From NCBI RefSeq assembly GCF_013410745.1, contig NZ_JACCFY010000001.1, forward strand, positions 1,736,001 to 1,800,000: a DNA stretch of 64,000 bases, written 5' to 3'. Of the stretch, positions 1 through 64,000 are shown piece after piece. The position numbers and the translations under genes are program-made. The stretch's first letter is position 1. Each line of letters starts with the position of its first letter. The DNA is from Nesterenkonia xinjiangensis (GTDB lineage: Bacteria; Actinomycetota; Actinomycetes; Actinomycetales; Micrococcaceae). The notes under the pieces are model-generated. The model made no database searches. It saw only the letters and a list, made by a program, of their open reading frames with translations, and was not told where the DNA came from.

Positions 1-888
1 CTCCTCCTGGTCGCGACGCTGAGCCAGGAAGTCCCCGGCGTCGCGCGGCGAGAGCCGGTTGACCACGAACCCGCCGACGTCGACCCCGGTGTCGGCCAGC
101 TGGGCGTGCAGCTCCACAGATTCCAGCACCGGCAGCCGCTCGGCGGTCAGCACGATCACGAAGCTGCACCGCTCGGCGTCGGTGAGCACCTCACGCATGG
201 CCTCGAATCGCGCCTGACGGCGAGCGAGCACCTGCCGGATGCGCCGGTCGCGGGCCGCCTGCGAGGAGCCGTCGGGGGCGTCATCGGCATCCAGGGCGCG
301 CACCGCCGCGCCGAACCGCTCCGCGCGGGTGCGCCGGTCCAGAAGCGCTGAGGTCCAGGCCGTCATGATCTCCGGCAGGGCCATCAGCCGGGCCGTGTGC
401 CCGGACGGGGCGGTGTCGAAGACGATCAGGTCGAAGGCGTCGTCGTCTTCCCCGCCGTGCTCCTGCAGCAGGGTGGCGATCCGTTCCAGGACGGCCGCCT
501 CGTGGGTGCCGGGGGAGCGGGCCGCGAGCTGCAGGTGTTTGTCCACCTCGCCCTGCAGATGGTCCGGCATCATGCTGCGCAGCGTCGCGCCCACCTCTTC
601 CAGGTGGGCGGAGGTGGTGGCGTCGGGGTCGATCTCGACCCCGGACAGGCATGCTCGTCGGGGCGCAGCCGGGCCGGAGCCGTCCTGCCACAGCGTGAGG
701 ATCCGGTCGCCCACCGGGCGCGCCCACAGATGGCCTAGATTGTGCGCGGGGTCGGTGGAAACCACCAGGACCCGGGCGCCCCGCTGAGCCTGGTGCAGCC
801 CGACCGCGGAGGCGACGGCGGTCTTGCCCACTCCGCCCTTGCCGCCGACGAAGAGCACACGGCGGTCCCGGGCGAGATCGAGCAGCAT
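1..888 (-). CDS. ArsA-family ATPase (partial, 3' end off the left edge)
   Basis: Begins at the ATG at 888 and stays open for 296 codons to the window edge, so the C-terminus is missing. The start of the protein carries the deviant Walker A motif [10 protein letters not shown] (residues 15-24), then STDPAHNL (about 44-51) and DTAPSGHT (about 157-164), the signature series of the ArsA/Get3 branch of SIMIBI ATPases. These proteins couple ATP hydrolysis to delivery of a membrane partner or anion. No ArsB/Acr3 pump is adjacent, so arsenite export is not supported. It follows the CC-ending small protein and cstA on the same strand and is probably co-transcribed with them. The family call is secure; the substrate is unknown. 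Confidence 0.85.
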
Positions 889-934
889 CGGGCGGTCCCT
901 TCCTCGCAGTGTGAACGGCGCTGAGCGGCGCCGC

Positions 935-1213
935 TCAGCAGCAGCGCATGTGTTCCTCGAACGGGGACCGGTCCATCCCCATCCGCACATGCCACTCGTG
1001 CATGCGGTCCAGCATCTCAGGCAGCAGCTCCAGAGTGGCCCCGGCGGCGGGGTTCGGCACGCCGAGGGCCTCGGAGAGGACCAGCATCATGAACAGGTCC
1101 TCCTCGTCCCGCCGGGCGCGTGCGAACGTGCGCCGATAGGGGGCCACGTAGAACTCACGCAGGCCGGCGTCAACCTGCCGGATCCGCGCTCGCAGCTGTG
1201 CCAGGAGGCTCAC
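935..1213 (-). CDS. Small CC-terminal protein (cory-CC-star type)
   Basis: This is a 92-residue soluble protein rich in Arg, Glu and Met, with no membrane segment, ending in Arg-Cys-Cys. It starts with GTG at 1213, only 10 bases after the cstA stop, and precedes the ArsA-like ATPase by 46 bases, so the three genes look like one operon. I recall a small actinobacterial family named for exactly this terminal Cys-Cys and for its proximity to CstA (cory-CC-star). The family name is from memory and the biochemical role is not known. The vicinal cysteines could bind a metal or accept a modification, which is inference only. Confidence 0.7.
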
Positions 1214-1223
1214 CGGTCTGCGC

Positions 1224-2942
1224 TCAGCGGTCCAGGGGCAGCTTCTCGTCGTCGCTGAGGGCGACGTCGTCCTCCGGCTCCTTCGCCCCGCGATGAGCCT
1301 GACCCATGGCGATGACGGCCTCCACCAGCACCCAGACGGCGGCGACGATGATCACCACGTCGATGCTGAGCAGCAGCCATTCCGCGTCGCGGAAGAAGCT
1401 GACCAGCTGCACCAGTGCGGCGTAGATGCTCATGACCAGCACGAACACCATGGGGATCAGCACCGGCAGGAACGGCCGGCCCTTGCGGATGAGCATCACC
1501 ACGATGATGGACATGGTCAGCGCGGCCAGCAGCTGGTTGGTGGTGCCGAACAGCGGCCAGATCAGCATGCCCCCGGATCCGTCCGCGCCCTGCGAGAAGG
1601 TCAGCGCGACACCGATGACCAGCACGACCGCCGTGGCGGCGATGATGTTGATCCGGACCTTCGCCAGCTCGCCGATCTCCTGGACCACGAAGCGCATCAG
1701 GCGCACCCCGGTGTCCATGGTGGTCGCGGCGAAGAGCACCGCCATGGTGGCCAGGATGGTGGCCGAGAGCCCTGCCGGGATGCCCAGGCCGGTGTTGACG
1801 ATGTTCGCGCCGCCCTCGACGAAGGCCGGCACCCCGCCGGAGCCGAAGGACTCGTAGACCTCTTCCCACTGGGCCAGCGTCTGGAAGCCCGCGGTGGTCG
1901 CGATGATCGCGCCCAGGGCCAGCAGGCCCTCGCCGACGGCTCCGAAGTAGCCGACGAAGCGGGCGTCGGTCTCTCGGTCGAGCTGCTTGGAGGTGGTGCC
2001 GGTGGCCACGGTTCCGTGGAAGCCGGAGATCGCGCCGCAGGCGATGGTCACGAACAGCAGGGGGACCAGGGACGGTGTGCCCTCCGGGACGTTCTGGTTG
2101 AAGGCGGGGGCGACGACGGTCGGCGTCGCGATCAGCACCGCGCCGTAGACGATGATCAGGCCGATGAACAGCTGGATCCCGTTGATGAAGTCCCGCGGCT
2201 GCAGCAGCACCCACACCGGCAGCAGGGAGGCGATGCCCGCGTAGACGAACAGCGCCACGATCCAGAAGCCCTCCGGGGTCATGCCCAGCACCTGCTCCGG
2301 CAGCTCCACCGGGAACCTGTCGCCCAGGATGATCAGGGCGTAGAGCGCCGCCACCCCGGTCAGCGTCACCGCCAGCAGGTTCCAGCGGAGCCGATAGATC
2401 GCCTGGCCCACCAGCACCGCGACGATGAGCGCGCCCCAGGTGGGAATCACCGCGCCCGGCTGAGCCACCAGCAGCCCGGAGATGACGACGGCGAAGGCCG
2501 CCACCACCATCAGCAGCAGCAGGAAGACGACCACCAGGAAGAGGTTGCGCCCGCGTGGGCCGATGTAGCGGCCGGAGAGCGTGCCGATCGACTGGCCCTT
2601 GTTGCGGGTGGAGGACCACAGGGCGCCGAAGTCATGCATGCCGGCGATGAACACCGTGCCGATGGTCACCCACAGCACGGCCGGCAGCCAGCCCCAGATG
2701 ACGGCGATCGCGGGTCCCACGATCGGGGCGGCCCCGGCCACCGAGGTGAAGTGGTGGCCCCAGAGGATGTACCGGTTCGTCGGGACGAAGTCCACGCCGT
2801 CGTCGAACTGGTGCGCCGGGGTCTTGAACTCGGCGTTGACCTTGTAGACCTTCTTGGCGAGGAACTTCGAGTACAGGAAGTACCCGGCCAGCATCAGTGT
2901 CACTCCGATGACGGCTAGGAGCAGTGAGTTGGGTCCGTCCAT
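1224..2942 (-). CDS. cstA: CstA family carbon-starvation / pyruvate transporter
   Basis: A 572-residue polytopic membrane protein. The N-terminus (Asn-Ser-Leu-Leu-Leu-Ala-Val-Ile-Gly) and the region AGAAPIVGPAIAV are typical of CstA/BtsT proteins, which import pyruvate or peptides during carbon limitation. The reading frame extends upstream to 3035, but the ATG at 2942 is chosen because GGGAGA lies just before it and membrane segment 1 begins immediately after. It heads the cstA - CC protein - ArsA-like ATPase set. E. coli CstA is usually followed by a YbdD/YjiX-type small protein; here a different small protein takes that place. Family assignment is firm; the substrate is inferred. Confidence 0.92.
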   Translation of the reverse strand: MDGPNSLLLAVIGVTLMLAGYFLYSKFLAKKVYKVNAEFKTPAHQFDDGVDFVPTNRYILWGHHFTSVAGAAPIVGPAIAVIWGWLPAVLWVTIGTVFIAGMHDFGALWSSTRNKGQSIGTLSGRYIGPRGRNLFLVVVFLLLLMVVAAFAVVISGLLVAQPGAVIPTWGALIVAVLVGQAIYRLRWNLLAVTLTGVAALYALIILGDRFPVELPEQVLGMTPEGFWIVALFVYAGIASLLPVWVLLQPRDFINGIQLFIGLIIVYGAVLIATPTVVAPAFNQNVPEGTPSLVPLLFVTIACGAISGFHGTVATGTTSKQLDRETDARFVGYFGAVGEGLLALGAIIATTAGFQTLAQWEEVYESFGSGGVPAFVEGGANIVNTGLGIPAGLSATILATMAVLFAATTMDTGVRLMRFVVQEIGELAKVRINIIAATAVVLVIGVALTFSQGADGSGGMLIWPLFGTTNQLLAALTMSIIVVMLIRKGRPFLPVLIPMVFVLVMSIYAALVQLVSFFRDAEWLLLSIDVVIIVAAVWVLVEAVIAMGQAHRGAKEPEDDVALSDDEKLPLDR

Positions 2943-3251
2943 GATCTCCCTCTCTCTCGGGCGGACTCCACGTTGAGCCCCCGGGACGTGATGCCAGTGA
3001 TGCCTGTCATGGTACTCGGGTGAGACGCGCATCACCCAGCCTCATCGGTCCTGATCAGCGGCGGGTCGTGAGCGGCGCCGCAGGGCCGGTCGCCGGGTGG
3101 CGGGCTGGTGGCCGCAGGAGCCCAGCAGCAGGAGGTTCTCGGGCCCGGGGCCTGGAGCGACGGCGTCCTCCTCTCTAGGCTGGACGGCGAGGAGGACGCC
3201 GGTTTTCGGAGACCGACCTGTGACACCGACCCCGCGAGAGAGGTGCCCGAG
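2943..3251. other. Divergent intergenic region between cstA and the P450 gene
   Basis: About 310 bases without a gene. It must hold the cstA promoter (minus strand) and the P450 promoter (plus strand). The only clear structure is the inverted repeat at 3161-3201, whose loop contains TAGGCT (3176-3181), a possible -10 box for the P450 gene. No other convincing promoter or operator was seen. Confidence 0.5.
3161..3201. repeat. 13-bp inverted repeat over the putative P450 promoter
   Basis: CGGCGTCCTCCTC (3161-3173) is matched perfectly by GAGGAGGACGCCG (3189-3201), with a 15-base loop containing TAGGCT. It lies about 50 bases upstream of the P450 start and could be an operator or an RNA hairpin in the leader. 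Confidence 0.5.
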
Positions 3252-4745
3252 ATGACCCAGCAGACCCCCGCACCCGGCCATCAGACCCGCGCCCGCACTC
3301 ACCCAGCTCCGAGCATGCCCAACTCTGTGCAGAATCCGCTGCCGAGGGCGACGCGCGCCGAGACCGCACTGATCCTGCGTGACGTGCTCGCCCCGATGGC
3401 GGCCAAGGGCCCGATCGTCCGGCGGCCAGGCGTCGTGGCCGCCGTCGAACGCCTGGATCTGGAGGCCCGTGCCGTCCGTCGGGTGCAGGCGCTCTCTGAG
3501 AAGTACGGACGGGGACCGCTGCTGGTGCCGCTGCCCGGACGGCCGCTGGCGCTGGTGCTGGATCCGGACCATGTCCACCGGATCCTGGACCAGACGCCTG
3601 AGCCCTTTGCCGCTGCGGAGACGCTGAAACGGCGTGCTCTGCAGCACTTCCAGCCCGGTGTCTCACTGATCTCCCACGGTGGGGACCGTGCGGTGCGCCG
3701 TCATCTCAATGAGATGGTGCTGGATCCGGACCACCCCGTGCACCGGATGGCGGAGGTGTTCCTGCCGGTGGTCCACGAGGAGACCGATCAGATGCTCGCC
3801 GAGATCGACGGCGACGGGGGCGCCCTGGACTGGGAGCGGTTCAGCAGGACCTGGTTCCGGATCGTGCGCCGACTGGTGATGGGTGACTCCGCCCGTGAGG
3901 ATGAGGACTTCACCGCGCTGCTGGACGACCTGCGGCAGCGCGGGAACCTGGCCTTCTTGCGGCCGGTGGACGAGGAGGCCCGCGAGGAGTTCCTCTCCCG
4001 CATCCAGGACGCCCTGGACCGCGCGGAGCCCGGGAGCCTGGCCGCCGTCATGTCCGAGGTCCACGCGCAGGGTGCGCCGGGAGAGTTCGACGCCGACGGC
4101 GGCAAGCCCGCTCATCAGGTGCCGCAGTGGCTCTTCGCCTTCGACCCCGCCGGCATGGCCACCTTCCGGGCCTTGGCGCTGCTGGCCTCCCATCCGGCCC
4201 GGCTGCGCACTGCGCGGATCCAGCTGGAGGATGAGTCCGGCGAGGACGCCCCGACGCTGGAGCTGCTGCGCGCCACCGTCCTGGAGGCGCTCCGACTGTG
4301 GCCCACCACCCCGCTGATTCTGCGTGAGACCACCATGGAGGTGGAGTTCGAGCACGGGATCATGCCCGCCGGAGTCTCGGTGCTGATCTTCGCCCCGTTC
4401 TTCCACCGCGATGAGCGCAGGCTGGACTTCGCACACCGCTTCGCCCCGGAGATCTGGGAGGAGCGGATGTCCCAGAGCGGTCAGCACGAGCCGCAGCATG
4501 AGGTGCGGCGCGACGGGCAGCGCGAGGACTCGCCCGCCCAGGGGGAGTGGCCGCTGATGCCGTTCAGCTTGGGCACGGGCATCTGCCCCGGACGGCAGCT
4601 GGTGCTGCTGATCACCAGCAGCATGCTGGCCCGGGTGCTGGAGGGCCATGAGGTGGATCTGCTCTCGCACAGCCTGGGGCGGGAGAAGGAGCTGCCCTCG
4701 CTGCTGGACCCGTATGCGCTGGAGTTCCGGCTCACTGAGCGCTGA
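3252..4745 (+). CDS. Cytochrome P450
   Basis: A 497-residue haem-thiolate monooxygenase. ExxR of the K-helix is Glu345-Ala-Leu-Arg348. The haem loop is FSLGTGICPGR with the ligand Cys445. The I-helix reads AGMAT (300-304): the AGxxT frame is kept but the usual acidic residue before Thr is Ala. A charged stretch rich in Gln, Glu and Arg (about residues 408-436) sits just before the haem loop. ATG 3252 follows GAGAGAGGTG; an internal ATG at 3315 lacks a comparable site. No ferredoxin or reductase gene is adjacent, so the electron donor must be encoded elsewhere. Substrate unknown; the length is above the roughly 400 residues usual for bacterial P450s. Confidence 0.88.
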   Translation: MTQQTPAPGHQTRARTHPAPSMPNSVQNPLPRATRAETALILRDVLAPMAAKGPIVRRPGVVAAVERLDLEARAVRRVQALSEKYGRGPLLVPLPGRPLALVLDPDHVHRILDQTPEPFAAAETLKRRALQHFQPGVSLISHGGDRAVRRHLNEMVLDPDHPVHRMAEVFLPVVHEETDQMLAEIDGDGGALDWERFSRTWFRIVRRLVMGDSAREDEDFTALLDDLRQRGNLAFLRPVDEEAREEFLSRIQDALDRAEPGSLAAVMSEVHAQGAPGEFDADGGKPAHQVPQWLFAFDPAGMATFRALALLASHPARLRTARIQLEDESGEDAPTLELLRATVLEALRLWPTTPLILRETTMEVEFEHGIMPAGVSVLIFAPFFHRDERRLDFAHRFAPEIWEERMSQSGQHEPQHEVRRDGQREDSPAQGEWPLMPFSLGTGICPGRQLVLLITSSMLARVLEGHEVDLLSHSLGREKELPSLLDPYALEFRLTER

Positions 4746-4763
4746 GGCGTCCCGGTTCGGGCC

Positions 4764-4833
4764 CAGAGATCGTCTCTCTGTTGCAGATCGTCGCCGAATC
4801 CAGAGACGATCTGCAACAGAGAGACGATTTCTG
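4764..4833. repeat. Long near-perfect inverted repeat (29-bp stem)
   Basis: A 24-bp perfect inverted repeat (4769-4792 with 4805-4828) extends to 29 bp with one G-T pair (4764-4792 with 4805-4833); the loop is 12 bases. Each arm holds AGAGACGAT or its complement twice. It starts 19 bases after the P450 stop and ends 15 bases before the -10 box of the next gene. There is no T-run, so it could be a U-less terminator, a processing hairpin or a dispersed palindromic repeat. Confidence 0.8.
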
Positions 4834-4847
4834 CAGTGCGGGTGCGG

Positions 4848-4859
4848 CAGGATGGGGTG
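4848..4859 (+). promoter_or_regulatory. Leaderless-type -10 box of the GNAT gene
   Basis: CAGGAT (4848-4853) lies 6 bases before the ATG at 4860. No Shine-Dalgarno fits in between, so transcription probably begins at or next to the start codon. Confidence 0.5.
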
Positions 4860-5636
4860 ATGGCACGCTTCAGCATCCGCACCGACGACCCTGCGCAGTC
4901 GCTCGAGGAGATCTGGCCGCCCTTCGGGCTGCGCGTCGAGACTCCTCGGCTGGCCCTGCGCGTGCTCCGCGAGGACGACTTCCCCGCCTACGTGGCCGCG
5001 GCGACCTCCGGAGTGACTCACACCGAGCGGAATCCCTTCGCCCACGCCTGGAATGACAAGCCCCCTGAGGAGCTGCTTCGTGCCTCCCTGCCGTGGGTGT
5101 GGTCCCACCGGGCGAAGGTCGGTCCGGAAACCTGGTCGCTCATGCTCGGAGTGTTCCTCAAGCCCGACGACGACGGCGGGCTGGACAGTGCTGGGCGAGG
5201 CTGGTCCGGACGGGACGGGGCTGGGTCTGCGGGAGCCGGCGTCGTGCGCTCCGGAGAGCGGCTGATCGGCATGCAGGACTGTGGGGCCCAGCACTGGACG
5301 GTGCTGCGGACTGTGGCCTCCGGCAGCTGGCTGCGCGCCGATCAGCAGGGACACGGCTATGGCCGTGAGATGCGCGCCGGCATGCTGCTCTGGGCCGTGG
5401 ACCACTTTGGCGCCGCGTATGCCACCTCAGGAGCCTACGAGTGGAACGAGCGCTCGCGGCGGGTCTCGCTCGGGCTGGGTTACCAGGTGGTCGGACGGAG
5501 GTTGGTGCCGGACGCGCACGGGGAACAGGCGGAATGGCAGGAGGAGTACCGGCTGGCCGCCGAGGATCTGGTGCGCCCTGACTGGTCCGTGCAGGTGGAA
5601 GGTTCGGAACGGCTGCGGGAGTTCCTCGCCGGCTGA
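4860..5636 (+). CDS. GNAT family N-acetyltransferase (RimJ/RimL-like)
   Basis: A 258-residue protein. LRVETPRLALRVLREDDFPAY near the N-terminus is the usual opening of RimJ/RimL-type acetyltransferases. The C-terminal half has RADQQGHGYGREMRAGML (the acetyl-CoA loop, Q/R-x-x-G-x-G/A form) and YEWNERSRRVSLGLGYQ. These enzymes move an acetyl group from acetyl-CoA to an amine on a protein or small molecule; the substrate cannot be read from sequence. ATG 4860 is chosen because a -10 box lies 6 bases upstream. The gene stands alone behind a large hairpin. Confidence 0.85.
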   Translation: MARFSIRTDDPAQSLEEIWPPFGLRVETPRLALRVLREDDFPAYVAAATSGVTHTERNPFAHAWNDKPPEELLRASLPWVWSHRAKVGPETWSLMLGVFLKPDDDGGLDSAGRGWSGRDGAGSAGAGVVRSGERLIGMQDCGAQHWTVLRTVASGSWLRADQQGHGYGREMRAGMLLWAVDHFGAAYATSGAYEWNERSRRVSLGLGYQVVGRRLVPDAHGEQAEWQEEYRLAAEDLVRPDWSVQVEGSERLREFLAG

Positions 5637-5678
5637 TCCCGCCCCGCGGACCCATCCCTTCCGGGGCGTCGGGTGCGA

Positions 5679-5690
5679 CAGGATGGAGGT
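5679..5690 (+). promoter_or_regulatory. Leaderless-type -10 box of the DNA glycosylase gene
   Basis: CAGGAT (5679-5684) is 6 bases before the GTG at 5691, the same hexamer and spacing as for the preceding GNAT gene. This favours the GTG at 5691 over the in-frame GTG at 5673, which overlaps the box. Confidence 0.5.
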
Positions 5691-7019
5691 GTGCAGACCT
5701 CCTCGCGAACCTCTACCGGAACCCGTCCCGTGACAGTGCACCGCGACTGGGTGCGGCGCGCCGTGGTAGCGGCGCAGCGCATCCCGCCCGCCGCGGGTGC
5801 CCCCGACGGCGGTTCGAGGGCCGGCGGCGAACGCCTCGACAGCGCCTTCGCCTCCGACGCCGCCGACGTCCTGCGCGACATCGGCCTGATCCAACTGGAT
5901 CCGCTCATGCGCGTCTCGACTGCTCAGCGGCTCACCAGCCTGACCCGACTGCCGCGCACGTCCCGCGCCGACGACGTCGACTCTTCCCTCTGGCCGGACG
6001 GGAAGGTGGCCTCCTTCGAGTCCTTCACGAAGGTCGCCTGCGTGTTCCCCCTCGAGGACTGGCCGCTGCTGCGGCTGCGGCGGGAACGCCACGCCAGCGG
6101 CCACCGGCCCCAGTTGCCGGCCGGGGTGGTCGAACAGATTCGCCAGGTGGTGGCCGCCGCACCCGGCGGGGTGCAGATCGGCACCATCGAGTCCCAGGTG
6201 GGCTCCGGGGAACGGACGACGGGATGGAACTGGACGCAGGTGAAGCAGACCGCCGAACTGATGGTGCGCACCGGGGACCTGGTGATCACCGCCCGCGACG
6301 GCACCACGCGGCTGTTCGACCTGCCCGAGCGGGCGTTGCCGGAGGCGGTGCGTCAGGCGCAGGACCTTCCGGACGAGCAGCTGCTCGCCGCGCTGGCCCG
6401 TCGGGCCGCCGCGAACCTGGCGGTGATGACCCGCGCCGACTTCGCCCACCACTACCACCTCTCCGCGGAGGATGCGGCCGTCGGGATCGAGCAGGCGGGG
6501 CTGGCGCCGGTGCAGGTGCCGGGCTGGCCGGACACCGCCGGGCGGGACCAGGCCTTCTGCCTTCCGGAGCTGCTCGACGGCGTGCTGCCGGACCCCTCCG
6601 CCCAGGGGGTGGTGACCGCGCCGTCCGCCCACCCCGCCGTCGACGTCTCCTCCTCCGGGTCAGCGTCGGACGTGGGGGCGCGCGAGACCTGGGGCGAGCC
6701 GCGGGAGGCCCGCCTGATCGGTCCCTTCGACCCGCTGCTGCGCGACCGGCGTCGGGCGCGCCGGGTCTTCGACTTCGACTATCTCTTCGAGGCCTATGTT
6801 CCGCGGGCGAAGCGCGTCTACGGGCACTACGTGATGGGGGTGCTCTCCGGCGGGCGGATGATCGGCCGGGTGGACATCCAACGGGTGGGTGATCAGCTGC
6901 GCATCAACGGGATCTTCCCGGAGGCCGGGGTGCCCCGGCGAGTGCTGGCGCCCCGTGTCCGTGGAGCGGGCAGGACCCTGGCGCGGCAGCTCGGCGTCAC
7001 GCTGGAGATGCCGGGGTGA
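5691..7019 (+). CDS. YcaQ/AlkX-type winged-helix DNA glycosylase
   Basis: A 442-residue member of the HTH_42 (formerly DUF1006) superfamily, whose characterised members unhook DNA interstrand crosslinks or excise bulky alkyl adducts. The catalytic QxD motif is visible as Ile-Gln68-Leu-Asp70, the YcaQ/AlkX form rather than the QxQ of AlkZ. The C-terminal signature is also present: LIGPFDPLLRDRRRARRVFDFDYLFEAYVPRAKRVYGHYV (read in shorter pieces). A low-complexity Ser/Ala insert lies near residues 310-330. It is monocistronic, with its own leaderless-type promoter, and convergent with the following GNAT gene. No antibiotic cluster is nearby, so general alkylation or crosslink repair is more likely than self-resistance. 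Confidence 0.85.
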   Translation: MQTSSRTSTGTRPVTVHRDWVRRAVVAAQRIPPAAGAPDGGSRAGGERLDSAFASDAADVLRDIGLIQLDPLMRVSTAQRLTSLTRLPRTSRADDVDSSLWPDGKVASFESFTKVACVFPLEDWPLLRLRRERHASGHRPQLPAGVVEQIRQVVAAAPGGVQIGTIESQVGSGERTTGWNWTQVKQTAELMVRTGDLVITARDGTTRLFDLPERALPEAVRQAQDLPDEQLLAALARRAAANLAVMTRADFAHHYHLSAEDAAVGIEQAGLAPVQVPGWPDTAGRDQAFCLPELLDGVLPDPSAQGVVTAPSAHPAVDVSSSGSASDVGARETWGEPREARLIGPFDPLLRDRRRARRVFDFDYLFEAYVPRAKRVYGHYVMGVLSGGRMIGRVDIQRVGDQLRINGIFPEAGVPRRVLAPRVRGAGRTLARQLGVTLEMPG

Positions 7020-7049
7020 CCTTCCACGCGGTCTGCCGGGTCCGTACGC

Positions 7050-7613
7050 TCACAGCTCGATGGTGAACAGCTCACACGTGGTGTCGTAGTACCGATCAGT
7101 GGTGCCGCGGTGGGTCATGCCGATCCGCGTGGCCACCCGCTGCGAGGCCAGGTTCTCCCGGTGTGTGACCGCCACCAGATGGTCGAGGCGGTGGCGCCGA
7201 GCATGGGCGAGCAGCGCGCGGGCGGACTCCGTGGCATAGCCCTGGCCCCAGGTGTCCGGGTGCAGGTGCCACCCGATCTCCAGATCCTGAGGCGGCTCGG
7301 GAGCCGTGCCGTCGTCCGGTGCCGTGAGGTGCCTCGACCAGGGGATGGGCTTGAGCAGCGCGAACCCGGCCGGCTGGTGCTCCTCCAGCGTCTCGATCAG
7401 CCAGATGCCGGTGGCCGTGCCGGCCGCGGCACGATACCGGGCGATGCGGCTCAGGGCCTGCTCGCGGGTGGTCTCCACCCAGTCGGCGGTGCCGATGAAC
7501 TCGGTGACCTCGGGCCGGGAGTACAGGTCCCGCACGTGGGCGACGTCGTCCTCGGCCACAGTGCGCAGCCGGAGTCGGGAGGTGAGCAGGGTGGGCAGTT
7601 CCTGTGTGGTCAC
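7050..7613 (-). CDS. GNAT family N-acetyltransferase
   Basis: A 187-residue RimJ/RimL-type acetyltransferase: TSRLRLRTVAEDDVAHV at the N-terminus, then GWHLHPDTWGQGYATESARA as the acetyl-CoA loop and HRENLASQRVATRIGM as the last conserved helix and strand. The reading frame continues far upstream, but the GTG at 7613 gives the family's normal N-terminus and has a -10 box 6 bases before it. It is divergent from the F510_1955-type gene across a 78-base region. Substrate not predictable. Confidence 0.85.
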   Translation of the reverse strand: MTTQELPTLLTSRLRLRTVAEDDVAHVRDLYSRPEVTEFIGTADWVETTREQALSRIARYRAAAGTATGIWLIETLEEHQPAGFALLKPIPWSRHLTAPDDGTAPEPPQDLEIGWHLHPDTWGQGYATESARALLAHARRHRLDHLVAVTHRENLASQRVATRIGMTHRGTTDRYYDTTCELFTIEL

Positions 7614-7625
7614 GGCCCCAGTGTA
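7614..7625 (-). promoter_or_regulatory. Leaderless-type -10 box of the minus-strand GNAT gene
   Basis: On the minus strand, TACACT (7625-7620) is 6 bases before the GTG start at 7613. Confidence 0.5.
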
Positions 7626-7633
7626 GGACTCCC

Positions 7634-7653
7634 TTCTACTACACTGCGTAGAA
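7634..7653. promoter_or_regulatory. Candidate operator between divergent genes
   Basis: TTCTAC (7634-7639) and GTAGAA (7648-7653) form a perfect 6-bp inverted repeat with an 8-base spacer. It sits between the divergent GNAT and F510_1955-type genes and includes a possible plus-strand -10 (TACACT, 7640-7645). The regulator is unknown. Confidence 0.35.
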
Positions 7654-7691
7654 ATCTGCTGTGCTGTCCAGAGATCAGAGTGAGGAAGTCC

Positions 7692-8666
7692 ATGCCACGC
7701 AGCCCCCTGCAGGAGCGATCCGGCGAGGGTCGGAGCCGTCGGGTTCCGGGGAAGTCGGCTTGGCGGTGGGTCGCAGTGGCCGTGCTGCTGGGACTGATCC
7801 TCGCCGTCATCCTGCTCTCCGTGCTCGGCGACGGCGACGAGGGCACCCATGACGACGTTCACCAGCCCCCGGCCCAGGGCGACGAGTCCGCCGGTGAGGC
7901 CCATGCGGGGGCCCATATGGAGCACATCCATGGCCTCGGGGTGGATCCCTCCGACGGAGCGCTGCTGATCGCCAGCCATTACGGGCTCTTCCGGCTCGAC
8001 GACGGCGCACCGGAGCGCCTCTCCGAGGTGCAGGATTTCATGGGGTTCACCGTGGTGGATGAGGGGCGGCTGCTCGCCAGCGGGCACCCGGGCCAGGCGC
8101 AGGACGCGCCGTCGAACCTCGGGCTCATCGAGTCCTCTGACGGCGGTGCCACCTGGCAGGAGGTCTCCCTGGGCGGGGAGGCGGACTTCCATGCGCTGGA
8201 TGCTGCCGGGCAGCGGGTCTACGGCGTGGACGCCACCGGCGGGGACCAGCTGATGGTCAGTGACGACGGCGGCGAGACCTGGCAGTCTCCTGAGGCTCCG
8301 GCGATGGCCGGGGTCGCCGTCGACCTCCGCGACCCGGACTCGGTGCTCGGCACCACCCCGGACGGGCCCGTCCTCAGCACAGACGGCGGGCAGAGTTTCG
8401 CTGCCCTGCAGGACGCCCCGTTGCTGCTGGCGGTTGACTGGGCGGCCGACGGCACGCTCTACGGCCTGGACCCGGTCGGTGGTCTGCATCGCAGCGACGA
8501 TGACGGCGCCACCTGGGAGGTGACACAGGGCTCCGCGACGCTGCCGGAGGGCTACCCTGAGGCGGTGCACGCTGTGAACGGGGATGAGCTGTGGGTGGCC
8601 GTCGAAGGGGCCGTGCTGCACAGCACCGACGCCGGGGAGACCTTCGAGACCGTCCACGAGGAGTGA
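7692..8666 (+). CDS. Membrane-anchored beta-propeller protein (F510_1955 / BNR-repeat type)
   Basis: A 324-residue protein with one N-terminal membrane segment (about residues 25-44), a short Asp/His-rich linker, then HIHGLGVDP and several Asp-box motifs (SSDGGATWQ, SDDGGETWQ, STDGGQSF, SDDDGATWE, STDAGETF). These mark a sialidase/sortilin-like beta-propeller outside the membrane. Proteins with this HIHGLGVDP start are annotated as F510_1955 family glycosylhydrolases; I see no catalytic residues that prove a hydrolase. ATG 7692 follows GAGGAAG. Such genes are often near copper or stress functions in other genomes, but nothing here shows that. Confidence 0.75.
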   Translation: MPRSPLQERSGEGRSRRVPGKSAWRWVAVAVLLGLILAVILLSVLGDGDEGTHDDVHQPPAQGDESAGEAHAGAHMEHIHGLGVDPSDGALLIASHYGLFRLDDGAPERLSEVQDFMGFTVVDEGRLLASGHPGQAQDAPSNLGLIESSDGGATWQEVSLGGEADFHALDAAGQRVYGVDATGGDQLMVSDDGGETWQSPEAPAMAGVAVDLRDPDSVLGTTPDGPVLSTDGGQSFAALQDAPLLLAVDWAADGTLYGLDPVGGLHRSDDDGATWEVTQGSATLPEGYPEAVHAVNGDELWVAVEGAVLHSTDAGETFETVHEE

Positions 8667-8772
8667 GCAGGGCTCACGAGCTCCACCGACGGCGCGGCTG
8701 TGTGCACACGTCGCCGTCAGGTTCTGTGTACGCTGGCTTCGAGAATTCCACGCTCTTCCCAAGGAGGCCCCT

Positions 8773-9258
8773 GTGGCGCTGACCCGCGATGTGACCATCG
8801 AGATCCCCGCCGGATCCCGGGTGAAGTACGAGATCGATCACGAGACCCACCGTCTGCGTCTGGACCGTGTGCTGTTCACCTCCATGCAGTACCCGACCCA
8901 TTACGGTTACTTCGACGACACCCTCGGCGAGGACGGCGACCCGCTGGACGCGCTGGTCTACATCCCGGAGATCGACCTGATCCCCGGCGTGGTCGTCGAG
9001 GCACGCCCGATCGGCGTGCTGAACATGACCGACGACGGCGGCGGTGACGCCAAGCTGGTCTGCGTCCCGGATGACAAGCGCTTCGACCACATCCAGGAGC
9101 TGGAGGACCTCGGCGAGTTCCTCAAGGGGGAGATCGAGCACTTCTTCACCCGGTACAAGGACCTCGAGCCAGGCAAGTGGGTCAAGATCGAGGGCTGGGA
9201 GGGCCGCGAGGCCGCCGAGGCCGAGCTGCAGCGCAGCATCGAGCGGTACGGCAGCTGA
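8773..9258 (+). CDS. ppa: Inorganic pyrophosphatase
   Basis: A 161-residue soluble family I pyrophosphatase, hydrolysing PPi to two phosphates with Mg2+. The signature DGDPLD (54-59) carries the metal-binding aspartates; SRVKYEIDHETHRLRLDRVL and YPTHYGY are also typical. GTG 8773 follows a strong AAGGAGG. Length matches the bacterial family. A possible promoter with extended -10 TGTGTACGCT lies about 45 bases upstream. Confidence 0.97.
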   Translation: MALTRDVTIEIPAGSRVKYEIDHETHRLRLDRVLFTSMQYPTHYGYFDDTLGEDGDPLDALVYIPEIDLIPGVVVEARPIGVLNMTDDGGGDAKLVCVPDDKRFDHIQELEDLGEFLKGEIEHFFTRYKDLEPGKWVKIEGWEGREAAEAELQRSIERYGS

Positions 9259-9338
9259 CCCGGGCTCAGCTGAGCTGGAGCGGGGGGAGGGGCCGCACGC
9301 TCGGCTGTTCCGCCCTGCCCCGTGCCGCCCACCTGTGG

Positions 9339-9350
9339 TGTGATGGATCC
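9339..9350 (+). promoter_or_regulatory. Leaderless-type -10 box of the metalloprotease gene
   Basis: TGTGAT (9339-9344) is 6 bases before the ATG at 9351. It is weaker than the other boxes of this kind because position 2 is G. Confidence 0.35.
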
Positions 9351-10658
9351 ATGGAGCACACCGTCGCAGAGCCGTCGACCGAAAACCCCGCCGACGGAAC
9401 CCCCGCAGAGTCCCCCGCTGACCTGCTCATCGCCTGGGACGTCGCCGAGCAGTCCGCCGCCCGGCTCGTCCCTCCCGGGCCGCGGCTGTCCGCCCGCGAG
9501 GCGGCCGCGGAGGTCTCCGCGCTGCGCGACGCCGCCCACGCCAGCGTGGACCACGTCCACCGCATCACCGGCCTGGAGGCCGCCGCCGGGCTCGGCGCCG
9601 GCTCGGAGGCCGGGAACTCGGACACCTTCATCGTCGACCGTGCCACCTGGGCGAAGGCGAACGCCGCATCCTTCCGCCGTCTGCTCACCCCTGCGTTGGA
9701 GGAGGCTGTCGCCGCCAAGCCGGAGATGGTCAGGCCCGGCAGCAGCACCCAGGTGTTCGGCTCGGCCGTCGCCGGCACGGAGCTCGGCGCGGTCCTGGGC
9801 TTCCTCTCGGCGAACGTGCTCGGCCAGTTCGACCCCTTCGCCCCCGAGGGGGGCCGGCTCATGCTGGTGGCCCCCAATGTGGTGATGCTGCGCCAGGAGC
9901 TCAACCTCGAGCCCGCTGACTTCCGGCTCTGGGTGTGTCTCCACGAGCAGACCCACCGGGTCCAGTTCGCCGCGGCCCCCTGGCTGCCCGAGCATCTGCT
10001 GGGGCTGATCGGCACGCTCTCCAGCTCCACCCTCGGAGCGGCCGACTCGCTCGGGGATCGGCTCGCCGAGGCTCTGCGCCACCTGAAGGAGGAGCTGCAG
10101 CAGCGCGGCGAGGACCAGGACGGCGTGTCAGGAGCGGACGACGACGGCGAATCCTCTGACGGCGAATCCTCTGACGGCGAATCCTCTGACGGCGGCTCCC
10201 GTGACGCGCAGGCCCACGGCGGCGCGAGCGGGCCTCCGCGCAACCGCCTCATCGAGCTGATCGGCAGCGAGGAGGCTCGCGAGGCCTACTCGCAGATCAC
10301 CGCAGTGATGAGCCTGCTGGAGGGCCACGCCAACCACGTGATGGACGCCGTCGACTCCTCGATCGTGCCCTCCGTGAAGACCATCCGCCGACGTTTCCAG
10401 GACCGGGGCAAGCACCGCAGCATCCTGGAGCGCTGGGTCAGGAGGCTGCTCCAGCTCGACGTCAAGGCCCGCCAGTACACCGACGGCCAGCGATTCGTCA
10501 GCCGTGTGGTCGAGACCGTCGGCATGGAGCGGTTCAACCAGGTCTGGGAGAGTGCAGAGCACCTGCCCACCGAGGAGGAGCTGCACGATCCTGACCGGTG
10601 GGTCGCCCGGATGGGCTTCGCCGAGATCTCCGCCGCCGAGACCCCCGCCGAGGACTGA
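9351..10658 (+). CDS. Zinc-dependent metalloprotease (DUF2342 / F420-associated family)
   Basis: A 435-residue zincin-like protein with the motif His198-Glu-Gln-Thr-His202 in LHEQTHRVQF. Downstream are LLEGHANHVMDAVD and KARQYTDGQRFV, as in the actinobacterial family (DUF2342) that sits next to tilS-hpt and has been called coenzyme F420 biosynthesis-associated. Between the HExxH helix and the C-terminal part lies an acidic Ser/Asp stretch containing three DGESS repeats, so this linker is probably disordered. Its stop is one base before the tilS start, implying translational coupling. The natural substrate is not known. Confidence 0.85.
   Translation: MEHTVAEPSTENPADGTPAESPADLLIAWDVAEQSAARLVPPGPRLSAREAAAEVSALRDAAHASVDHVHRITGLEAAAGLGAGSEAGNSDTFIVDRATWAKANAASFRRLLTPALEEAVAAKPEMVRPGSSTQVFGSAVAGTELGAVLGFLSANVLGQFDPFAPEGGRLMLVAPNVVMLRQELNLEPADFRLWVCLHEQTHRVQFAAAPWLPEHLLGLIGTLSSSTLGAADSLGDRLAEALRHLKEELQQRGEDQDGVSGADDDGESSDGESSDGESSDGGSRDAQAHGGASGPPRNRLIELIGSEEAREAYSQITAVMSLLEGHANHVMDAVDSSIVPSVKTIRRRFQDRGKHRSILERWVRRLLQLDVKARQYTDGQRFVSRVVETVGMERFNQVWESAEHLPTEEELHDPDRWVARMGFAEISAAETPAED
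10143..10187 (+). repeat. 15-bp tandem repeat, three copies, inside the metalloprotease gene
   Basis: GACGGCGAATCCTCT occurs three times head to tail (10143, 10158, 10173), with a degenerate fourth copy, encoding repeated Asp-Gly-Glu-Ser-Ser. The unit is a multiple of three, so copy-number change would not shift the frame. Confidence 0.9.
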
Positions 10659-10659
10659 G

Positions 10660-11679
10660 ATGGCGGCCCTGCCCCCGGTGGTGGGCGCTGCCCGCCGGGC
10701 CGTGGCCGAGATGCTCGATCCGGACCGGCCGAACCTGGTGGCCTGCTCCGGCGGCGCTGATTCCCTGGCGCTCGCCGTTGCGGCCTCCCACCTTCACCGC
10801 CGGGGCGAGGCGGTGGTGGGCGCCGTCGTGGTGGACCACCGGCTGCACGCGAGGAGCGCGGAGGTCACAGCCGTCGCCCGGGAGCAGCTTGACGTCTTGG
10901 GCCTGGATCCGCTGCGCATCCTCACCGTCGAGGTCGATCAGGACTCCGCGGAAGGGCCGGAGGCCGCCGCCCGACGCGCCCGCTACGGGGCCTTCCACCG
11001 TGCCATGGCCGAGACGGGGGCATCCCGGGTGCTGCTCGCCCACACCCGGGATGACCAGGCCGAACAGGTGCTGCTGGGCCTGGCGCGCGGATCTGGGACC
11101 CGCTCGCTCGCGGGCATGCCGGCGGTGCGCGGCCCGTTCCGCCGTCCGCTGCTGGGGCTCAGCCGCCGGGACACCGACGCGATCTGCCTGTGGGCAGGGC
11201 TCACCCCCTGGCAGGATCCGGCCAACCAGGACCCGCGGCTGCTGCGTTCCCGGGTGCGGACCGAGGTGCTGCCCCACCTGGAGGAGCACCTCTCCTCATC
11301 AGTGCGCGAGGCGCTGGCCCGCACCGCCCAGATCGCCGCGGAGGACGCCGATCTCCTCGACGCTCAGGCCAAGGAGATCTTCGCTGTGCTGCTGGAGGAC
11401 CCCGACGACGCCGGCCGCCTCCGGCTTCCGCTGGATCGGCTGAAGAGCGAGCCGGCGGCGCTGCGGCGTCGGATCATCGCCCTGGCGGTGGTGGCCGTGG
11501 GCGGGTCTGCGCCCTCCTTCGAGCGGCTGCGGGCGGTGGAGTCGCTGCTGGCACGGCAGGGTTCGGCGGGGCCGATCCAGCTGGAGGGTCACGTCACGGC
11601 ACATCGGGGCACGCACGATTCGCCCGACTATGGAAAACTTGTGCTCGTTCCTCGGGGCGCCGCCGCGCCGGGGCCCTGA
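10660..11679 (+). CDS. tilS: tRNA(Ile)-lysidine synthase
   Basis: A 339-residue N-type ATP pyrophosphatase that converts C34 of the CAU-anticodon tRNA-Ile to lysidine. The PP-loop SGGADS is at residues 30-35. HTRDDQAEQVLLGLARGSG and the WQDPANQDPRLLRSRVR segment (usual W-x-D-P-x-N form) follow. ATG 10660 is one base after the metalloprotease stop. The C-terminal domain is short, as usual in actinobacteria. It is followed by hpt after 90 bases. Confidence 0.93.
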   Translation: MAALPPVVGAARRAVAEMLDPDRPNLVACSGGADSLALAVAASHLHRRGEAVVGAVVVDHRLHARSAEVTAVAREQLDVLGLDPLRILTVEVDQDSAEGPEAAARRARYGAFHRAMAETGASRVLLAHTRDDQAEQVLLGLARGSGTRSLAGMPAVRGPFRRPLLGLSRRDTDAICLWAGLTPWQDPANQDPRLLRSRVRTEVLPHLEEHLSSSVREALARTAQIAAEDADLLDAQAKEIFAVLLEDPDDAGRLRLPLDRLKSEPAALRRRIIALAVVAVGGSAPSFERLRAVESLLARQGSAGPIQLEGHVTAHRGTHDSPDYGKLVLVPRGAAAPGP

Positions 11680-11769
11680 GGATCCGGCCCAGGAGGCCGG
11701 TCCACCGATCATCTGCCGCACGGGGCGCACCGCCCGACACCGCCCACACTGAGGAGCGCATCAGCACTC

Positions 11770-12321
11770 ATGGACGCCCAGGACGTCACTGCAGACCTGA
11801 CCGAGGTCCTCTGCACCAAGGAAGAGATCGACGCACGCATCAAGGAGCTCGCCGCGGAGATCGACCGTGACTATGCCGACAAGGATGTGCTCCTGGTGGG
11901 GGTGCTCAAGGGCGCGGTGATGGTCATGGCTGACCTCTCCCGTGCGTTGAGCAGTCACGTGACCATGGACTGGATGGCGGTGTCCTCCTACGGCTCCGGC
12001 ACGAAGTCCTCCGGAGTGGTCCGCATCCTGAAGGACCTCGACGCCGATCTGATGAATCGTCACGTGCTCATCGTGGAGGACATCATCGATTCCGGCCTGA
12101 CGTTGTCCTGGTTGAAGTCCAACCTGGAGTCTCGAGGCCCCGCCTCGGTGGAGATCTGCACCCTGTTGCGGAAGCCGGATGCGGTCAAGGTGGACATCGA
12201 CGTCAAGTACGTCGGCATGGACATCCCGAACAAGTTCGTGGTCGGCTACGGCCTGGACTTCGCGGAGAAGTACCGAAACCTCGACTGCGTGGGGATCCTC
12301 GCCCCGCACGTCTACGAGTGA
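11770..12321 (+). CDS. hpt: Hypoxanthine phosphoribosyltransferase
   Basis: A 183-residue type I PRTase that salvages hypoxanthine and guanine to IMP and GMP. The PRPP-binding motif [14 protein letters not shown] is at residues 99-112; [15 protein letters not shown] and [11 protein letters not shown] are the family's substrate-binding segments. In most actinobacteria ftsH follows directly. Here a hairpin and about 9.5 kb of accessory genes separate them. Confidence 0.96.
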
Positions 12322-12325
12322 CCCC

Positions 12326-12353
12326 CGGGTGGGCGGCTCGGACCGCCGACCCG
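12326..12353 (+). terminator. Hairpin after hpt
   Basis: CGGGT-G-GGCGG (12326-12336) pairs with CCGCC-G-ACCCG (12343-12353), 10 pairs with one G-G mismatch and a 6-base loop. It starts 5 bases after the hpt stop and has no T-run. Confidence 0.5.
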
Positions 12354-12366
12354 TGATGTTATAAAC

Positions 12367-12382
12367 TGTCATCTGCGTCACA
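12367..12382. promoter_or_regulatory. Candidate GntR operator, copy 1
   Basis: TGTCATCTGCGTCACA lies upstream of the GntR gene. The same TGTCATCNNCGTCACA recurs at 13333-13348 upstream of the adjacent transporter. Both copies are preceded by TTATAAACT (12359 and 13315). Confidence 0.5.
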
Positions 12383-12447
12383 CCGCTCAGAGCTCGCCTC
12401 TGCTGCGCTGCGGCCTGCGTCGTGCTGTCGATCGGATGAGGTGAGCT

Positions 12448-13122
12448 GTGGCATCGTCGGGAGCACGGTCGGCCCTGGGGGGTTCCCTGCGGCCGGTCTC
12501 CAAGGCTGCGGCCGCCTATGCCACGCTTCGGAAGAGCATCCGCGTCGGTGATCTCGAGCCGGGGGAGCGGGTCACCCTCAAACGGCTCTCCGAGCACCTG
12601 GGCATGAGCCTGACCCCGGTGCGTGAGGCGTTGAACCGCCTGGAGTCCGAGGGCTTCGTGGTGCATGACCCCCATCGGGGCACCTTCATCGCCGAACTGA
12701 CCGTCGAGCGCATCGAGCAGGTCTACCGTCTGCGCTGCGTGTTGGAGCCGATGGCTGTCCGGCTCGCCGGTGAGCGTGCCACTTCGAACGACCTGGCTCG
12801 CCTCCACGAGCTGGTGGTGGCCTGCGACGAGGCGGGGACTCCGCTGGAGACCGTGGAGAGCAACGAGGAGCTCCATCTGGCGATCTATCGGCTCAGCGGC
12901 GACGCCCTGCTGGCGGGCTTCATCGACCAGCTCTGGGCCGGCATGCCGTATCCCTCTCTGGGTCTCTATGGATCAGTCTCGCGGGTGGGACAGTCCTCCG
13001 AGGAGCACCACCGCATCGTCGATGCGATGGCCGAGGGGCGGCTCGACGACGCCGCCGAGGCCATGCGGGTGCACATCGAGCACGGTCGTGAGGCGGCACT
13101 GCGGAACCTTCGCGAGGACTGA
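12448..13122 (+). CDS. GntR family (FadR/FCD-type) transcriptional regulator
   Basis: A 224-residue regulator. The N-terminal winged HTH includes GDLEPGERVTLKRLSEHLG and TPVREALNRLESEGFV (about residues 30-75). The C-terminal all-helical FCD domain, which binds small carboxylates, runs to the end; its metal-site histidines may include those in HLAIYR and EEHHRIVDA. GTG 12448 follows GAGGTGA. It lies just upstream of a 2-hydroxycarboxylate transporter, and both promoters share a 16-base motif. Control by a hydroxycarboxylate such as malate or citrate is inference. Confidence 0.85.
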   Translation: MASSGARSALGGSLRPVSKAAAAYATLRKSIRVGDLEPGERVTLKRLSEHLGMSLTPVREALNRLESEGFVVHDPHRGTFIAELTVERIEQVYRLRCVLEPMAVRLAGERATSNDLARLHELVVACDEAGTPLETVESNEELHLAIYRLSGDALLAGFIDQLWAGMPYPSLGLYGSVSRVGQSSEEHHRIVDAMAEGRLDDAAEAMRVHIEHGREAALRNLRED

Positions 13123-13448
13123 GCGCCGAGGGTCGAGCCCTCAGGGCTGGACACCGTCGTCGTCGCAGCTGTCTGCCCAGCGTGTCGCGCTGACCGGCAC
13201 CTCCTCGGAGCTGGAGCGCGTCAGTCCGGCATGGTGCGTCCCCATCGAGTTCCGGATTGCGGCAGCAGCCGGTGATCATGGCCTCCAGGTGCTTCACATC
13301 ACCAGGGTTGATATTTTATAAACTCCCCGCTAATGTCATCCCCGTCACAATGATGTGACCCACATGACACCCGCCAAGCAGCGAGCGGACCATCCGAGGA
13401 GTTCGGCCGGTCGGCCCGCACGGACCGGAAGACGATGGGGAGACACTG
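13123..13448 (+). other. Intergenic region between the GntR regulator and transporter genes
   Basis: 326 bases without a gene. It holds TTATAAACT (13315-13323), the second candidate GntR operator (13333-13348) and an overlapping dyad GTCACA-N4-TGTGAC (13343-13358). Otherwise it is featureless. Confidence 0.5.
13333..13348. promoter_or_regulatory. Candidate GntR operator, copy 2
   Basis: TGTCATCCCCGTCACA matches the motif upstream of the GntR gene at 14 of 16 positions. It lies about 100 bases before the transporter start. Confidence 0.5.
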
Positions 13449-14846
13449 ATGGAACGGACATCGCGTACGACAACAGAAGGGCAGCATGTGCCCGAACACC
13501 AGGGAGGGGACCGGCCTGCCGTCGACGCCACGGCGGAGATATCGCGTCCGGAGAGCTGGACTCGCATCATGGGGCTGCCCATCGGCTGGTTCGCACTGCT
13601 ATTCGCCATCGTGGCCGTCTGTGCCGCCCTCGGCGTGCTGCCCACATCGATGTTGGCAGGCTTCGCCGTGGTGATCCTGATCGGCGGGCTGCTGAACTGG
13701 ATCGGCGGACGTGTCCCGGGGTTGCGCAACTACGGCCTCCCGACGGTGCTGTGCATCCTCACTCCAGCGGTCCTGCTGCACTTCGGCCTGTTCCCGACGT
13801 CGCTGGCGGAGACCATGGACGTCTTCACCGACGGCGGCCAGATCGGGTTCATCGACCTCTACATCGCCAGCCTGATCGCCGGCTCCATCCTGGGTATGCC
13901 GCGCGCCCTGCTGCTCAAGGCCGGCGCGCGCATCGCCGTGCCGCTGCTGGGCACCATCGTCTCCGTCTTCCTCGTGATCGGCCTGATCGGCACCGCCCTG
14001 GGCTTCGGGCTGCGCGAGTCGGTCCTCTTCATCGCGGCGCCGATCATCGGTGGTGGCGTGGGTGCAGGCATCGTGCCGATGTCCGGGATCTATGCGGACC
14101 AGATGGGCGGTGACGCCGGCGCCTACGTGGCCCAGCTGATCCCCGCGGTGATCATCGCCAACGTGCTGACCATCTTCTGCGCCGGCATCTTCAACGGCAT
14201 CACCTATAAGGGCCAGCAGTTCTTCCTGGGCTTCAACGGCAACGGGCAGATCGTCCGGGTGGAGGGGGGCGCCGATCAGTTCAAGTCCAAGCCGAAGCCG
14301 ACCTCCGGAGCGTTCTCCGTGCTGCTGGTCGGTCTGACCATGGCCTGCACGCTGTTCCTGCTGGGCACCCTCGTGGCCGAGTTCGTCCCGGGCATCCACG
14401 CCTACGCCTGGACGATCCTGCTGGCGGCGCTGATCAAGATCTTCGGTCTGGTGCCGGAGGCGTTCGAGGACGCCGTCTCGACGTGGTTCGCCTTCGTCTC
14501 GAGCACGCTGACGCCGGCCCTGCTGGTCGGCATCTCCATCACCTATTTCGAGTTCGACGAGCTCGGTGCCCTGCTCTCCGACTGGCGCTACCCCGTGCTG
14601 GTGGTGCTGGCCGTCATCGTCGCCATCCTGGTGTCCGGTGCGCTGGGCTGGCTGGTGAAGATGTACTTCGCCGAGACCTCTGTGGCCATCGGCATGGGCA
14701 TGACGGACATGGGCGGCACGGGTGACGTCGCCGTGGTCTCCGCGGCGAACCGGCTCGAGCTGATGCCCTTCCTCCAGGTCAGCTCGCGCATCGGTGGGGC
14801 GTTGGTGCTGTTGAGCGTCTCCCTGCTGATCCCGATCCTGGGCTGA
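13449..14846 (+). CDS. 2-hydroxycarboxylate transporter family protein (CitS/MleP-like)
   Basis: A 465-residue membrane protein of the 2HCT family, which carries citrate or malate with Na+ or H+, or in exchange. The two diagnostic re-entrant loops are present: IIGGGVGAGIVPMS (about 198-211) and GMTDMGGTGDVAVVSAANR (about 417-435), each with a GGxG core. A hydrophilic N-terminus of about 35 residues precedes the first membrane segment. ATG 13449 follows GGGGAGA. No citrate lyase, oxaloacetate decarboxylase or malolactic enzyme gene is adjacent, so it probably feeds central metabolism. The preceding GntR gene is the likely regulator. Confidence 0.88.
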   Translation: MERTSRTTTEGQHVPEHQGGDRPAVDATAEISRPESWTRIMGLPIGWFALLFAIVAVCAALGVLPTSMLAGFAVVILIGGLLNWIGGRVPGLRNYGLPTVLCILTPAVLLHFGLFPTSLAETMDVFTDGGQIGFIDLYIASLIAGSILGMPRALLLKAGARIAVPLLGTIVSVFLVIGLIGTALGFGLRESVLFIAAPIIGGGVGAGIVPMSGIYADQMGGDAGAYVAQLIPAVIIANVLTIFCAGIFNGITYKGQQFFLGFNGNGQIVRVEGGADQFKSKPKPTSGAFSVLLVGLTMACTLFLLGTLVAEFVPGIHAYAWTILLAALIKIFGLVPEAFEDAVSTWFAFVSSTLTPALLVGISITYFEFDELGALLSDWRYPVLVVLAVIVAILVSGALGWLVKMYFAETSVAIGMGMTDMGGTGDVAVVSAANRLELMPFLQVSSRIGGALVLLSVSLLIPILG

Positions 14847-14865
14847 GCAGGGCGCGCCAGCGATC

Positions 14866-14886
14866 TATTGCGAGATGTTCGCAATA
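14866..14886. promoter_or_regulatory. Palindromic operator upstream of the metal-chelate permease
   Basis: TATTGCGA (14866-14873) and TCGCAATA (14879-14886) form a perfect 8-bp inverted repeat with a 5-base spacer, ending 3 bases before the -10 box. The size and the TGCGA-N5-TCGCA core resemble Fur-family sites. A repressor here would block the promoter; its identity is inferred. Confidence 0.6.
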
Positions 14887-14889
14887 ACG

Positions 14890-14901
14890 TAGTATGACAG
14901 G
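14890..14901 (+). promoter_or_regulatory. Leaderless-type -10 box of the FecCD permease gene
   Basis: TAGTAT (14890-14895) is 6 bases before the GTG at 14902. The palindrome just upstream covers the spacer and -35 side. Confidence 0.6.
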
Positions 14902-16161
14902 GTGCCCCAGTCTCCACCCGCCCTGTCCTCCACCACGCGGGCCCCGTCGTCTCGCCCGACTGCGGAGCAGGCGGCCGACGACGCGGGGCCCGTGGGAGAC
15001 GGGATCCCCCCGTCAGGCCCTGCGTCTGCCCTGGGTGACACCGGCGTCGCCCGTCAGGTAGCCCTGACCCGACGGTGGGTGCTGCGCTTCCAGCGTGCCG
15101 TCGTGCTCCTCCTGGCGCTGGGGATCATCGGCATCGTGCTCCTCTCGGTCTCCACCGGGCCGATCAGTCTGACCATGATCGACGCGGGGCGGCTCATCCT
15201 CGGGCATCTGATCCCGGGGATGCCGTGGATGTCCGACGGCAGCTACACCGGCCTGGAGGACCAGGCGGTCTGGCAGTTCCGTCTGCCACGAGTGCTCCTG
15301 GCCCTGATCGGGGGCGCCGGGCTGGCATTGGCCGGAGGACTGATGCAGGCGGTGGTGCGGAACCCGCTGGCCGAGCCCTACCTGCTCGGGGTCTCCTCCG
15401 GGGCCGGGCTCGGCGCCGTCGCGGTGATCTCCTTCGGCTCGGCGGCCCTGGGCGGGGTCACGATCTCCGTGGCCGCCTTCGTCGGCGCGCTGGCCGCCAC
15501 CGGGGCCGTGTTCCTCTGTGCTCAGCAGGACGGCGTCGTCGCCCCGACCCGGCTGATCCTCGCAGGTGTCGCGCTGGGCTCGCTGCTGAGCGCGGTCACC
15601 AGCTTCCTCACCCTCACCGGGGACGCCCACCAGGTGTTCTCGGTGATGTTCTTCCTGCTCGGCAGCCTTTCGGCGGCCACGTTCGGCCAGCTGGTGCTTC
15701 CTGCGGTCGTGCTGGGGCTGGTGCTCGTCTTCGCAGGAGTCAACGCCCGTGGGCTCAATGCCCTGATGGCCGGGGACGAGACCGCCACTGCACTGGGCGT
15801 GAACGTCAACGTCCTGCGCATCGGCTCCCTGGTGCTGGCCGCTCTGCTGACCGCCTCTGTGGTCGCGGTCTGCGGCGGCATCGGTTTCGTGGGGCTGATC
15901 ATCCCGCACACGGCACGGCTGCTGGTGGGGTCGGACCACCGGCTGATGCTCCCGGTCGCCGTGCTGGGAGGCGCGCTGTTCCTCGCCGCCGCGGACCTCG
16001 CGGCACGGACCGCCGCCGCTCCGACCGAAGTGCCCATCGGGATCTTCACCGCCGCCGTCGGCGCGCCGTTCTTCCTGTGGCTGCTGCGCCCCCGGCGTGC
16101 GCGGAGCTTCTGGGGCGGACGTCTCCGGAGCCTGCGCGGCCGGATGGAGGCGGGCGCATGA
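14902..16161 (+). CDS. FecCD/BtuC-type ABC permease (iron-chelate uptake)
   Basis: A 419-residue polytopic permease with an unusually long hydrophilic N-terminus (about 55 residues). WQFRLPRVLLALIGGAGLALAGGLMQAVVRNPLAEPYLLGVSSGAGLG (seen in pieces) is the strongly conserved opening of FecCD permeases, and GGIGFVGLIIPHTARLLVGSDHR is their coupling-helix region. It imports a metal-chelate or corrinoid together with the next two genes. Its stop overlaps the ATPase start (ATGA). The upstream palindrome points to metal control. Confidence 0.9.
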   Translation: MPQSPPALSSTTRAPSSRPTAEQAADDAGPVGDGIPPSGPASALGDTGVARQVALTRRWVLRFQRAVVLLLALGIIGIVLLSVSTGPISLTMIDAGRLILGHLIPGMPWMSDGSYTGLEDQAVWQFRLPRVLLALIGGAGLALAGGLMQAVVRNPLAEPYLLGVSSGAGLGAVAVISFGSAALGGVTISVAAFVGALAATGAVFLCAQQDGVVAPTRLILAGVALGSLLSAVTSFLTLTGDAHQVFSVMFFLLGSLSAATFGQLVLPAVVLGLVLVFAGVNARGLNALMAGDETATALGVNVNVLRIGSLVLAALLTASVVAVCGGIGFVGLIIPHTARLLVGSDHRLMLPVAVLGGALFLAAADLAARTAAAPTEVPIGIFTAAVGAPFFLWLLRPRRARSFWGGRLRSLRGRMEAGA

Positions 16162-16967
16162 GCGAGGCGGAGGAGCCCTCGGCCGGGCTGCGCTTCTGCG
16201 GAGTGACCGTGGAGCACGCCGGCCGGCGGCTGGTCGAGGAGGTCAGCTTCACCGCGCCGGCGGGTCAGGTCACCGCACTGGTGGGTCCCAACGGATCCGG
16301 CAAGTCCACGCTGCTGAAGACGGCCTATCGGCTCGTGAGGCCCGACGCCGGGACGGTGAGTCTGGCCGGGGAGGACCTGTGGCAGCTGCCGCGCCGTCAG
16401 GTGGCCCGCCGGATCGCCGTGATGGCCCAGGAGGCGCAGACGGTGGTGGACAGCGCCGGTATGGGCCAGTCAGTGCTGGACATCGTGCTGATGGCCCGCT
16501 CCATCCACCATCGCGGCTTCAGCCCCGACACCGACGCCGACCTCGCCGAGGTGGTCCGCAGCCTCGAGACGGCACGCGCCGGGCACCTGGCGGCCCGCTC
16601 CTTCTCCGAACTCTCCGGAGGGGAGAAGCAGCGGGTGCTGCTGGCTCGGGCGCTCGCGCAGGGCACCGGCACGCTGCTGCTGGACGAGCCCACGAATCAC
16701 CTCGACATCGCCTTCCAGATGGAGCTGCTGCACATCGTGCGGGACCTCGGCCGCACCGCAGTGGTCGCCGTCCATGACCTCAACCTGGCGCTCACCTACT
16801 GCGACCACGCCGCGGTCCTGTCCGAGGGCCGACTGCTGGACCATGGGCCCGTGGCAGGGGTGCTCACCGAGACGCAGGTGCGGGGGGCCTTCGGGGTCCG
16901 CGCCACCACCCTGACCCTCCCCGGAGGGCAGCAGACCCGCCTGGCCTTCGACCGCCTCGAGGTCTGA
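16158..16967 (+). CDS. FecE/BtuD-type ABC ATPase (iron-chelate uptake)
   Basis: A 269-residue ATPase. Walker A GPNGSGKST is at 43-51, the signature LSGGEKQR begins near 151, and LLLDEPTNHLDI is Walker B with the D-loop; the switch His is in VHDLNLA. ATG 16158 overlaps the permease stop by 4 bases. It energises the FecCD-type permease. The reading frame is open far upstream, but that part is a shadow of the permease. Confidence 0.92.
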   Translation: MSEAEEPSAGLRFCGVTVEHAGRRLVEEVSFTAPAGQVTALVGPNGSGKSTLLKTAYRLVRPDAGTVSLAGEDLWQLPRRQVARRIAVMAQEAQTVVDSAGMGQSVLDIVLMARSIHHRGFSPDTDADLAEVVRSLETARAGHLAARSFSELSGGEKQRVLLARALAQGTGTLLLDEPTNHLDIAFQMELLHIVRDLGRTAVVAVHDLNLALTYCDHAAVLSEGRLLDHGPVAGVLTETQVRGAFGVRATTLTLPGGQQTRLAFDRLEV

Positions 16968-17029
16968 GGCACATCCGCCGGGCAGACCGGCACCACCCAC
17001 CTGTACACCGACACCACGAGGACCCACCC

Positions 17030-18046
17030 ATGCTGAAGACCACTCGTCCGACCATCGCGGCCCTTGCGGGCGCGGGCCTGCTGCTGACCGCCTGCGGGTC
17101 CGGGGTCGAGGACCCTGCCGATGCCGACGCCGCGGAGGGCCGGACGGACGGCGCGGAGAGCGCCGACGTCTCCCTGGAGAACTGTGGCCAGGAGCTGCAG
17201 TTCGACGCCGCTCCCCAGCGCATCGTGGGGATGAGTCCGGCACAGACTGAGCTGCTGGTGCGGCTCGGCCTGGCGGACCGGATGGTCGGCCTCGCCCAGA
17301 CCGCCTCGTCAGAGCTTCCCGAGGACGTCGGCGCACAGCTGGACGGCGTGGAGGAGCTCAGTGAGGACATGCCGCCCGCACGGGAGATACTGATGCAGGT
17401 GGAGCCCGACTTCGTGTACGCGCCGACCAGTTACGAGTTCAGCGCCGACCAGGGCTTCGCCAGCATCGAGCAGCTCGCCGAGGCGGGAGCGGCCCCCTAC
17501 ATCGCCACCGGCGGCTGCTTCGAGCGGCGCGCAGAGGGGACCGTCGAGGACCTGTTCGTCGATATCGAGAACCTGGGGGAGATCTTCGCCGCCGAGGAGT
17601 CCGCCGCCGAGCTGATCGCCGACGGCCGGGAGCGTCTCGACCAGGCAGCCCAGCTCAGTGAGGACGCCGAGCCGCTGACGGTCGCCCAGGTGTACGTGGA
17701 GGGCGACTCGATCTCGGTGGTCGGAGGTGGCGTGGAGTACGACATCATCGCCCAGGCCGGTGGGGACAACGTCTTCTCCCCGGATGAGGAGCAGTTCTCC
17801 TCCTTCGTGTTCGCGCAGATCAGTGCCGAGGAGCTGGCCGCCCGGGATCCCGAGGCGATCACCTTCGGCGTCGAGGACGCCGCCCACGAGGAGGCCACTC
17901 GGGAGTACTTCGAGCAGAACCACGCGGAGATCCAGGCGGTGCAGGAGGATCGGCTGATCCCGGTGCCGAACCATCACCTGTTCCCCGGCTCGCTGCAGAA
18001 CGTGGATGCCGTCGAGCTGGTGGCCGAGGGTCTGTACGGGGACTGA
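17030..18046 (+). CDS. Iron-chelate ABC substrate-binding lipoprotein
   Basis: A 338-residue lipoprotein: signal peptide with lipobox LLTAC (Cys22), an acidic linker, then a FecB/BtuF-like fold with RIVGMSPAQTELLVRLGLADRMVG and MPPAREILMQVEPDFVYAP. It captures the chelate outside the membrane for the permease and ATPase just upstream (62-base gap). The order permease-ATPase-binding protein is less common than binding protein first. It is convergent with the exporter-fold ABC pair. The ligand is unknown; Fe(III)-siderophore or another metal complex are the main options. Confidence 0.88.
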   Translation: MLKTTRPTIAALAGAGLLLTACGSGVEDPADADAAEGRTDGAESADVSLENCGQELQFDAAPQRIVGMSPAQTELLVRLGLADRMVGLAQTASSELPEDVGAQLDGVEELSEDMPPAREILMQVEPDFVYAPTSYEFSADQGFASIEQLAEAGAAPYIATGGCFERRAEGTVEDLFVDIENLGEIFAAEESAAELIADGRERLDQAAQLSEDAEPLTVAQVYVEGDSISVVGGGVEYDIIAQAGGDNVFSPDEEQFSSFVFAQISAEELAARDPEAITFGVEDAAHEEATREYFEQNHAEIQAVQEDRLIPVPNHHLFPGSLQNVDAVELVAEGLYGD

Positions 18047-18088
18047 GCCACGCCGACCCGTCAGCAGCGGCGACGGCGGATGGGGCTC

Positions 18089-19786
18089 TCACAGTGCGAT
18101 GACCCGGTCCGCCGTCGCGGCGGTGCTGGCCCGGTGCGAGACCGTCAGCACGGTGCATTCCAGGGAGCGGATCAGGCCGGTGATGCCGGCCTCCGTCTCC
18201 GCGTCCAGACTGGCGGTGACCTCGTCGAGGATCAGCAGCGCAGGGCGCTGGACCAGCGCCCGCGCCAGGCAGAGTCGGGCGCGCTGACCTCCGGAGAGCC
18301 GCAGCCCGGTCTCGCCGAGCTCGTCCTCCAAGGAGATCCACCCATCGGCGCCCACGGCGCGGAGAGCGATCTCGAGCTCCTCGTCAGGAAGCAGTCCGTC
18401 CGGTGCTCTCATCCGCAGATTCTGCGCCACCGTGCCGCGGAACAGGCGTGACTCCTGGTCCACCACCGCCACCCGGGCGCGGAGTTCCGCCTCCGGTATC
18501 GCCTGCGGGCTCCGGCCCGGCAGAGCACTGTCAGGGACGATCAGCTCCACCTCGCCCGCGCTGGGCCGCCACAGCCCCGACACCAGGTTCACCAGCGTGG
18601 TCTTTCCGACGCCGGAGGGCCCGGTGATGGCCACATGCTCACCGGGGTGCACGGTGATCTCCGGGTAGCGCAGCTCCCCCCGGCCCGGGTGGCGGTGTCG
18701 CAGCCCCCGGAGCCGTATGCCCCAGGCGGCCGCCGGGGGACGACTGGGCTCGGCTCGGCCGGGCGCATCCGCGGGACCGTCGTCGGTGCGTTCTCGTGAC
18801 GCCGGGGAGAGGGCGCCGTCCTCGAGCTGTGCGGCGACCCGCGCGGCGGAGGCCTGCAGGGGGTGCAGGCGCCCGAGGGTGTCGGCGGCCCCGATCAGCG
18901 GAGCCAGGCTCATCATCGCCAGGGTCACCGCCGCGGCCATCAGCTCCGGCGCCACCGCACCGCGGAGGCCCAGCAGTAGGACCGCGAGCAGCGCCCCCAC
19001 CGTGAGAAGGTCACGGGCGCCCTCCGCGAGGTTCTGGAGAAGAGCCGCCCGGCGCTCGTGACGGCTGATGCGCCCGGTGCGCAGCTCCGCCTCGGCGACG
19101 ATCCGGTCGGTGAGCGAGAAGCTCAGGATGTCGCGGGCGTTGCCGAAGACATCGGTCAGGAACGTGGAGAGGCGGCTCGTCTCCTCCTGCTGATCCTGTC
19201 CGGCTTGGGTCAGGCGTCCTCGCAGGAACAGGCCGCTGGCCATCAGCAGGGCCCCCAGCATCACCACGGCCGCCCCCATCGCCGGGTCCAGCAGGCTCAG
19301 CGCGACAGCGCCCACCGCGAACGTCAGCAGCGCCGAGGCGATCTGCGCGATCGTATGGGCATAGAAGAACTCGAGCTTCTCCAGGTCGGTCAGTGCGGTG
19401 GCGGCGGCCTCCCCGGAATGGGCCTGCCGCCCCTCGACTACCTGGGCCGCGTAGGAGTCGAACAGACGCATCCGCAGCAGATCGAGGACCCGGTACGCCA
19501 GGGCGTGGGAGATATCCATCTCGTGCCAGGTCAGCAGCACTCGTCCAGTCACAGCGAGGCCCAGAGCCCACCAGAATGCCGCTGGCGGCAGGGTGTTCAG
19601 CACCACGGCGTGCCCCACGCCCCAGGCTCCCATCACCGTGATCGCCATCAGTGAGGACCAGCCGGCCCAGGAGGCGAACCCCGTCCAGAGCATGGGGCCG
19701 GCCATGGGACGCAGCAGCCGCAGCAGCACGAGCATCGGGCGGGGGCCCGCACTGTCTGCCTGGACGTGTCCTCCGAGGGCGGTCAC
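18089..19786 (-). CDS. Exporter-fold ABC half-transporter (permease-ATPase), second of pair
   Basis: A 565-residue protein with an N-terminal six-helix ABC membrane domain and a C-terminal ATPase: Walker A GPSGVGKTT near 388-396, signature LSGGQRARLCLARAL near 495, Walker B LLILDEVTASLD. It starts with GTG at 19786, overlapping the stop of its partner (GTGA), so the two probably form a heterodimer. The arrangement resembles CydDC and IrtAB. Because it faces a FecCD-type importer, a metallophore-related role is plausible, but direction and substrate are not shown. Confidence 0.85.
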   Translation of the reverse strand: MTALGGHVQADSAGPRPMLVLLRLLRPMAGPMLWTGFASWAGWSSLMAITVMGAWGVGHAVVLNTLPPAAFWWALGLAVTGRVLLTWHEMDISHALAYRVLDLLRMRLFDSYAAQVVEGRQAHSGEAAATALTDLEKLEFFYAHTIAQIASALLTFAVGAVALSLLDPAMGAAVVMLGALLMASGLFLRGRLTQAGQDQQEETSRLSTFLTDVFGNARDILSFSLTDRIVAEAELRTGRISRHERRAALLQNLAEGARDLLTVGALLAVLLLGLRGAVAPELMAAAVTLAMMSLAPLIGAADTLGRLHPLQASAARVAAQLEDGALSPASRERTDDGPADAPGRAEPSRPPAAAWGIRLRGLRHRHPGRGELRYPEITVHPGEHVAITGPSGVGKTTLVNLVSGLWRPSAGEVELIVPDSALPGRSPQAIPEAELRARVAVVDQESRLFRGTVAQNLRMRAPDGLLPDEELEIALRAVGADGWISLEDELGETGLRLSGGQRARLCLARALVQRPALLILDEVTASLDAETEAGITGLIRSLECTVLTVSHRASTAATADRVIAL

Positions 19787-21534
19787 GCGTCCTCCTCCAG
19801 GTGGGTGGACGGCGGGCCCGCTGTGACGGACGAGGCGGCGTCGAGCGGCCGGAGCAGGCCGCTCTCGAGATGCCATCGCTGGTCGGCGACGGCGGTGACG
19901 TCGTCGCGGTGGCTGATGACGAGCACGATGCGGCCCTCGGCCCGCTCACGGAGCCGCGACAGCACATGCCTGGCGCTGTCCGTGTCCAGGGCGCTGGTCG
20001 GTTCGTCCATCAGTAGGACCGGCCGGTCGGCCAAATAGGCGCGCGCGATGGCCACGCGTTGGGCCTGCCCGCGGGAGAGTGAGGCTCCGCCCTCGGTGAT
20101 CAGAGTGTCCAGGCCTTCGGGGAGCTCGGCCAGCAGCCCGTCGAGGCCGGCATCGGCGCAGGCGTCCAGGGTCATGGGGGTGTCGACGTCGTCGGGCGCC
20201 GCGAGGCAGAGGTTCTCGCGCAGGGTTCCGGAGAGCAGCGACGGCGTCTGAGAGGCCACGGCGATCTCCTGGGGATGAGGGCGGCGGTCGGCCAGGGTGA
20301 CCTGCCCGGACTCAGGCTCCAGCAGCCCCAGGACGATGTCGAAGAGGGTGGACTTCCCTGCTCCCGAGGGCCCGGAGATCACCGAGATCCGGTCAGGGAG
20401 GAACTCGGCCTCGACGCCGCGCAGAACAGGTGAGACGGTGCGCGGATACTGATGGTGCACACCCTCGAGACGCAGCGAACCGGATGCTCGCCGCCGGCGC
20501 CTGTCGTCAGGGCCGGGGTTCTCCGGTGGCGCCGGGGAGGGCGGGTCGGCGTCGAAGGCTCCATGCTCGCGCAGCGTGCCCACCGCGGAGAGGCCGAGGA
20601 ACCCGGCGTGCCACTGCTGCGAGACGTCCCGGATGGGGCGGAACGTCTCGGAGGTCAGCACAAGCACCGCGAAGATCCGAAAGGGGTCCTCTGCGACGGC
20701 GGCGAAGGGGGTGGCCAGCAGCCCGCCGTCGCTGACCCCGGCTGCGGTGAGGATCGCCAGTGCGGACGCCACCGCGGTGCCGGCCTGGATCATCAGATCC
20801 AGGATCCCGCTCTCCCACAGAGACGTCCGCATGGTCCGCACGGTCTCTCGGTGGAGCCGCGCCGAGCGCCGCCGCAGCGCCCGGCGCCGCGCCGGGACCG
20901 CGCCGAGCAGCTGCAGAGTCCGCATCCCCTGCAGGCTCTCCTGGACGTCGGCGCTGAGATCGTCATAGGACTCCCAGCGCTCTCGGGAGCGCGTGGTCAT
21001 CCACCGGTTGAAGGCTCGCGGTGCGACCACGGCGAGGAGCACGAAGATCGCCAGGACTCCGGCCGCCGCAGGGGAGAATGCCGCCATGGCCAGCACCAGC
21101 AGAGGGCAGAGCGCGGCCACCTGCGCCACATGGGGCAGGTAGCGGGTGAGGTAGGCGTCGACGCCGTCGACCGCGTCCACCGCGGTCAGCCGGGCGGACC
21201 CGGCGCGACTGGCGACATCATGCAGACGTTCTGGCACCAGGAGGCGACGCAGCACCCGTACCCGCATCTGACGGCGGATCGCCGTGCCCAGGTCCGAGGC
21301 GAGACGCTGCTGATGCTGCCGCAGCAGCAGCCGCGTGACGGCGGCCATCGCCAGCACGCCGAGCCACAGGGCGCCGAGGCCCGGGCGCGCCTGCACCACT
21401 GCGGTCAGGGCTCCGGCGACGGCCAGCGCCTGGACGAGATGGGTGAGCGAGACGCCGACCAGCGCGCCCGTCACTCGTCGGAACCGGTGGCGGTGATCCC
21501 GGGAGAGGTGGACGAGCTCAGGGACGATCATCAT
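19783..21534 (-). CDS. Exporter-fold ABC half-transporter (permease-ATPase), first of pair
   Basis: A 583-residue protein: membrane domain, a disordered linker rich in Pro and Asp, then an ATPase with Walker A GPSGAGKST (near 387) and Walker B VLLMDEPTSALD. The signature motif is LSRGQ instead of LSGGQ, and the partner has the canonical form, so the two ATP sites are probably unequal. ATG 21534 is chosen because AGGTGAT precedes it; GTG 21543 is the alternative. A Zur-like box lies about 110 bases upstream. It resembles CydD/IrtA-type subunits, but it lacks the siderophore-interacting domain of mycobacterial IrtA. Confidence 0.83.
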   Translation of the reverse strand: MMIVPELVHLSRDHRHRFRRVTGALVGVSLTHLVQALAVAGALTAVVQARPGLGALWLGVLAMAAVTRLLLRQHQQRLASDLGTAIRRQMRVRVLRRLLVPERLHDVASRAGSARLTAVDAVDGVDAYLTRYLPHVAQVAALCPLLVLAMAAFSPAAAGVLAIFVLLAVVAPRAFNRWMTTRSRERWESYDDLSADVQESLQGMRTLQLLGAVPARRRALRRRSARLHRETVRTMRTSLWESGILDLMIQAGTAVASALAILTAAGVSDGGLLATPFAAVAEDPFRIFAVLVLTSETFRPIRDVSQQWHAGFLGLSAVGTLREHGAFDADPPSPAPPENPGPDDRRRRRASGSLRLEGVHHQYPRTVSPVLRGVEAEFLPDRISVISGPSGAGKSTLFDIVLGLLEPESGQVTLADRRPHPQEIAVASQTPSLLSGTLRENLCLAAPDDVDTPMTLDACADAGLDGLLAELPEGLDTLITEGGASLSRGQAQRVAIARAYLADRPVLLMDEPTSALDTDSARHVLSRLRERAEGRIVLVISHRDDVTAVADQRWHLESGLLRPLDAASSVTAGPPSTHLEEDA

Positions 21535-21650
21535 GAGGATCACCTGCCGAGGCGGGGAGGACTGAGGTGGGAAGGGCCGGGACGGGGAGAGTCGGTCCGA
21601 TGTGGCGCCGGTCGCGTCGACCCGGGCGGTCGGTGCTCACCGTATATCAA

Positions 21651-21667
21651 ATGGGAATCGTTTTCAT
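21651..21667. promoter_or_regulatory. Zur-like box upstream of the ABC pair
   Basis: ATGGGAATCGTTTTCAT contains TGGGAATCGTTTTCA, which agrees at 11 of 15 positions with the actinobacterial Zur consensus TGAAAATGATTTTCA as I recall it. On the minus strand it lies just upstream of TTGATATAC, a possible promoter for the ABC pair. Confidence 0.5.
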
Positions 21668-21830
21668 GAGGACGCCGTGGTTCGTCCGGGCTGCGCGGCC
21701 GCCTCCCGCAGAAGGCCGGGGCGGTTCCTCATTCCACCTGCCGCGAACGTGACACGGTGGCAGGTGCCGTTGTCAGGCACTGCCAGTACTCTGGTGCGCT
21801 AGGTGTGTCCCCTGTGTCTGACGGAGCTGC

Positions 21831-23822
21831 ATGAACTTGAAGAAGATCTTCACCGGTCCGCTGTTCTGGATCCTGCTGGCGGTGGCGGCGCTGCTCATCG
21901 TGGTGCCCATGCTGTTCTCCTCGGGCCAGACCGGCTCGCGGGTGGACACCAACATCGGCATGGAGCTGATCCAGGACGGGCAGGTCTCCGAGGCGCGGAT
22001 CGACGACGGCGACCACCGGGTGGACCTGCACCTCACCGAGCCTTATGAGCAGGACGGCGAGGACCTCGGCGACGTCGTGAACTTCCATTACTCGCAGGCT
22101 CGCGCGGAGACGGTGGTCGAGGCGATCGCCGACGCGGATCTGGACGGGTACACCGATGAGCCGGAGCAGTCGAACTGGCTGCTCTCGCTGCTCAGCTTCA
22201 TGATCCCCTTCCTGCTGATCGCGCTGCTGTTCATCTGGCTGATCACCCGCATGTCCGGCGGGAACTCGCGAGTCATGCAGTTCGGCAAGTCCAAGGCGAA
22301 GATGTTCGACAAGGACATGCCGCAGGTGACGTTCCACGACGTCGCCGGCGCGGAGGAGGCTGTGGAGGAGCTCCACGAGATCAAGGAGTTCCTCTCCGAG
22401 CCGGAGAAGTTCCAGCGGCTGGGTGCGAAGATCCCCAAGGGTGTGCTGCTCTACGGACCGCCGGGCACAGGCAAGACGCTGCTGGCCAAGGCGGTCGCCG
22501 GTGAGGCCGGCGGCGCCTTCTACTCCATCTCAGGCTCCGACTTCGTGGAGATGTTCGTGGGCGTCGGCGCCTCCCGTGTGCGTGACCTGTTCAAGCAGGC
22601 CAAGGAGAACTCCCCGGCCATCATCTTCGTGGACGAGATCGACGCCGTCGGCCGCCAGCGCGGTGCCGGCGTCGGCGGCGGCAACGACGAGCGCGAGCAG
22701 ACCCTGAACCAGCTTCTGGTGGAGATGGACGGCTTCGAGGCCAACGCGAACATCATCGTCATCGCCGCCACCAACCGCCCCGACGTGCTGGACCCCGCCC
22801 TGCTGCGTCCCGGCCGCTTCGACCGGCAGATCCCGGTGGAGGCCCCGGACTTCGCCGGCCGCCGCGCCATCCTGGAGGTCCACTCGAAGGGCAAGCCCCT
22901 GGTGGAGGACCTGGACCTGGGCTCCATCGCGCGCAAGACCCCCGGCTACACCGGTGCTGACCTGGCCAACGTGCTCAACGAGGCTGCGCTGCTGACCGCC
23001 CGCTCCAACGCCGATCTCATCGATGATCGTGCCGTGGACGAGGCGATCGACCGTGTCATGGCCGGCCCACAGAAGCGCACCCGGCTGATGAAGGACCACG
23101 AGCGGCGGGTCACCGCCTACCACGAGGGCGGCCACGCGCTGGTCGCCGCGGCGCTGAACTACTCCGCCCCGGTCACCAAGATCACCATCCTGCCGCGCGG
23201 CCGCGCCCTGGGGTACACCATGGTCGTCCCGGAGGATGACAAGTACTCGACCACACGCAACGAGCTGCTGGATCAGATCGCCTACGCCATGGGTGGCCGG
23301 GTCGCCGAGGAGATCGTCTTCCACGATCCCTCCACCGGCGCGGCCAACGACATCCAGAAGGCCACCGACATCGCCCGGAAGATGGTCACCGACTACGGCA
23401 TGAGCGCCAAGGTCGGCTCCGTGAAGCTCGGCTCCGGGGACACCAGCCCCTTCCTGGGCAAGGAGATGACCACCGGCAAGGAGTATTCGGAGGAGCTCGC
23501 CGCGGTCGTCGACGCCGAGGTGCGCGTCATCATCGATGAGGCCCATGACGAGGCCTACTGGGCCCTCCATGAGAACCGCCATGTGCTGGACCGTCTGGCC
23601 GAGGAGCTGCTGCGCGTGGAGACGCTGAACGCCAAGGAGGTCGCAGACATCTTCCACGACGTCACCAAGCGGCCGCGCCGCGAGGTCTGGGAGTCCTCCC
23701 CGGAGCGTCCGATCATCGTCACCACCCGCACCGCCCCGGACTCCCCGGACTCGGCTGAGGGCGAGTTCATCGGCACCGAGCCCGGTGAAGCCGCCGGAGA
23801 CTCCCGGGGGGAGAGTCGATGA
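21831..23822 (+). CDS. ftsH: ATP-dependent zinc metalloprotease FtsH
   Basis: A 663-residue membrane AAA+ protease. Two membrane segments (about 10-30 and 115-138) flank a short extracytoplasmic domain. Walker A GPPGTGKT is at 209-216, Walker B is IIFVDEID, the SRH region is [20 protein letters not shown], and the zinc site is HEGGH (431-435). It degrades misfolded and regulatory membrane proteins as a hexamer. ATG 21831 follows GGAG. Its stop overlaps the folE start, a linkage typical of actinobacteria. The C-terminal tail is short and Pro/Glu/Ser-rich. Confidence 0.97.
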
Positions 23823-24421
23823 GCAGCCCTACGAGCCCTGAGCACCCGCAGGACGGCCCGGTGGACCTGCCGCGCATCGAAGCCGCAGTCCGGGAGATCC
23901 TGGTGGCCGTGGGGGAGGACCCCGAGCGCGACGGGCTCAAGGACACCCCTGCCCGCGTGGCGCGTGCCTACCAGGAGGCGTTCCGAGGGCTCCATGAGGA
24001 CCCCTCCGAGCTGCTGGAGACCACCTTCGACATCGGGCACGAGGAGCTCGTGCTGGTGCGTGACATCCCTTTCTACTCGATGTGCGAGCACCACCTGGTG
24101 CCGTTCTTCGGGCACGCGCACATCGGCTATATCCCGTCGGCGGATGGGAAGGTCACCGGGCTCAGCAAGCTGGCCCGCCTGGTGGACATCTTCGCCAAGC
24201 GCCCTCAGGTCCAGGAGAACCTCACCACGGAGGTGGTGGAGGCGCTCATGGCGAATCTGGAGCCGCAGGGCGCAATCGTCGTCATCGAATGCGAACATCT
24301 CTGCATGTCCATGCGGGGCGTCTCCAAGCCCGGTGCAAGAACCATCACCTCGGCAGTGCGCGGACAGCTCCGTGACGCCGCAACCCGTTCGGAGGCCATG
24401 AGTCTCATCCTGCATCGCTGA
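23819..24421 (+). CDS. folE: GTP cyclohydrolase I
   Basis: A 200-residue enzyme converting GTP to 7,8-dihydroneopterin triphosphate, the first step of folate synthesis. [21 protein letters not shown] holds the zinc Cys and His residues; the second zinc Cys is in [14 protein letters not shown] 23819 overlaps the ftsH stop (ATGA). This is the normal cytosolic type I enzyme at usual length. Confidence 0.96.
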
Positions 24422-24433
24422 GCCGCGCCTGAC

Positions 24434-24460
24434 GCCGTCGGCCAGAGCCGGCCTGACGGC
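24434..24460 (+). other. Hairpin between folE and folP
   Basis: GCCGTC-GGCC (24434-24443) pairs with GGCC-T-GACGGC (24450-24460), 10 pairs with one bulged T and a 6-base loop. No T-run follows. It may be an RNA processing or attenuation element, and folP has its own strong AAGGAGG. Confidence 0.4.
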
Positions 24461-24517
24461 GGTGCGGAGGGCCCTCGCCCGGGCCGCCCGGCGGTACGAC
24501 CCTGAAGGAGGACCCTG

Positions 24518-25459
24518 ATGGACACCATGGGCGCAGCGCCGGGCACAGGCCCCAACACCGGACCGATGAGCGTGGTCCGACGCATCCCTCGCAAGAAGAC
24601 GGTGGGCGATCTGCCCACCGACCGCACCCTGGTCATGGGCGTCCTCAACGTCACCCCGGACTCCTTCTCCGACGGAGGTCGATTCCTGGCGCGTGCGGGC
24701 ACCGCAGTGGACCACGAGTCGGCGGTCCATGCCGGGCTGTCCCTGCACTATGCGGGAGCTGACATCATCGACGTCGGTGGGGAGTCCACCCGACCCGGAG
24801 CTCAGCCGGTGGATGAGCAGGAGGAGCAGCGCCGCATCCTGCCGGTGCTGGAGGCGCTGTTCACCGGCGGGGCAGTGGTCTCCGTGGACACCCGTCACCC
24901 GGGCACCGCGGCGGCCGCGATCGAACGGGCCCCGGGGCCGGAGCACCTGCTCATCAACGACGTCTCCGGGCTGATGACTGCCGAACACATGCCGCAGGTC
25001 GTGGCCGAAGGCGGTGTCAGGGTGATCGTCACCCACAACCGCGGGGACGCGCAGACCATGCAGTCCCGCACCGACTACGTCGACGTCGTCGCCGAGGTCA
25101 TCGGTGAGCTGGAGCAGATCCGCGACCGCTACCGGCAGGCCGGGGTGCCGGCGGAGCGGATCATCCTCGATCCCGGCATCGGCTTCGCCAAGACCGCCGA
25201 GCAGAACTGGGAGCTGCTGCGTCACCTGGACCGGGTCGTCTCCCTGGGGCATCCGGTGCTGCTGGGGGTCTCCCGCAAGGGATTCCTCGGGGAGCTGCTC
25301 GCCGCCTCTGAGGGGCCACGTGAGCCGGAGGGCCGCGACGCCGCCACGCTGGCGCTCAGCACCCTGGCGGCACAGGCCGGAGCGTGGGCCGTGCGGGTGC
25401 ACGACGTCGGTCCGACCCTGGACGCCATGAAAGCGGTTGCAGAGATTCAGTCCCGCTGA
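24518..25459 (+). CDS. folP: Dihydropteroate synthase
   Basis: A 313-residue TIM-barrel enzyme joining p-aminobenzoate to dihydropterin pyrophosphate; the target of sulfonamides. LVMGVLNVTPDSFSDGG, DIIDVGGESTRPGA and ILDPGIGFAKTAEQNW are the three hallmark segments. About 35 extra N-terminal residues precede the barrel. ATG 24518 follows AAGGAGG. In this genome the next folate gene (folB-folK) is separated by a secreted-protein gene. Confidence 0.95.
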   Translation: MDTMGAAPGTGPNTGPMSVVRRIPRKKTVGDLPTDRTLVMGVLNVTPDSFSDGGRFLARAGTAVDHESAVHAGLSLHYAGADIIDVGGESTRPGAQPVDEQEEQRRILPVLEALFTGGAVVSVDTRHPGTAAAAIERAPGPEHLLINDVSGLMTAEHMPQVVAEGGVRVIVTHNRGDAQTMQSRTDYVDVVAEVIGELEQIRDRYRQAGVPAERIILDPGIGFAKTAEQNWELLRHLDRVVSLGHPVLLGVSRKGFLGELLAASEGPREPEGRDAATLALSTLAAQAGAWAVRVHDVGPTLDAMKAVAEIQSR

Positions 25460-25692
25460 GGCGGCGTCCGGCATCACGCGACGACGCGCCGCGGGCCTGT
25501 CGAGGGCAGGCCGTCCCATGTGATTGACGCTGTGAGCGCTGGGATCACCTGACGTTGTCGATCGCTGCCATGGAGTGCTCCGTCGATCCTCCGAGCATCT
25601 GCCTGTCAGGAGTGAACCCCGCCCACGTGTGGGCTGTGCAGGCGCTTCCATCGTCGGAGGCCCGCCGCCTGCTGAGCTTCGTCGTCAGCCCG

Positions 25693-25711
25693 TGACCTTA
25701 CTGGTAGGTCA
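25693..25711. promoter_or_regulatory. Candidate operator upstream of the CHRD gene promoter
   Basis: TGACCTTACTGGTAGGTCA: 6-bp perfect arms with a 7-base spacer, ending 12 bases before the -35 box. The size suits a TetR-type or similar dimeric regulator; no candidate gene is adjacent. Confidence 0.35.
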
Positions 25712-25723
25712 TCTTCAAACCCC

Positions 25724-25753
25724 TTGACTGATCTGTCGATGGTTGCATACTGT
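25724..25753 (+). promoter_or_regulatory. Sigma-A type promoter of the CHRD gene
   Basis: TTGACT (25724-25729), 18-base spacer, TACTGT (25748-25753). One of the clearest -35/-10 pairs in the window. Confidence 0.6.
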
Positions 25754-25902
25754 CACTATTTGGAGGTCCCTGCTCGCAGGGGTTCTCTGCGGCTCATGCA
25801 TCACGTGCTTTCGAGGAAGAGGCCTCCAGTGGTGTGTGCATGAGGGGTGACATGCCGAGAACGACTTGTCGTTCATTGAAAAGCAGAAGAAAGGGTCATG
25901 AC

Positions 25903-27489
25903 ATGACTAGCAGGTTCGCGGGGGAATCCCGCAGGTGGCTGAAGGCTGTCACGACGACAGCAGCCGCCTCAGCACTAGTCCTCGGGGGAGGGATCGCGAC
26001 GGCGACCGTCGGCCACGCCTCCGGCGAGCACGACGGCCACGGCGGCGGTGACGCCTCCGGCCAGCACGACGGCGGCCACGATGGCGGCCACGGGGGAGGT
26101 CACGACGGGCACGAGGGTGGCGACGCCTGCGAGTTCTTCCTGGAGCACATGTGGGCCAACGAGGACGGCATCCCGCTGCTCGGAAGCTTCGCCCACGTGA
26201 ACGAGTACCACACGGATCCGGACTACGAGAACCTCGTCCTCTCGCTGGCCAGCGGCGCCATCGGAAACTCCGAGATGCCGATCATCGACATCTACGGCGG
26301 CCCCCTGGGATGGATTCCGGTCTTCAACCCCTCACACGTGAAGGGCCACAACACGGACTACGTCACGCTGCTCACCTCCTGCGGAGGCATCGGCATTCCG
26401 CTGGACAGCAACGACCTGACGACCCTGGACGTCCCCTCGGCCGATGAGCTGGCGGACCTCTCGGACCTGATCGTGCCGGGTCTGCCGTCGCCGGAGATGA
26501 TCACGGATCCTGACTACCTGTGGGAGACGACTGACGCCTCCGCCATCCTGGACCGCGTCACGCCTGAGACGCTGCTCAACCTGGAGGAGTACGTCGGCTT
26601 CGCCGGGGACCACTTCGACACCTGGCGCCTGCTCTGGGAGACCGCGCTCGATGACGTGACCAGCGGCAACCCCACCGGAACTCTTGAGCTCCTGCAGATC
26701 ACCGAGAACATCAACACCCTGGAGTCGCTGGCCGACGTCGTCGGTGAGGATGCTCTGGGCGACCTGCTGGGTGAGGACGACCTGGGCGGCCTGCTCGACG
26801 CGGGCGACCTGGAGAGCGTCTTGGAGCTGGACGGCCTTCTGGACGAGAGCGGCCTGGGCGGCGTCCTCGACCAGGGCGGCCTGGACGGTCTCCTGGAGCT
26901 GGAGGGCGTCCTCGATGAGGGCGGCCTGGACGGCATCCTCGACGGCGGCGGCCTGGACGGCGTCCTGGACGAGGGTGGCCTGGACGGCATCCTCGACGAG
27001 GGCGGCCTGGACGGCCTGCTCGAGCTCGAGGGTCTCCTCGACGAGGGTGGCCTCGACGGCATCCTCGACGGTCTCCTCGGCGGAGGCGACTCTGGCGGCC
27101 TGCTCGGCGGAGGCGGCCTCGGCGGCCTCCTCGGCGGCGGCGGCGACAGCGGCGATGTGTCCACCGAGACCAAGTACACGGTGCTGCTCTCCGGAACCGA
27201 GTCCTCGGGCCTGGGCCAGTGCCAGGGCACGCTGACCGACAACACGCTGACGGTCAACTGCCTGTACGCCGACACCACCTCCGAGGTGACCTCGGTGACT
27301 CTGCAGACCGCGGGCAGCGACCTTGAGCTGACCGCCACCGGAGGCACCAGCGGTGCGGCCGGAGGCAGCTTCGAGCTGACCTCGGAGCAGGTCGCCGCGC
27401 TGCAGGCCGGCGAGTCCACGCTGACGGTGAGCACCACCGGCTACGCCGAGGGTGAGATCAGCGGCAGCGTCGAGCTGTGCTGCGACTGA
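25903..27489 (+). CDS. Secreted CHRD-domain protein with His-rich N-terminus and Gly/Leu/Asp repeats
   Basis: A 528-residue protein. Signal peptide (about 1-38, charged n-region RRWLK and Ala-rich core); a His/Gly/Asp-rich stretch with seven to eight His (about 36-70); an unfamiliar globular part (about 70-280) with a Cys pair; about 130 residues of repeats based on DEGGLDGIL; then a C-terminal domain (about 421-524) that ends LTSEQVAALQAGESTLTV and YAEGEISGSV, the pattern that closes CHRD (chordin) domains. No LPXTG, SLH or C-terminal membrane segment is seen. ATG 25903 follows AAAGGG. It has its own promoter and terminator. Role unknown; adhesion, matrix or metal binding are guesses. Confidence 0.8.
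   Translation: MTSRFAGESRRWLKAVTTTAAASALVLGGGIATATVGHASGEHDGHGGGDASGQHDGGHDGGHGGGHDGHEGGDACEFFLEHMWANEDGIPLLGSFAHVNEYHTDPDYENLVLSLASGAIGNSEMPIIDIYGGPLGWIPVFNPSHVKGHNTDYVTLLTSCGGIGIPLDSNDLTTLDVPSADELADLSDLIVPGLPSPEMITDPDYLWETTDASAILDRVTPETLLNLEEYVGFAGDHFDTWRLLWETALDDVTSGNPTGTLELLQITENINTLESLADVVGEDALGDLLGEDDLGGLLDAGDLESVLELDGLLDESGLGGVLDQGGLDGLLELEGVLDEGGLDGILDGGGLDGVLDEGGLDGILDEGGLDGLLELEGLLDEGGLDGILDGLLGGGDSGGLLGGGGLGGLLGGGGDSGDVSTETKYTVLLSGTESSGLGQCQGTLTDNTLTVNCLYADTTSEVTSVTLQTAGSDLELTATGGTSGAAGGSFELTSEQVAALQAGESTLTVSTTGYAEGEISGSVELCCD
26755..27155 (+). repeat. Degenerate 27-base repeats encoding Gly/Leu/Asp units
   Basis: The stretch encodes repeats of about 9 residues (DEGGLDGIL and variants DQGGLDGLL, DGGGLDGVL), two of them extended by ELEG, ending in Gly-rich GGLLGGGG. 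GGCCTGGACGGC recurs at near-regular spacing. Such DNA is prone to slippage and to assembly error. Confidence 0.8.
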
Positions 27490-27533
27490 CCGCAGCGGCA
27501 CCTCTGTCAGTGTCGAGCTGACCTGACAGTCGC

Positions 27534-27574
27534 AAGGGGGTGGAACCCGGGGGAATCCCGGATTCCACCCCCTT
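27534..27574 (+). terminator. Terminator after the CHRD gene
   Basis: AAGGGGGTGGAA (27534-27545) pairs perfectly with TTCCACCCCCTT (27563-27574); the 17-base loop can fold further. The tail CTTCTGT is only weakly T-rich. Confidence 0.75.
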
Positions 27575-27647
27575 CTTCTGTGGGCGCGGAGAGTCTGGAG
27601 ACGCGATGTGGGTTCAGGATCGGCGCGGAATGGGAGAAGGTAGAGGC

Positions 27648-28715
27648 ATGCGCAGTGACACGATCCGCCTGACAGGCATCTCCGCCGTGGGCCACCATGG
27701 GGTCTTCGAGTTCGAGAGGCGGCAGGGCCAGCCGTTCCGGGTGGACGCCGAGCTCGACGTCGACCTGCGCGTCCCCGGCCGATCTGATGCTGTGGAGGAC
27801 ACGGTCTCCTACGTGGAGATCGCCGAGCGGATCGAGGCCGCGATCACCGGTGAGCCGTATGACCTCATCGAGGCGCTGGCCCAGCGGATCGCCGCCGACA
27901 TCCTCGCCGCCGACGTCCGCGTCACCGCTGCCGCCGTCACGGTCCACAAGCCCCAGGCGCCGCTCGAGCAGAGCTTCGCCGACGTCTCCGTGACGGTGCA
28001 CCGCACGCGCGCGGAGACCGTGGGGGAGCTGGAGCAGGAATCGAGGGAGCCCCGCGGCCGGGAGCAGGAGAGCCCCGCACACGAACACGACTCCGGCCGC
28101 ATCCTTACTCCCACGGCCGCGATCGGCGGCTACGACACCGTGCCCTTGGGCGCAGAGCCCACCGACGGGTCCACAGGCAGGCCCCGCGCCGATCAGCTGC
28201 GCGATCCGGACCTCCCCGCAACGTTCCCGGTCCGTGCGGTGCTCGCCCTGGGCTCCAACCTGGGAGACTCTGCGCAGATCCTCGACGCCGCCGTCGTCGC
28301 TCTGGAGGAGGACGAGCAGGTGGCCGTCGTACGGACCTCCCCACGAGCGCTCACCGCTCCTGTGGGCGGCCCGCCAGACCAGCCGGACTTCCTCAACCAG
28401 GTGGTGGAGGTCGAGACCTCGCTCTCGCCGCATGGGCTGTTGGACCTGGTCCAGCGCATCGAGGCCGAGCACCACCGCACCCGCGAGATCCGCTGGGGTC
28501 CGCGCACCCTGGACGTGGACGTCATCACCTACGCCGGATCGCACATCGACTCCCCGCGGCTGACCGTTCCGCATCCACGTGCTGCGCAGCGCGCCTTCGT
28601 GCTGCTGCCCTGGTCCTGGATGGACCCCATCGCGCTGCTCGACGGCGTCCCTGTCCGCGAGCTCGCCGCCGGTGCCGCCGACGTCGACGGCGTCCGCCCC
28701 GAGGTGGCCCCATGA
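27648..28715 (+). CDS. folK: Fused dihydroneopterin aldolase / HPPK
   Basis: A 355-residue fusion. The N-terminal FolB part (1-120: IRLTGISAVGHHGVFEFERRQGQPF) converts dihydroneopterin to 6-hydroxymethyl-dihydropterin. A charged linker of about 70 residues follows. The C-terminal FolK part (about 195-345: AVLALGSNLGDS, RWGPRTLDVDVITY, VPHPRAAQRAFVL) pyrophosphorylates it for FolP. ATG 27648 follows GAGAAGG and GAGG; an upstream ATG at 27606 is less likely. This is a folB-folK fusion. Its stop overlaps the DUF3180 start. Confidence 0.93.
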   Translation: MRSDTIRLTGISAVGHHGVFEFERRQGQPFRVDAELDVDLRVPGRSDAVEDTVSYVEIAERIEAAITGEPYDLIEALAQRIAADILAADVRVTAAAVTVHKPQAPLEQSFADVSVTVHRTRAETVGELEQESREPRGREQESPAHEHDSGRILTPTAAIGGYDTVPLGAEPTDGSTGRPRADQLRDPDLPATFPVRAVLALGSNLGDSAQILDAAVVALEEDEQVAVVRTSPRALTAPVGGPPDQPDFLNQVVEVETSLSPHGLLDLVQRIEAEHHRTREIRWGPRTLDVDVITYAGSHIDSPRLTVPHPRAAQRAFVLLPWSWMDPIALLDGVPVRELAAGAADVDGVRPEVAP

Positions 28716-29416
28716 CGCGCCTGCAGCCCATGTGGCTGCTGATCATCGCCGCCGGCTCTGCCCTCGTCGGATTCCTGGCCACGGTGCTGATGGTCTCGAA
28801 CGGCTACGGCTCGCCGGTGCTGACCCCGGTCTCGCTGATCACTCTCGGAGGTGTGGGGCTGGTGGTCCTCGGCCTGGGCATCGTGGTGTGGGTGGACCAG
28901 CGACGCCTCGAGAGCGACGCCGACCAGGCCCGACGCGACGCCGACACCACGGAGCGCCCCGCGGCGGACAGGCAGCCCCGGCGTCGCGGACCGCGCCCAG
29001 GGCGACGCCTGCATCCGCTGGAGGCGGCCCGGGTGGTGGTCGCCGCTCAGGCCTGCGGCTACGCCGGGGCGGTGATCGCCGGCTGGCACGGCGGAGCGCT
29101 GATCGATCTTGCCCCCGCGGCCGGGCTGGCGGCCCCGAACGCGTCCGCCGCGCTGCTGATGATCATCGGCGGCCTGGCGTGGGTGATCATCGGCTTCGTG
29201 GTGGAGCATCTCTGCCGCCTCCCCCCGAACAGGGGCGGCGACGGCGGCAGGGAGACCCGGGGAGGAACCTATCGGGACTTCGGTCCGGAGCCCGGTGCCG
29301 CCAGCGGCACTGCCGCGCGTCAGGTCGTCCAGGCGCCGGGCGACGGCATCCACACACATCCACTGCGCGGCACGGTCCGCGCTCACAGACGAGAAGAGGA
29401 GGGACATGCCGGCTGA
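28712..29416 (+). CDS. DUF3180 family membrane protein
   Basis: A 234-residue protein with four membrane segments in two pairs (about 8-28, 36-58, 107-127, 146-165), separated by a basic cytoplasmic loop rich in Arg. The C-terminal about 65 residues are hydrophilic. It matches the DUF3180 family found right after folK in actinobacteria. Function unknown. It overlaps folB-folK by 4 bases and the next gene by 11, so it is operonic. Confidence 0.85.
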   Translation: MTRLQPMWLLIIAAGSALVGFLATVLMVSNGYGSPVLTPVSLITLGGVGLVVLGLGIVVWVDQRRLESDADQARRDADTTERPAADRQPRRRGPRPGRRLHPLEAARVVVAAQACGYAGAVIAGWHGGALIDLAPAAGLAAPNASAALLMIIGGLAWVIIGFVVEHLCRLPPNRGGDGGRETRGGTYRDFGPEPGAASGTAARQVVQAPGDGIHTHPLRGTVRAHRREEEGHAG

Positions 29417-29915
29417 ACCCATTGACCCGGCGGGAGTCACCTGGACCCGGGTCGACGAGCGCTACATCACCGTCAGGATGATCACCGGTGTGATCGGCTG
29501 GGTGGTGACGCTGACGATCATCGCCGTGCCGATCGTGCTGGACATCATCGGAATCATCAGCCTGCCGCTCTGGCTCGAGCTGGTGGTCGCCATCGGTGCG
29601 CTCCTCTGGGCCGCCGTCGACATCTTCCTCATTCCCCGCCGGATTCGAGCCATCGGCTACCACGAGCGCCCGGACGACCTGCTGATCCGTCGGGGCCTGC
29701 TCTTCCAGAAGGTCGTGGCCGTGCCCTACGGGCGCCTGCAGTACGTGGACATCGAGGCCGGTCCGCTGATGCGCCGCTTCCAGCTGTGCACGGTCCAGCT
29801 GAAGACTGCCTCCGCGGCGACCGACGCCGTCATCCCCGGTGCTCATCGGGATGAGGGCGCGCGGCTGCGTGAGGAGCTCTCTGCACGTGGCCAGGCCCGC
29901 CTGGCCGGACTGTGA
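29406..29915 (+). CDS. PH domain (bPH2/DUF304) membrane protein, YdbS-like
   Basis: A 169-residue protein. Two closely spaced membrane segments (about 27-70) are followed by a bacterial PH domain with DDLLIRRGLLFQKVVAVPYGRLQYVDIEAGPLMRRF. ATG 29406 follows GAGGAGGGAC. Bacillus YdbS/YdbT homologues form a pair, as here, and protect against certain bacteriocins. That role is family knowledge and not shown here. Confidence 0.87.
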   Translation: MPAEPIDPAGVTWTRVDERYITVRMITGVIGWVVTLTIIAVPIVLDIIGIISLPLWLELVVAIGALLWAAVDIFLIPRRIRAIGYHERPDDLLIRRGLLFQKVVAVPYGRLQYVDIEAGPLMRRFQLCTVQLKTASAATDAVIPGAHRDEGARLREELSARGQARLAGL

Positions 29916-29925
29916 GGGGGCGGCG

Positions 29926-31668
29926 ATGACGCAGGCCGAGACGGACGAGCCCGGTCAGAAGTGGTTCGACGAGACCTGGACCAAAGTGCACCCGCTGAGC
30001 CCGTTCGTGCGCGGCTGGCTCACGGTGATCGCTGTGCCCGGCATCATCTTCGGCTACAACTGGGAGATCTGGGCGGACCTGTGGCACATGTACCGCTCCG
30101 GGGAGCTGTGGGACCAGGTGGACCGCCACCCGCTGATCTTCCTGGCCGGAGGCGGGGGGATGTTGCTGCTGCTGATCGTGGTCTTCGGCGGATTCGTGCT
30201 CTCCTGGTGGTTCACCCGGTACAAGATCACCGATGAGCACGTGATGGTGAAGTCCGGGATCTTCGTGCGCCAGCACCGGCAGGCCCGGATCGATCGGGTC
30301 CAGGCGGTGGACCTGCGGCAGCCGCTGCTGGCCCGGTTCACCGGGCTGGCAGAGCTGAAGTTCGAGGTGGCCGAGGGCGACGGCACCGCGGCGACCCTCG
30401 CGTTCCTGAAGAAGCCCCAGGCCGAGCAGCTGCGCGCCGACATCATGGACCGCGCGTCCGGCAAGGCGCAGTGGCGTCAGCAGCAGGCGGAGGCCGCAGG
30501 AACGCACGCCGCCGGGTCGGCGCACGACGGCGACCCGCGGCCCGTGCCTCCGCCCGGCGTCGAGGACGCTGGCGGGCGCGTCCCGGGCGCTGGCTACAGC
30601 GTCGATCCGGGAGGAGCCGCCCCCGAGCAGGGCCCTCACGCCCCGCTGTTCCAGGAGGTCCCCGACCGGGAGGTCACCCGCGTCCCCACCGGTCGGCTGG
30701 TCGGGTCGGTGCTGATGGGTTGGGGCACGATCCTGCTGGCGATCATCGCCGGCTTCGGCCTGATCGGGGCGGTCGTCGGCGGCATCGTCTCGCTGGTCAT
30801 CGGTGTGGAGGATCCGCTCGGGCAGGTCGGCTCGGCAGTCAGCCTGATCGGTGCGGGGATCCTGCCCAGCCTCATCCCGGTGGGCCTGGTGGTCATCACC
30901 ATGTACTACCAGCAGTTCAGCGGGGGCTTCCGGTTCACCGCCACCATGACCGGCGCCGGGCTGAAGATGCGCTACGGCCTGCTGGAGACCACCACCCAGA
31001 CCGTCCCGCCGGGCAGGGTCCAGGCGCTGCAGATCCACCAGCCGCTGCTCTGGCGTCCCTTCGGCTGGTTCCGCGTGCTCGTCGTCGTCGCCGGCTACGG
31101 GGTCGGGGAGAAGCGATCCGTGCTGCTGCCGGTGGGTCGGATGCAGGAGGTCATGGCGGTGACTGCGGAGATGTTCCCCGACCTGAAGGTCCCCCATCCG
31201 GAGCAGGTCGTCACCGAGGGCCTGCTCGGTTCGGGGACGGAGTTCGGCTTCACCGAGGTGCCGCGCCGGGCGCGGATCTTCGACCCGATCGTGCGCCGTC
31301 GGCGCGGATTCTTCATCACGCCCAGCGCGCTGATGTTCCGTGACGGGCGGCTCTCCCGGAGGCTGACCCTGATGGCCCATGAGCGTATCCAGTCGCTGGC
31401 GCTGCAGCAGGGGCCCTGGCAGCGGGCCAAGCGGCTGGCCGACATCCAACTCCACACTCCGGCCGGCCCGTTCCAGATGCAGCTGTCCAACCAGGACCTG
31501 GACGCCGCCCAGTGGCTGTTCGAGCATGAGTCCCGGCACGCGGCCTTCGCCCGCCGGATGAGTGATCGCAACCACTGGATGCTGCCTGAGGAGCTCCATG
31601 AGTTCGAACGCATGGTCAGTCAGGTGGGAAGTGGCCCTGGAGGGGAGCCGGATGAACGTCGTGGCTGA
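29926..31668 (+). CDS. PH domain (bPH2/DUF304) membrane protein, YdbT-like
   Basis: A 580-residue protein with several membrane segments and repeated PH domains: TRYKITDEHVMVKSGIFVRQHRQARIDRVQAVDLRQPLLARFTG (pieces, first domain), then a second after residue 330 (MRYGLLETTTQTVPPGRVQALQ) and a third near 465. A Pro/Gly-rich disordered linker lies at about 185-245. It starts 10 bases after its small partner and overlaps the following gene by 17 bases. The paired arrangement suggests a membrane complex. Confidence 0.87.
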   Translation: MTQAETDEPGQKWFDETWTKVHPLSPFVRGWLTVIAVPGIIFGYNWEIWADLWHMYRSGELWDQVDRHPLIFLAGGGGMLLLLIVVFGGFVLSWWFTRYKITDEHVMVKSGIFVRQHRQARIDRVQAVDLRQPLLARFTGLAELKFEVAEGDGTAATLAFLKKPQAEQLRADIMDRASGKAQWRQQQAEAAGTHAAGSAHDGDPRPVPPPGVEDAGGRVPGAGYSVDPGGAAPEQGPHAPLFQEVPDREVTRVPTGRLVGSVLMGWGTILLAIIAGFGLIGAVVGGIVSLVIGVEDPLGQVGSAVSLIGAGILPSLIPVGLVVITMYYQQFSGGFRFTATMTGAGLKMRYGLLETTTQTVPPGRVQALQIHQPLLWRPFGWFRVLVVVAGYGVGEKRSVLLPVGRMQEVMAVTAEMFPDLKVPHPEQVVTEGLLGSGTEFGFTEVPRRARIFDPIVRRRRGFFITPSALMFRDGRLSRRLTLMAHERIQSLALQQGPWQRAKRLADIQLHTPAGPFQMQLSNQDLDAAQWLFEHESRHAAFARRMSDRNHWMLPEELHEFERMVSQVGSGPGGEPDERRG

Positions 31669-32572
31669 TCCGTACCCGAGCGGGAGCGACCCGTCCCAGC
31701 GGGACGGGAGGCTGGGCGTCGGAATCATCTCCGCCGGCAAGGTGGGAGTTGTGCTGGGCGCCGCCCTGCGTGGAGCGGGGCACCAGGTCGTGGGTGTCCA
31801 CGCGGTGTCGGAGGACTCCCGCAGCCGGGCCGAGTCGCTGCTCGACGGTGTTCCGGTGCTGCAGATCCCGGAGATCCTGCGCCGCTCGGAGCTGGTGCTG
31901 CTGGCGGTGCCGGACGACGTGCTGGGCGAGGTCGTCGCCGGCGCCGCCGAGGCCGGGCACTTCCAGCCCGGGCAGCTGGTCATCCACACCTCGGGCCGGT
32001 ACGGCACCGAGGTGCTCGCCGCTGCCCAGCGGGCCGGTGCGATCACTCTGGCGATCCATCCGGCCATGACGTTCACCGGGCTGAGCATGGACCTGCAGCG
32101 GCTCAGCACCTGCGCCTTCGCGGTCACCGCGCCGGCCCCGGTGCTGCCCATCGCCCAGGCGCTGGTGGTCGAGATGGGTGGGGAGCCGGTGACCGTCGCT
32201 GAGCGCGATCGGGGCATCTATCACGCCGCTCTCGCCCACGCCTCGAACCATCTGAACACCATCACCGGGCAGTCCTCGGAGATGCTGCGCCGCATCGGTG
32301 TGGAGGCTCCGGATCGGGTGCTGGGCCCGCTCATGCAGGCGTCCCTGGACAATGCGCTCTCCTCCGGGGAGGGGGCGCTCACCGGGCCCATCGCCCGCGG
32401 TGACGTCGGCACCGTGGCTCACCACGTGCAGCTGCTCAGCGAGTCGCAGCTGCCCGCCGACGTCCGCACCGCCTACGTGCACATGGCGCGGGCCACCGCC
32501 CAGCGCGCCCTGGACCGCGGGATCATCACCGAGGCCCAGGCCGCGGAGATCCTGGACGCGCTCGCCGAATGA
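31652..32572 (+). CDS. Rossmann-like and DUF2520 domain protein
   Basis: A 306-residue protein with an N-terminal NAD(P)-binding fold (GVGIISAGKVGVVLGAALRGAGHQVVGV) and a C-terminal helical DUF2520 domain (AIHPAMTFTG, YHAALAHASNHLNTI). The architecture is like ketopantoate reductase or 6-phosphogluconate dehydrogenase, and it lies next to panC in actinobacteria. A role in pantothenate synthesis, perhaps as the reductase, is therefore possible but unproven. ATG 31652 follows GGAGGGGAG and overlaps the PH gene. Confidence 0.85.
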   Translation: MNVVADPYPSGSDPSQRDGRLGVGIISAGKVGVVLGAALRGAGHQVVGVHAVSEDSRSRAESLLDGVPVLQIPEILRRSELVLLAVPDDVLGEVVAGAAEAGHFQPGQLVIHTSGRYGTEVLAAAQRAGAITLAIHPAMTFTGLSMDLQRLSTCAFAVTAPAPVLPIAQALVVEMGGEPVTVAERDRGIYHAALAHASNHLNTITGQSSEMLRRIGVEAPDRVLGPLMQASLDNALSSGEGALTGPIARGDVGTVAHHVQLLSESQLPADVRTAYVHMARATAQRALDRGIITEAQAAEILDALAE

Positions 32573-32626
32573 GTCGGCCCCACCGGCTCGGCGTCACGCA
32601 CCCCGGCGGGGCATCGAGGCCCGGAC

Positions 32627-32638
32627 TACGATGGACCG
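32627..32638 (+). promoter_or_regulatory. Leaderless-type -10 box of panC
   Basis: TACGAT (32627-32632) is 6 bases before the GTG at 32639. Confidence 0.55.
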
Positions 32639-33571
32639 GTGACAGAACCGCAGGTCCTCACCACCGTCCCGGGCTTCCGCGCCGCCCTGGCCGAGCTGCT
32701 CGCCGTGCGCCGGGATGCCGGGGTCGTCGCCGCCACCGTGGGCCTGGTGCCCACCATGGGTGCTCTGCATCCGGGTCACGCGGCGCTGGCCGACGCCGCC
32801 CGCGAGCACTCGGACATCGTGGTCGCCTCGGTCTTCGTGAACCCTCTGCAGTTCGACGACGCCGAGGACTACCGGCACTATCCGCGGGACCTCGACGCCG
32901 ACATCGATATCCTCGCCTCCCATGGGGTGGACCTGATCTTCGCCCCCGCTCTGGAGGAGATGTACCCAGGCCATCCGGACGGGCCTCTGGTGCGGGTCAG
33001 CGCCGGGGAGCTCGGTCGCCGCTGGGAGGGAGCCTCCCGGCCGGGACACTTCGACGGGGTGGTCACGGTGGTCACCAAGCTCTTCCACATCATGGCCCCG
33101 CCGATCTGTGCAGATGTCAGCGCGAGCTTCGAGGCCTGGTTCGGGGAGAAGGACGCTGAACAGCTGGCGATCATCCGCCGGATGGTCACGGATCTGGACC
33201 ACGAGGTCACCATCCGCTCGGTGCCGATCGTCCGCGACGACGACGGCCTCGCCCTCTCCAGCCGCAACCGGCGGCTCAGCGCGCAGGACCGCGAGCACGC
33301 CCTGCAGCTCTCGGTCGCGCTGACCGCCCTGGCCCGCCGGGCCGAGGCGGGGGAGAGGCTGGACCTCGAAGGCGTCGTCGCCGGACTGCAGGCGGCCGAG
33401 GGGGTGGGTCTGGACTATCTGGTCGTCGTCGAGCCGGCCACGCTGCGCCCGGTCGAGCTGCCCGCCGACGGCGTGCTCGTCGATGAGGCGCTGGCGCTGG
33501 TCGCCGCGCGGGTGGGCCCGGTCCGGCTTATCGATACCATGACGCTGCGCCCTCATGGCGACGCAATGTGA
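32639..33571 (+). CDS. panC: Pantothenate synthetase
   Basis: A 310-residue enzyme joining pantoate and beta-alanine with [14 protein letters not shown] (ATP site), [40 protein letters not shown] and the KMSKS-like [10 protein letters not shown] are visible. The stretch before FGEKD ([15 protein letters not shown]) is longer and less standard than the usual form, so pantoate-site residues there deserve a check. GTG start with a -10 box 6 bases upstream. panD and panB are not in this window. Confidence 0.93.
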
Positions 33572-33669
33572 CACTAGTCGCAGCAGATGTGAAACAGTTG
33601 CTTCATGCATGTAGATCGGGGTGAGTGTCATCCATCTCATCCCCACCCGAGACGAAGGAGCCGGCTGAC

Positions 33670-35670
33670 GTGACCGACACTGCCCGTGAGACCGCCCCCG
33701 CCACCACGGCGACCCCGACCTTCCCCTACCTGGACGCCTCCGAGCGCCCCCAGGACGACCTCCAGAAGCATGTCAACGGCGAATGGCTCAAGACCGCGGA
33801 GATCCCCGCGGATCTCGATGCCTACGGCTCCTTCATCGAGCTGCGCGACAAGTCCGAGGCCGACGTCCGCGCGATCCTGGAGGACGCCGCCGCCGGTTCC
33901 CAGGACCTGGGGGACGCCACCGTGGCCGCGCGCATCGGCGGCTTCTACGCGGCCTTCATGGACGCCGAGCGTGCCGAAGAGCTCACGCTCGCCCCGATCG
34001 AGCCGATGCTCGCCGAGCTTGACGCCGTCTCCACTCCCGCAGAGCTGGTCCGGCTCTCCGCCTCCTGGCAGCGCTACGGCGTGGACGGGATACTCGCCGC
34101 CGGCGCCGGCCGCGACGCGGGGAACCCTGAGCGGGTCCTGTGGCACATCGTGCAGGACGGACTCGGGCTGCCGGATGAGTCCTACTACCGCGAGGAGAAG
34201 CTGGCCGAGACCCTCGGCCAGTACCAGGAGCACCTCGGCCGCTTCCTGGCCCTGGGCGGAGTCGAGGACGCCGAGCAGGCGGCCGCCGACGTCGTCGCCC
34301 TGGAGACCGTCATCGCTTCCCACCACTGGGACCGCGTCGCCACCCGCGACGCCCAGAGGCGCTACAACCTGCGCACCCGGGAACAGGTGGTCGCCGAGAT
34401 GCCGCTGATCGCCGAAGCCATCGACGGATGGGCGCTGACCGATGACCAGGCCGCAGAGATCGTCCTCACCCAGCCCGATGTGCTGCCCGCCATGCAGGCG
34501 GCGCTCACCGAGCAGCCGCTTCAGCATTGGAAGCACTGGCTGCGTGCCCAGCTGCTCCGCTGGGCCGCGCCGCTGCTGCACTCGGCGCTGGTCGAGGAGC
34601 ACTTCTCCTTCTACTCCCAGGTGCTCTCCGGCGCCCAGCAGATCAAGGACCGCTGGAAGCGCGGCGTCGCGCTGACCAACTCCTGCCTCGGTGAGGACGT
34701 GGCCCGCATCTACGTGCAGCGTCACTATCCGCCGCAGGCCAAGGCGACGATGGACGAGCTCATCGAGGCGCTGATCGAGGCGTATCGGCGTTCCATCTCC
34801 ACGCTCGAGTGGATGGGTGAGGAGACGCGCGCCAAAGCCCTGGAGAAGCTCGAGGCCTTCCGTCCGATGGTCGGATACCCGGCGCGCTGGCTGGACTACA
34901 GCGACGTCGAGGTCGATCGCGGCGACGTCGTGGCCAACGTCATCAGCGCCGCCGTCGCCGAATGGAACCGGGATCTCAGGGAGATCGACGAGGGGCCGGA
35001 TCCTGAGAAGTGGCACATGACTCCGCAGACGGTCAACGCCTACTACCACCCGCTGGAGAACGTGATCTGCTTCCCCGCCGCGATCCTGCAGCCCCCGTTC
35101 TTCTCCGCCGAGCGGGACATGGCCACCAACTTCGGTGCGATCGGTGCGGTGATCGGCCACGAGATCGGCCACGGCTTCGACGACCAAGGTTCCCGCTACG
35201 GCGCCGACGGCTCGCTGACCGACTGGTGGACCGAGGCGGACCGGACCGCCTTCGAGGAGCGCACCGCCGCGCTGGTGGAGCAGTACTCCGCGCTGGCACC
35301 ATCGGTGGCACCGGAGCACCATGTCAACGGTGAGCTGACCCTGGGGGAGAACATCGGCGACCTCGGCGGGCTGGGCATCGCGCACCAGGCCTACCGGATC
35401 TGGCTGGACCAGCAGGGCATCACGGAGTCCGACGACGTCGTCGAGGGCCTCACCGGTGACCAGCGGTACTTCTACTCCTGGGCTCAGGCCTGGCGGCAGA
35501 TCGTGCGCCCGGAGCGGGCGATCACGCTGATCAGCATCGACCCGCACTCCCCGGCGGAGATCCGCGCCAACCAGGTGGTGAAGAATCTGGACGCCTTCCA
35601 CACAGCGTTCGGCACCACGGAGGGTGACGGGATGCACCTGCCTGCGGAGCAGCGCGTCACCATCTGGTGA
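33670..35670 (+). CDS. M13 family metallopeptidase (PepO/neprilysin-like)
   Basis: A 666-residue zinc endopeptidase. HEIGH (497-501) is followed by GFDDQGSRYG, and the third zinc ligand lies in ENIGDLGGL. NAYYHPLENVICFPAAILQPPFF is the substrate-binding Asn-Ala-Tyr-Tyr motif. It has no signal peptide or membrane anchor, so it is probably a cytosolic oligopeptidase of the PepO kind. GTG 33670 follows AAGGAG. A strong terminator follows. Confidence 0.93.
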   Translation: MTDTARETAPATTATPTFPYLDASERPQDDLQKHVNGEWLKTAEIPADLDAYGSFIELRDKSEADVRAILEDAAAGSQDLGDATVAARIGGFYAAFMDAERAEELTLAPIEPMLAELDAVSTPAELVRLSASWQRYGVDGILAAGAGRDAGNPERVLWHIVQDGLGLPDESYYREEKLAETLGQYQEHLGRFLALGGVEDAEQAAADVVALETVIASHHWDRVATRDAQRRYNLRTREQVVAEMPLIAEAIDGWALTDDQAAEIVLTQPDVLPAMQAALTEQPLQHWKHWLRAQLLRWAAPLLHSALVEEHFSFYSQVLSGAQQIKDRWKRGVALTNSCLGEDVARIYVQRHYPPQAKATMDELIEALIEAYRRSISTLEWMGEETRAKALEKLEAFRPMVGYPARWLDYSDVEVDRGDVVANVISAAVAEWNRDLREIDEGPDPEKWHMTPQTVNAYYHPLENVICFPAAILQPPFFSAERDMATNFGAIGAVIGHEIGHGFDDQGSRYGADGSLTDWWTEADRTAFEERTAALVEQYSALAPSVAPEHHVNGELTLGENIGDLGGLGIAHQAYRIWLDQQGITESDDVVEGLTGDQRYFYSWAQAWRQIVRPERAITLISIDPHSPAEIRANQVVKNLDAFHTAFGTTEGDGMHLPAEQRVTIW

Positions 35671-35681
35671 GCGGGCCCCGG

Positions 35682-35735
35682 GCGGCACGCCTGTCCGCAC
35701 CGGAGGCCCTCCTCCGCTGCGGACAGGCGTGCCGC
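35682..35735 (+). terminator. Terminator hairpin after the M13 peptidase gene
   Basis: An 18-bp perfect stem (35682-35699 with 35718-35735) encloses a second stem CGGAGG-CCCT-CCTCCG. No T-run. It ends 12 bases before the lysS -10 box. Confidence 0.75.
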
Positions 35736-35747
35736 TGCGGCGACGCG

Positions 35748-35761
35748 TAGAATGGCACACC
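35748..35761 (+). promoter_or_regulatory. Leaderless-type -10 box of lysS
   Basis: TAGAAT (35748-35753) lies 8 bases before the GTG at 35762; no ribosome-binding site fits. Confidence 0.6.
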
Positions 35762-37342
35762 GTGAGTGCTCAGAACCCCGCCGCATCCGGTACGAAGGAC
35801 ATCGACACCAACGATCAGCGCGCCGTGCGCATGGACAAGCGCGCCCGGCTGCTTGCCGACGGCGGTCAGCCCTACCCGGTGGCGGTGGAGCGGACCGCGT
35901 CCCTGGCGGAGGTCCGTGAGCGCTTCCCGGACCTGGAGCCCGGCGCCTCCACCGGGGAGACCGTCTCGGTCACCGGCCGCGTGATGTTCGTCCGCAACAC
36001 CGGCAAGCTGTGCTTCGCCACCCTGCAGGAGGGCGGCCCAGAGGGGCGCGGCACCCGGCTGCAGGCCATGCTCTCCCTGGCCGAGGTCGGCGAGGACGCC
36101 CTGGCCCGCTGGAAGTCATTGGTGGACTTGGGGGATCACGTGCAGGTCACCGGGGAGGTGATCGCCTCCCGCCGCGGCGAACTCTCCGTGATGGCCAGCA
36201 GCTTCGAGGTGGCCTCCAAGGCCATCCGGCCGCTGCCGGTGCTGCACGCCGAGCTGAACGAGGAGACCCGGGTCCGTCAGCGCTACGCGGATCTGATCGT
36301 GCGTGACGAGGCGCGTGAGATGGTCTATCAGCGTGCGGCGATCACCCGGTCCATCCGTGAGACCCTGCACGGTCACGGGTACGTCGAGGCTGAGACCCCG
36401 ATGCTGCAGCTCATCCACGGCGGGGCCCAGGCGCGGCCCTTCGCCACCCATCTGAACGCCTTCGACCAGGGCATGACCCTGCGGATCGCCACGGAGCTGT
36501 ACCTCAAGCGCGCGGTGGTCGGCGGGATCGACCGGATCTTCGAGATCGGCCGGGTCTTCCGCAACGAGGGCGTGGACTCCACGCACTCCCCGGAGTTCAC
36601 CACCTTGGAGTCCTACGAGGCCTGGGCGGACATGTACACCATGGCCGACCGGATGCAGGAGATGATCCTCAACGCCGCAGACGCCGTGGGGGCGGGACGC
36701 CAGATCGAGACGGAGCAAGGCGTCATCGACCTCGACGGTGAGTGGAGGTGGGTCGGAGTGTATCCGGGCCTTTCCGAGGCCGTGGGGGTCCAGGTCACCC
36801 CTGAGACCGACGTCGAGACTCTGCGGAGCATCGCGGAGCGTCACGAGGTGAAGGTCGACGCCGCCTGGGACGCGCAGAAGCTCGTCATCGAGCTCTTCGG
36901 CGAGATCGTCGAGCCGACGCTGATCCAGCCGACCTTCGTCTGCGACTACCCGCCCGCCGCCCAGCCGCTGGCCCGCGCACACCGGGAGAAGCCCGGCGTC
37001 ATCGAGGCCTGGGACCTGATCATCGGAGGGATGGAGCGCGGCACCGCGTTCTCAGAGCTGATCGACCCGGTGATCCAGCGCGAGCGACTCATGGAGCAGT
37101 CCCGCATGGCCGCCGGAGGCGATGACGAGGCGATGCAGTTCGACGAGGACTTCCTGCGTGCGCTGGAATACGGGGCCCCGCCCATGGGCGGCATCGGCCT
37201 GGGTATCGATCGTCTGGTGATGCTGTTCACCGGGGCTGGAATTCGCGAGACGATCCTGTTCCCGCTGCTGAAGCCGGAGGCTTCCGAGGCTGGTTCTGAC
37301 GCCGTGGAACCGGCCGCGGAGAACGTCGGCGCGGAGCGGTGA
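35762..37342 (+). CDS. lysS: Lysyl-tRNA synthetase, class II
   Basis: A 526-residue enzyme: N-terminal OB-fold anticodon-binding domain (about 55-170), then the class II catalytic core with motif 2 (FRNEGVDSTHSPEFTTLE) and motif 3 (GGIGLGIDRLVMLFTG). The C-terminus has a short Ala/Glu-rich tail. GTG 35762 is chosen over an upstream open frame because the OB-domain spacing is normal and the -10 box is adjacent. It precedes a small membrane protein gene and lsr2, a common actinobacterial neighbourhood. Confidence 0.96.
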   Translation: MSAQNPAASGTKDIDTNDQRAVRMDKRARLLADGGQPYPVAVERTASLAEVRERFPDLEPGASTGETVSVTGRVMFVRNTGKLCFATLQEGGPEGRGTRLQAMLSLAEVGEDALARWKSLVDLGDHVQVTGEVIASRRGELSVMASSFEVASKAIRPLPVLHAELNEETRVRQRYADLIVRDEAREMVYQRAAITRSIRETLHGHGYVEAETPMLQLIHGGAQARPFATHLNAFDQGMTLRIATELYLKRAVVGGIDRIFEIGRVFRNEGVDSTHSPEFTTLESYEAWADMYTMADRMQEMILNAADAVGAGRQIETEQGVIDLDGEWRWVGVYPGLSEAVGVQVTPETDVETLRSIAERHEVKVDAAWDAQKLVIELFGEIVEPTLIQPTFVCDYPPAAQPLARAHREKPGVIEAWDLIIGGMERGTAFSELIDPVIQRERLMEQSRMAAGGDDEAMQFDEDFLRALEYGAPPMGGIGLGIDRLVMLFTGAGIRETILFPLLKPEASEAGSDAVEPAAENVGAER

Positions 37343-37407
37343 TGAATTCTGGGATGACCCACAGTGTCATAATCGTGGACCGAACCTGAGCATAGGCAGG
37401 GAATGAC

Positions 37408-37632
37408 ATGGAGACTTTCTGGACCTACTTCGAGGTGCTGACCCCGTCCATCGGGGTCGGTCTCATCTTCTGGCTGGCGATCCGTGCCATCTTCCGGGCC
37501 GACCGGAAGGAGCGCGCGATGGAGGCCGACGTGCGTGAGGAGATCCTCGGCGACGCCGAGGAGCCGCGTCATGACGGGGATCGGGCCGGTTCGGCTGTCT
37601 CGCCCGGCACTGCTGGCTCACCACGCACCTGA
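37408..37632 (+). CDS. Small single-span membrane protein
   Basis: A 74-residue protein: one N-terminal membrane segment (about 10-27, Leu-Thr-Pro-Ser-Ile-Gly-Val-Gly-Leu), then a charged cytoplasmic tail (RADRKERAMEADVREEIL) and a Gly/Ser-rich end. Similar short proteins lie between lysS and lsr2 in related genomes. Function unknown. CATAAT (37369-37374) is a possible -10 box. A perfect terminator hairpin follows 9 bases after the stop. Confidence 0.7.
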   Translation: METFWTYFEVLTPSIGVGLIFWLAIRAIFRADRKERAMEADVREEILGDAEEPRHDGDRAGSAVSPGTAGSPRT

Positions 37633-37985
37633 ACGTCTCGCGCACAGGGCCCGACAGTCGCCTCTGACTGTCGGGCCCTGTGCTGTCTCCAGCGGCGGGT
37701 TGGGCGATGCATTCTTTTCTCTGCTTTCCTGGGAGAACCCTGAATGATCCTCGGTTGACGATAATTGCTTTTTCTTGAAACACTTGAAGCGACATGGGTG
37801 TATGTCAGGGGAAGGATTCAGGGGAAAGTGCTTCACTCACACTGAGGCGTCCCTGAGAAGCACGCGCTTCATGAACTCTGAGCGTCGCGTGAAACCTGGA
37901 CGTACGCCGAGAATCCCAGCAGTCGGTTCGCGAGGCCTTGCAGTGTGATCTCGCGTTCGACGGCGAGTTGATCAGTGAGGTGCTT
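37633..37985 (+). other. AT-richer intergenic region upstream of lsr2
   Basis: 353 bases without a gene. After the terminator (37642-37683) comes a T/A-rich stretch (about 37707-37790) with TTGACG (37754-37759), a possible -35 box. GTGCTTC (37828-37834) and GAAGCAC (37857-37863) form an inverted repeat. The low GC contrasts with the rest of the window and fits a target for Lsr2 itself. Confidence 0.4.
37642..37683 (+). terminator. Terminator after the small membrane protein gene
   Basis: An 18-bp perfect stem (37642-37659 with 37666-37683) with a 6-base loop, GCACAGGG...CCCTGTGC. The following CTGTCT is weakly T-rich. Confidence 0.85.
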
Positions 37986-38288
37986 ATGGCTCAGAAAGTG
38001 GAAGTCGTCTTGGTGGATGACCTCGATGGCAGCGAGGCGAAAGAGACCGTGACTTTCGGTCTGGATTCGCGCTTCTATGAGATCGACTTGAGCGACGAAC
38101 ATGCCAAGGAACTGCGCGAGCTGCTGAAGAAGTACATCCGCAAGGGTCGGGCGATCGCGCCCCCGTCACCGCAGAACGAGGCACGGAAGATCCGTGAGTG
38201 GGCCGTGAAGAACGGCTACCAGGTCTCGAGCCGCGGACGTCTGCACCGTGACATCGTCGAGGCCTACCGCAACGCGAAGAAGCGCTGA
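37986..38288 (+). CDS. lsr2: Lsr2 nucleoid-associated protein
   Basis: A 100-residue H-NS-like DNA-bridging protein that silences AT-rich DNA. The N-terminal dimerisation part MAQKVEVVLVDDLDGSEA and the C-terminal AT-hook-like Arg83-Gly-Arg85 within VSSRGRLHRDIVEAY are both clear. ATG 37986 follows GAGGTG. Length is slightly below the mycobacterial protein because the central linker is short. It is monocistronic, with a strong terminator. Confidence 0.95.
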   Translation: MAQKVEVVLVDDLDGSEAKETVTFGLDSRFYEIDLSDEHAKELRELLKKYIRKGRAIAPPSPQNEARKIREWAVKNGYQVSSRGRLHRDIVEAYRNAKKR

Positions 38289-38312
38289 GGCTCTCAACTG
38301 TTGCGAGCAGAG

Positions 38313-38351
38313 AAGGCGGGTGCGTGACGTGATCGTCACCACCCGCCTTTT
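38313..38351 (+). terminator. Rho-independent terminator after lsr2
   Basis: AAGGCGGGTG (38313-38322) pairs with CACCCGCCTT (38340-38349), enclosing GTGACG-TGAT-CGTCAC, and runs into TTTTCTC. This is the best classical terminator in the window. Confidence 0.9.
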
Positions 38352-38519
38352 CTCATCGCCCCAACGGGCGAGGACACCACCTTTCTGGCGAAGCACGGGA
38401 CTTCTTGCTGGTGGCTTCCCATGATTCCGGTGTCTCACCATGCCGGTCCCTTTCGGTGCCGGTCCCTATCCGTGCAGGTGAAGCATCCCGGGTGAAGCTT
38501 GCCCGCTGGGGCTGGAGTC

Positions 38520-39854
38520 TCAGTTCCCGCCCTCCAGGGCAGCCTCGGCGCAGGCCTCGGCGATCCAGCGCGGATCCGCCCCGGCCAGGCCCAGCGAGAG
38601 GTAGATGTGGCTGACCGGCGACCCGCCGTGGGAATACTCGCGTCCGGCCGAGACCGAGATGCCCTTCTCCGCCAGCCGCGCCAGGACGGCCTCCTCGCTG
38701 CGCACCGGAAGCCACATGTTGACCCCCGCGTTGGACTCCACCTCCAACCCTCGACGGGCGAAGGCCTCGGTGAAGATCGTCCTTCGCCGCGCGTACTCCT
38801 TCCGGGCCCGGTCGATCGTGGCGTCGGCCTCAGGGTCGGTGAGCGCGGCCTCGAGGAGATTGCGGTTCAGCGCGCTCACCCAGGAACCCATCCGCGTGGT
38901 GCTGATCCGGTAGAGCAGGTCCTCGGGCCCCAGCAGCGGGGCCACTCGGATGTCCGGGTGCAGGACCTTGCCGTAGGAGATCATCAGCAGGGTGTTACTC
39001 GGCGCCAGCGCGGCCAGGCGCACGGATGCCTCCGGGGCCAGACCCAGGTGGTGGTCCACCTCCAGGGCCAGGCCATCGTGGCGCAGGAGCAGGTCCGCGA
39101 TCCCCTGGACGTTCTCATTCGGGATCATCAGCCCGGTGGGGTTCTGCACCCGAGTCTGCAGCAGCATGGTGCTGGCCCCGGCCTGCAGCCCTTCCTCGAG
39201 TCGGGCAAGGTCGTAGCCGTGCGGGCCCAGCGGCACGGGTAACAGTTTCAGCCCCAGCTGCCTCAGGATCAGCGCGTAGAGCGGGAAGTCTGGCTCGCCC
39301 ACGATGATGGGCCGTCCTTTGGGCACCAGGACCCGCAGGATGTCGTACATCGCCGCCATGACGTCGGTGTAGATCAGCGCGGACTCCGGCCTGTGGTCGG
39401 CGGTGTCCATGATCCGGTCGAACAGGGTGCTGCTGATCCTGTCCTTGGCCGCGTATCCGTCGTAATCGGTGCGATGGGCCACCTTCTGCAGCAGCGGGGG
39501 AAGTTCCACCAACAGCTCCGGGTCCGGGTAGCCCGCGGAGAGGTAGTGGGTGATGTTGGTCTGCTCCTGCCCCCGGTGCCGATATGCGGTGGGAGGGGAG
39601 GGGCGGACGACGACGGTCCCTCCCCGGCGCCTGGTGCGCACCACCCCCAGCTGCCCCAGACTCGACCAGGCCCGGCTCACCGTCGCCGTCGAGAGTGCCG
39701 TCTCCTCGGCGACCTCGACGATGGTCGGCATCCGCGATCCCTCGGGGATGTCACCGGTCCGCACGGCGCTCAGCACGGCGTCGGCCAGGGCCTGCCCGTC
39801 GTGGAGCGGACCCCGGGCGTTCAGGGCGGCGATGATCTGGTATTTATCATTCAT
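38520..39854 (-). CDS. MocR-type regulator (GntR HTH fused to aminotransferase-like domain)
   Basis: A 444-residue protein. The N-terminal winged HTH (about 15-80: IPEGSRMPTIVEVAEETALSTATVSRAW) is GntR-like; the rest is a fold-type I PLP domain with QNPTG and a probable PLP lysine in SYGKVLHPDIR. MocR proteins sense amines or PLP and control nearby genes. The divergent operon (lyase-like gene plus polyamine-type importer) is the obvious target. The 103-base gap contains the near-palindrome GTTTTGAAAC. The effector is unknown; an amine imported by the neighbouring transporter is an attractive guess. Confidence 0.87.
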   Translation of the reverse strand: MNDKYQIIAALNARGPLHDGQALADAVLSAVRTGDIPEGSRMPTIVEVAEETALSTATVSRAWSSLGQLGVVRTRRRGGTVVVRPSPPTAYRHRGQEQTNITHYLSAGYPDPELLVELPPLLQKVAHRTDYDGYAAKDRISSTLFDRIMDTADHRPESALIYTDVMAAMYDILRVLVPKGRPIIVGEPDFPLYALILRQLGLKLLPVPLGPHGYDLARLEEGLQAGASTMLLQTRVQNPTGLMIPNENVQGIADLLLRHDGLALEVDHHLGLAPEASVRLAALAPSNTLLMISYGKVLHPDIRVAPLLGPEDLLYRISTTRMGSWVSALNRNLLEAALTDPEADATIDRARKEYARRRTIFTEAFARRGLEVESNAGVNMWLPVRSEEAVLARLAEKGISVSAGREYSHGGSPVSHIYLSLGLAGADPRWIAEACAEAALEGGN

Positions 39855-39957
39855 GAGATAACTCCATCGTTTTGAAACATTACCCCCTCTAAGCTCGTCC
39901 TAAACATGATCGAGGCCGTGCATCCCACGGCCAAGGACGACGAGGGGGGACAGGTCC

Positions 39958-41427
39958 GTGGCATCAGTGGGCGGTAGGCCGGCGGCGGAGAATTCCACAG
40001 CCCGGGCGGCTGAGGAGCAGAAGACCCGTGAGGGCACACTGTGGGGAGGCCGGTTCAAGACTCCGCCGGCCCCCGCGCTGACCGCCATCTCCGCCGCTCC
40101 GGACCACTACTTCCGGCTGGTTCCCCAGGACCTGGCCGGGTCCCGCGCCCACTGCCGCGAGCTCGCCAGGGTGGGCCTGATCAGCGCGGCCGAGGAGAGC
40201 GAGATCCTCGCCGCACTGGATGGCATCGAGGAGGACTGGCGGGCCGGACGCCTCCAGCGGGACCCCTCCAGCGAGGACGTCCACGGTTTTCTGGAGAACG
40301 AGCTCATCGCCCGCTGCGGGCCCGCCGGGGGCAAGCTGCGCGCCGGCCGCTCCCGGAACGACCAGACGGCCAACGACCTCAAGCTCTTCCTGCGCGAGGA
40401 GGCCCGGCGCATCCACGCCGGGTGCCGCGGCCTCGTCGAGGCGCTGCTGGAGCAGTCCGAGCAGACCGCCCACGCCGTCTGCCCCGGGATGACCCACCTG
40501 CAGATCGCCCAGCCGATCGTCTTCGGTCACCAGCTGATGTCCCATGCTCAAGTGCTGGCCCGGGACCTGCACCGGCTGACCGACTGGGACGCCCGCCACG
40601 CCGTCTCCCCCCTGGGAGCGGCAGCTTTGGCCGGCTCCGGGGTGACCTCCCACCCCGAACTCATGGCCGAAGACCTTGGCTACTCCTCCAGCTACGAGAA
40701 CTCCATCGACGCTGTGGCCAACCGCGACCACGTGGGGGAGTTCCTCTCCGTGCTCGCCCAGATGATGATCTCGGTCTCCCGCCTTGCCGAGGAACAGATC
40801 ATGTGGGCCTCTGCCCAGTTCCGCTGGATCACCCTGCACGACAGCTACGCCACGGGCAGCTCGATCATGCCGCAGAAGAAGAACCCCGACATCGCCGAGC
40901 TCGCCCGCGGCAAGGCCGGCACGATGCTGGGAATCGCCACCGGGTTCACGGCCGTCCAGAAGAGCCTGCCCACCGCCTACAACCGGGACATGGCGGAGGA
41001 CAAGGCCGCTGTGCTGCAGGCGGTGGACCTGGTCAACCTGGTGCTGCCGGCCATGGCCGGGGCGGTGCGCTCGATGATCGTCCACCCCGAGACCATGCGC
41101 GCCCAGGCCGCGGCCGGGTTCTCGCTGGCCACCGAGGTCGCCGACGCCCTGGCCGCCCGCGACGTGCCCTTCCGGGAGGCCCACGAGATCGTCGGGGACC
41201 TCGTCCAGCTCTGCGAGGAAACCGGCAGAGACCTCGGTGGGCTCAGCGCGGAGGAGCTGGCCGGCGTCGATCCCCGGCTGGACGATGAGATCCTCGCCGC
41301 GGCCGACCTGGACCGGGCGCTGGCCGCCCGGGACTCCCGGGGATCCACCAAGCCCGAACGGGTTCTGGAGCAGATCGCCCGACTGCGCGCCCGGCTGGCC
41401 GGGGACGGGGCGCTGCAGCTGGCCTGA
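39958..41427 (+). CDS. Argininosuccinate-lyase-like enzyme
   Basis: A 489-residue member of the fumarase/aspartase superfamily, ArgH branch. It has the signature GSSIMPQKKNPD (flexible catalytic Ser loop), GRSRNDQTANDLKLFLRE and PGMTHLQIAQPIVFGH. The core looks intact. It is not in an arg cluster: it heads an operon with a PotDBCA-like importer and is divergent from a MocR regulator. It may therefore cleave an imported N-succinyl or argininosuccinate-like compound to fumarate and an amine rather than make arginine. EDDS lyases share this scaffold. GTG 39958 follows GGGGGGA. Could simply be a second argH. Confidence 0.82.
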   Translation: MASVGGRPAAENSTARAAEEQKTREGTLWGGRFKTPPAPALTAISAAPDHYFRLVPQDLAGSRAHCRELARVGLISAAEESEILAALDGIEEDWRAGRLQRDPSSEDVHGFLENELIARCGPAGGKLRAGRSRNDQTANDLKLFLREEARRIHAGCRGLVEALLEQSEQTAHAVCPGMTHLQIAQPIVFGHQLMSHAQVLARDLHRLTDWDARHAVSPLGAAALAGSGVTSHPELMAEDLGYSSSYENSIDAVANRDHVGEFLSVLAQMMISVSRLAEEQIMWASAQFRWITLHDSYATGSSIMPQKKNPDIAELARGKAGTMLGIATGFTAVQKSLPTAYNRDMAEDKAAVLQAVDLVNLVLPAMAGAVRSMIVHPETMRAQAAAGFSLATEVADALAARDVPFREAHEIVGDLVQLCEETGRDLGGLSAEELAGVDPRLDDEILAAADLDRALAARDSRGSTKPERVLEQIARLRARLAGDGALQLA

Positions 41428-41567
41428 CCGCACAGCCCCGCACACGTGCGCAGCTGCACCGTGGGCTCCCGCCCGCCGCATGGCGCGGCCCGCGGCAGCT
41501 TCCGCACTGCGTAGGGCGTGACGCACCCCGCACCACTGAGATCACTCAACCGAGGAGAGGGAGAACG

Positions 41568-42641
41568 ATGAACACCCGCACCGTGAACAGGAAGATCTAC
41601 TCCATCCCGGCGCTCTCCGCCCTCCTGCTGCTGGCAGGCTGCGGCGGCGACGGCTCCGCCGAAGGCGGCGGGGACGGCCAGCTGGTCGTCGCCTCCTGGG
41701 GCGGCTCCGGCACCGAGGCCCAGCGCGAGCACTGGTACGAGCCCTTCACTGAGGAGACCGGGATCGAGATTGTCGAGGTCACCCCGCCGGCCTCCGCCCA
41801 GCTGAAGGCCCAGGTGGACAGCGGCAACGTCGAATGGGACCTCGCCCTGCTGGAGGGCGCGGCGATCGACGCGCTCAACGCCGACGGCGACTACCTCGAC
41901 CCGCTCCCCTACGAGGACTTCGACCAGGAGCTGCTCGAGGGCATCCCCGAGGAGGCCCAGCGCGAGGAAGGCGTGGCCGCCTACTACTGGGGCTGGACCC
42001 AGGTCTACCGCACCGATGTCTTCGACGACGCTCCCCAGAACTGGGAGGACTTCTGGGACACCGAGAACTTCCCCGGCTCCCGGACCATGCCGGACTACCT
42101 GCGCGCCAGCTCCGAGGCCGCGCTGATGGCCCACGGCACCGCGCCCGAAGACCTCTACCCGATCGACATCGACTCCGCGCTGGACCACATCGGCGAGCTC
42201 GACGGCGAGATCGCGACCTACTGGGACTCCGGGGCCGAGGGCGTCCAGCTGCTGGCCGACAACGAGGCCGTCATCGGGCAGGTCTTCGCCACCCAGGCCG
42301 CCCCGCTGATCGCCGAGGGCGTGCCCCTGGACATCGCCTGGAACGGCGGCCTCTACGCCATGGACTACTTCACCGTGCCCTCCGGGCAGATGAGCGATGA
42401 GGTCGTCCAGTTCCTCGAGTTCATCTCCGCCCCGGAGCGTCAGGCGGCCTACGCCAACGTCACCGGGGCCGGCCCGGTGCACGAGGACTCCTTCGAGCAC
42501 GTCGACGGCGAGATGGAGCAGTACATGATCACCTACCCGGAGAATTTCGAGCAGATGGTCCAGTACAACCACGGTGACTGGTGGGGCGAGCACCGCGACG
42601 AGATGGAAGAGGTCTGGGCCGAGTGGAAGCTCGAGCAGTAG
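41568..42641 (+). CDS. Polyamine-type ABC substrate-binding lipoprotein (PotD-like)
   Basis: A 357-residue lipoprotein with lipobox LLAGC (Cys25) and a short Gly/Asp linker. The mature part begins LVVASWGGSGTEAQREHWYEPF and contains DLALLEGAAIDAL and WNGGLYAMDYF, the pattern of PotD/PotF-like binding proteins. It presents a ligand to the two permeases that follow. The ligand cannot be read from sequence; polyamines, amino acids or conjugates are the family range. ATG 41568 follows GAGGAGAGGGAG. Confidence 0.87.
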   Translation: MNTRTVNRKIYSIPALSALLLLAGCGGDGSAEGGGDGQLVVASWGGSGTEAQREHWYEPFTEETGIEIVEVTPPASAQLKAQVDSGNVEWDLALLEGAAIDALNADGDYLDPLPYEDFDQELLEGIPEEAQREEGVAAYYWGWTQVYRTDVFDDAPQNWEDFWDTENFPGSRTMPDYLRASSEAALMAHGTAPEDLYPIDIDSALDHIGELDGEIATYWDSGAEGVQLLADNEAVIGQVFATQAAPLIAEGVPLDIAWNGGLYAMDYFTVPSGQMSDEVVQFLEFISAPERQAAYANVTGAGPVHEDSFEHVDGEMEQYMITYPENFEQMVQYNHGDWWGEHRDEMEEVWAEWKLEQ

Positions 42642-42686
42642 ACCGGTGACCTGTGATGACGACCAGTCGGGAAGGAGGTGATCAGG

Positions 42687-43517
42687 ATGAGGCTGATGCG
42701 GAGATCCCCTGAGCTGTGGCTCATTCTCCCGGTGTTCCTCTTCATGATCGTCTTCTACTTCTACCCTCTCATCAGCCTGCTTTCGCTGAGCTTCGAGGGG
42801 CCGGAGGGCTTCACGCTGAGCCACTACGCCACGCTCTTCCAGACCGACCTGTACCTGCGGGTCTTCCTCCGGAGCATCGAAGTGTCCCTATGGGTGACGC
42901 TGTTTAGCCTGCTGATCGGCTACCCCTTCGCCTACTACGCGGTCTATTCGAAGGTGAAGCTGCTGCTCTTCGGCGTCGTGCTCATCTCGATGTGGCTGGG
43001 GATCATCATCCGCAGCTACGGCTGGATGGGCGTGCTCGGCGACGGCGGGCTGGTCAACTACATCTTGGGGCTGCTCGGGAGGCAGGAGACCTCCACCTGG
43101 CTGTACAACGAGCAGGCGGTGGTGATCGGCATGGTGCACATCCTCATGCCGTACATGATCCTGCCGGTGTATGCGGTGATGCGCTCCATCCCGGACAACG
43201 TCCTGAAGGCCTCTAGGAGCCTCGGCGCGAGCAACAGGTACACCTTCTTCAAGGTCTACGCGCCGCTGACGCTGCCGGGGGTACTGGCCGGCTCCCTGCT
43301 GGTCTTCATCCAGTCCATCGGTTTCTACATCACCCCGGCGCTGATCGGAGGCCGGAACGAGGTGATGATCGCCCAGCTCATGGAGGTCCAGGTCAACGAC
43401 CTGCTGAACTGGCCCTTCGCCTCGGCGCTGGCCACCGCGCTGCTCATCGTGACGGTGGTGGCCCTGCTGGTGACCTCCCGGGTGGTCCCGCTGAAGCTGC
43501 TGTGGGGAGGACGGTGA
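42687..43517 (+). CDS. ABC permease, PotB-like
   Basis: A 276-residue permease with six predicted membrane segments and the coupling motif DNVLKASRSLGASNRYTFFKV (EAA-loop form). ATG 42687 is chosen because AAGGAGGTGATC is 5 bases upstream; the GTG at 42678 lies inside that site. It pairs with the next permease. Confidence 0.9.
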   Translation: MRLMRRSPELWLILPVFLFMIVFYFYPLISLLSLSFEGPEGFTLSHYATLFQTDLYLRVFLRSIEVSLWVTLFSLLIGYPFAYYAVYSKVKLLLFGVVLISMWLGIIIRSYGWMGVLGDGGLVNYILGLLGRQETSTWLYNEQAVVIGMVHILMPYMILPVYAVMRSIPDNVLKASRSLGASNRYTFFKVYAPLTLPGVLAGSLLVFIQSIGFYITPALIGGRNEVMIAQLMEVQVNDLLNWPFASALATALLIVTVVALLVTSRVVPLKLLWGGR

Positions 43518-43521
43518 CGCC

Positions 43522-44331
43522 ATGCTGATCGAGAACCGCCTGCTGAAGCTGCTGTTCCGGCTGTTTATCGCCGGGGTGCTGCTGTTCATCAGCGCCCCGA
43601 TGCTGGTCATCATGGTGATGTCCTTCAACGAGGCGCGCTCGCTGACCCTGCCGGTGCAGGGGGTCACCACGGACTGGTACGCGAACTACTTCCAGTCCAG
43701 CCAGTGGATGACGGCGACGGTCACGAGCCTGCAGATCGGCTCGCTGACCGCGCTGCTCACCACCGCGCTGGCCACCCTGGCCGCCTACGCGCTGACCAGG
43801 GGGACCTTCAAGGGCAAGGACATCGCCTATGTACTGCTCATCACCCCGCTGGTGGTACCGACCATGGTGTTGGCGATCGCGTTCTACTTCTACTTCTCCG
43901 ATCTGGGGGTGACCGGGAACCTGTTCACCGTGGTCCTCGGACACACGGTGATCACCTTCCCCATCGTGCTGGTGACCATCTCCAGCAGCCTGCAGGGGGT
44001 CAGCGCCAACCTGGAGCGGGCCTCGATGAGCCTGGGAGCCTCCCGGCTGACCACCTTCTTCCGCGTGGTCTTCCCGCTGATGGTGCCGGGCATGGTCAGC
44101 GGGGCGCTGTTCAGCTTCCTGCTCTCCTTCGACGAGCTGCTCGTCCCGCTCTTCCTGGGCGGGGTGGGCATCGTGACCCTGCCCACGCAGATCTGGGGAA
44201 TGCTCAATTTCAACTTCGACCAGACCATCTCAGCGGTCTCGACCATCATCATCGTGGTCATGGCCTTCCTGCTGGTGCTCGTGCAGAGCCTGACCAGCCG
44301 GACTGAGAAGAAGAGAGGACAGCAGTCATGA
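43522..44331 (+). CDS. ABC permease, PotC-like
   Basis: A 269-residue permease with six membrane segments and the coupling loop ANLERASMSLGASRLTTFFRVVFPL. It starts 4 bases after the first permease and its stop overlaps the ATPase start. It forms the channel together with the PotB-like protein. Confidence 0.9.
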   Translation: MLIENRLLKLLFRLFIAGVLLFISAPMLVIMVMSFNEARSLTLPVQGVTTDWYANYFQSSQWMTATVTSLQIGSLTALLTTALATLAAYALTRGTFKGKDIAYVLLITPLVVPTMVLAIAFYFYFSDLGVTGNLFTVVLGHTVITFPIVLVTISSSLQGVSANLERASMSLGASRLTTFFRVVFPLMVPGMVSGALFSFLLSFDELLVPLFLGGVGIVTLPTQIWGMLNFNFDQTISAVSTIIIVVMAFLLVLVQSLTSRTEKKRGQQS

Positions 44332-45440
44332 CGGTTCTCCAGCTCAAGGGCCTCACTAAGAAATACGGCGACTTCACCGCCGTGGAGGACGTGGACCTCT
44401 CCATCGAGGCCGGTGAGTTCATCACTCTGCTGGGTCCCAGCGGCTCGGGGAAGACGACGATCCTGCAAATGATCGCCGGTTTCCACCTGCCCACCGCGGG
44501 AAGCATCGAGCTGAACGGCCGGGACATCTCCTCGGTGCCACCGAGCAAGCGCAACATGGGTTTCGTCTTCCAGGACTATGCCCTGTTCCCGCATATGACG
44601 GTGTTCCAGAACATCGCCTATCCGCTGAAGATCCGTAAGCGGTCCCGGAAGGAGATCCGCAAGGCCGTGGAGGAGACCATGGCCCTGGTCCAGCTGCAGG
44701 ACTTCGCCCAGCGCAAGCCCAGCGAGCTCAGCGGCGGGCAGCAGCAGCGGGTGGCCCTGGCCCGCGCGCTGGTCTTCCAGCCCGAGCTGATCCTGATGGA
44801 CGAGCCGCTGGGCGCCCTTGACAAGAACTTGCGGGCCCACGTGCAGCTGGAGATCAAGCGCATCCAGGAGGTCACCGGGGTGACGATCATCTTCGTCACC
44901 CACGACCAGGAAGAGGCGCTGGTGATGTCGGACCGGATCGCGGTGCTCAACAACTCCCGCCTGGTCCAGTTCGACACCCCGGAGCGGCTCTATGAGTCGC
45001 CTAACAGTCACTTCGTGGCTAACTTCATCGGGGAGAACAACTTCATCCCGGCCACGGTCGCCGGCAGCACGGTCGAGGGCGTCGTCGTGCGTTCGGTCCA
45101 GGGCCGAACGATCACGGTGCTGGCCGCAGCGGACAGGCAGGCACCGGAGCTGGTGCCGGCGGAGGGGGACTCCGTACGGCTCTCCGTGCGGCCCGAGGCG
45201 CTGTTCATGGACCCCGGGCCCGCCGTGGATGGGCAGCTGCAGGGCACGGTGGCCACCAAGATCTACCTGGGTGATTCCCTGAAATACATCGTGCGGCTCT
45301 CTGGTCCCGCGGAGGCCGGCGAGGACGGGGAGCAGGTCGAGCTGAACGTGGTGGCCCCCAACGACACCGCGGTGGAGGAGGGCCAGGAGGTTGCCGTCTA
45401 CTGGAAGGATGCAACGGCGCTGCGACTGATCACCTCGTGA
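44328..45440 (+). CDS. ABC ATPase, PotA-like
   Basis: A 370-residue ATPase: Walker A GPSGSGKTT (36-44), LSGGQQQRVALARAL, Walker B LILMDEPLGALD, switch His in VTHDQEEAL, and a C-terminal TOBE domain (about 285-365). The MalK/PotA-type C-terminus allows regulation or ligand sensing. ATG overlaps the PotC-like stop (ATGA). It is last in the lyase-importer operon. Confidence 0.92.
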   Translation: MTVLQLKGLTKKYGDFTAVEDVDLSIEAGEFITLLGPSGSGKTTILQMIAGFHLPTAGSIELNGRDISSVPPSKRNMGFVFQDYALFPHMTVFQNIAYPLKIRKRSRKEIRKAVEETMALVQLQDFAQRKPSELSGGQQQRVALARALVFQPELILMDEPLGALDKNLRAHVQLEIKRIQEVTGVTIIFVTHDQEEALVMSDRIAVLNNSRLVQFDTPERLYESPNSHFVANFIGENNFIPATVAGSTVEGVVVRSVQGRTITVLAAADRQAPELVPAEGDSVRLSVRPEALFMDPGPAVDGQLQGTVATKIYLGDSLKYIVRLSGPAEAGEDGEQVELNVVAPNDTAVEEGQEVAVYWKDATALRLITS

Positions 45441-45500
45441 GCCGGGGCCCGGGCCCGCGGAGGGGCCTGCCGCTCTCGCGGAGCGTCACCAGGGTTCCAG

Positions 45501-45691
45501 CCGAGCGATGTCTGACGGCCACCCGTGTCGGCTCTCCTCTGAAGGGTGGTCACTGCCCGTTGCTCCCAGGCCCCAGAGGACGCATAGAGCGACATCTCCT
45601 GCCCACCTGTGCGCGCCTCCCCCAACGGGTGGTCGCTCCCTGTCGCCCAGAACCGGCGCCGGGCGCCTCTCTATGATGGGGAGCGACCACC
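45501..45691. repeat. Tandem imperfect palindromic elements between convergent genes
   Basis: GAGCGA recurs at 45503, 45587 and 45681, and GGGTGGTC at 45544 and 45627, giving two copies (about 84 bases apart) of an imperfect inverted repeat plus a partial third. A perfect 13-bp stem also forms: GGTGGTCGCTCCC (45628-45640) with GGGAGCGACCACC (45679-45691). The block separates the ATPase gene from the convergent putA and may act as a two-way terminator or be a dispersed repeat. Confidence 0.65.
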
Positions 45692-45728
45692 TAGCAGGGG
45701 AGGCGGCGCCGCGGCGCACGGCCCGGCC

Positions 45729-48700
45729 TCAGCCCTTCAGTTCGTCGGCCAGCTGGTGGAAGGCCGGGCTCGGGTTGCCGAAGCGGTGCAGCGTCATCGA
45801 GATCGCCTGCTCCTTGACCCAGCTGCGCAGCTCCACCCGTCCGGAGCCGGTGACGGCGTCGTCGAGCAGCGCCACCTCCGGCCGCGGCGCCAGGGCCTCC
45901 CGCACGGTCTGGTCCAAGGTGCCGAGCACACGGACCCGCACGCCGACCCCGGTGTCATGGGAGCCGTCGGCCAGGGCGGCGGTGAAGGCGTCCACGTCCT
46001 CCCTGTGGGTGGAGAGGCCCAGCTCGGAGGCCAGCGCCTTGACGGTCTTCTTCACGTCCTTGGCGACCTTCGGGTCATAGGAGACCGCCACCTCGGAGCC
46101 GGCGGCCGCGGCCGCGGCCAGAGTGCGGGCCACCTCGCGGGCCCGGGCGTCGGCGCCCACGCGCAGCAGCACCGCCTCGGGCACATAGCGGAAGACATTG
46201 GCCTCCGCCTCCAGGCCCGTGCGGTCCACACCGACTCCGAACTCACGCGCCCACCAGCGGGCGTCGTCGGCCACGGCGGTGCGAAGCCAGCCCAGATCGC
46301 CGTCATCGAGCAGCGTCTTGTCCTCCACCGCGCCCAGCACGGAGGCCACCCCACTGTTGGCGGCCGTCGGCGTCGCCGTCGTGGCGTCGGCCGCGTCGGC
46401 CCACTGTCCGAAGAGCATCACGTAGTTGGGGCCGCCGGCCTTCGAGCCCAGGCCCACGGAGGACTGCTTCCATCCGCCGAAGGACTGGCGCTGGACGATG
46501 GCGCCGGTGATGCCCCTGTTGACGTAGGCGTTCCCGGCCTCGACCCGCTCCAGCCAGGTGCGGACCTCCTTGGGCTCCAGAGAGTGGATGCCTCCGGTGA
46601 GTCCGAAGTCGACCGCGTTCTGCAGCTCGATGGCCTCGTCCAGGTCCTTGGCCTTCATCAGGCCCAGCACCGGTCCGAAGACCTCAGTCATGTGGAAGAA
46701 CGAGCCGGGTTTCACACCCTCCTTGATGCCGGGGCACCACAGCTTGCCCGTGTCGTCCAGCGGCTGGGGCTCCACCAGCCAGGACTCGCCCTCCTCCAGC
46801 GTGGTCAGCGCCCGCTGCAGCTTGTCGCTGGGCAGCTCGGTCAGCGGACCCACCGTGGCGGAGAGGTTCGTGGGCCAGTCGATCACCAGGGAGGAGGCGG
46901 CGTCCACCAGCTGCCGGCGGAACCGCTCGGAGTCGTAGACGCTGCCGACCAGGATGCCCAGCGAGGCGGCCGAGCACTTCTGCCCGGCGTGCCCGAACGC
47001 GGAGTTCACGAGGTCCTCCACGGCCAGGTCGCGGTCGGCGGACGGGGTGATGACCAGCGCATTCTTCCCCGAGGTCTCGGCGTTGATCTGCATCTCCGGC
47101 CGCCACGAGCGGAACATCGCGGCCGTCTCGGAGGCGCCGGTGAGGATGACCCGGTCGACGTCGGGGTGGCTGACCAGCTTCTTCCCGGCCTGGCGCTCGT
47201 CGGGGTACACCCCGTGCAGCACCTCTCGGGGCACACCGGCCTCCCACAGGGCCTCCAGGATCGCCATGGAGCAGTGCGGGGTCGGCTTCGAGGGCTTGTG
47301 GACCACCGCGGCCCCGGCGGCCAGAGCCGCGAACGTGGAGCCGGCTGGGATCGCCAACGGGAAGTTCCACGGCGGGGTCACCAGCACCAGACGATCCGGG
47401 GTGAACTCGGCGTGCTCGACCTGCTCCAGCTCTAGGGCCCGGTGGGCGTAGTAACGGGCGAAGTCGATGGCTTCCGAGACCTCAGGGTCGGACTGGGCCA
47501 CCGATTTGCCCACCTCTGCGGCGGCGATGGAGACCAGATGCCCACGGCGGGAGGCCAGGATGTCGGCGGTGCGGTACAGGACGGCAGCCCGCTCGGCGGC
47601 CGGCCGGGCGGCCCACTCGGCGGCCGCGGCGCGGGCACCGGCGATGAGCCCGTCCACGTCGTCGGCGGAGATCTGCTCCGGCACCGGCTGGGCCTCCAGC
47701 CACCCCGGCTGGGCGGCGCGCTCCATGGCCTCACGGGCCCAGGCCTGGTTGGCCGGCAGCGAGGGGTCGGTGTCCGGCTCGTTGGTGAACTCCGGGATGC
47801 CGTCCGCGTAGTCCGGGGCCGCCGCAGCGGCCTCAGCGATGTCCAGGTCCTCCTCGCGGCGGTCCTGGGTGTGCTGCGGCGCCGGCGGCAGGTGGCCGTG
47901 GGCCTCCAGGATGCTCCCGAGGGTTCCCAGCGAGGCGCGGAAGCGCTCCTCCTCGCGGCGGAAGATCTCACTGCCCGGCGCCAGGTCGAAGATCCCGGAC
48001 ATGAAGTTCTCGGAGGAGGCGTTCTCCTCCAGTCGGCGCACCAGGTAGGAGATGGCGACGTCGAACTCGGCCGGGCGGACGGCGGGCACATAGAGCAGCA
48101 GCTGACCGACGTCGGTGCTGACCGCCTCCGCCTGCTCGGCGGCCATGCCCTGCAGCATCTCGAACTCCAGACGCTCGCTGACGCCGCGCGTGACGCCCAG
48201 CAGGTGGGCGAAGGCGATGTCGAAGAGGTTGTGCCCGGCCACGCCGAGGCGCACCCCGGCCATGTTCTCCTGGGTGAGCAGCCAGTGCAGCACCAGCTTG
48301 TAGTTGGCGTCCGAGGCCTCCTTGGACTCGCAGACGACGCGCGGCCAGCCGGCGACCTCGGCGTGGACGGTCTCCAGGGCGAGGTTCGCCCCCTTGACCA
48401 GCCGCACCTTGATGCCGGCGCCGCCGTCGGCGACACGCTCGGCGGCGAAGCCGGCCAGATCCTGCATGGCGGCCAGTGCATCGGGCAGATAGGCCTGCAG
48501 CACGATGCCGGCCTCGAGGTTCTTGGTCTCCGGAAGGGAGAGGAGCCGCTTGAACACCGCGATGGTCAGGTGCAGATCGCGGTACTCCTCCATGTCCAGG
48601 TTGATGAACGTGGAGCCTGCCGGGGCCTTCGCGGCCTCCTGGTACATGGGCACCAGGCGATCGACGACGTAGTCCACCGTCTCGTCGAAGCCCCACATGG

Positions 48701-49322
48701 ACAGCTGGGAGGCGATGGAGGAGACCTTGATGGAGACGTAGTCGACGTCGTCGCGACGCAGCAGTCGCAGGGTGTCGTCGAGGTGCTTGTCCGCCTCGGC
48801 CTCGCCGAGCACAGCCTCGCCCAGAAGGTTGATGTTCAGCCGGTGGCCGTCCTTGGTGATGGTGTGCACGGCCTTGCCGAACGGCTTGTCCCGCGCGTCG
48901 ACCACCATGTGGCCCACCATCGAGCGCATCCGGGCGCGGGCGGCGGGGACGACGACGTCGGGCAGCAGACGGCCCAGCGCGGAGCCGGCCCTGATCTGGG
49001 CGCGGTCCAGGGCGGAGAGGGTGTCCGGGGCGATCTCGCCGAGCTCGGCCAGCGCCTGGGCGGCGGCTTTGGTGTCCTCGGTGCGGATCACGCGGTCCAC
49101 GAAGCCGACGGTGAAGTCCAGGCCGCGAGGGTGCGAGAGCACCGCAGAGAGCCTCTCCGCGGAGGCGTGTGGCTTGGCGCCGGAGGTCTGGGTGGTCTCC
49201 AGCCACCGGGTGACCTTCTCGACAGCGGCGTCGGCGACGGCGGAGAGCTCCGCCGACGCCTCGGGGATCGGCTCGAAGCCGTCGGCGGCCGGGGTGGGGG
49301 TGTCCTGCAGGTCTGCCGTCAT
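45729..49322 (-). CDS. putA: Bifunctional proline dehydrogenase / P5C dehydrogenase
   Basis: A 1197-residue enzyme that oxidises proline to glutamate in two steps. The FAD-dependent PRODH barrel is N-terminal (about 70-490: INLLGEAVLGEAEA, FINLDMEEYRDLHLT, VRLVKGANLALE, RRLEENASSENF). The NAD-dependent aldehyde dehydrogenase follows, with TPPWNFPLAIPAG and catalytic Cys783 in GHAGQKCSAAS. A further 150-200 residue C-terminal part resembles the extra domain of long PutA proteins. No N-terminal ribbon-helix-helix is present, so it is not self-regulating. ATG 49322 follows GAGCGAGG. The divergent regulator is the likely controller. Confidence 0.95.
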   Translation of the reverse strand: MTADLQDTPTPAADGFEPIPEASAELSAVADAAVEKVTRWLETTQTSGAKPHASAERLSAVLSHPRGLDFTVGFVDRVIRTEDTKAAAQALAELGEIAPDTLSALDRAQIRAGSALGRLLPDVVVPAARARMRSMVGHMVVDARDKPFGKAVHTITKDGHRLNINLLGEAVLGEAEADKHLDDTLRLLRRDDVDYVSIKVSSIASQLSMWGFDETVDYVVDRLVPMYQEAAKAPAGSTFINLDMEEYRDLHLTIAVFKRLLSLPETKNLEAGIVLQAYLPDALAAMQDLAGFAAERVADGGAGIKVRLVKGANLALETVHAEVAGWPRVVCESKEASDANYKLVLHWLLTQENMAGVRLGVAGHNLFDIAFAHLLGVTRGVSERLEFEMLQGMAAEQAEAVSTDVGQLLLYVPAVRPAEFDVAISYLVRRLEENASSENFMSGIFDLAPGSEIFRREEERFRASLGTLGSILEAHGHLPPAPQHTQDRREEDLDIAEAAAAAPDYADGIPEFTNEPDTDPSLPANQAWAREAMERAAQPGWLEAQPVPEQISADDVDGLIAGARAAAAEWAARPAAERAAVLYRTADILASRRGHLVSIAAAEVGKSVAQSDPEVSEAIDFARYYAHRALELEQVEHAEFTPDRLVLVTPPWNFPLAIPAGSTFAALAAGAAVVHKPSKPTPHCSMAILEALWEAGVPREVLHGVYPDERQAGKKLVSHPDVDRVILTGASETAAMFRSWRPEMQINAETSGKNALVITPSADRDLAVEDLVNSAFGHAGQKCSAASLGILVGSVYDSERFRRQLVDAASSLVIDWPTNLSATVGPLTELPSDKLQRALTTLEEGESWLVEPQPLDDTGKLWCPGIKEGVKPGSFFHMTEVFGPVLGLMKAKDLDEAIELQNAVDFGLTGGIHSLEPKEVRTWLERVEAGNAYVNRGITGAIVQRQSFGGWKQSSVGLGSKAGGPNYVMLFGQWADAADATTATPTAANSGVASVLGAVEDKTLLDDGDLGWLRTAVADDARWWAREFGVGVDRTGLEAEANVFRYVPEAVLLRVGADARAREVARTLAAAAAAGSEVAVSYDPKVAKDVKKTVKALASELGLSTHREDVDAFTAALADGSHDTGVGVRVRVLGTLDQTVREALAPRPEVALLDDAVTGSGRVELRSWVKEQAISMTLHRFGNPSPAFHQLADELKG

Positions 49323-49388
49323 GATGCCTCGCTCTGGTCGTGGTGGGGGTGTCGAACGCCGGCGGCCGAGCCCGCGGCCTCCCGGTGG

Positions 49389-49405
49389 TCCGGAGATCCT
49401 CCGGA
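49389..49405. promoter_or_regulatory. Perfect palindrome between putA and its divergent regulator
   Basis: TCCGGAGATCCTCCGGA: 7-bp perfect arms with a 3-base spacer, 67 bases upstream of putA and about 190 before the regulator. A good candidate operator for the dual-HTH regulator. Confidence 0.5.
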
Positions 49406-49582
49406 GGCCGACCATGGCCGGGCGGAAGTCCGCTGGAGGCCTGTCCTCAGGGGTGAGGTCACGCCCGGGTCGGGCCCGCAGGAGGTGCCGTCCGACAGGT
49501 GCTCGAAGGTCTCTCCCTGCCAGTGTGGGACGGAGGGTCCTGGGAGGGAAGAGTGATCGACCCCTCACGGCCCGGGATGAGT

Positions 49583-49594
49583 CAGAATAGTGTC
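49583..49594 (+). promoter_or_regulatory. Leaderless-type -10 box of the dual-HTH regulator
   Basis: CAGAAT (49583-49588) is 6 bases before the ATG at 49595. Confidence 0.5.
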
Positions 49595-51034
49595 ATGGCT
49601 TCATCACGGGGCAGGCCCCGCATCCAGGAGACCGCCGATGAGATCGTGGCCAGCGTGCTGGCCACCGCCGGTCCGCGGGTCAGGACCTCGGAGTTCTCCA
49701 CCCGGCGTGTGGCCGAGCTGACCGGGCTGAGCCAGGCGGTGGTCTCCCGGGCGTTCCGCAGGATCCGGGCGGGCGGCGTGGACGGCGGCTGGGACGGTGT
49801 TGCCGGGGGAGCGTCGGCGACGCCGCTCCAGGTGCAGCGGGTGCAGGTCAGCTTTCCCATGATCCGGGTGGAGTTCAGGCCCGTGGCGGAGGAGCTGCGC
49901 GGCGCCGTGCCTCGGCCCACGGCCTTCAGCCGCCGGGCCGCGGCGCTGATGGCGGCGCTGCAGGTCTCCGGGGCGCGGGACTGGCCGATCGCGGGGGATG
50001 GGTCTCTCGCGCAGAGGGAGGATGAGGCAGGTGCGCCGAAGGATGCTGGCTCGGCGGCCGACGTCGTGGGTGAGCATGTGGGTGGCCCTGCGGGGCTGGA
50101 CGCGGTGTGGAGGCCGGGGCGCGGTACCTGGGAGGACTTCACCGGGCAGGTGGCATCTCTGCTGGACCAGTGTCTGTCTGGCGACGATGCCGTGCCCGGG
50201 GACCTGCTGCAGCAGCTGGCCGCCCGGGCCGGCCGTGGTCTGCACGGGGTGGATTGGCGGCGAGGAGGTCCCTCAGCAAGTCGCCACCATTCTGACTCAG
50301 AATCACTGGCCGTGCCGGAATACCCGGCCCCGGGGCGAGCGAGCCGGTGGCTGCCCCATGCCCAGCTCTCGGTGACCGAGCAGATCGCGATCGCGCTGCG
50401 CAAGGAGATCATGAACGCCGGATATCGTCCGGGAGACCGGATCACCGCCGCGCCGCTGGCCTCGCGCCTGGGGCTCGGCGCCGGCACCGTCCGTGCCGCG
50501 ATGCGCCGGCTGGCGGATGACGGACTGCTCGCCTCCGGGGCGGGGGGCTTCAGCGTCCCGCAGGTCACCGGGGCCGATGTTATCGACCTGTACGCGGCCC
50601 GCCTGCACGTGGGGATGGTCCTGCTGCGCGGATGCGCGGTGCAGCCCCGGCATCGGCTGCTGTCGGCCCGCTTGGCGCTGGGCGCGGTGGAGGCCGCTGC
50701 GCGGGAGGGAATCGGCGCGGACGTCGACCAGGCTGACCTGCAGTTTCAGCAGGAGCTGGCCGACGCGGCAGGATTGGACCAGTCCGCGCGCAGCTTCCAC
50801 GCGCTCACCCTTCGGGTGCGGATGTTCATCTCGGTGCTGCAGCTGGACTACACGCCCGCGGTGGACAGGATCGTCCACGACGACCGACGACTCATGGCCG
50901 AGCTCCTCGCCGGCCGGGCGGAAGATGCAGTGCGGATCTGGCGCGGCAAGCTCGACAATGCGGTGCGCCACATGTCGGCTCTCGCACCCGAGGCCTTCGA
51001 CGCCGAGCTGTGGGCCCGGTTGAGCCGGGTGTGA
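49595..51034 (+). CDS. Regulator with an N-terminal HTH and a C-terminal GntR/FCD module
   Basis: A 479-residue protein. An N-terminal helix-turn-helix (STRRVAELTGLSQAVVSRAFRRI, about 33-57) is followed by a long Ala/Gly-rich middle with no recognised fold. Then comes a full GntR winged HTH (about 258-325: GYRPGDRITAAPLASRLGLGAGTVRAAMRRLADDGLL, in pieces) and an FCD-like helical ligand domain to the end. Two DNA-binding units in one GntR protein is unusual. It is divergent from putA across 272 bases with a perfect palindrome, so proline catabolism is the probable target. A start at the ATG at 49577 is possible. Effector unknown. Confidence 0.78.
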   Translation: MASSRGRPRIQETADEIVASVLATAGPRVRTSEFSTRRVAELTGLSQAVVSRAFRRIRAGGVDGGWDGVAGGASATPLQVQRVQVSFPMIRVEFRPVAEELRGAVPRPTAFSRRAAALMAALQVSGARDWPIAGDGSLAQREDEAGAPKDAGSAADVVGEHVGGPAGLDAVWRPGRGTWEDFTGQVASLLDQCLSGDDAVPGDLLQQLAARAGRGLHGVDWRRGGPSASRHHSDSESLAVPEYPAPGRASRWLPHAQLSVTEQIAIALRKEIMNAGYRPGDRITAAPLASRLGLGAGTVRAAMRRLADDGLLASGAGGFSVPQVTGADVIDLYAARLHVGMVLLRGCAVQPRHRLLSARLALGAVEAAAREGIGADVDQADLQFQQELADAAGLDQSARSFHALTLRVRMFISVLQLDYTPAVDRIVHDDRRLMAELLAGRAEDAVRIWRGKLDNAVRHMSALAPEAFDAELWARLSRV

Positions 51035-51106
51035 CGGCCCGGGCATGCCTTCCGGGGTTGCCAGCGTCGAATCATGTGACTAGAGTCACTGCTGTCGTCA
51101 CGGGAG

Positions 51107-51120
51107 TCGATACGCATCGA
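51107..51120. promoter_or_regulatory. LacI-type operator upstream of the LacI gene
   Basis: TCGATACGCATCGA differs by one base from the perfect palindrome at 52252-52265. Autoregulation is likely. Confidence 0.65.
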
Positions 51121-51155
51121 CCCTCCGTCAGCCGCCAGGAAGGGAGAGTGGAGCC

Positions 51156-52163
51156 GTGGGCCGTGGTCCGACCAGCAAGGACGTCGCGCGGCTCGCGGGC
51201 GTCTCGCAGAGCACGGTCTCCTATGTGATGTCGGGGAAGCGGTCCATCTCCGCCGAGACGCTGCGGCGTGTCGAGGAGGCGATGGCCACGCTGAACTACC
51301 AGCCTCACGCCGGCGCCCGGGCACTGGCCGGCAGCCGGACGAACACCATCGCGATCGTGATGCCCTTCGCTTCGGCCTACGACGCGGGCCAGCTCATGGC
51401 CTTCGTCGAGGAGTTCGTGCTCGCGGCGCGCCGCCACGACTGCGACGTCCTCCTGGTCACGGCCGAGGAAGGCATCGAAGGTCTTCGGCGGATCACCGGT
51501 CGGTCCCTGTGCGATGCGGCGGTCGTGATGCAGGTGACGGCCCATGATGAACGGGCAGAGGCCGCACGCCACCTGGACTTCCCGGTCATGTTCATCGGCG
51601 TCCCGGAGGATCCCAGCGGCCTGGCGTGCGCAGACTTCGACTTCGAGTCCGCCGGCTCGCTGCTCGTGGAGGAGCTGGCCGGGCTGGGCAGCGCGCGGGT
51701 CAGCGTGCTCGGCTGGAGCGCCGAATCCGTCGCGCGCGACTACAACTACATCGTCCGGTTTTCCCGAGGCGTGCGGAACGCCGCGCAGGCCCGCGGCCTC
51801 CCGGTCGAGTGGCATCCCACTCCCGCGGAGGGCAGCTTCGCCTCCTCGATCGACGCCGGGCTGCACGCCGATGGTGGCCGCACCGGCGTGATCATGACCA
51901 GCGGTCTGCCGGCAGGCATGCGCGCGTTGGCGGCCCGCGGGCTGGTCCCGGGCCGGGACGTGGACGTCGTCGCGCTCTGCACCGAGGCCGAGGCGGAAGA
52001 GCAGTCCGTGCCGCTGACCGCGGTCTCCACGCAGCCGCGTGATGTGTCCCGAAGGGTGGCGGGTCGCCTCTTCTCGCTGATCGAGCAGGGGCGGCGAGCG
52101 GAGGAGGGGGTCGACGTCGTCCCCGCGGAACTGGTCCGCCGCGCGTCCACCAGAGCGGGCTGA
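51156..52163 (+). CDS. LacI family transcriptional regulator
   Basis: A 335-residue repressor: HTH at the N-terminus (TSKDVARLAGVSQSTVSYVM), hinge helix (HAGARALAGSRTNTIAIVMP), then a periplasmic-binding-protein-like sensor domain. GTG 51156 follows GGGAGAGTGGA. Matching palindromes stand before this gene and before the binding-protein gene, so it probably controls itself and the sugar operon. The inducer is presumably the transported sugar or a product of it. Confidence 0.92.
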   Translation: MGRGPTSKDVARLAGVSQSTVSYVMSGKRSISAETLRRVEEAMATLNYQPHAGARALAGSRTNTIAIVMPFASAYDAGQLMAFVEEFVLAARRHDCDVLLVTAEEGIEGLRRITGRSLCDAAVVMQVTAHDERAEAARHLDFPVMFIGVPEDPSGLACADFDFESAGSLLVEELAGLGSARVSVLGWSAESVARDYNYIVRFSRGVRNAAQARGLPVEWHPTPAEGSFASSIDAGLHADGGRTGVIMTSGLPAGMRALAARGLVPGRDVDVVALCTEAEAEEQSVPLTAVSTQPRDVSRRVAGRLFSLIEQGRRAEEGVDVVPAELVRRASTRAG

Positions 52164-52251
52164 GAGCCGCTGGGGCGTCCAGCCGCCCCACACCAGAACA
52201 TCTCGTCGCAGAAGGAGCCGAATGATCCGTCAGATCGCCGTCCGCCCATTG

Positions 52252-52265
52252 TCGATACGTATCGA
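52252..52265. promoter_or_regulatory. LacI-type operator upstream of the sugar operon
   Basis: TCGATACGTATCGA is a perfect 14-bp palindrome ending 13 bases before the binding-protein ATG. Confidence 0.75.
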
Positions 52266-52278
52266 TAGGTGATGTCCC

Positions 52279-53565
52279 ATGCCACGACACCTTCCCGCCG
52301 CACCGCGCGGCATCCACCGCGGAGCGCCCTCGCCGGGGAACTCTCGCACGAGCGGCCTGAGCCGGCGGAGTGTGCTCGCCGCCGGGCTGCTGGCCCCTGC
52401 GGCCGCCCTGCTGACCTCCTGCGGCGACTCCGGCCGTGTCCCGGCGAACACTCTCCGCGTCATGGACTCCTACTCCAACGACCCGGACTACGGCATCATC
52501 GGAGGGGCTCTGGAGGACGCGGCGGACCGGGTGGGGGTCAAGCTCCAGCGGGTCGCCGTCTCGGGCCAGTCGCTGATCCAGCGGGTTCTGCAGCAGGGGT
52601 CCTCGGGCACGCTTCCGGACATTCTGATGCTGGACAACCCTGACCTCCAGCAGATCGCGGCGACCACCGCGCTGCGCTCCTTCGACGAGCTGGGCATCCC
52701 CACCGAGGGATACCACGACGGCGTCCTCCAGGCCGGGACGTATGAGGGAGACGTCTACGGCGTCGTCCCCACCGTCAACACCATCGCCCTGTTCTGCAAC
52801 ACCGCGATGTTCCAAGAGGTCGGGCTGGACTACCCCCGCACCTGGGACGAGCTTCGGGGCTGCGCGGCCGAGCTCACAGCGGACGGCAGGTTCGGCATCG
52901 CCTTCTGCGGCAACGCCACCTATGAGGGCACCTGGCAGTTCCTGCCCTTCTTCTGGTCCAACGGGGCCGACGAGCGGAGTATCGCCACGGAAGAGGCCGC
53001 CGAGGCGCTGGGGCTGGTGTCCGGCTTCGTCCAGGACGGATCGGCGTCGTCCTCGGTGCTGAACTGGGGCCAGGCCGATGTCAAGGACCAATTCGTCGCC
53101 GAACGCGCCGCCATGATGGTCAACGGCCCCTGGCAGCTTCCTGAACTCTCCGGCATCGAGGATCTCGAGTACGAGATCGTCATGCTCCCCGTCCGTGACT
53201 CCGCGCAGGCGCCGGTCGCACCCCTGGGTGGCGAGGCCTGGACCGTGCCTGCCACCGGCGACAGCGCCAAGGAGGAGCTCGCGGCCGCCGTGCTCACCGA
53301 GTTCCTCTCGGACGAGAGCATCCTCTCCATGGCCGAGCAGCGATTCACAGTCCCCGGCCGACCAGCTCTCACGGAGGCCTACCTCCAGCGCCGTCCGGAC
53401 ATGGACACCTTCGTCGACCTCATCCCCGAGGCGCGGGCGCGCACCGCGCAGCTGGGCGAGAACTGGCCCACCACGGCCACCGCCCTGTACACCGCGCTTC
53501 AGCTGGCCCTCTCCGGCCAGGCCGATCCGGCCGAGGCCCTCGACCAGGCGGAGGAGTACGTATGA
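52279..53565 (+). CDS. Sugar ABC substrate-binding lipoprotein
   Basis: A 428-residue family 1 binding protein. The N-terminus has a twin-arginine-like SRRSVLAAG and lipobox LLTSC (Cys48), so Tat export followed by lipidation is possible. The mature part (TLRVMDSYSNDPDY, DILMLDNPDL, VNGPWQLPEL) matches MalE-like proteins. ATG 52279 follows AGGTGAT. First gene of the LacI-controlled operon; ligand unknown, with ThuA and an oxidoreductase downstream hinting at a disaccharide or sugar derivative. Confidence 0.88.
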   Translation: MPRHLPAAPRGIHRGAPSPGNSRTSGLSRRSVLAAGLLAPAAALLTSCGDSGRVPANTLRVMDSYSNDPDYGIIGGALEDAADRVGVKLQRVAVSGQSLIQRVLQQGSSGTLPDILMLDNPDLQQIAATTALRSFDELGIPTEGYHDGVLQAGTYEGDVYGVVPTVNTIALFCNTAMFQEVGLDYPRTWDELRGCAAELTADGRFGIAFCGNATYEGTWQFLPFFWSNGADERSIATEEAAEALGLVSGFVQDGSASSSVLNWGQADVKDQFVAERAAMMVNGPWQLPELSGIEDLEYEIVMLPVRDSAQAPVAPLGGEAWTVPATGDSAKEELAAAVLTEFLSDESILSMAEQRFTVPGRPALTEAYLQRRPDMDTFVDLIPEARARTAQLGENWPTTATALYTALQLALSGQADPAEALDQAEEYV

Positions 53566-54560
53566 GCACCACAGACGTCCACGCGCACAGGACGACGACG
53601 CCGCCGGCAGACCGTGCCACGGGTGGCGGAGCGCAGGTCACGGCGGTCCGCCCGCCAAGGATCTCCGCACGGGGCAGGGCATGGCGGCAGCGTCTGGTCG
53701 CCACGCTGTTCCTCGGTCCGGCGGTGATCTACATGGTCCTGTTCTTCGGCTACCCAGTCATCCAGAACCTCATCATGGGGTTCCAGCACTACACCATCAC
53801 CACCTTCTTCACGGATGAGGCGCCGTGGGCCGGATGGGCCAACTACACCGAGGTGCTCGGCAGCCCGCTGTTCCGCACGGCGCTGGCGAACACCGTGATC
53901 TTCACCGTCGGCTCGATCCTGGGACAGTTCGTCTTGGGCCTCGGCCTGGCGCTGTTCTTCCGCCGCCGGTTCCCGCTCTCCGGGGCGCTGAGGTCGTTGA
54001 TCCTGCTGCCCTGGCTCATTCCGCTCATCGTGGCCAGTGCCGTGTGGAAGTGGTTGCTCGACACGGACTCCGGTGCGCTGAACCGGGTGCTGATGGGATC
54101 CGGGCTGATCGACTCAGGGATCCCCTGGCTCTCCAGCACCGATCTGGCCCTGTTCACCGTGATCGTGGTGAACATCTGGATCGGCATCCCGTTCAACGCT
54201 GTCATCCTGCACGGCGGCCTCCAGACCATCCCGCAGGAGCTCTATGAGGCGGGGTCCATCGACGGCACCAGCAGGTGGCAGGCCTTCCGCCACATCACCT
54301 GGCCCATGCTGCGCCCGGTCGTCTCGGTGGTGCTGGTCCTGGGGGTCGTCTACACGCTGAAGGTCCTCGACATCATCCTCGGGCTGACCGGGGGAGGCCC
54401 CGCCAACGCCACCCAGACCCTGGCCACCCAGGCGTATCAGCTGTCCTTCGCCACGTTCGACTTCGGGCAGGGGGCTGCGGTCAGCAACATCCTGATCCTC
54501 ATCTCCCTGCTGTTCGCGGTCATCTACCTGCGCCTGAACCGGCGTCCCGTCGACGAGTGA
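53562..54560 (+). CDS. Sugar ABC permease, MalF/UgpA-like
   Basis: A 332-residue permease: about 45 hydrophilic residues, six membrane segments, and the coupling loop IPQELYEAGSIDGTSRWQAFRHITWPM. It overlaps the binding-protein stop by 4 bases. Works with the next permease. Confidence 0.92.
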   Translation: MSTTDVHAHRTTTPPADRATGGGAQVTAVRPPRISARGRAWRQRLVATLFLGPAVIYMVLFFGYPVIQNLIMGFQHYTITTFFTDEAPWAGWANYTEVLGSPLFRTALANTVIFTVGSILGQFVLGLGLALFFRRRFPLSGALRSLILLPWLIPLIVASAVWKWLLDTDSGALNRVLMGSGLIDSGIPWLSSTDLALFTVIVVNIWIGIPFNAVILHGGLQTIPQELYEAGSIDGTSRWQAFRHITWPMLRPVVSVVLVLGVVYTLKVLDIILGLTGGGPANATQTLATQAYQLSFATFDFGQGAAVSNILILISLLFAVIYLRLNRRPVDE

Positions 54561-54567
54561 GGTGCTC

Positions 54568-55380
54568 ATGAACACGGTCAGACACCCCAAGCTCAATACC
54601 GCCATGGGACTGGTGATCATCATCGTCCTGCTGTTCCCCATCTACTGGATGGTCAATGCCTCCCTGCAGCCGGGAGGGGCCACCGTGGACACCGCCTGGC
54701 TGCCGTTGAACCCCGACCTCTCCGGCTACCGGACCGCCCTGGACGAACAGGGCGGCAACTTGATGACGAGCCTCATGGTCGCGCTGGGGAGCGTGGTGCT
54801 CTCCCTGGTCATCGCGGTGCCGGCGGCCTATGCCCTGGTCCAGTTCCGCCTGCGCTGGGCCGACTACCTGCTCTTCGCCGTGCTGATCAGTCAGATGATC
54901 CCCGGGATCGTGATCGCCAACGCCCTGTACAACGTGTATGCGGAGATCGGCCTGCTCAACTCCATCCCAGGACTCATCCTGGCCGACTCCACCTCAGGGA
55001 TCCCCTTCGCGATCCTCATCTGTCGGGCGCTGATGGGCTCCTTGCCGCCGGCGCTGGTGGAGGCCGCCCATGTGGACGGTGCCGGGCCGGTGCGCGCCTT
55101 TCTCTCCGTGGTGGTTCCGGTGAGCCGCAACGCGATCATCACCTCCGGACTCTTCACCTTCCTGTTCACCTGGAGCGACTTCCTCTTCGCCCTGACACTG
55201 ACCACCACGGAGGAGGTCCGGCCCGTCACCCTCGGTATCTACAACTACCTGGGCGCCTATGTGAACGACTGGAGCTCCGTGATGGCGACGGCGGTGCTGG
55301 CCTCGCTCCCCGCGCTGGTCCTGCTGGTCGTGGCGCAGAAGTACGTCGCCGCCGGGGCCACGGGAGGAGCCGTGAAGTGA
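54568..55380 (+). CDS. Sugar ABC permease, MalG/UgpE-like
   Basis: A 270-residue permease with six membrane segments and the coupling loop [30 protein letters not shown] 54568 follows GAGTGAGGTG; the GTG at 54562 lies inside that site. No ATPase gene follows, so the complex must borrow one, as MsiK-type ATPases allow in actinobacteria. Confidence 0.92.
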
Positions 55381-56291
55381 GTCGTCTGGCCACGAGACCT
55401 GAGAAGAATCCCCACATCATGAAGGATAGACCCATGACATCTGTTGATCAGCCCGCCCCCGCCCTGACCTTCGCCCGGCCCGTCCAGGTGACGGTCTGGG
55501 GCGAGAACCGTCACGAACAGGCCGAGCCGGAGGTCGCGGCCCGGTACCCGGAGGGCATGCACGGTGCGATCGCCGAGGGCATCCGGAACAACCTCGGCGA
55601 GGCCTCCGCGGTCCGCACCGTCACTCTCGACGATCCCGAGCACGGCCTCACAGAGGAGGTGCTGGCCTCCACGGACGTGCTGGTCTGGTGGGGCCACGCC
55701 GCCCACGGGGAGGTGGCCGACGACGTCGTCGAGCGGGTCCACCGGCACGTGCTGGAGGGCATGGGGCTGATCGTGCTGCACTCCGGGCACTGGTCGAAGA
55801 TCTTCATGAAGCTCATGGGCACCACCTGCACGCTGCGCTGGCGCACCGAGCACGACCGTGAGCTGATCTGGACGGTGGACCCCACCCACCCGATCGCCCA
55901 GGGCATCCCGCACCCGATGATCATCGACGAGGACGAGATGTACGGCGAGCACTTCGACGTCCCCGCCCCCGACGAGCTGATCTTCCTCTCCACCTTCTCC
56001 GGCGGGGAGGTGTTCCGCTCCGGGATGACCTACCGCCGCGGCTACGGGAAGATCTTCTACTTCCGCCCCGGCGACCAGGACTTCCCCACCTACTTCCACG
56101 AAGGGGTGCGCCGGGTGATCTCCAACGGGGTGCAGTGGGCCGTCACCCACCGGCCGGAGCGCACCACGCCGACCCTGCTGCGCTACGAGACCGAGGACTT
56201 CTACACCGGCCACGGGTACCAGGGGCCGATGGAGTCCGACGCCGAATCCCCGGCGCAATCCCCGGCGCCGTCCGAGGAGGCGCACGCATGA
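55377..56291 (+). CDS. ThuA domain-containing protein
   Basis: A ThuA-family protein of up to 304 residues with a class I glutamine-amidotransferase-like fold: [32 protein letters not shown] at the start, [26 protein letters not shown] and [18 protein letters not shown]. ThuA is linked to trehalose and sucrose use in rhizobia; its chemistry is not settled. GTG 55377 overlaps the permease stop and follows GGAGGAG. The ATG at 55434 (after AAGGAT) gives a more standard N-terminus and is a real alternative. Confidence 0.85.
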
Positions 56292-57454
56292 GCATCCCGC
56301 TGATCCTCGTCGGCGCCGGCGGCATGGGCCGCGCCTGGCTGCAGACCATCGAGGCTGAGCCGCGTGCCGAGCTGGCCGGCGTCGTCGACCTCGATCTCGA
56401 CGCCGCGCGCGCCGCTCTGGTCGAGGCGGGGCGGACGGACGTGCGGGTCGGTTCCGACGCCGTGGCACTGGCACAGGAGACCGGGGCGCAGGCGGTGGTC
56501 AACGTGACCATCCCGCGGGCGCACCACCCGGTGACCACCGCGGCGCTCTTCGCCGGGCTGCCGGTGCTCAGCGAGAAGCCCGTGGCGGACACCCTCCCGC
56601 GGGCGCTGTCACTGGCCGCCGCGGCGGAGGTGACCGGGCAGCTGTTCATGGTCAGCCAGTCGCGCCGCTATAACCCCCAGCTGTTCAGCCTGCGGGCGCA
56701 GGCCGAAGGGTTGGGCGTCGCGGGCGCACTGGTGACCGAGTTCTTCAAGGCCCCGCGATTCGGCGGGTTCCGGGAGCGGATGCTGCATCCGCTGCTGCTG
56801 GACATGGCCATCCATCCCTTTGACACCGCACGATTCCTGCTCGGCGCAGAGCCGGTGTCCGTGTACTGCGAGGAGTTCAACCCGCCCTGGTCCTGGTATG
56901 ACGGCGACGCCGCGGCCACAGCGATCTTCGAGATGGACGGCGGCGCACGGTTCGTCTACACCGGCAGCTGGTGCAGTCCCGGGCAGGAGACCTCCTGGAA
57001 CGGGAGCTGGCGCCTCTCCGCAGAGCGCGGCACCGCCACCTGGGACGGCGACCACGAGCCGGTGGTCGAAGCCCTGGAGCAAGGGGCCGCGGAGCAAGGG
57101 GCTCTGGATGAGGCGGTCCTCGATGAGGTCGGCACCGTGCCCGGCGAGGGCATTGCCGGGGCGCTGGCCGAGTTCCTCGACGCACTGGCCGCGGGAGCCG
57201 GCGCCGCCCCGGGGCGGAGCGAGGGTGCCGGCGTCGTCACGCCCATGGGGGAGGTGCACGAGAACATCATGAGCCTGGCCATGGTCGAGGCCGCCGTGGA
57301 GTCCGCGTCCCGCGGCGGGCGTGTGAGGGTCGACGAGATCCTCGAGAACGCCTGGCGGCAGGCGCTCGCCGGAGAATCCCGCGACGAGGTGCGCGAGCGT
57401 CTGGCCGCCTGGCCCTCGGTGCGCGGAGCGCTCACCGCCGGGGCGAGGGTGTGA
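56288..57454 (+). CDS. Gfo/Idh/MocA family oxidoreductase
   Basis: A 388-residue NAD(P)-dependent sugar oxidoreductase: Rossmann start [15 protein letters not shown], the EKP motif in LSEKPVADT with the catalytic Lys, and [20 protein letters not shown] with the active-site His and Asp. Together with ThuA it probably oxidises an imported sugar at one position, as in 3-keto-sugar pathways; that is inference. ATG 56288 overlaps the ThuA stop. Last gene of the operon, 147 bases before clpC. Confidence 0.92.
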
Positions 57455-57601
57455 GGCAGGGGCGGGGCGTGGCGTCGTCGTCGGGCGTCCCGAATCCGGC
57501 CCGTCGGCCCCGGACTTTCCCCGGTGGCGAACAGGCGCCCCAAAGCGGGCTCACCCCCGTAGCATCGAAGGTGAGCATCAACGCGAGGAGTGTCATTGGC
57601 C

Positions 57602-60115
57602 ATGTTCGAGAGATTCACCGACCGCGCACGGCGAGTGGTTGTGCTGGCCCAGGAAGAGGCCCGCATGCTCAACCACAACTACATCGGAACCGAGCACATC
57701 CTGCTCGGCCTCATCCATGAGGGTGAGGGCGTCGCCGCCAAAGCCCTGGAGTCTCTGGACATCTCGCTGGGCGGAGTCCGCGAGAAGGTCCAGGAGAAGA
57801 TCGGCCCGGGGCAGAACGCGCCCAGCGGCCACATCCCCTTCACTCCGCGCGCCAAGAAGGTCCTGGAGCTCTCGCTGCGCGAAGCCCTGCAGCTGGGCCA
57901 CAACTACATCGGCACCGAGCACATCCTGCTCGGGCTGATCCGCGAGGGTGAGGGCGTCGCCGCCCAGGTGCTCGTGGAGCTCAACGCCGACCTCAACAAG
58001 GTGCGCCAGCAGGTCATCCAGCTGCTCTCCGGCTACCAGGGCGGCGGCCAGGAGAAGGCCGGTGCCGGTGTCGGGCAGGGGGCCACGGAAGGTCAGCCCT
58101 CCGGCTCGGTGGTGCTGGACCAGTTCGGTCGCAACCTCACGGCCGCTGCCCGCGAAGCCGCGCTGGACCCGGTGGTCGGCCGCGACTACGAGCGGCAGCG
58201 CGTGATGCAGGTGCTCTCCCGCCGTACCAAGAACAACCCGGTGCTCATCGGTGAGCCCGGCGTCGGCAAGACCGCCGTCGTCGAGGGTCTGGCCCAGGCG
58301 ATCGTCAACAACGACGTGCCGGAGCTCCTCCGCGACAAGCAGCTCTACACCCTGGACCTCGGCTCCCTGGTGGCCGGCTCCCGCTACCGCGGTGACTTCG
58401 AGGAGCGCCTGAAGAAGGTGCTCAAGGAGATCCGCACCCGCGGGGACATCATCCTGTTCATCGACGAGATCCACACGCTCGTCGGCGCCGGCGCCGCTGA
58501 GGGTGCGATCGATGCCGCCAACATCCTCAAGCCGCTGCTGGCCCGCGGTGAGCTGCAGACCATCGGCGCCACCACTCTGGACGAGTACCGTAAGCACATC
58601 GAGAAGGACGCCGCCCTGGAGCGCCGCTTCCAGCCGATCCAGGTGGACGAGCCCTCGGTGGAGACCACCGTGCAGATCCTGCGTGGCCTGCGGGACCGCT
58701 ACGAGGCCCACCACAAGGTCTCCATCACCGAGGAGGCCCTCGAGGCGGCGGCGTCACTGGCTCACCGGTACGTCAACGACCGTTTCCTGCCTGACAAGGC
58801 GATCGACCTGATCGACGAGGCCGGCGCCCGACTGCGCATCCAGAAGATGACCGCGCCGCCAGAGCTCAAGGAGTTCGACGCCAGGATCGAGGACGTCCGG
58901 CGGGAGAAGGAGGCCGCCATCGACGCCCAGGACTTCGAGGGCGCCGCCTCCCTGCGCGACACCGAGCAGAAGCTCGTGGAGGAGCGTCAGGAGAAGGAGA
59001 GCGCCTGGAAGTCCGGGTCCATGGATGAGATCGCCGAGGTCGACGCCGACCTGATCGCCGAGGTCCTCGCGTTCTCCACCGGCATCCCCGTCTTCAAGCT
59101 CACCGAGCAGGAGTCCGACCGCCTCCGCCGCATGGAGGAGGAGCTGCACAAGCGGGTCATCGGCCAGGACGAGGCCGTCAGGTCCCTCTCCCGGGCGATC
59201 CGCCGCACCCGCGCCGGCCTGAAGGACCCGAACCGTCCCTCCGGCTCGTTCATCTTCGCCGGCCCCACCGGCGTCGGCAAGACCGAGCTGGCCAAGACGC
59301 TGGCCGAGTTCCTCTTCGGCGACGAGGACGCGCTCATCACTCTGGACATGTCCGAGTTCTCGGAGAAGCACACCGTCTCCCGGCTCTTCGGCGCCCCTCC
59401 CGGGTACGTGGGCTACGAGGAGGGCGGCCAGCTGACCGAGAAGGTCCGGCGTCGTCCGTTCTCCGTGGTGCTGTTCGACGAGGTGGAGAAGGCCCACGCG
59501 GACCTGTTCAACTCGCTGCTGCAGATCCTCGAGGACGGCCGTCTGACCGACTCGCAGGGCCGCGTGGTGGACTTCAAGAACACCGTGATCATCATGACCA
59601 CGAACCTCGGCACCAGCGAGATCTCCAAGAGCGTGATGACCGGCTTCCAGTCCTCGACGGACACCGCCACGAACTATGAGCGCATGAAGGGCAAGGTCAA
59701 CCAGGAGCTGCGTCAGCACTTCCGGCCGGAGTTCCTCAACCGCGTGGACGACACCATCGTGTTCCCGCAGCTGGAGCAGTCCGAGATCGTGCGCATCGTG
59801 GACCTGTTCGTCGACCGTCTGCGGGAGCGCCTGGCGGAGCAGGCCATGACCCTCGAGGTCTCCCAGCCTGCCCGCGAGTTCCTCGCCGACAAGGGCTACG
59901 ACCCGTCCATGGGCGCCCGGCCGCTGCGCCGTGCGATCCAGTCCATGATCGAGGACCAGCTCTCCGAGCAGATCCTCTACGGGGAGATCCCGCACGGAGC
60001 GGCGATCACCATCGGCCTGAAGGGCGAGGGCGAGGACCGCGAGCTCACCTTCGACTGGACCGCCCCGGCGCCGCAGATCGAAGGCACCGAGGAGCCGGCG
60101 GCGATCGAGAGCTGA
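57602..60115 (+). CDS. clpC: ATP-dependent Clp protease ATP-binding subunit ClpC
   Basis: An 837-residue HSP100 unfoldase. Two Clp-N repeats (about 1-145) contain the twin [13 protein letters not shown] motifs. AAA-1 has Walker [10 protein letters not shown] (217-225). A UVR motif (about 425-460) lies in the middle domain. AAA-2 has Walker [10 protein letters not shown] (554-562), then a ClpB D2-small domain. It feeds substrates to ClpP. ATG 57602 gives the conserved [16 protein letters not shown] 57596, two codons upstream, sits at a better distance from GAGGAG (57585-57590). A terminator follows. Confidence 0.97.
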
Positions 60116-60149
60116 GCCGGCTGGTCTGATGCCGTCCTGCTGAACGACA

Positions 60150-60187
60150 GTGGGGGCCGAGTTCCTGGGATGGAACTCGGCCCCCGC
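60150..60187 (+). terminator. Terminator after clpC
   Basis: A 16-bp stem (60150-60165 with 60172-60187, one T-G pair) with a 6-base loop, followed by TTCTCGTCT. It lies between the convergent clpC and DUF3817 genes and may serve both. Confidence 0.85.
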
Positions 60188-60255
60188 TTCTCGTCTGTGC
60201 GCCGGAAGTGCCGGACTCTCTGCGTCGTGTCCGGCCGGGTCGCCGGCGTCGGGCG

Positions 60256-60720
60256 TCAGCCCTTCGGCACGGGCGGCCCTGCCACCAGCAGTCCCACGAA
60301 CACCACGACGACGCCGACCGCCAGCGCGCCGCCGACCAGGGCCGGCCGGTTCAGCAGCACCCGCAGCAGCCGGTCATGCCAGCTGTGGTCGCGCGGGTCC
60401 TCGCCTGCGCGGGTGCGCCACGGGCCGTCCAGACGGCCGCTGCGCTTGAGCCAGATGTCCACCGGGACGGTGGCATAGGGGATGATCGCGCTGATGATGG
60501 CGGTGGCGGCAGGGCCGGCACTCCAGCGCTGGTTCTTCGCCACGATCACCGCGGTGGCGGCGTAGGCGAGGAACACGAAGCCGTGGATGCCGCCGCCGAT
60601 GGTCACGGCGACGTCGAGGCCATGGGTGGCGCGCAGGATCATGCCGCCGATGAGCAGGGTCCAGGAGATCGCCTCGGCGATCGCCAGGACGCGGAAGAAG
60701 ATCTTGGGGGAGCGGAACAC
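60256..60720 (-). CDS. DUF3817 family membrane protein
   Basis: A 154-residue protein with four membrane segments (about 9-30, 35-58, 67-88, 128-149). FRVLAIAEAISWTLLI and GGGIHGFVFLAYA are typical of DUF3817 proteins, which have no known function. GTG 60720 follows AGGAGAGGC. It is divergent from radA and convergent with clpC. Confidence 0.85.
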   Translation of the reverse strand: MFRSPKIFFRVLAIAEAISWTLLIGGMILRATHGLDVAVTIGGGIHGFVFLAYAATAVIVAKNQRWSAGPAATAIISAIIPYATVPVDIWLKRSGRLDGPWRTRAGEDPRDHSWHDRLLRVLLNRPALVGGALAVGVVVVFVGLLVAGPPVPKG

Positions 60721-60890
60721 GCCTCTCCTGGGGGTCTGGGATGAACGGGGCAGGATGACGGCGGCCCCGGTGCTGGGTCGCGGTCACCCGCCGGTATGGT
60801 ACGGGGTCCACCTGGGAATCGTGAGAGGTCGTCGGCGCGGGCGGCGTGACCTTCTCCACAGCCTGCCACGGAAGTGTCAGCGGCCCGCGA

Positions 60891-60903
60891 TACCGTGGTC
60901 CTC
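60891..60903 (+). promoter_or_regulatory. Leaderless-type -10 box of radA
   Basis: TACCGT (60891-60896) is 7 bases before the ATG at 60904. Confidence 0.45.
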
Positions 60904-62319
60904 ATGGCCACCCGCACCACCAGTCGCAGCAAGGGGAAGAACACCCCCACCTTCGAGTGCTCCGAATGCGGGTGGCAGACCGTGAAATGGGTGGGTCGCT
61001 GTCCGGAGTGCCAGTCCTGGGGCACGGTGCAGGAGAAGGGTCAGGTCACCGCCCGAACCACGGCCGCATCCAACCTGGCCGCCCCAGCCCAGGCCATCGG
61101 CGACGTCGACGCCTCGGTCGCGGAGTTCCGCGCCACCGGCATCGGGGAGCTGGATCGCGTGCTCGGCGGCGGGCTGGTGCCGGGTGCGGTGATCCTCTTG
61201 GCGGGGGAGCCCGGTGTCGGGAAGTCCACCCTGCTGCTGCAGGTGGCCTCGGCGGTGGCGAAGGCGCACACGGACCATCCGGTGCTGTACCTGACCGGGG
61301 AGGAGTCGGCCGCGCAGGTCAAGAAGCGCGCCGAACGTATCGAGGCGATGTCCGACAGCCTCTACCTGGCTGCGGAGTCCGATCTCGGCCAGGCCCTCGG
61401 GCAGATCGAGCAGATTTCCCCGCAGCTGACGATCATGGACTCAGTGCAGACGCTCTCCTCCGCCGAAGTGGACGGCGCCGCGGGCGGCGTCACCCAGATC
61501 CGGGAAGTCACCGCCTCGATGATCGAAGCGGCGAAGCGTCGGAACATGGCCACCATCCTGGTCGGTCACGTCACCAAGGACGGCAACATCGCCGGGCCGC
61601 GCATGCTCGAGCATCTGGTGGACGTGGTCTGCCAGTTCGAGGGAGACCGCCACTCTCGCCTGCGGCTGCTCCGCGCGGTGAAGAACCGCTACGGTCCCAC
61701 GGACGACGTCGGCTGCTTCGACCTGAACGAGGGGGGCCTGACGTCCTTGGCTGACCCGTCCGGGCTCTTCGTCTCCGCGCTGACGGATCGGGTTCCCGGC
61801 ACCTGCATCACCATCACCCTGGAGGGACGGCGCCCGCTGACCGCCGAGGTGCAGGCCCTGGTGGCCGAGTCCCCGGCCTCGCAGCCGCGCCGGGCGGTCT
61901 CCGGGTTGGATTCGCCGCGGGTGTCCATGCTGCTGGCGGTGCTGCAGCGGCGCGCCCGGCTGGCCACGCTGTTCAAGTCGGAGACCTATGTGGCCACGGT
62001 GGGCGGAGTGAAGATCACCGAACCGGCGGCGGATCTCTCCATCGCGTTGGCAGTGGCCTCGGCGGCGCTCGAGAAGCCGCTGCCTAACCGGTTCGTCGCC
62101 TTCGGCGAAGTCGGCCTCGCTGGTGAGGTGCGTCCGGTGCCGGGGCTGCAGCGCCGGCTCCAGGAGGCCCAGCGACTCGGGTTCACCCACGCGATCGTTC
62201 CCCGCGGCGCGGAGAAGAGCGACATCCCCGAAGGGATGAGGGTCCGCGAGATCGGCTCCCTGCCCGAGGCGATGGGGCTGCTGCTCGACGGCGGCCCGGC
62301 GCAGGCGTCACAGAACTAG
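60904..62319 (+). CDS. radA: DNA repair protein RadA
   Basis: A 471-residue RecA-related helicase that drives branch migration in recombination. The zinc finger is Cys19-x2-Cys22 and Cys33-x2-Cys36; Walker A GEPGVGKS is at 101-108; the RadA-specific KNRYG is at 260-264; the C-terminal domain is Lon-protease-like (FVAFGEVGLAGEVRPVPGLQRRL). ATG 60904 has a -10 box 7 bases upstream and is preferred to the open frame above it. Confidence 0.96.
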   Translation: MATRTTSRSKGKNTPTFECSECGWQTVKWVGRCPECQSWGTVQEKGQVTARTTAASNLAAPAQAIGDVDASVAEFRATGIGELDRVLGGGLVPGAVILLAGEPGVGKSTLLLQVASAVAKAHTDHPVLYLTGEESAAQVKKRAERIEAMSDSLYLAAESDLGQALGQIEQISPQLTIMDSVQTLSSAEVDGAAGGVTQIREVTASMIEAAKRRNMATILVGHVTKDGNIAGPRMLEHLVDVVCQFEGDRHSRLRLLRAVKNRYGPTDDVGCFDLNEGGLTSLADPSGLFVSALTDRVPGTCITITLEGRRPLTAEVQALVAESPASQPRRAVSGLDSPRVSMLLAVLQRRARLATLFKSETYVATVGGVKITEPAADLSIALAVASAALEKPLPNRFVAFGEVGLAGEVRPVPGLQRRLQEAQRLGFTHAIVPRGAEKSDIPEGMRVREIGSLPEAMGLLLDGGPAQASQN

Positions 62320-62434
62320 CTGGCGCGGGGCGTCGTGCCGGAGCAGCCGCCGCAGCGTGATCAGCTCCAGGAGGGGGTTGACTGTGTGTCTTCGGCCGAT
62401 ATGGTATAGGACCGCAGGTCAGTGAGGAGGAGCG

Positions 62435-62620
62435 ATGAACATACAAAGCAGGTTTCACCGTTACGTGGCCACCGTCGCGCTGACGGTTCCTGGGCTGAGC
62501 GCTGCAGTTCTCCTCAAGGACCCCTACGTTCTGCTGGTGCCCGCATTCACGATGATCATCGCCTCGGTGCTGCTCCAGCTCTTCATGGTGTCAGCAGTGC
62601 GCGAGGAAGTGGACTACTAG
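62435..62620 (+). CDS. Small two-span membrane protein
   Basis: A 61-residue protein with two hydrophobic segments (about 12-27 and 31-52) and a charged C-terminus (REEVDY). ATG 62435 follows a strong GAGGAGGAG. TTGACT (62378-62383) with TATGGT or TATAGG downstream is a possible promoter. No family recognised. Good ribosome site and own promoter make it a likely real gene. Confidence 0.6.
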   Translation: MNIQSRFHRYVATVALTVPGLSAAVLLKDPYVLLVPAFTMIIASVLLQLFMVSAVREEVDY

Positions 62621-62659
62621 CCACAGAAGGGCCTCCTTCACGAGGTGCATCCGTTCATG

Positions 62660-63607
62660 TCACAGCACCCCGGGCAGTGTGACGACGTCGCCGCGGCGCT
62701 GTGCGAGCCCGTCGGCCACCAGGGTCTCCAGACACCGGCGGCGCTGCTCGTCATCGGCCTCGGGAAGCGGCAGGCCGGCCAGCAGGGCCTCAGCGTCCAC
62801 CGGCTCCCCACCGCGCAGCACCGCCATGATCGCCCCGCGCACCTGCCGGTCCGTCCCGGCCCAGGCCTGGCCGCGGGTCTTCTGCTCCTCCGTCGGGGGA
62901 GGCGAACCCGCCGCCCGCCAGGCGCACAGATCGGCCACCGGGCAGATGGCGCACTGCGGGGAGCGGGCGGTGCAGATCAGCGCCCCGAGTTCCATGGAGG
63001 AGGCGTTCCAGGCGCAGGCGCGGCGTCCGCCGTCGTCGTCCGTGGCGGGCATCAGATCCCGAGCGAGCCGCCGCTGGGCGGCCGTGTAGGTCTGCCCCGG
63101 CAGGGCAGCGCCGGTGAAGATGCGGGCATGCGCCCGACGGATGTTGGTGTCCACCACCACCTCCGGGATTCCGAAGGCGAAGCAGGCCACCGCGGCCGCC
63201 GTGTACTCCCCGATGCCGGGCAGGGCGCGCAGCGCCTGCGGGTCCGCCGGGACCGCACCGTCGTGGCGCTCCACGATCGCCTCCGCCGCGGCCTGCAGCC
63301 GCAGCGCCCGCCGCGGGTAGCCCAGCCGGTCCCAGACGATGAGGATCTCCGACTGCGGGGCCGCCGCGCAGGCGCCCGGGGTCGGCCAGCGGTGCATCCA
63401 GTCCTCCCAGCGGGGCAGCACGCGGACCACCGGAGTCTGCTGGAGCATGATCTCGCTGACCAGCACGCCCCAGGGGGTGCACTCCGGGCGACGCCACGGC
63501 AGATCCCGGGCGGCCTCGGAGAACCAGTCGATCACCCGGCTGTGGACGTCCTCGGGTGCTGGAGGGATGGGCGGGGCGAGGGCGTCATCGGTAAAGGGCT
63601 GAGGCAT
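62660..63607 (-). CDS. mutY: A/G-specific adenine glycosylase
   Basis: A 315-residue base-excision enzyme that removes adenine opposite 8-oxoguanine. The helix-hairpin-helix LPGIGEYTAAAVACFAFG is followed by the catalytic Asp in VVDTNIRRAHAR. The catalytic Glu is in VSEIMLQQTPV. The 4Fe-4S cluster ligands are C-x6-C-x2-C-x5-C in CTARSPQCAICPVADLC. The usual C-terminal Nudix-like 8-oxoG recognition domain is absent or very short, as in many actinobacterial MutY. ATG 63607. Confidence 0.94.
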   Translation of the reverse strand: MPQPFTDDALAPPIPPAPEDVHSRVIDWFSEAARDLPWRRPECTPWGVLVSEIMLQQTPVVRVLPRWEDWMHRWPTPGACAAAPQSEILIVWDRLGYPRRALRLQAAAEAIVERHDGAVPADPQALRALPGIGEYTAAAVACFAFGIPEVVVDTNIRRAHARIFTGAALPGQTYTAAQRRLARDLMPATDDDGGRRACAWNASSMELGALICTARSPQCAICPVADLCAWRAAGSPPPTEEQKTRGQAWAGTDRQVRGAIMAVLRGGEPVDAEALLAGLPLPEADDEQRRRCLETLVADGLAQRRGDVVTLPGVL

Positions 63608-63687
63608 CCCTGCGATTCTACGGAAGCTGCGGAGGGGATGCGGGGCCGGGCTGGGCCGGCCCGCCCCGCGTCAGCCGGGGGTCGGTC

Positions 63688-64000
63688 TCAGGCCTGCGCG
63701 GGGCGCAATGATCCCACCAGCTCCTCCACCCGGGAGCGGATGTCGTCGCGGATCGCCCGCACCGTCTCGATGCCCTGGCCGGACGGGTCGTCCAGCTGCC
63801 AGTCCTCATACCGCTTGCCCGGATAGAACGGGCAGTCGTCGCCGCAGCCCATCGTGACCACCACGTCTGACTCCTGGACGGTGTACGGGGAGAGCTGGTC
63901 GGGCACCTGCGCGGAGATGTCGATGCCCACCTCGGCCATGGCCTCCACGGCCACCGGATTCACCTGGTCCGCCGGCTGCGTGCCGCCGGAGTGCACGACG
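63688..64000 (-). CDS. Arsenate reductase / low-MW phosphatase family (partial, 5' end off the right edge)
   Basis: About 104 codons of the C-terminal part. HSGGTQPADQVNPVAVEAMAEVGIDIS and TMGCGDDCPFYPGKRYEDWQLDDPSGQ match the thioredoxin- or mycothiol-coupled ArsC branch, with the conserved Cys pair in MGCGDDC. The N-terminal P-loop (CxxxNxxRS) lies outside the window, so activity cannot be confirmed. No other ars gene is visible. Confidence 0.88.
   Translation of the reverse strand, partial: VVHSGGTQPADQVNPVAVEAMAEVGIDISAQVPDQLSPYTVQESDVVVTMGCGDDCPFYPGKRYEDWQLDDPSGQGIETVRAIRDDIRSRVEELVGSLRPAQA

Follow-up and report, generated by a model that had tools for sequence, protein, structure and literature searches.

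A strongly conserved orphan domain in a putatively secreted protein of Nesterenkonia xinjiangensis, a possible extracellular metal-capture protein of actinobacteria

The gene analyzed here occupies positions 25903..27489 on the forward strand of the window, i.e., the whole 64,000-nucleotide stretch of Nesterenkonia xinjiangensis DNA under study, where it lies between folP and folB and encodes 528 amino acids plus a stop codon, read from the ATG at 25903. Starting at an upstream GTG would lengthen the protein by 23 residues; the ATG was retained as the start because the short peptide that opens the window protein from residue 1 also opens relatives. These relatives bring the set to 17 members, comprising nine from Micrococcaceae (window included), four from family f13, and four from Brachybacterium. 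The start codon is preceded by a ribosome-binding-like AAGAAAGGG (25887..25895, + strand) and, about 150–179 nt upstream, by a promoter-like TTGACT followed by a -10-like TACTGT (25724..25753, + strand; alternatively CATACT, 25746-25751). A consensus promoter scan of the region returned one site, with TTGACT and CATACT as first and second hexamers (0.2 in shuffles). The pattern TTGA[CG]-N17-19-TAnnnT, picked only after the upstream regions had been inspected, lies no more than 350 bp ahead of the gene in 12 of the 17 members, where shuffles would lead one to expect 0.3. Just 5' of the promoter-like site, an operator-like TGACCT-N7-AGGTCA inverted repeat (25693-25711) is present which, by eye, is not found at the locus of Nesterenkonia sp. 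PF2B19 (L002). Matches to Zur-, DtxR-, and CsoR-like operator consensuses upstream were only imperfect and scattered, with no conspicuous operator for copper or zinc, and none of 12 5' leaders was more structured than its own shuffles beyond a z of -1.7. Between the gene and folB, an inverted repeat with 12-base arms (27534..27574, + strand) looks like a terminator by eye only; a terminator scan found none and did not call this repeat.

The protein begins with a signal-peptide-like segment (residues 1-39 or 1-41; 25903..26025) that is kept in relatives and, by a rule-based reading, displays the classical layout with A-x-A cuts, which is consistent with the secretion proposed in a preliminary description of this DNA. 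In one copy, from a Zhihengliuella MAG (L008, about 5850-5998), no signal peptide can be read ahead of the His-rich tail, and the promoter pattern that other members share is missing. In the window protein, this first segment is followed by a His/Gly/Asp-rich tail (residues 42-73; 26026..26121). Across the 40 residues that lead up to the next domain, the His count ranges from 1 to 8 among the 17 members, the window being highest and Nesterenkonia sp. F (1 His) having nearly no such tail. We also weighed an N-terminal X-X-His motif as a copper-binding site but gave it up since it depends on an uncertain signal-peptide cut: rule-based cuts close to the tail place the first His mostly at position 4, 2, or 1, and a His at position 3 would mostly require a rule-disfavored cut.

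Residues 276-419 (26728..27159) form a Gly/Leu/Asp stalk with a nonapeptide period. The DEGGLDGIL-type repeats reported earlier were borne out by a self-identity of 51% at lag 9 (z = 9), and of the 16 members whose stalk could be measured, 10 had lag 9 as the strongest of lags 1–30, periodicity in f13 members being computed on the whole C-terminal part. The mature window chain contains 95 Asp+Glu vs 4 Lys+Arg, and other members are acidic as well. A period of 9 agrees with the RTX calcium-binding nonapeptide (PF00353), but this candidate was set aside as no PF00353 match was obtained at E up to 10 and the window repeat does not fit GGxGxDxUx, which we take to be the RTX motif. The chain ends in SVELCCD, with neither an LPXTG sortase signal nor a C-terminal membrane anchor.

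The C-terminus (residues 432-523; 27196..27471) was assigned to the CHRD domain by Pfam, structure prediction, and fold match. The profile search upheld the earlier CHRD claim with a PF07452 score of 24.1 bits, exactly at the gathering cut-off of 24.1, and reported no other Pfam family for the window protein at E up to 10. CHRD was stronger in three members (34–56 bits in L009, L004, and L005) and also matched in G070, G139, and G155 (G139 providing the same contig as L009); for two Brachybacterium copies, L093 and L094, Pfam gave no detection at E 0.001. In f13, CHRD is replaced by CARDB modules, identified with Pfam for L087 and by eye for the other members. The HxH and VHT histidines, which we regard as the CHRD hallmark, occur in Arthrobacter and Pseudarthrobacter members and are missing from the window protein, from Nesterenkonia sp. 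F, and from each of the four Brachybacterium copies, with one left in PF2B19. The window CHRD is thus no metal site of the HxH/VHT kind, and its C-terminal 115 residues contain no His at all. In a full-length AlphaFold2 run, CHRD was the sole part that folded, as an SOD-like Greek-key barrel whose best structural matches were loop-deleted Cu,Zn superoxide dismutases. A report on human chordin describes a solved CHRD structure with an SOD-like fold, and its authors think SOD activity unlikely (PMC13382577). A Cu,Zn superoxide dismutase assignment was rejected for the window protein because the copper and zinc ligand histidines are missing. In two other Nesterenkonia (G020 and G021; loci L066 and L067), a separate and shorter reading frame matches CHRD far more clearly (56 bits). 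Judged by its sequence, the window protein is a marginal CHRD member with a new head.

This head includes an orphan core domain (residues 74-275; 26122..26727), which is the conserved part of the protein. Among its 202 columns, 116 are invariant across the 17 members, including all six His (82, 98, 103, 145, 149, and 237) and both Cys (76 and 160) of the window core, and the invariant blocks read GGPLGWIP-FNP-HV-GH-TDYVTLLT-CGG and FAGDH---WRLLWETAL. Identity to the window core is 78–97%, the lowest value over all 136 pairs, spanning three actinobacterial families, is 76%, and no relative was found below this level. Across 45 pairs from 10 members, core dN is 0.004–0.135, well below dS. Library searches returned no match to Pfam (9 members scanned) or PHROGs (10 members), none below E 0.5 to PDB sequences (matches at E 0.5 or worse being ignored), and no meaningful match of the whole window protein to NCBIfam. 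Two AlphaFold2 predictions were made, each on 10 sequences gathered before the f13 set and three more of the Brachybacterium copies had come to light. They gave a mean pLDDT of 32 and no usable fold for the related cores, and a pLDDT below 40 with one 4-residue helix for the repeats of the stalk, from a shallow alignment; the fibrous or solenoid stalk suggested earlier is therefore no more than a possibility. Two candidate distant relatives were judged chance matches, namely a weak core match in G611 (E 1e-3) to a frame that by eye resembles an alpha-galactosidase, and a match within the repeats in G032 (E 3e-4) obtained with the whole protein as query. Open-licence PMC literature yielded no description of the core, which, being nameless, was searched via CHRD terms; no paper pairing CHRD with Nesterenkonia was found, a CHRD-protein search gave one fungal paper, CHRD combined with secreted and Actinobacteria matched nothing related, and none of the 15 papers listed, out of 2,963 matches, in a broad CHRD/SOD/copper/biofilm search dealt with bacterial CHRD.

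The combined architecture noted in the preliminary description, i.e., His-rich start, unfamiliar part of about 200 residues, repeats, and CHRD, is thus confirmed, and the unfamiliar part indeed matches no library domain. The emphasis shifts, however: because the core is frozen while f13 swaps CHRD for CARDB, the core is the defining element and CHRD is replaceable. As a domain of 202 residues that is at least 76% identical over three families and matches no library, the core represents, on sequence grounds, a strongly constrained family of proteins that is so far uncharted.

The core is patchily distributed. In partly overlapping genome samples, carriers made up 8 of 395 genomes at family level, 8 of 396 at order level, 4 of 24 in f13, and 4 of 47 in Brachybacterium's family, while the class sample yielded 2 of 394, one being a chance match, and the phylum sample 1 of 396, solely the window's own genome. 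No copy of the gene was found on plasmids, phages, or viral contigs. We used the conserved protease FtsH as a yardstick of divergence in 15 of the 17 members (all but a Pseudarthrobacter MAG, which the FtsH search did not include, and G1011, which lacks the motif used to cut FtsH), and the core was more alike than FtsH in 89 of 105 pairs. Mean core identity was 0.855–0.891 within genera and 0.79–0.84 between families, whereas FtsH, at 0.92–0.95 within genera, where it exceeds the core, fell to 0.67–0.77 between families. This nearly flat core identity with distance led us to suspect horizontal transfer, although saturation of the free core sites could be the cause instead. The core tree is poorly resolved: Nesterenkonia as a single clade was not rejected (p 0.51 for protein, 0.37 for DNA), and group g41 as a clade was rejected (p 0.029).

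Within the genus, the chromosomal site is shared between the window, Nesterenkonia sp. PF2B19, and Nesterenkonia sp. F. A folP search of 30 Nesterenkonia genomes gave a match in 27, and 28 loci were examined for the content of the folP-folB gap. The gene occupies this gap at three loci (the window, G008, and G024), folB follows folP by about 2 to 201 bases at 17, and unrelated genes fill a gap of 0.8–1.1 kb at four; the remaining 4 of the 28 had no folB match, two of them with another gene there and the other two belonging to one genome. Because its contents differ among the 28 loci, the gap is a place of gene gain and loss. Other contents, named by eye, include genes for an ABC-type ATPase, for a His-rich protein resembling cation-efflux systems, and for a pyridoxal-enzyme-like protein accompanied by a GntR-like regulator (compared at window positions 25459-27648 and loci L037, L039, L040, L042, L033, and L038). 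In one Nesterenkonia genome (G026), folP was matched in two pieces (L055 and L056), one with an internal TGA. A frame break located beyond the core splits the PF2B19 gene (L002, 6001-7558), reflecting either a draft error or a real loss.

Neighboring genes outside the genus provide a hint of function. Using the YcnI (DUF1775) protein of genome G920 as query, YcnI was found in 3 of 24 f13 genomes (G920, G978, and G1020), and in all three the core gene ends directly upstream of it; in G1020, where the contig starts within the gene, only a tail matching the C-terminus of the core protein is present. Pfam identified the G920 neighbors as DUF1775 and CopC+CopD+YtkA, and the YcnI and CopC-CopD fusion of G978 are 73% and 64% identical to their G920 counterparts. 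The overlap between core and YcnI in f13 has P = 0.06 with the two full cases (G1020 left out) and 10/2024 = 0.005, calculated by hand, with G1020 counted; as all three genomes come from one genus, they may represent one event. The f13 carriers G941 and G1011 have no YcnI match in the whole genome. In Brachybacterium, a PepSY_TM gene lies directly downstream of three of the four copies, each with a His cluster, identified with Pfam at L006 and, at L090 and L093, by 57–71% identity to L006 and to each other. Neither YcnI, CopCD, nor PepSY_TM adjoins the fourth Brachybacterium copy (L094) or the f13 copy L085, and none of these genes was detected in the flanks searched for the nine Micrococcaceae members, including the 64 kb of the window. 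A neighbor search covering 17 loci and the window, with L006, L090, and L093 left out, recovered YcnI/CopCD at L086 and L087 only, and PepSY_TM nowhere.

The f13 copies have a further neighbor in common, as a gene for an LPXTG-type wall protein (LAATG in L087) precedes the core gene on the same strand in all four. These wall proteins contain LLGG repeats shared with the core protein in three of four cases (the fourth being a fragment), CARDB-like modules by eye in three of four (Pfam CARDB in L085), and collagen-like runs in all three scanned. At L085 (8847-12926), L087 (3617-6568), and L088 (1519-3582), the collagen-like runs take the form (GTD/GSD)n, along with Cys-Cys repeats and LPXTG-type ends. 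A pattern search found no LPXTG-type gene at 12 other member loci or in window positions 18001-36000.

From the observed architecture, conservation, and neighbors, we tentatively read the gene product as a secreted, surface-exposed metal-capture protein, a reading that is the most plausible one yet falls short of even chances, with copper as the likeliest metal. A surface metal collector is suggested because a His-rich tail and six invariant His occur in proteins whose genes adjoin either copper or metal-reductase-type genes in different families, and the wall-protein neighbors together with the exchangeable beta-sandwich suggest a wall or matrix location. The protein would be exported and its signal peptide removed, after which the flexible His-rich tail and the core, presumably tied by a disulfide, could gather Cu(II) outside the membrane through the six His. 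The long, flexible, acidic stalk would hold the core away from the C-terminal beta-sandwich (CHRD in the window, CARDB in f13), which may dock the protein in the wall or matrix, and captured metal would be handed to proteins of the membrane that take it up or reduce it, YcnI-CopCD or PepSY_TM, where these are adjacent. According to three reports, YcnI and YcnJ, the latter through its CopC domain, bind Cu(II) and exchange it outside the membrane, and they aid growth at low copper (PMC12362106, PMC8424229, PMC13344008).

Several observations weaken the metal-capture reading, mainly that the window and its own family show no copper or metal-reductase neighbor; the same holds for the f13 carriers lacking YcnI and for the two copies (L094 and L085) lacking any such neighbor. 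The known PepSY_TM proteins are, according to PMC13038864, heme-dependent ferrisiderophore reductases acting outside the cytoplasm, with CrpH tied to copper. Those known mostly serve iron. The scarcity of the His tail in Nesterenkonia sp. F, the His-free window CHRD, and the lack of a conspicuous copper or zinc operator point in the same direction. The earlier proposal that the His-rich part suggests metal binding stands only in part: it gains support from the neighbors in two other families, which are absent in the window, the His-rich part with its variable His content not being enough by itself.

We weighed three other readings against metal capture. The first, possible though doubtful, is a protein with a structural or adhesive role at the cell surface or in a biofilm matrix, in which the core binds a polymer or another wall protein, the stalk acts as a spacer, and CHRD or CARDB docks; the metal neighbors would then be coincidental or reflect general envelope loci. 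The LPXTG-type genes in f13, with their shared LLGG repeats and collagen-like runs, and the strong acidity of the mature chain fit such a role, as does glycosaminoglycan binding by human chordin CHRD domains, described in PMC13382577. Against it, the LPXTG-type neighbors are confined to f13 among the loci searched, some members match CHRD only weakly or give no detection, and 116 invariant positions of 202 probably exceed the needs of a plain spacer or glue. Such invariance could instead mark a secreted enzyme, with core His, Asp, and Trp within the invariant blocks as active site and CHRD or CARDB as accessory module, and a head-linker-module layout is common in secreted enzymes. We nonetheless consider an enzyme unlikely, given that no catalytic motif was recognized and that neither Pfam, NCBIfam, nor the PDB sequences pointed to an enzyme family. 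Patchy presence and differing chromosomal sites would also befit a strain-variable secreted factor for antagonism or interaction, e.g., a bacteriocin-like protein, but this seems very improbable for a core that is frozen instead of diversifying, with no small partner gene common to the loci beyond close relatives and no copy on a phage, plasmid, or viral contig.

Extending the metal-capture reading, the core might define a new kind of domain for capturing metal outside the cell, serving Gram-positive actinobacteria as a proteinaceous counterpart of a chalkophore. Tethered to the wall by stalk and exchangeable beta-sandwich, it would load YcnI-CopCD importers or PepSY_TM reductases with Cu(II). 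We regard this as speculative and rather doubtful; if true, such a core would add a missing outermost step to bacterial copper import. Should the copper link hold, the protein would represent a concrete candidate for extracellular copper collection by Gram-positive bacteria, a step which the authors working on YcnI-YcnJ call little known (PMC12362106).

Compared with known systems, the window protein shares with CHRD proteins (PF07452; chordin, ExsM-type spore proteins as described in PMC5335551, and FonCHRD) a C-terminal SOD-like CHRD, whereas its head, stalk, and His tail are foreign to that family. PepSY_TM metal reductases such as FoxB and CrpH are represented next to three of the four Brachybacterium copies as neighbors and not as homologs. 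Unlike LPXTG-type wall proteins with collagen-like Gly-X-Y repeats, the window protein carries neither their sorting signal nor a C-terminal membrane anchor, although f13 members have LLGG repeats and partly CARDB-like modules in common with them. Finally, while the window protein matches no DUF1775, CopC, or CopD Pfam model, the f13 core gene directly adjoins, on the upstream side, a YcnI-CopCD pair of the kind that, as YcnI-YcnJ (DUF1775-CopCD), serves copper import in Bacillus subtilis.
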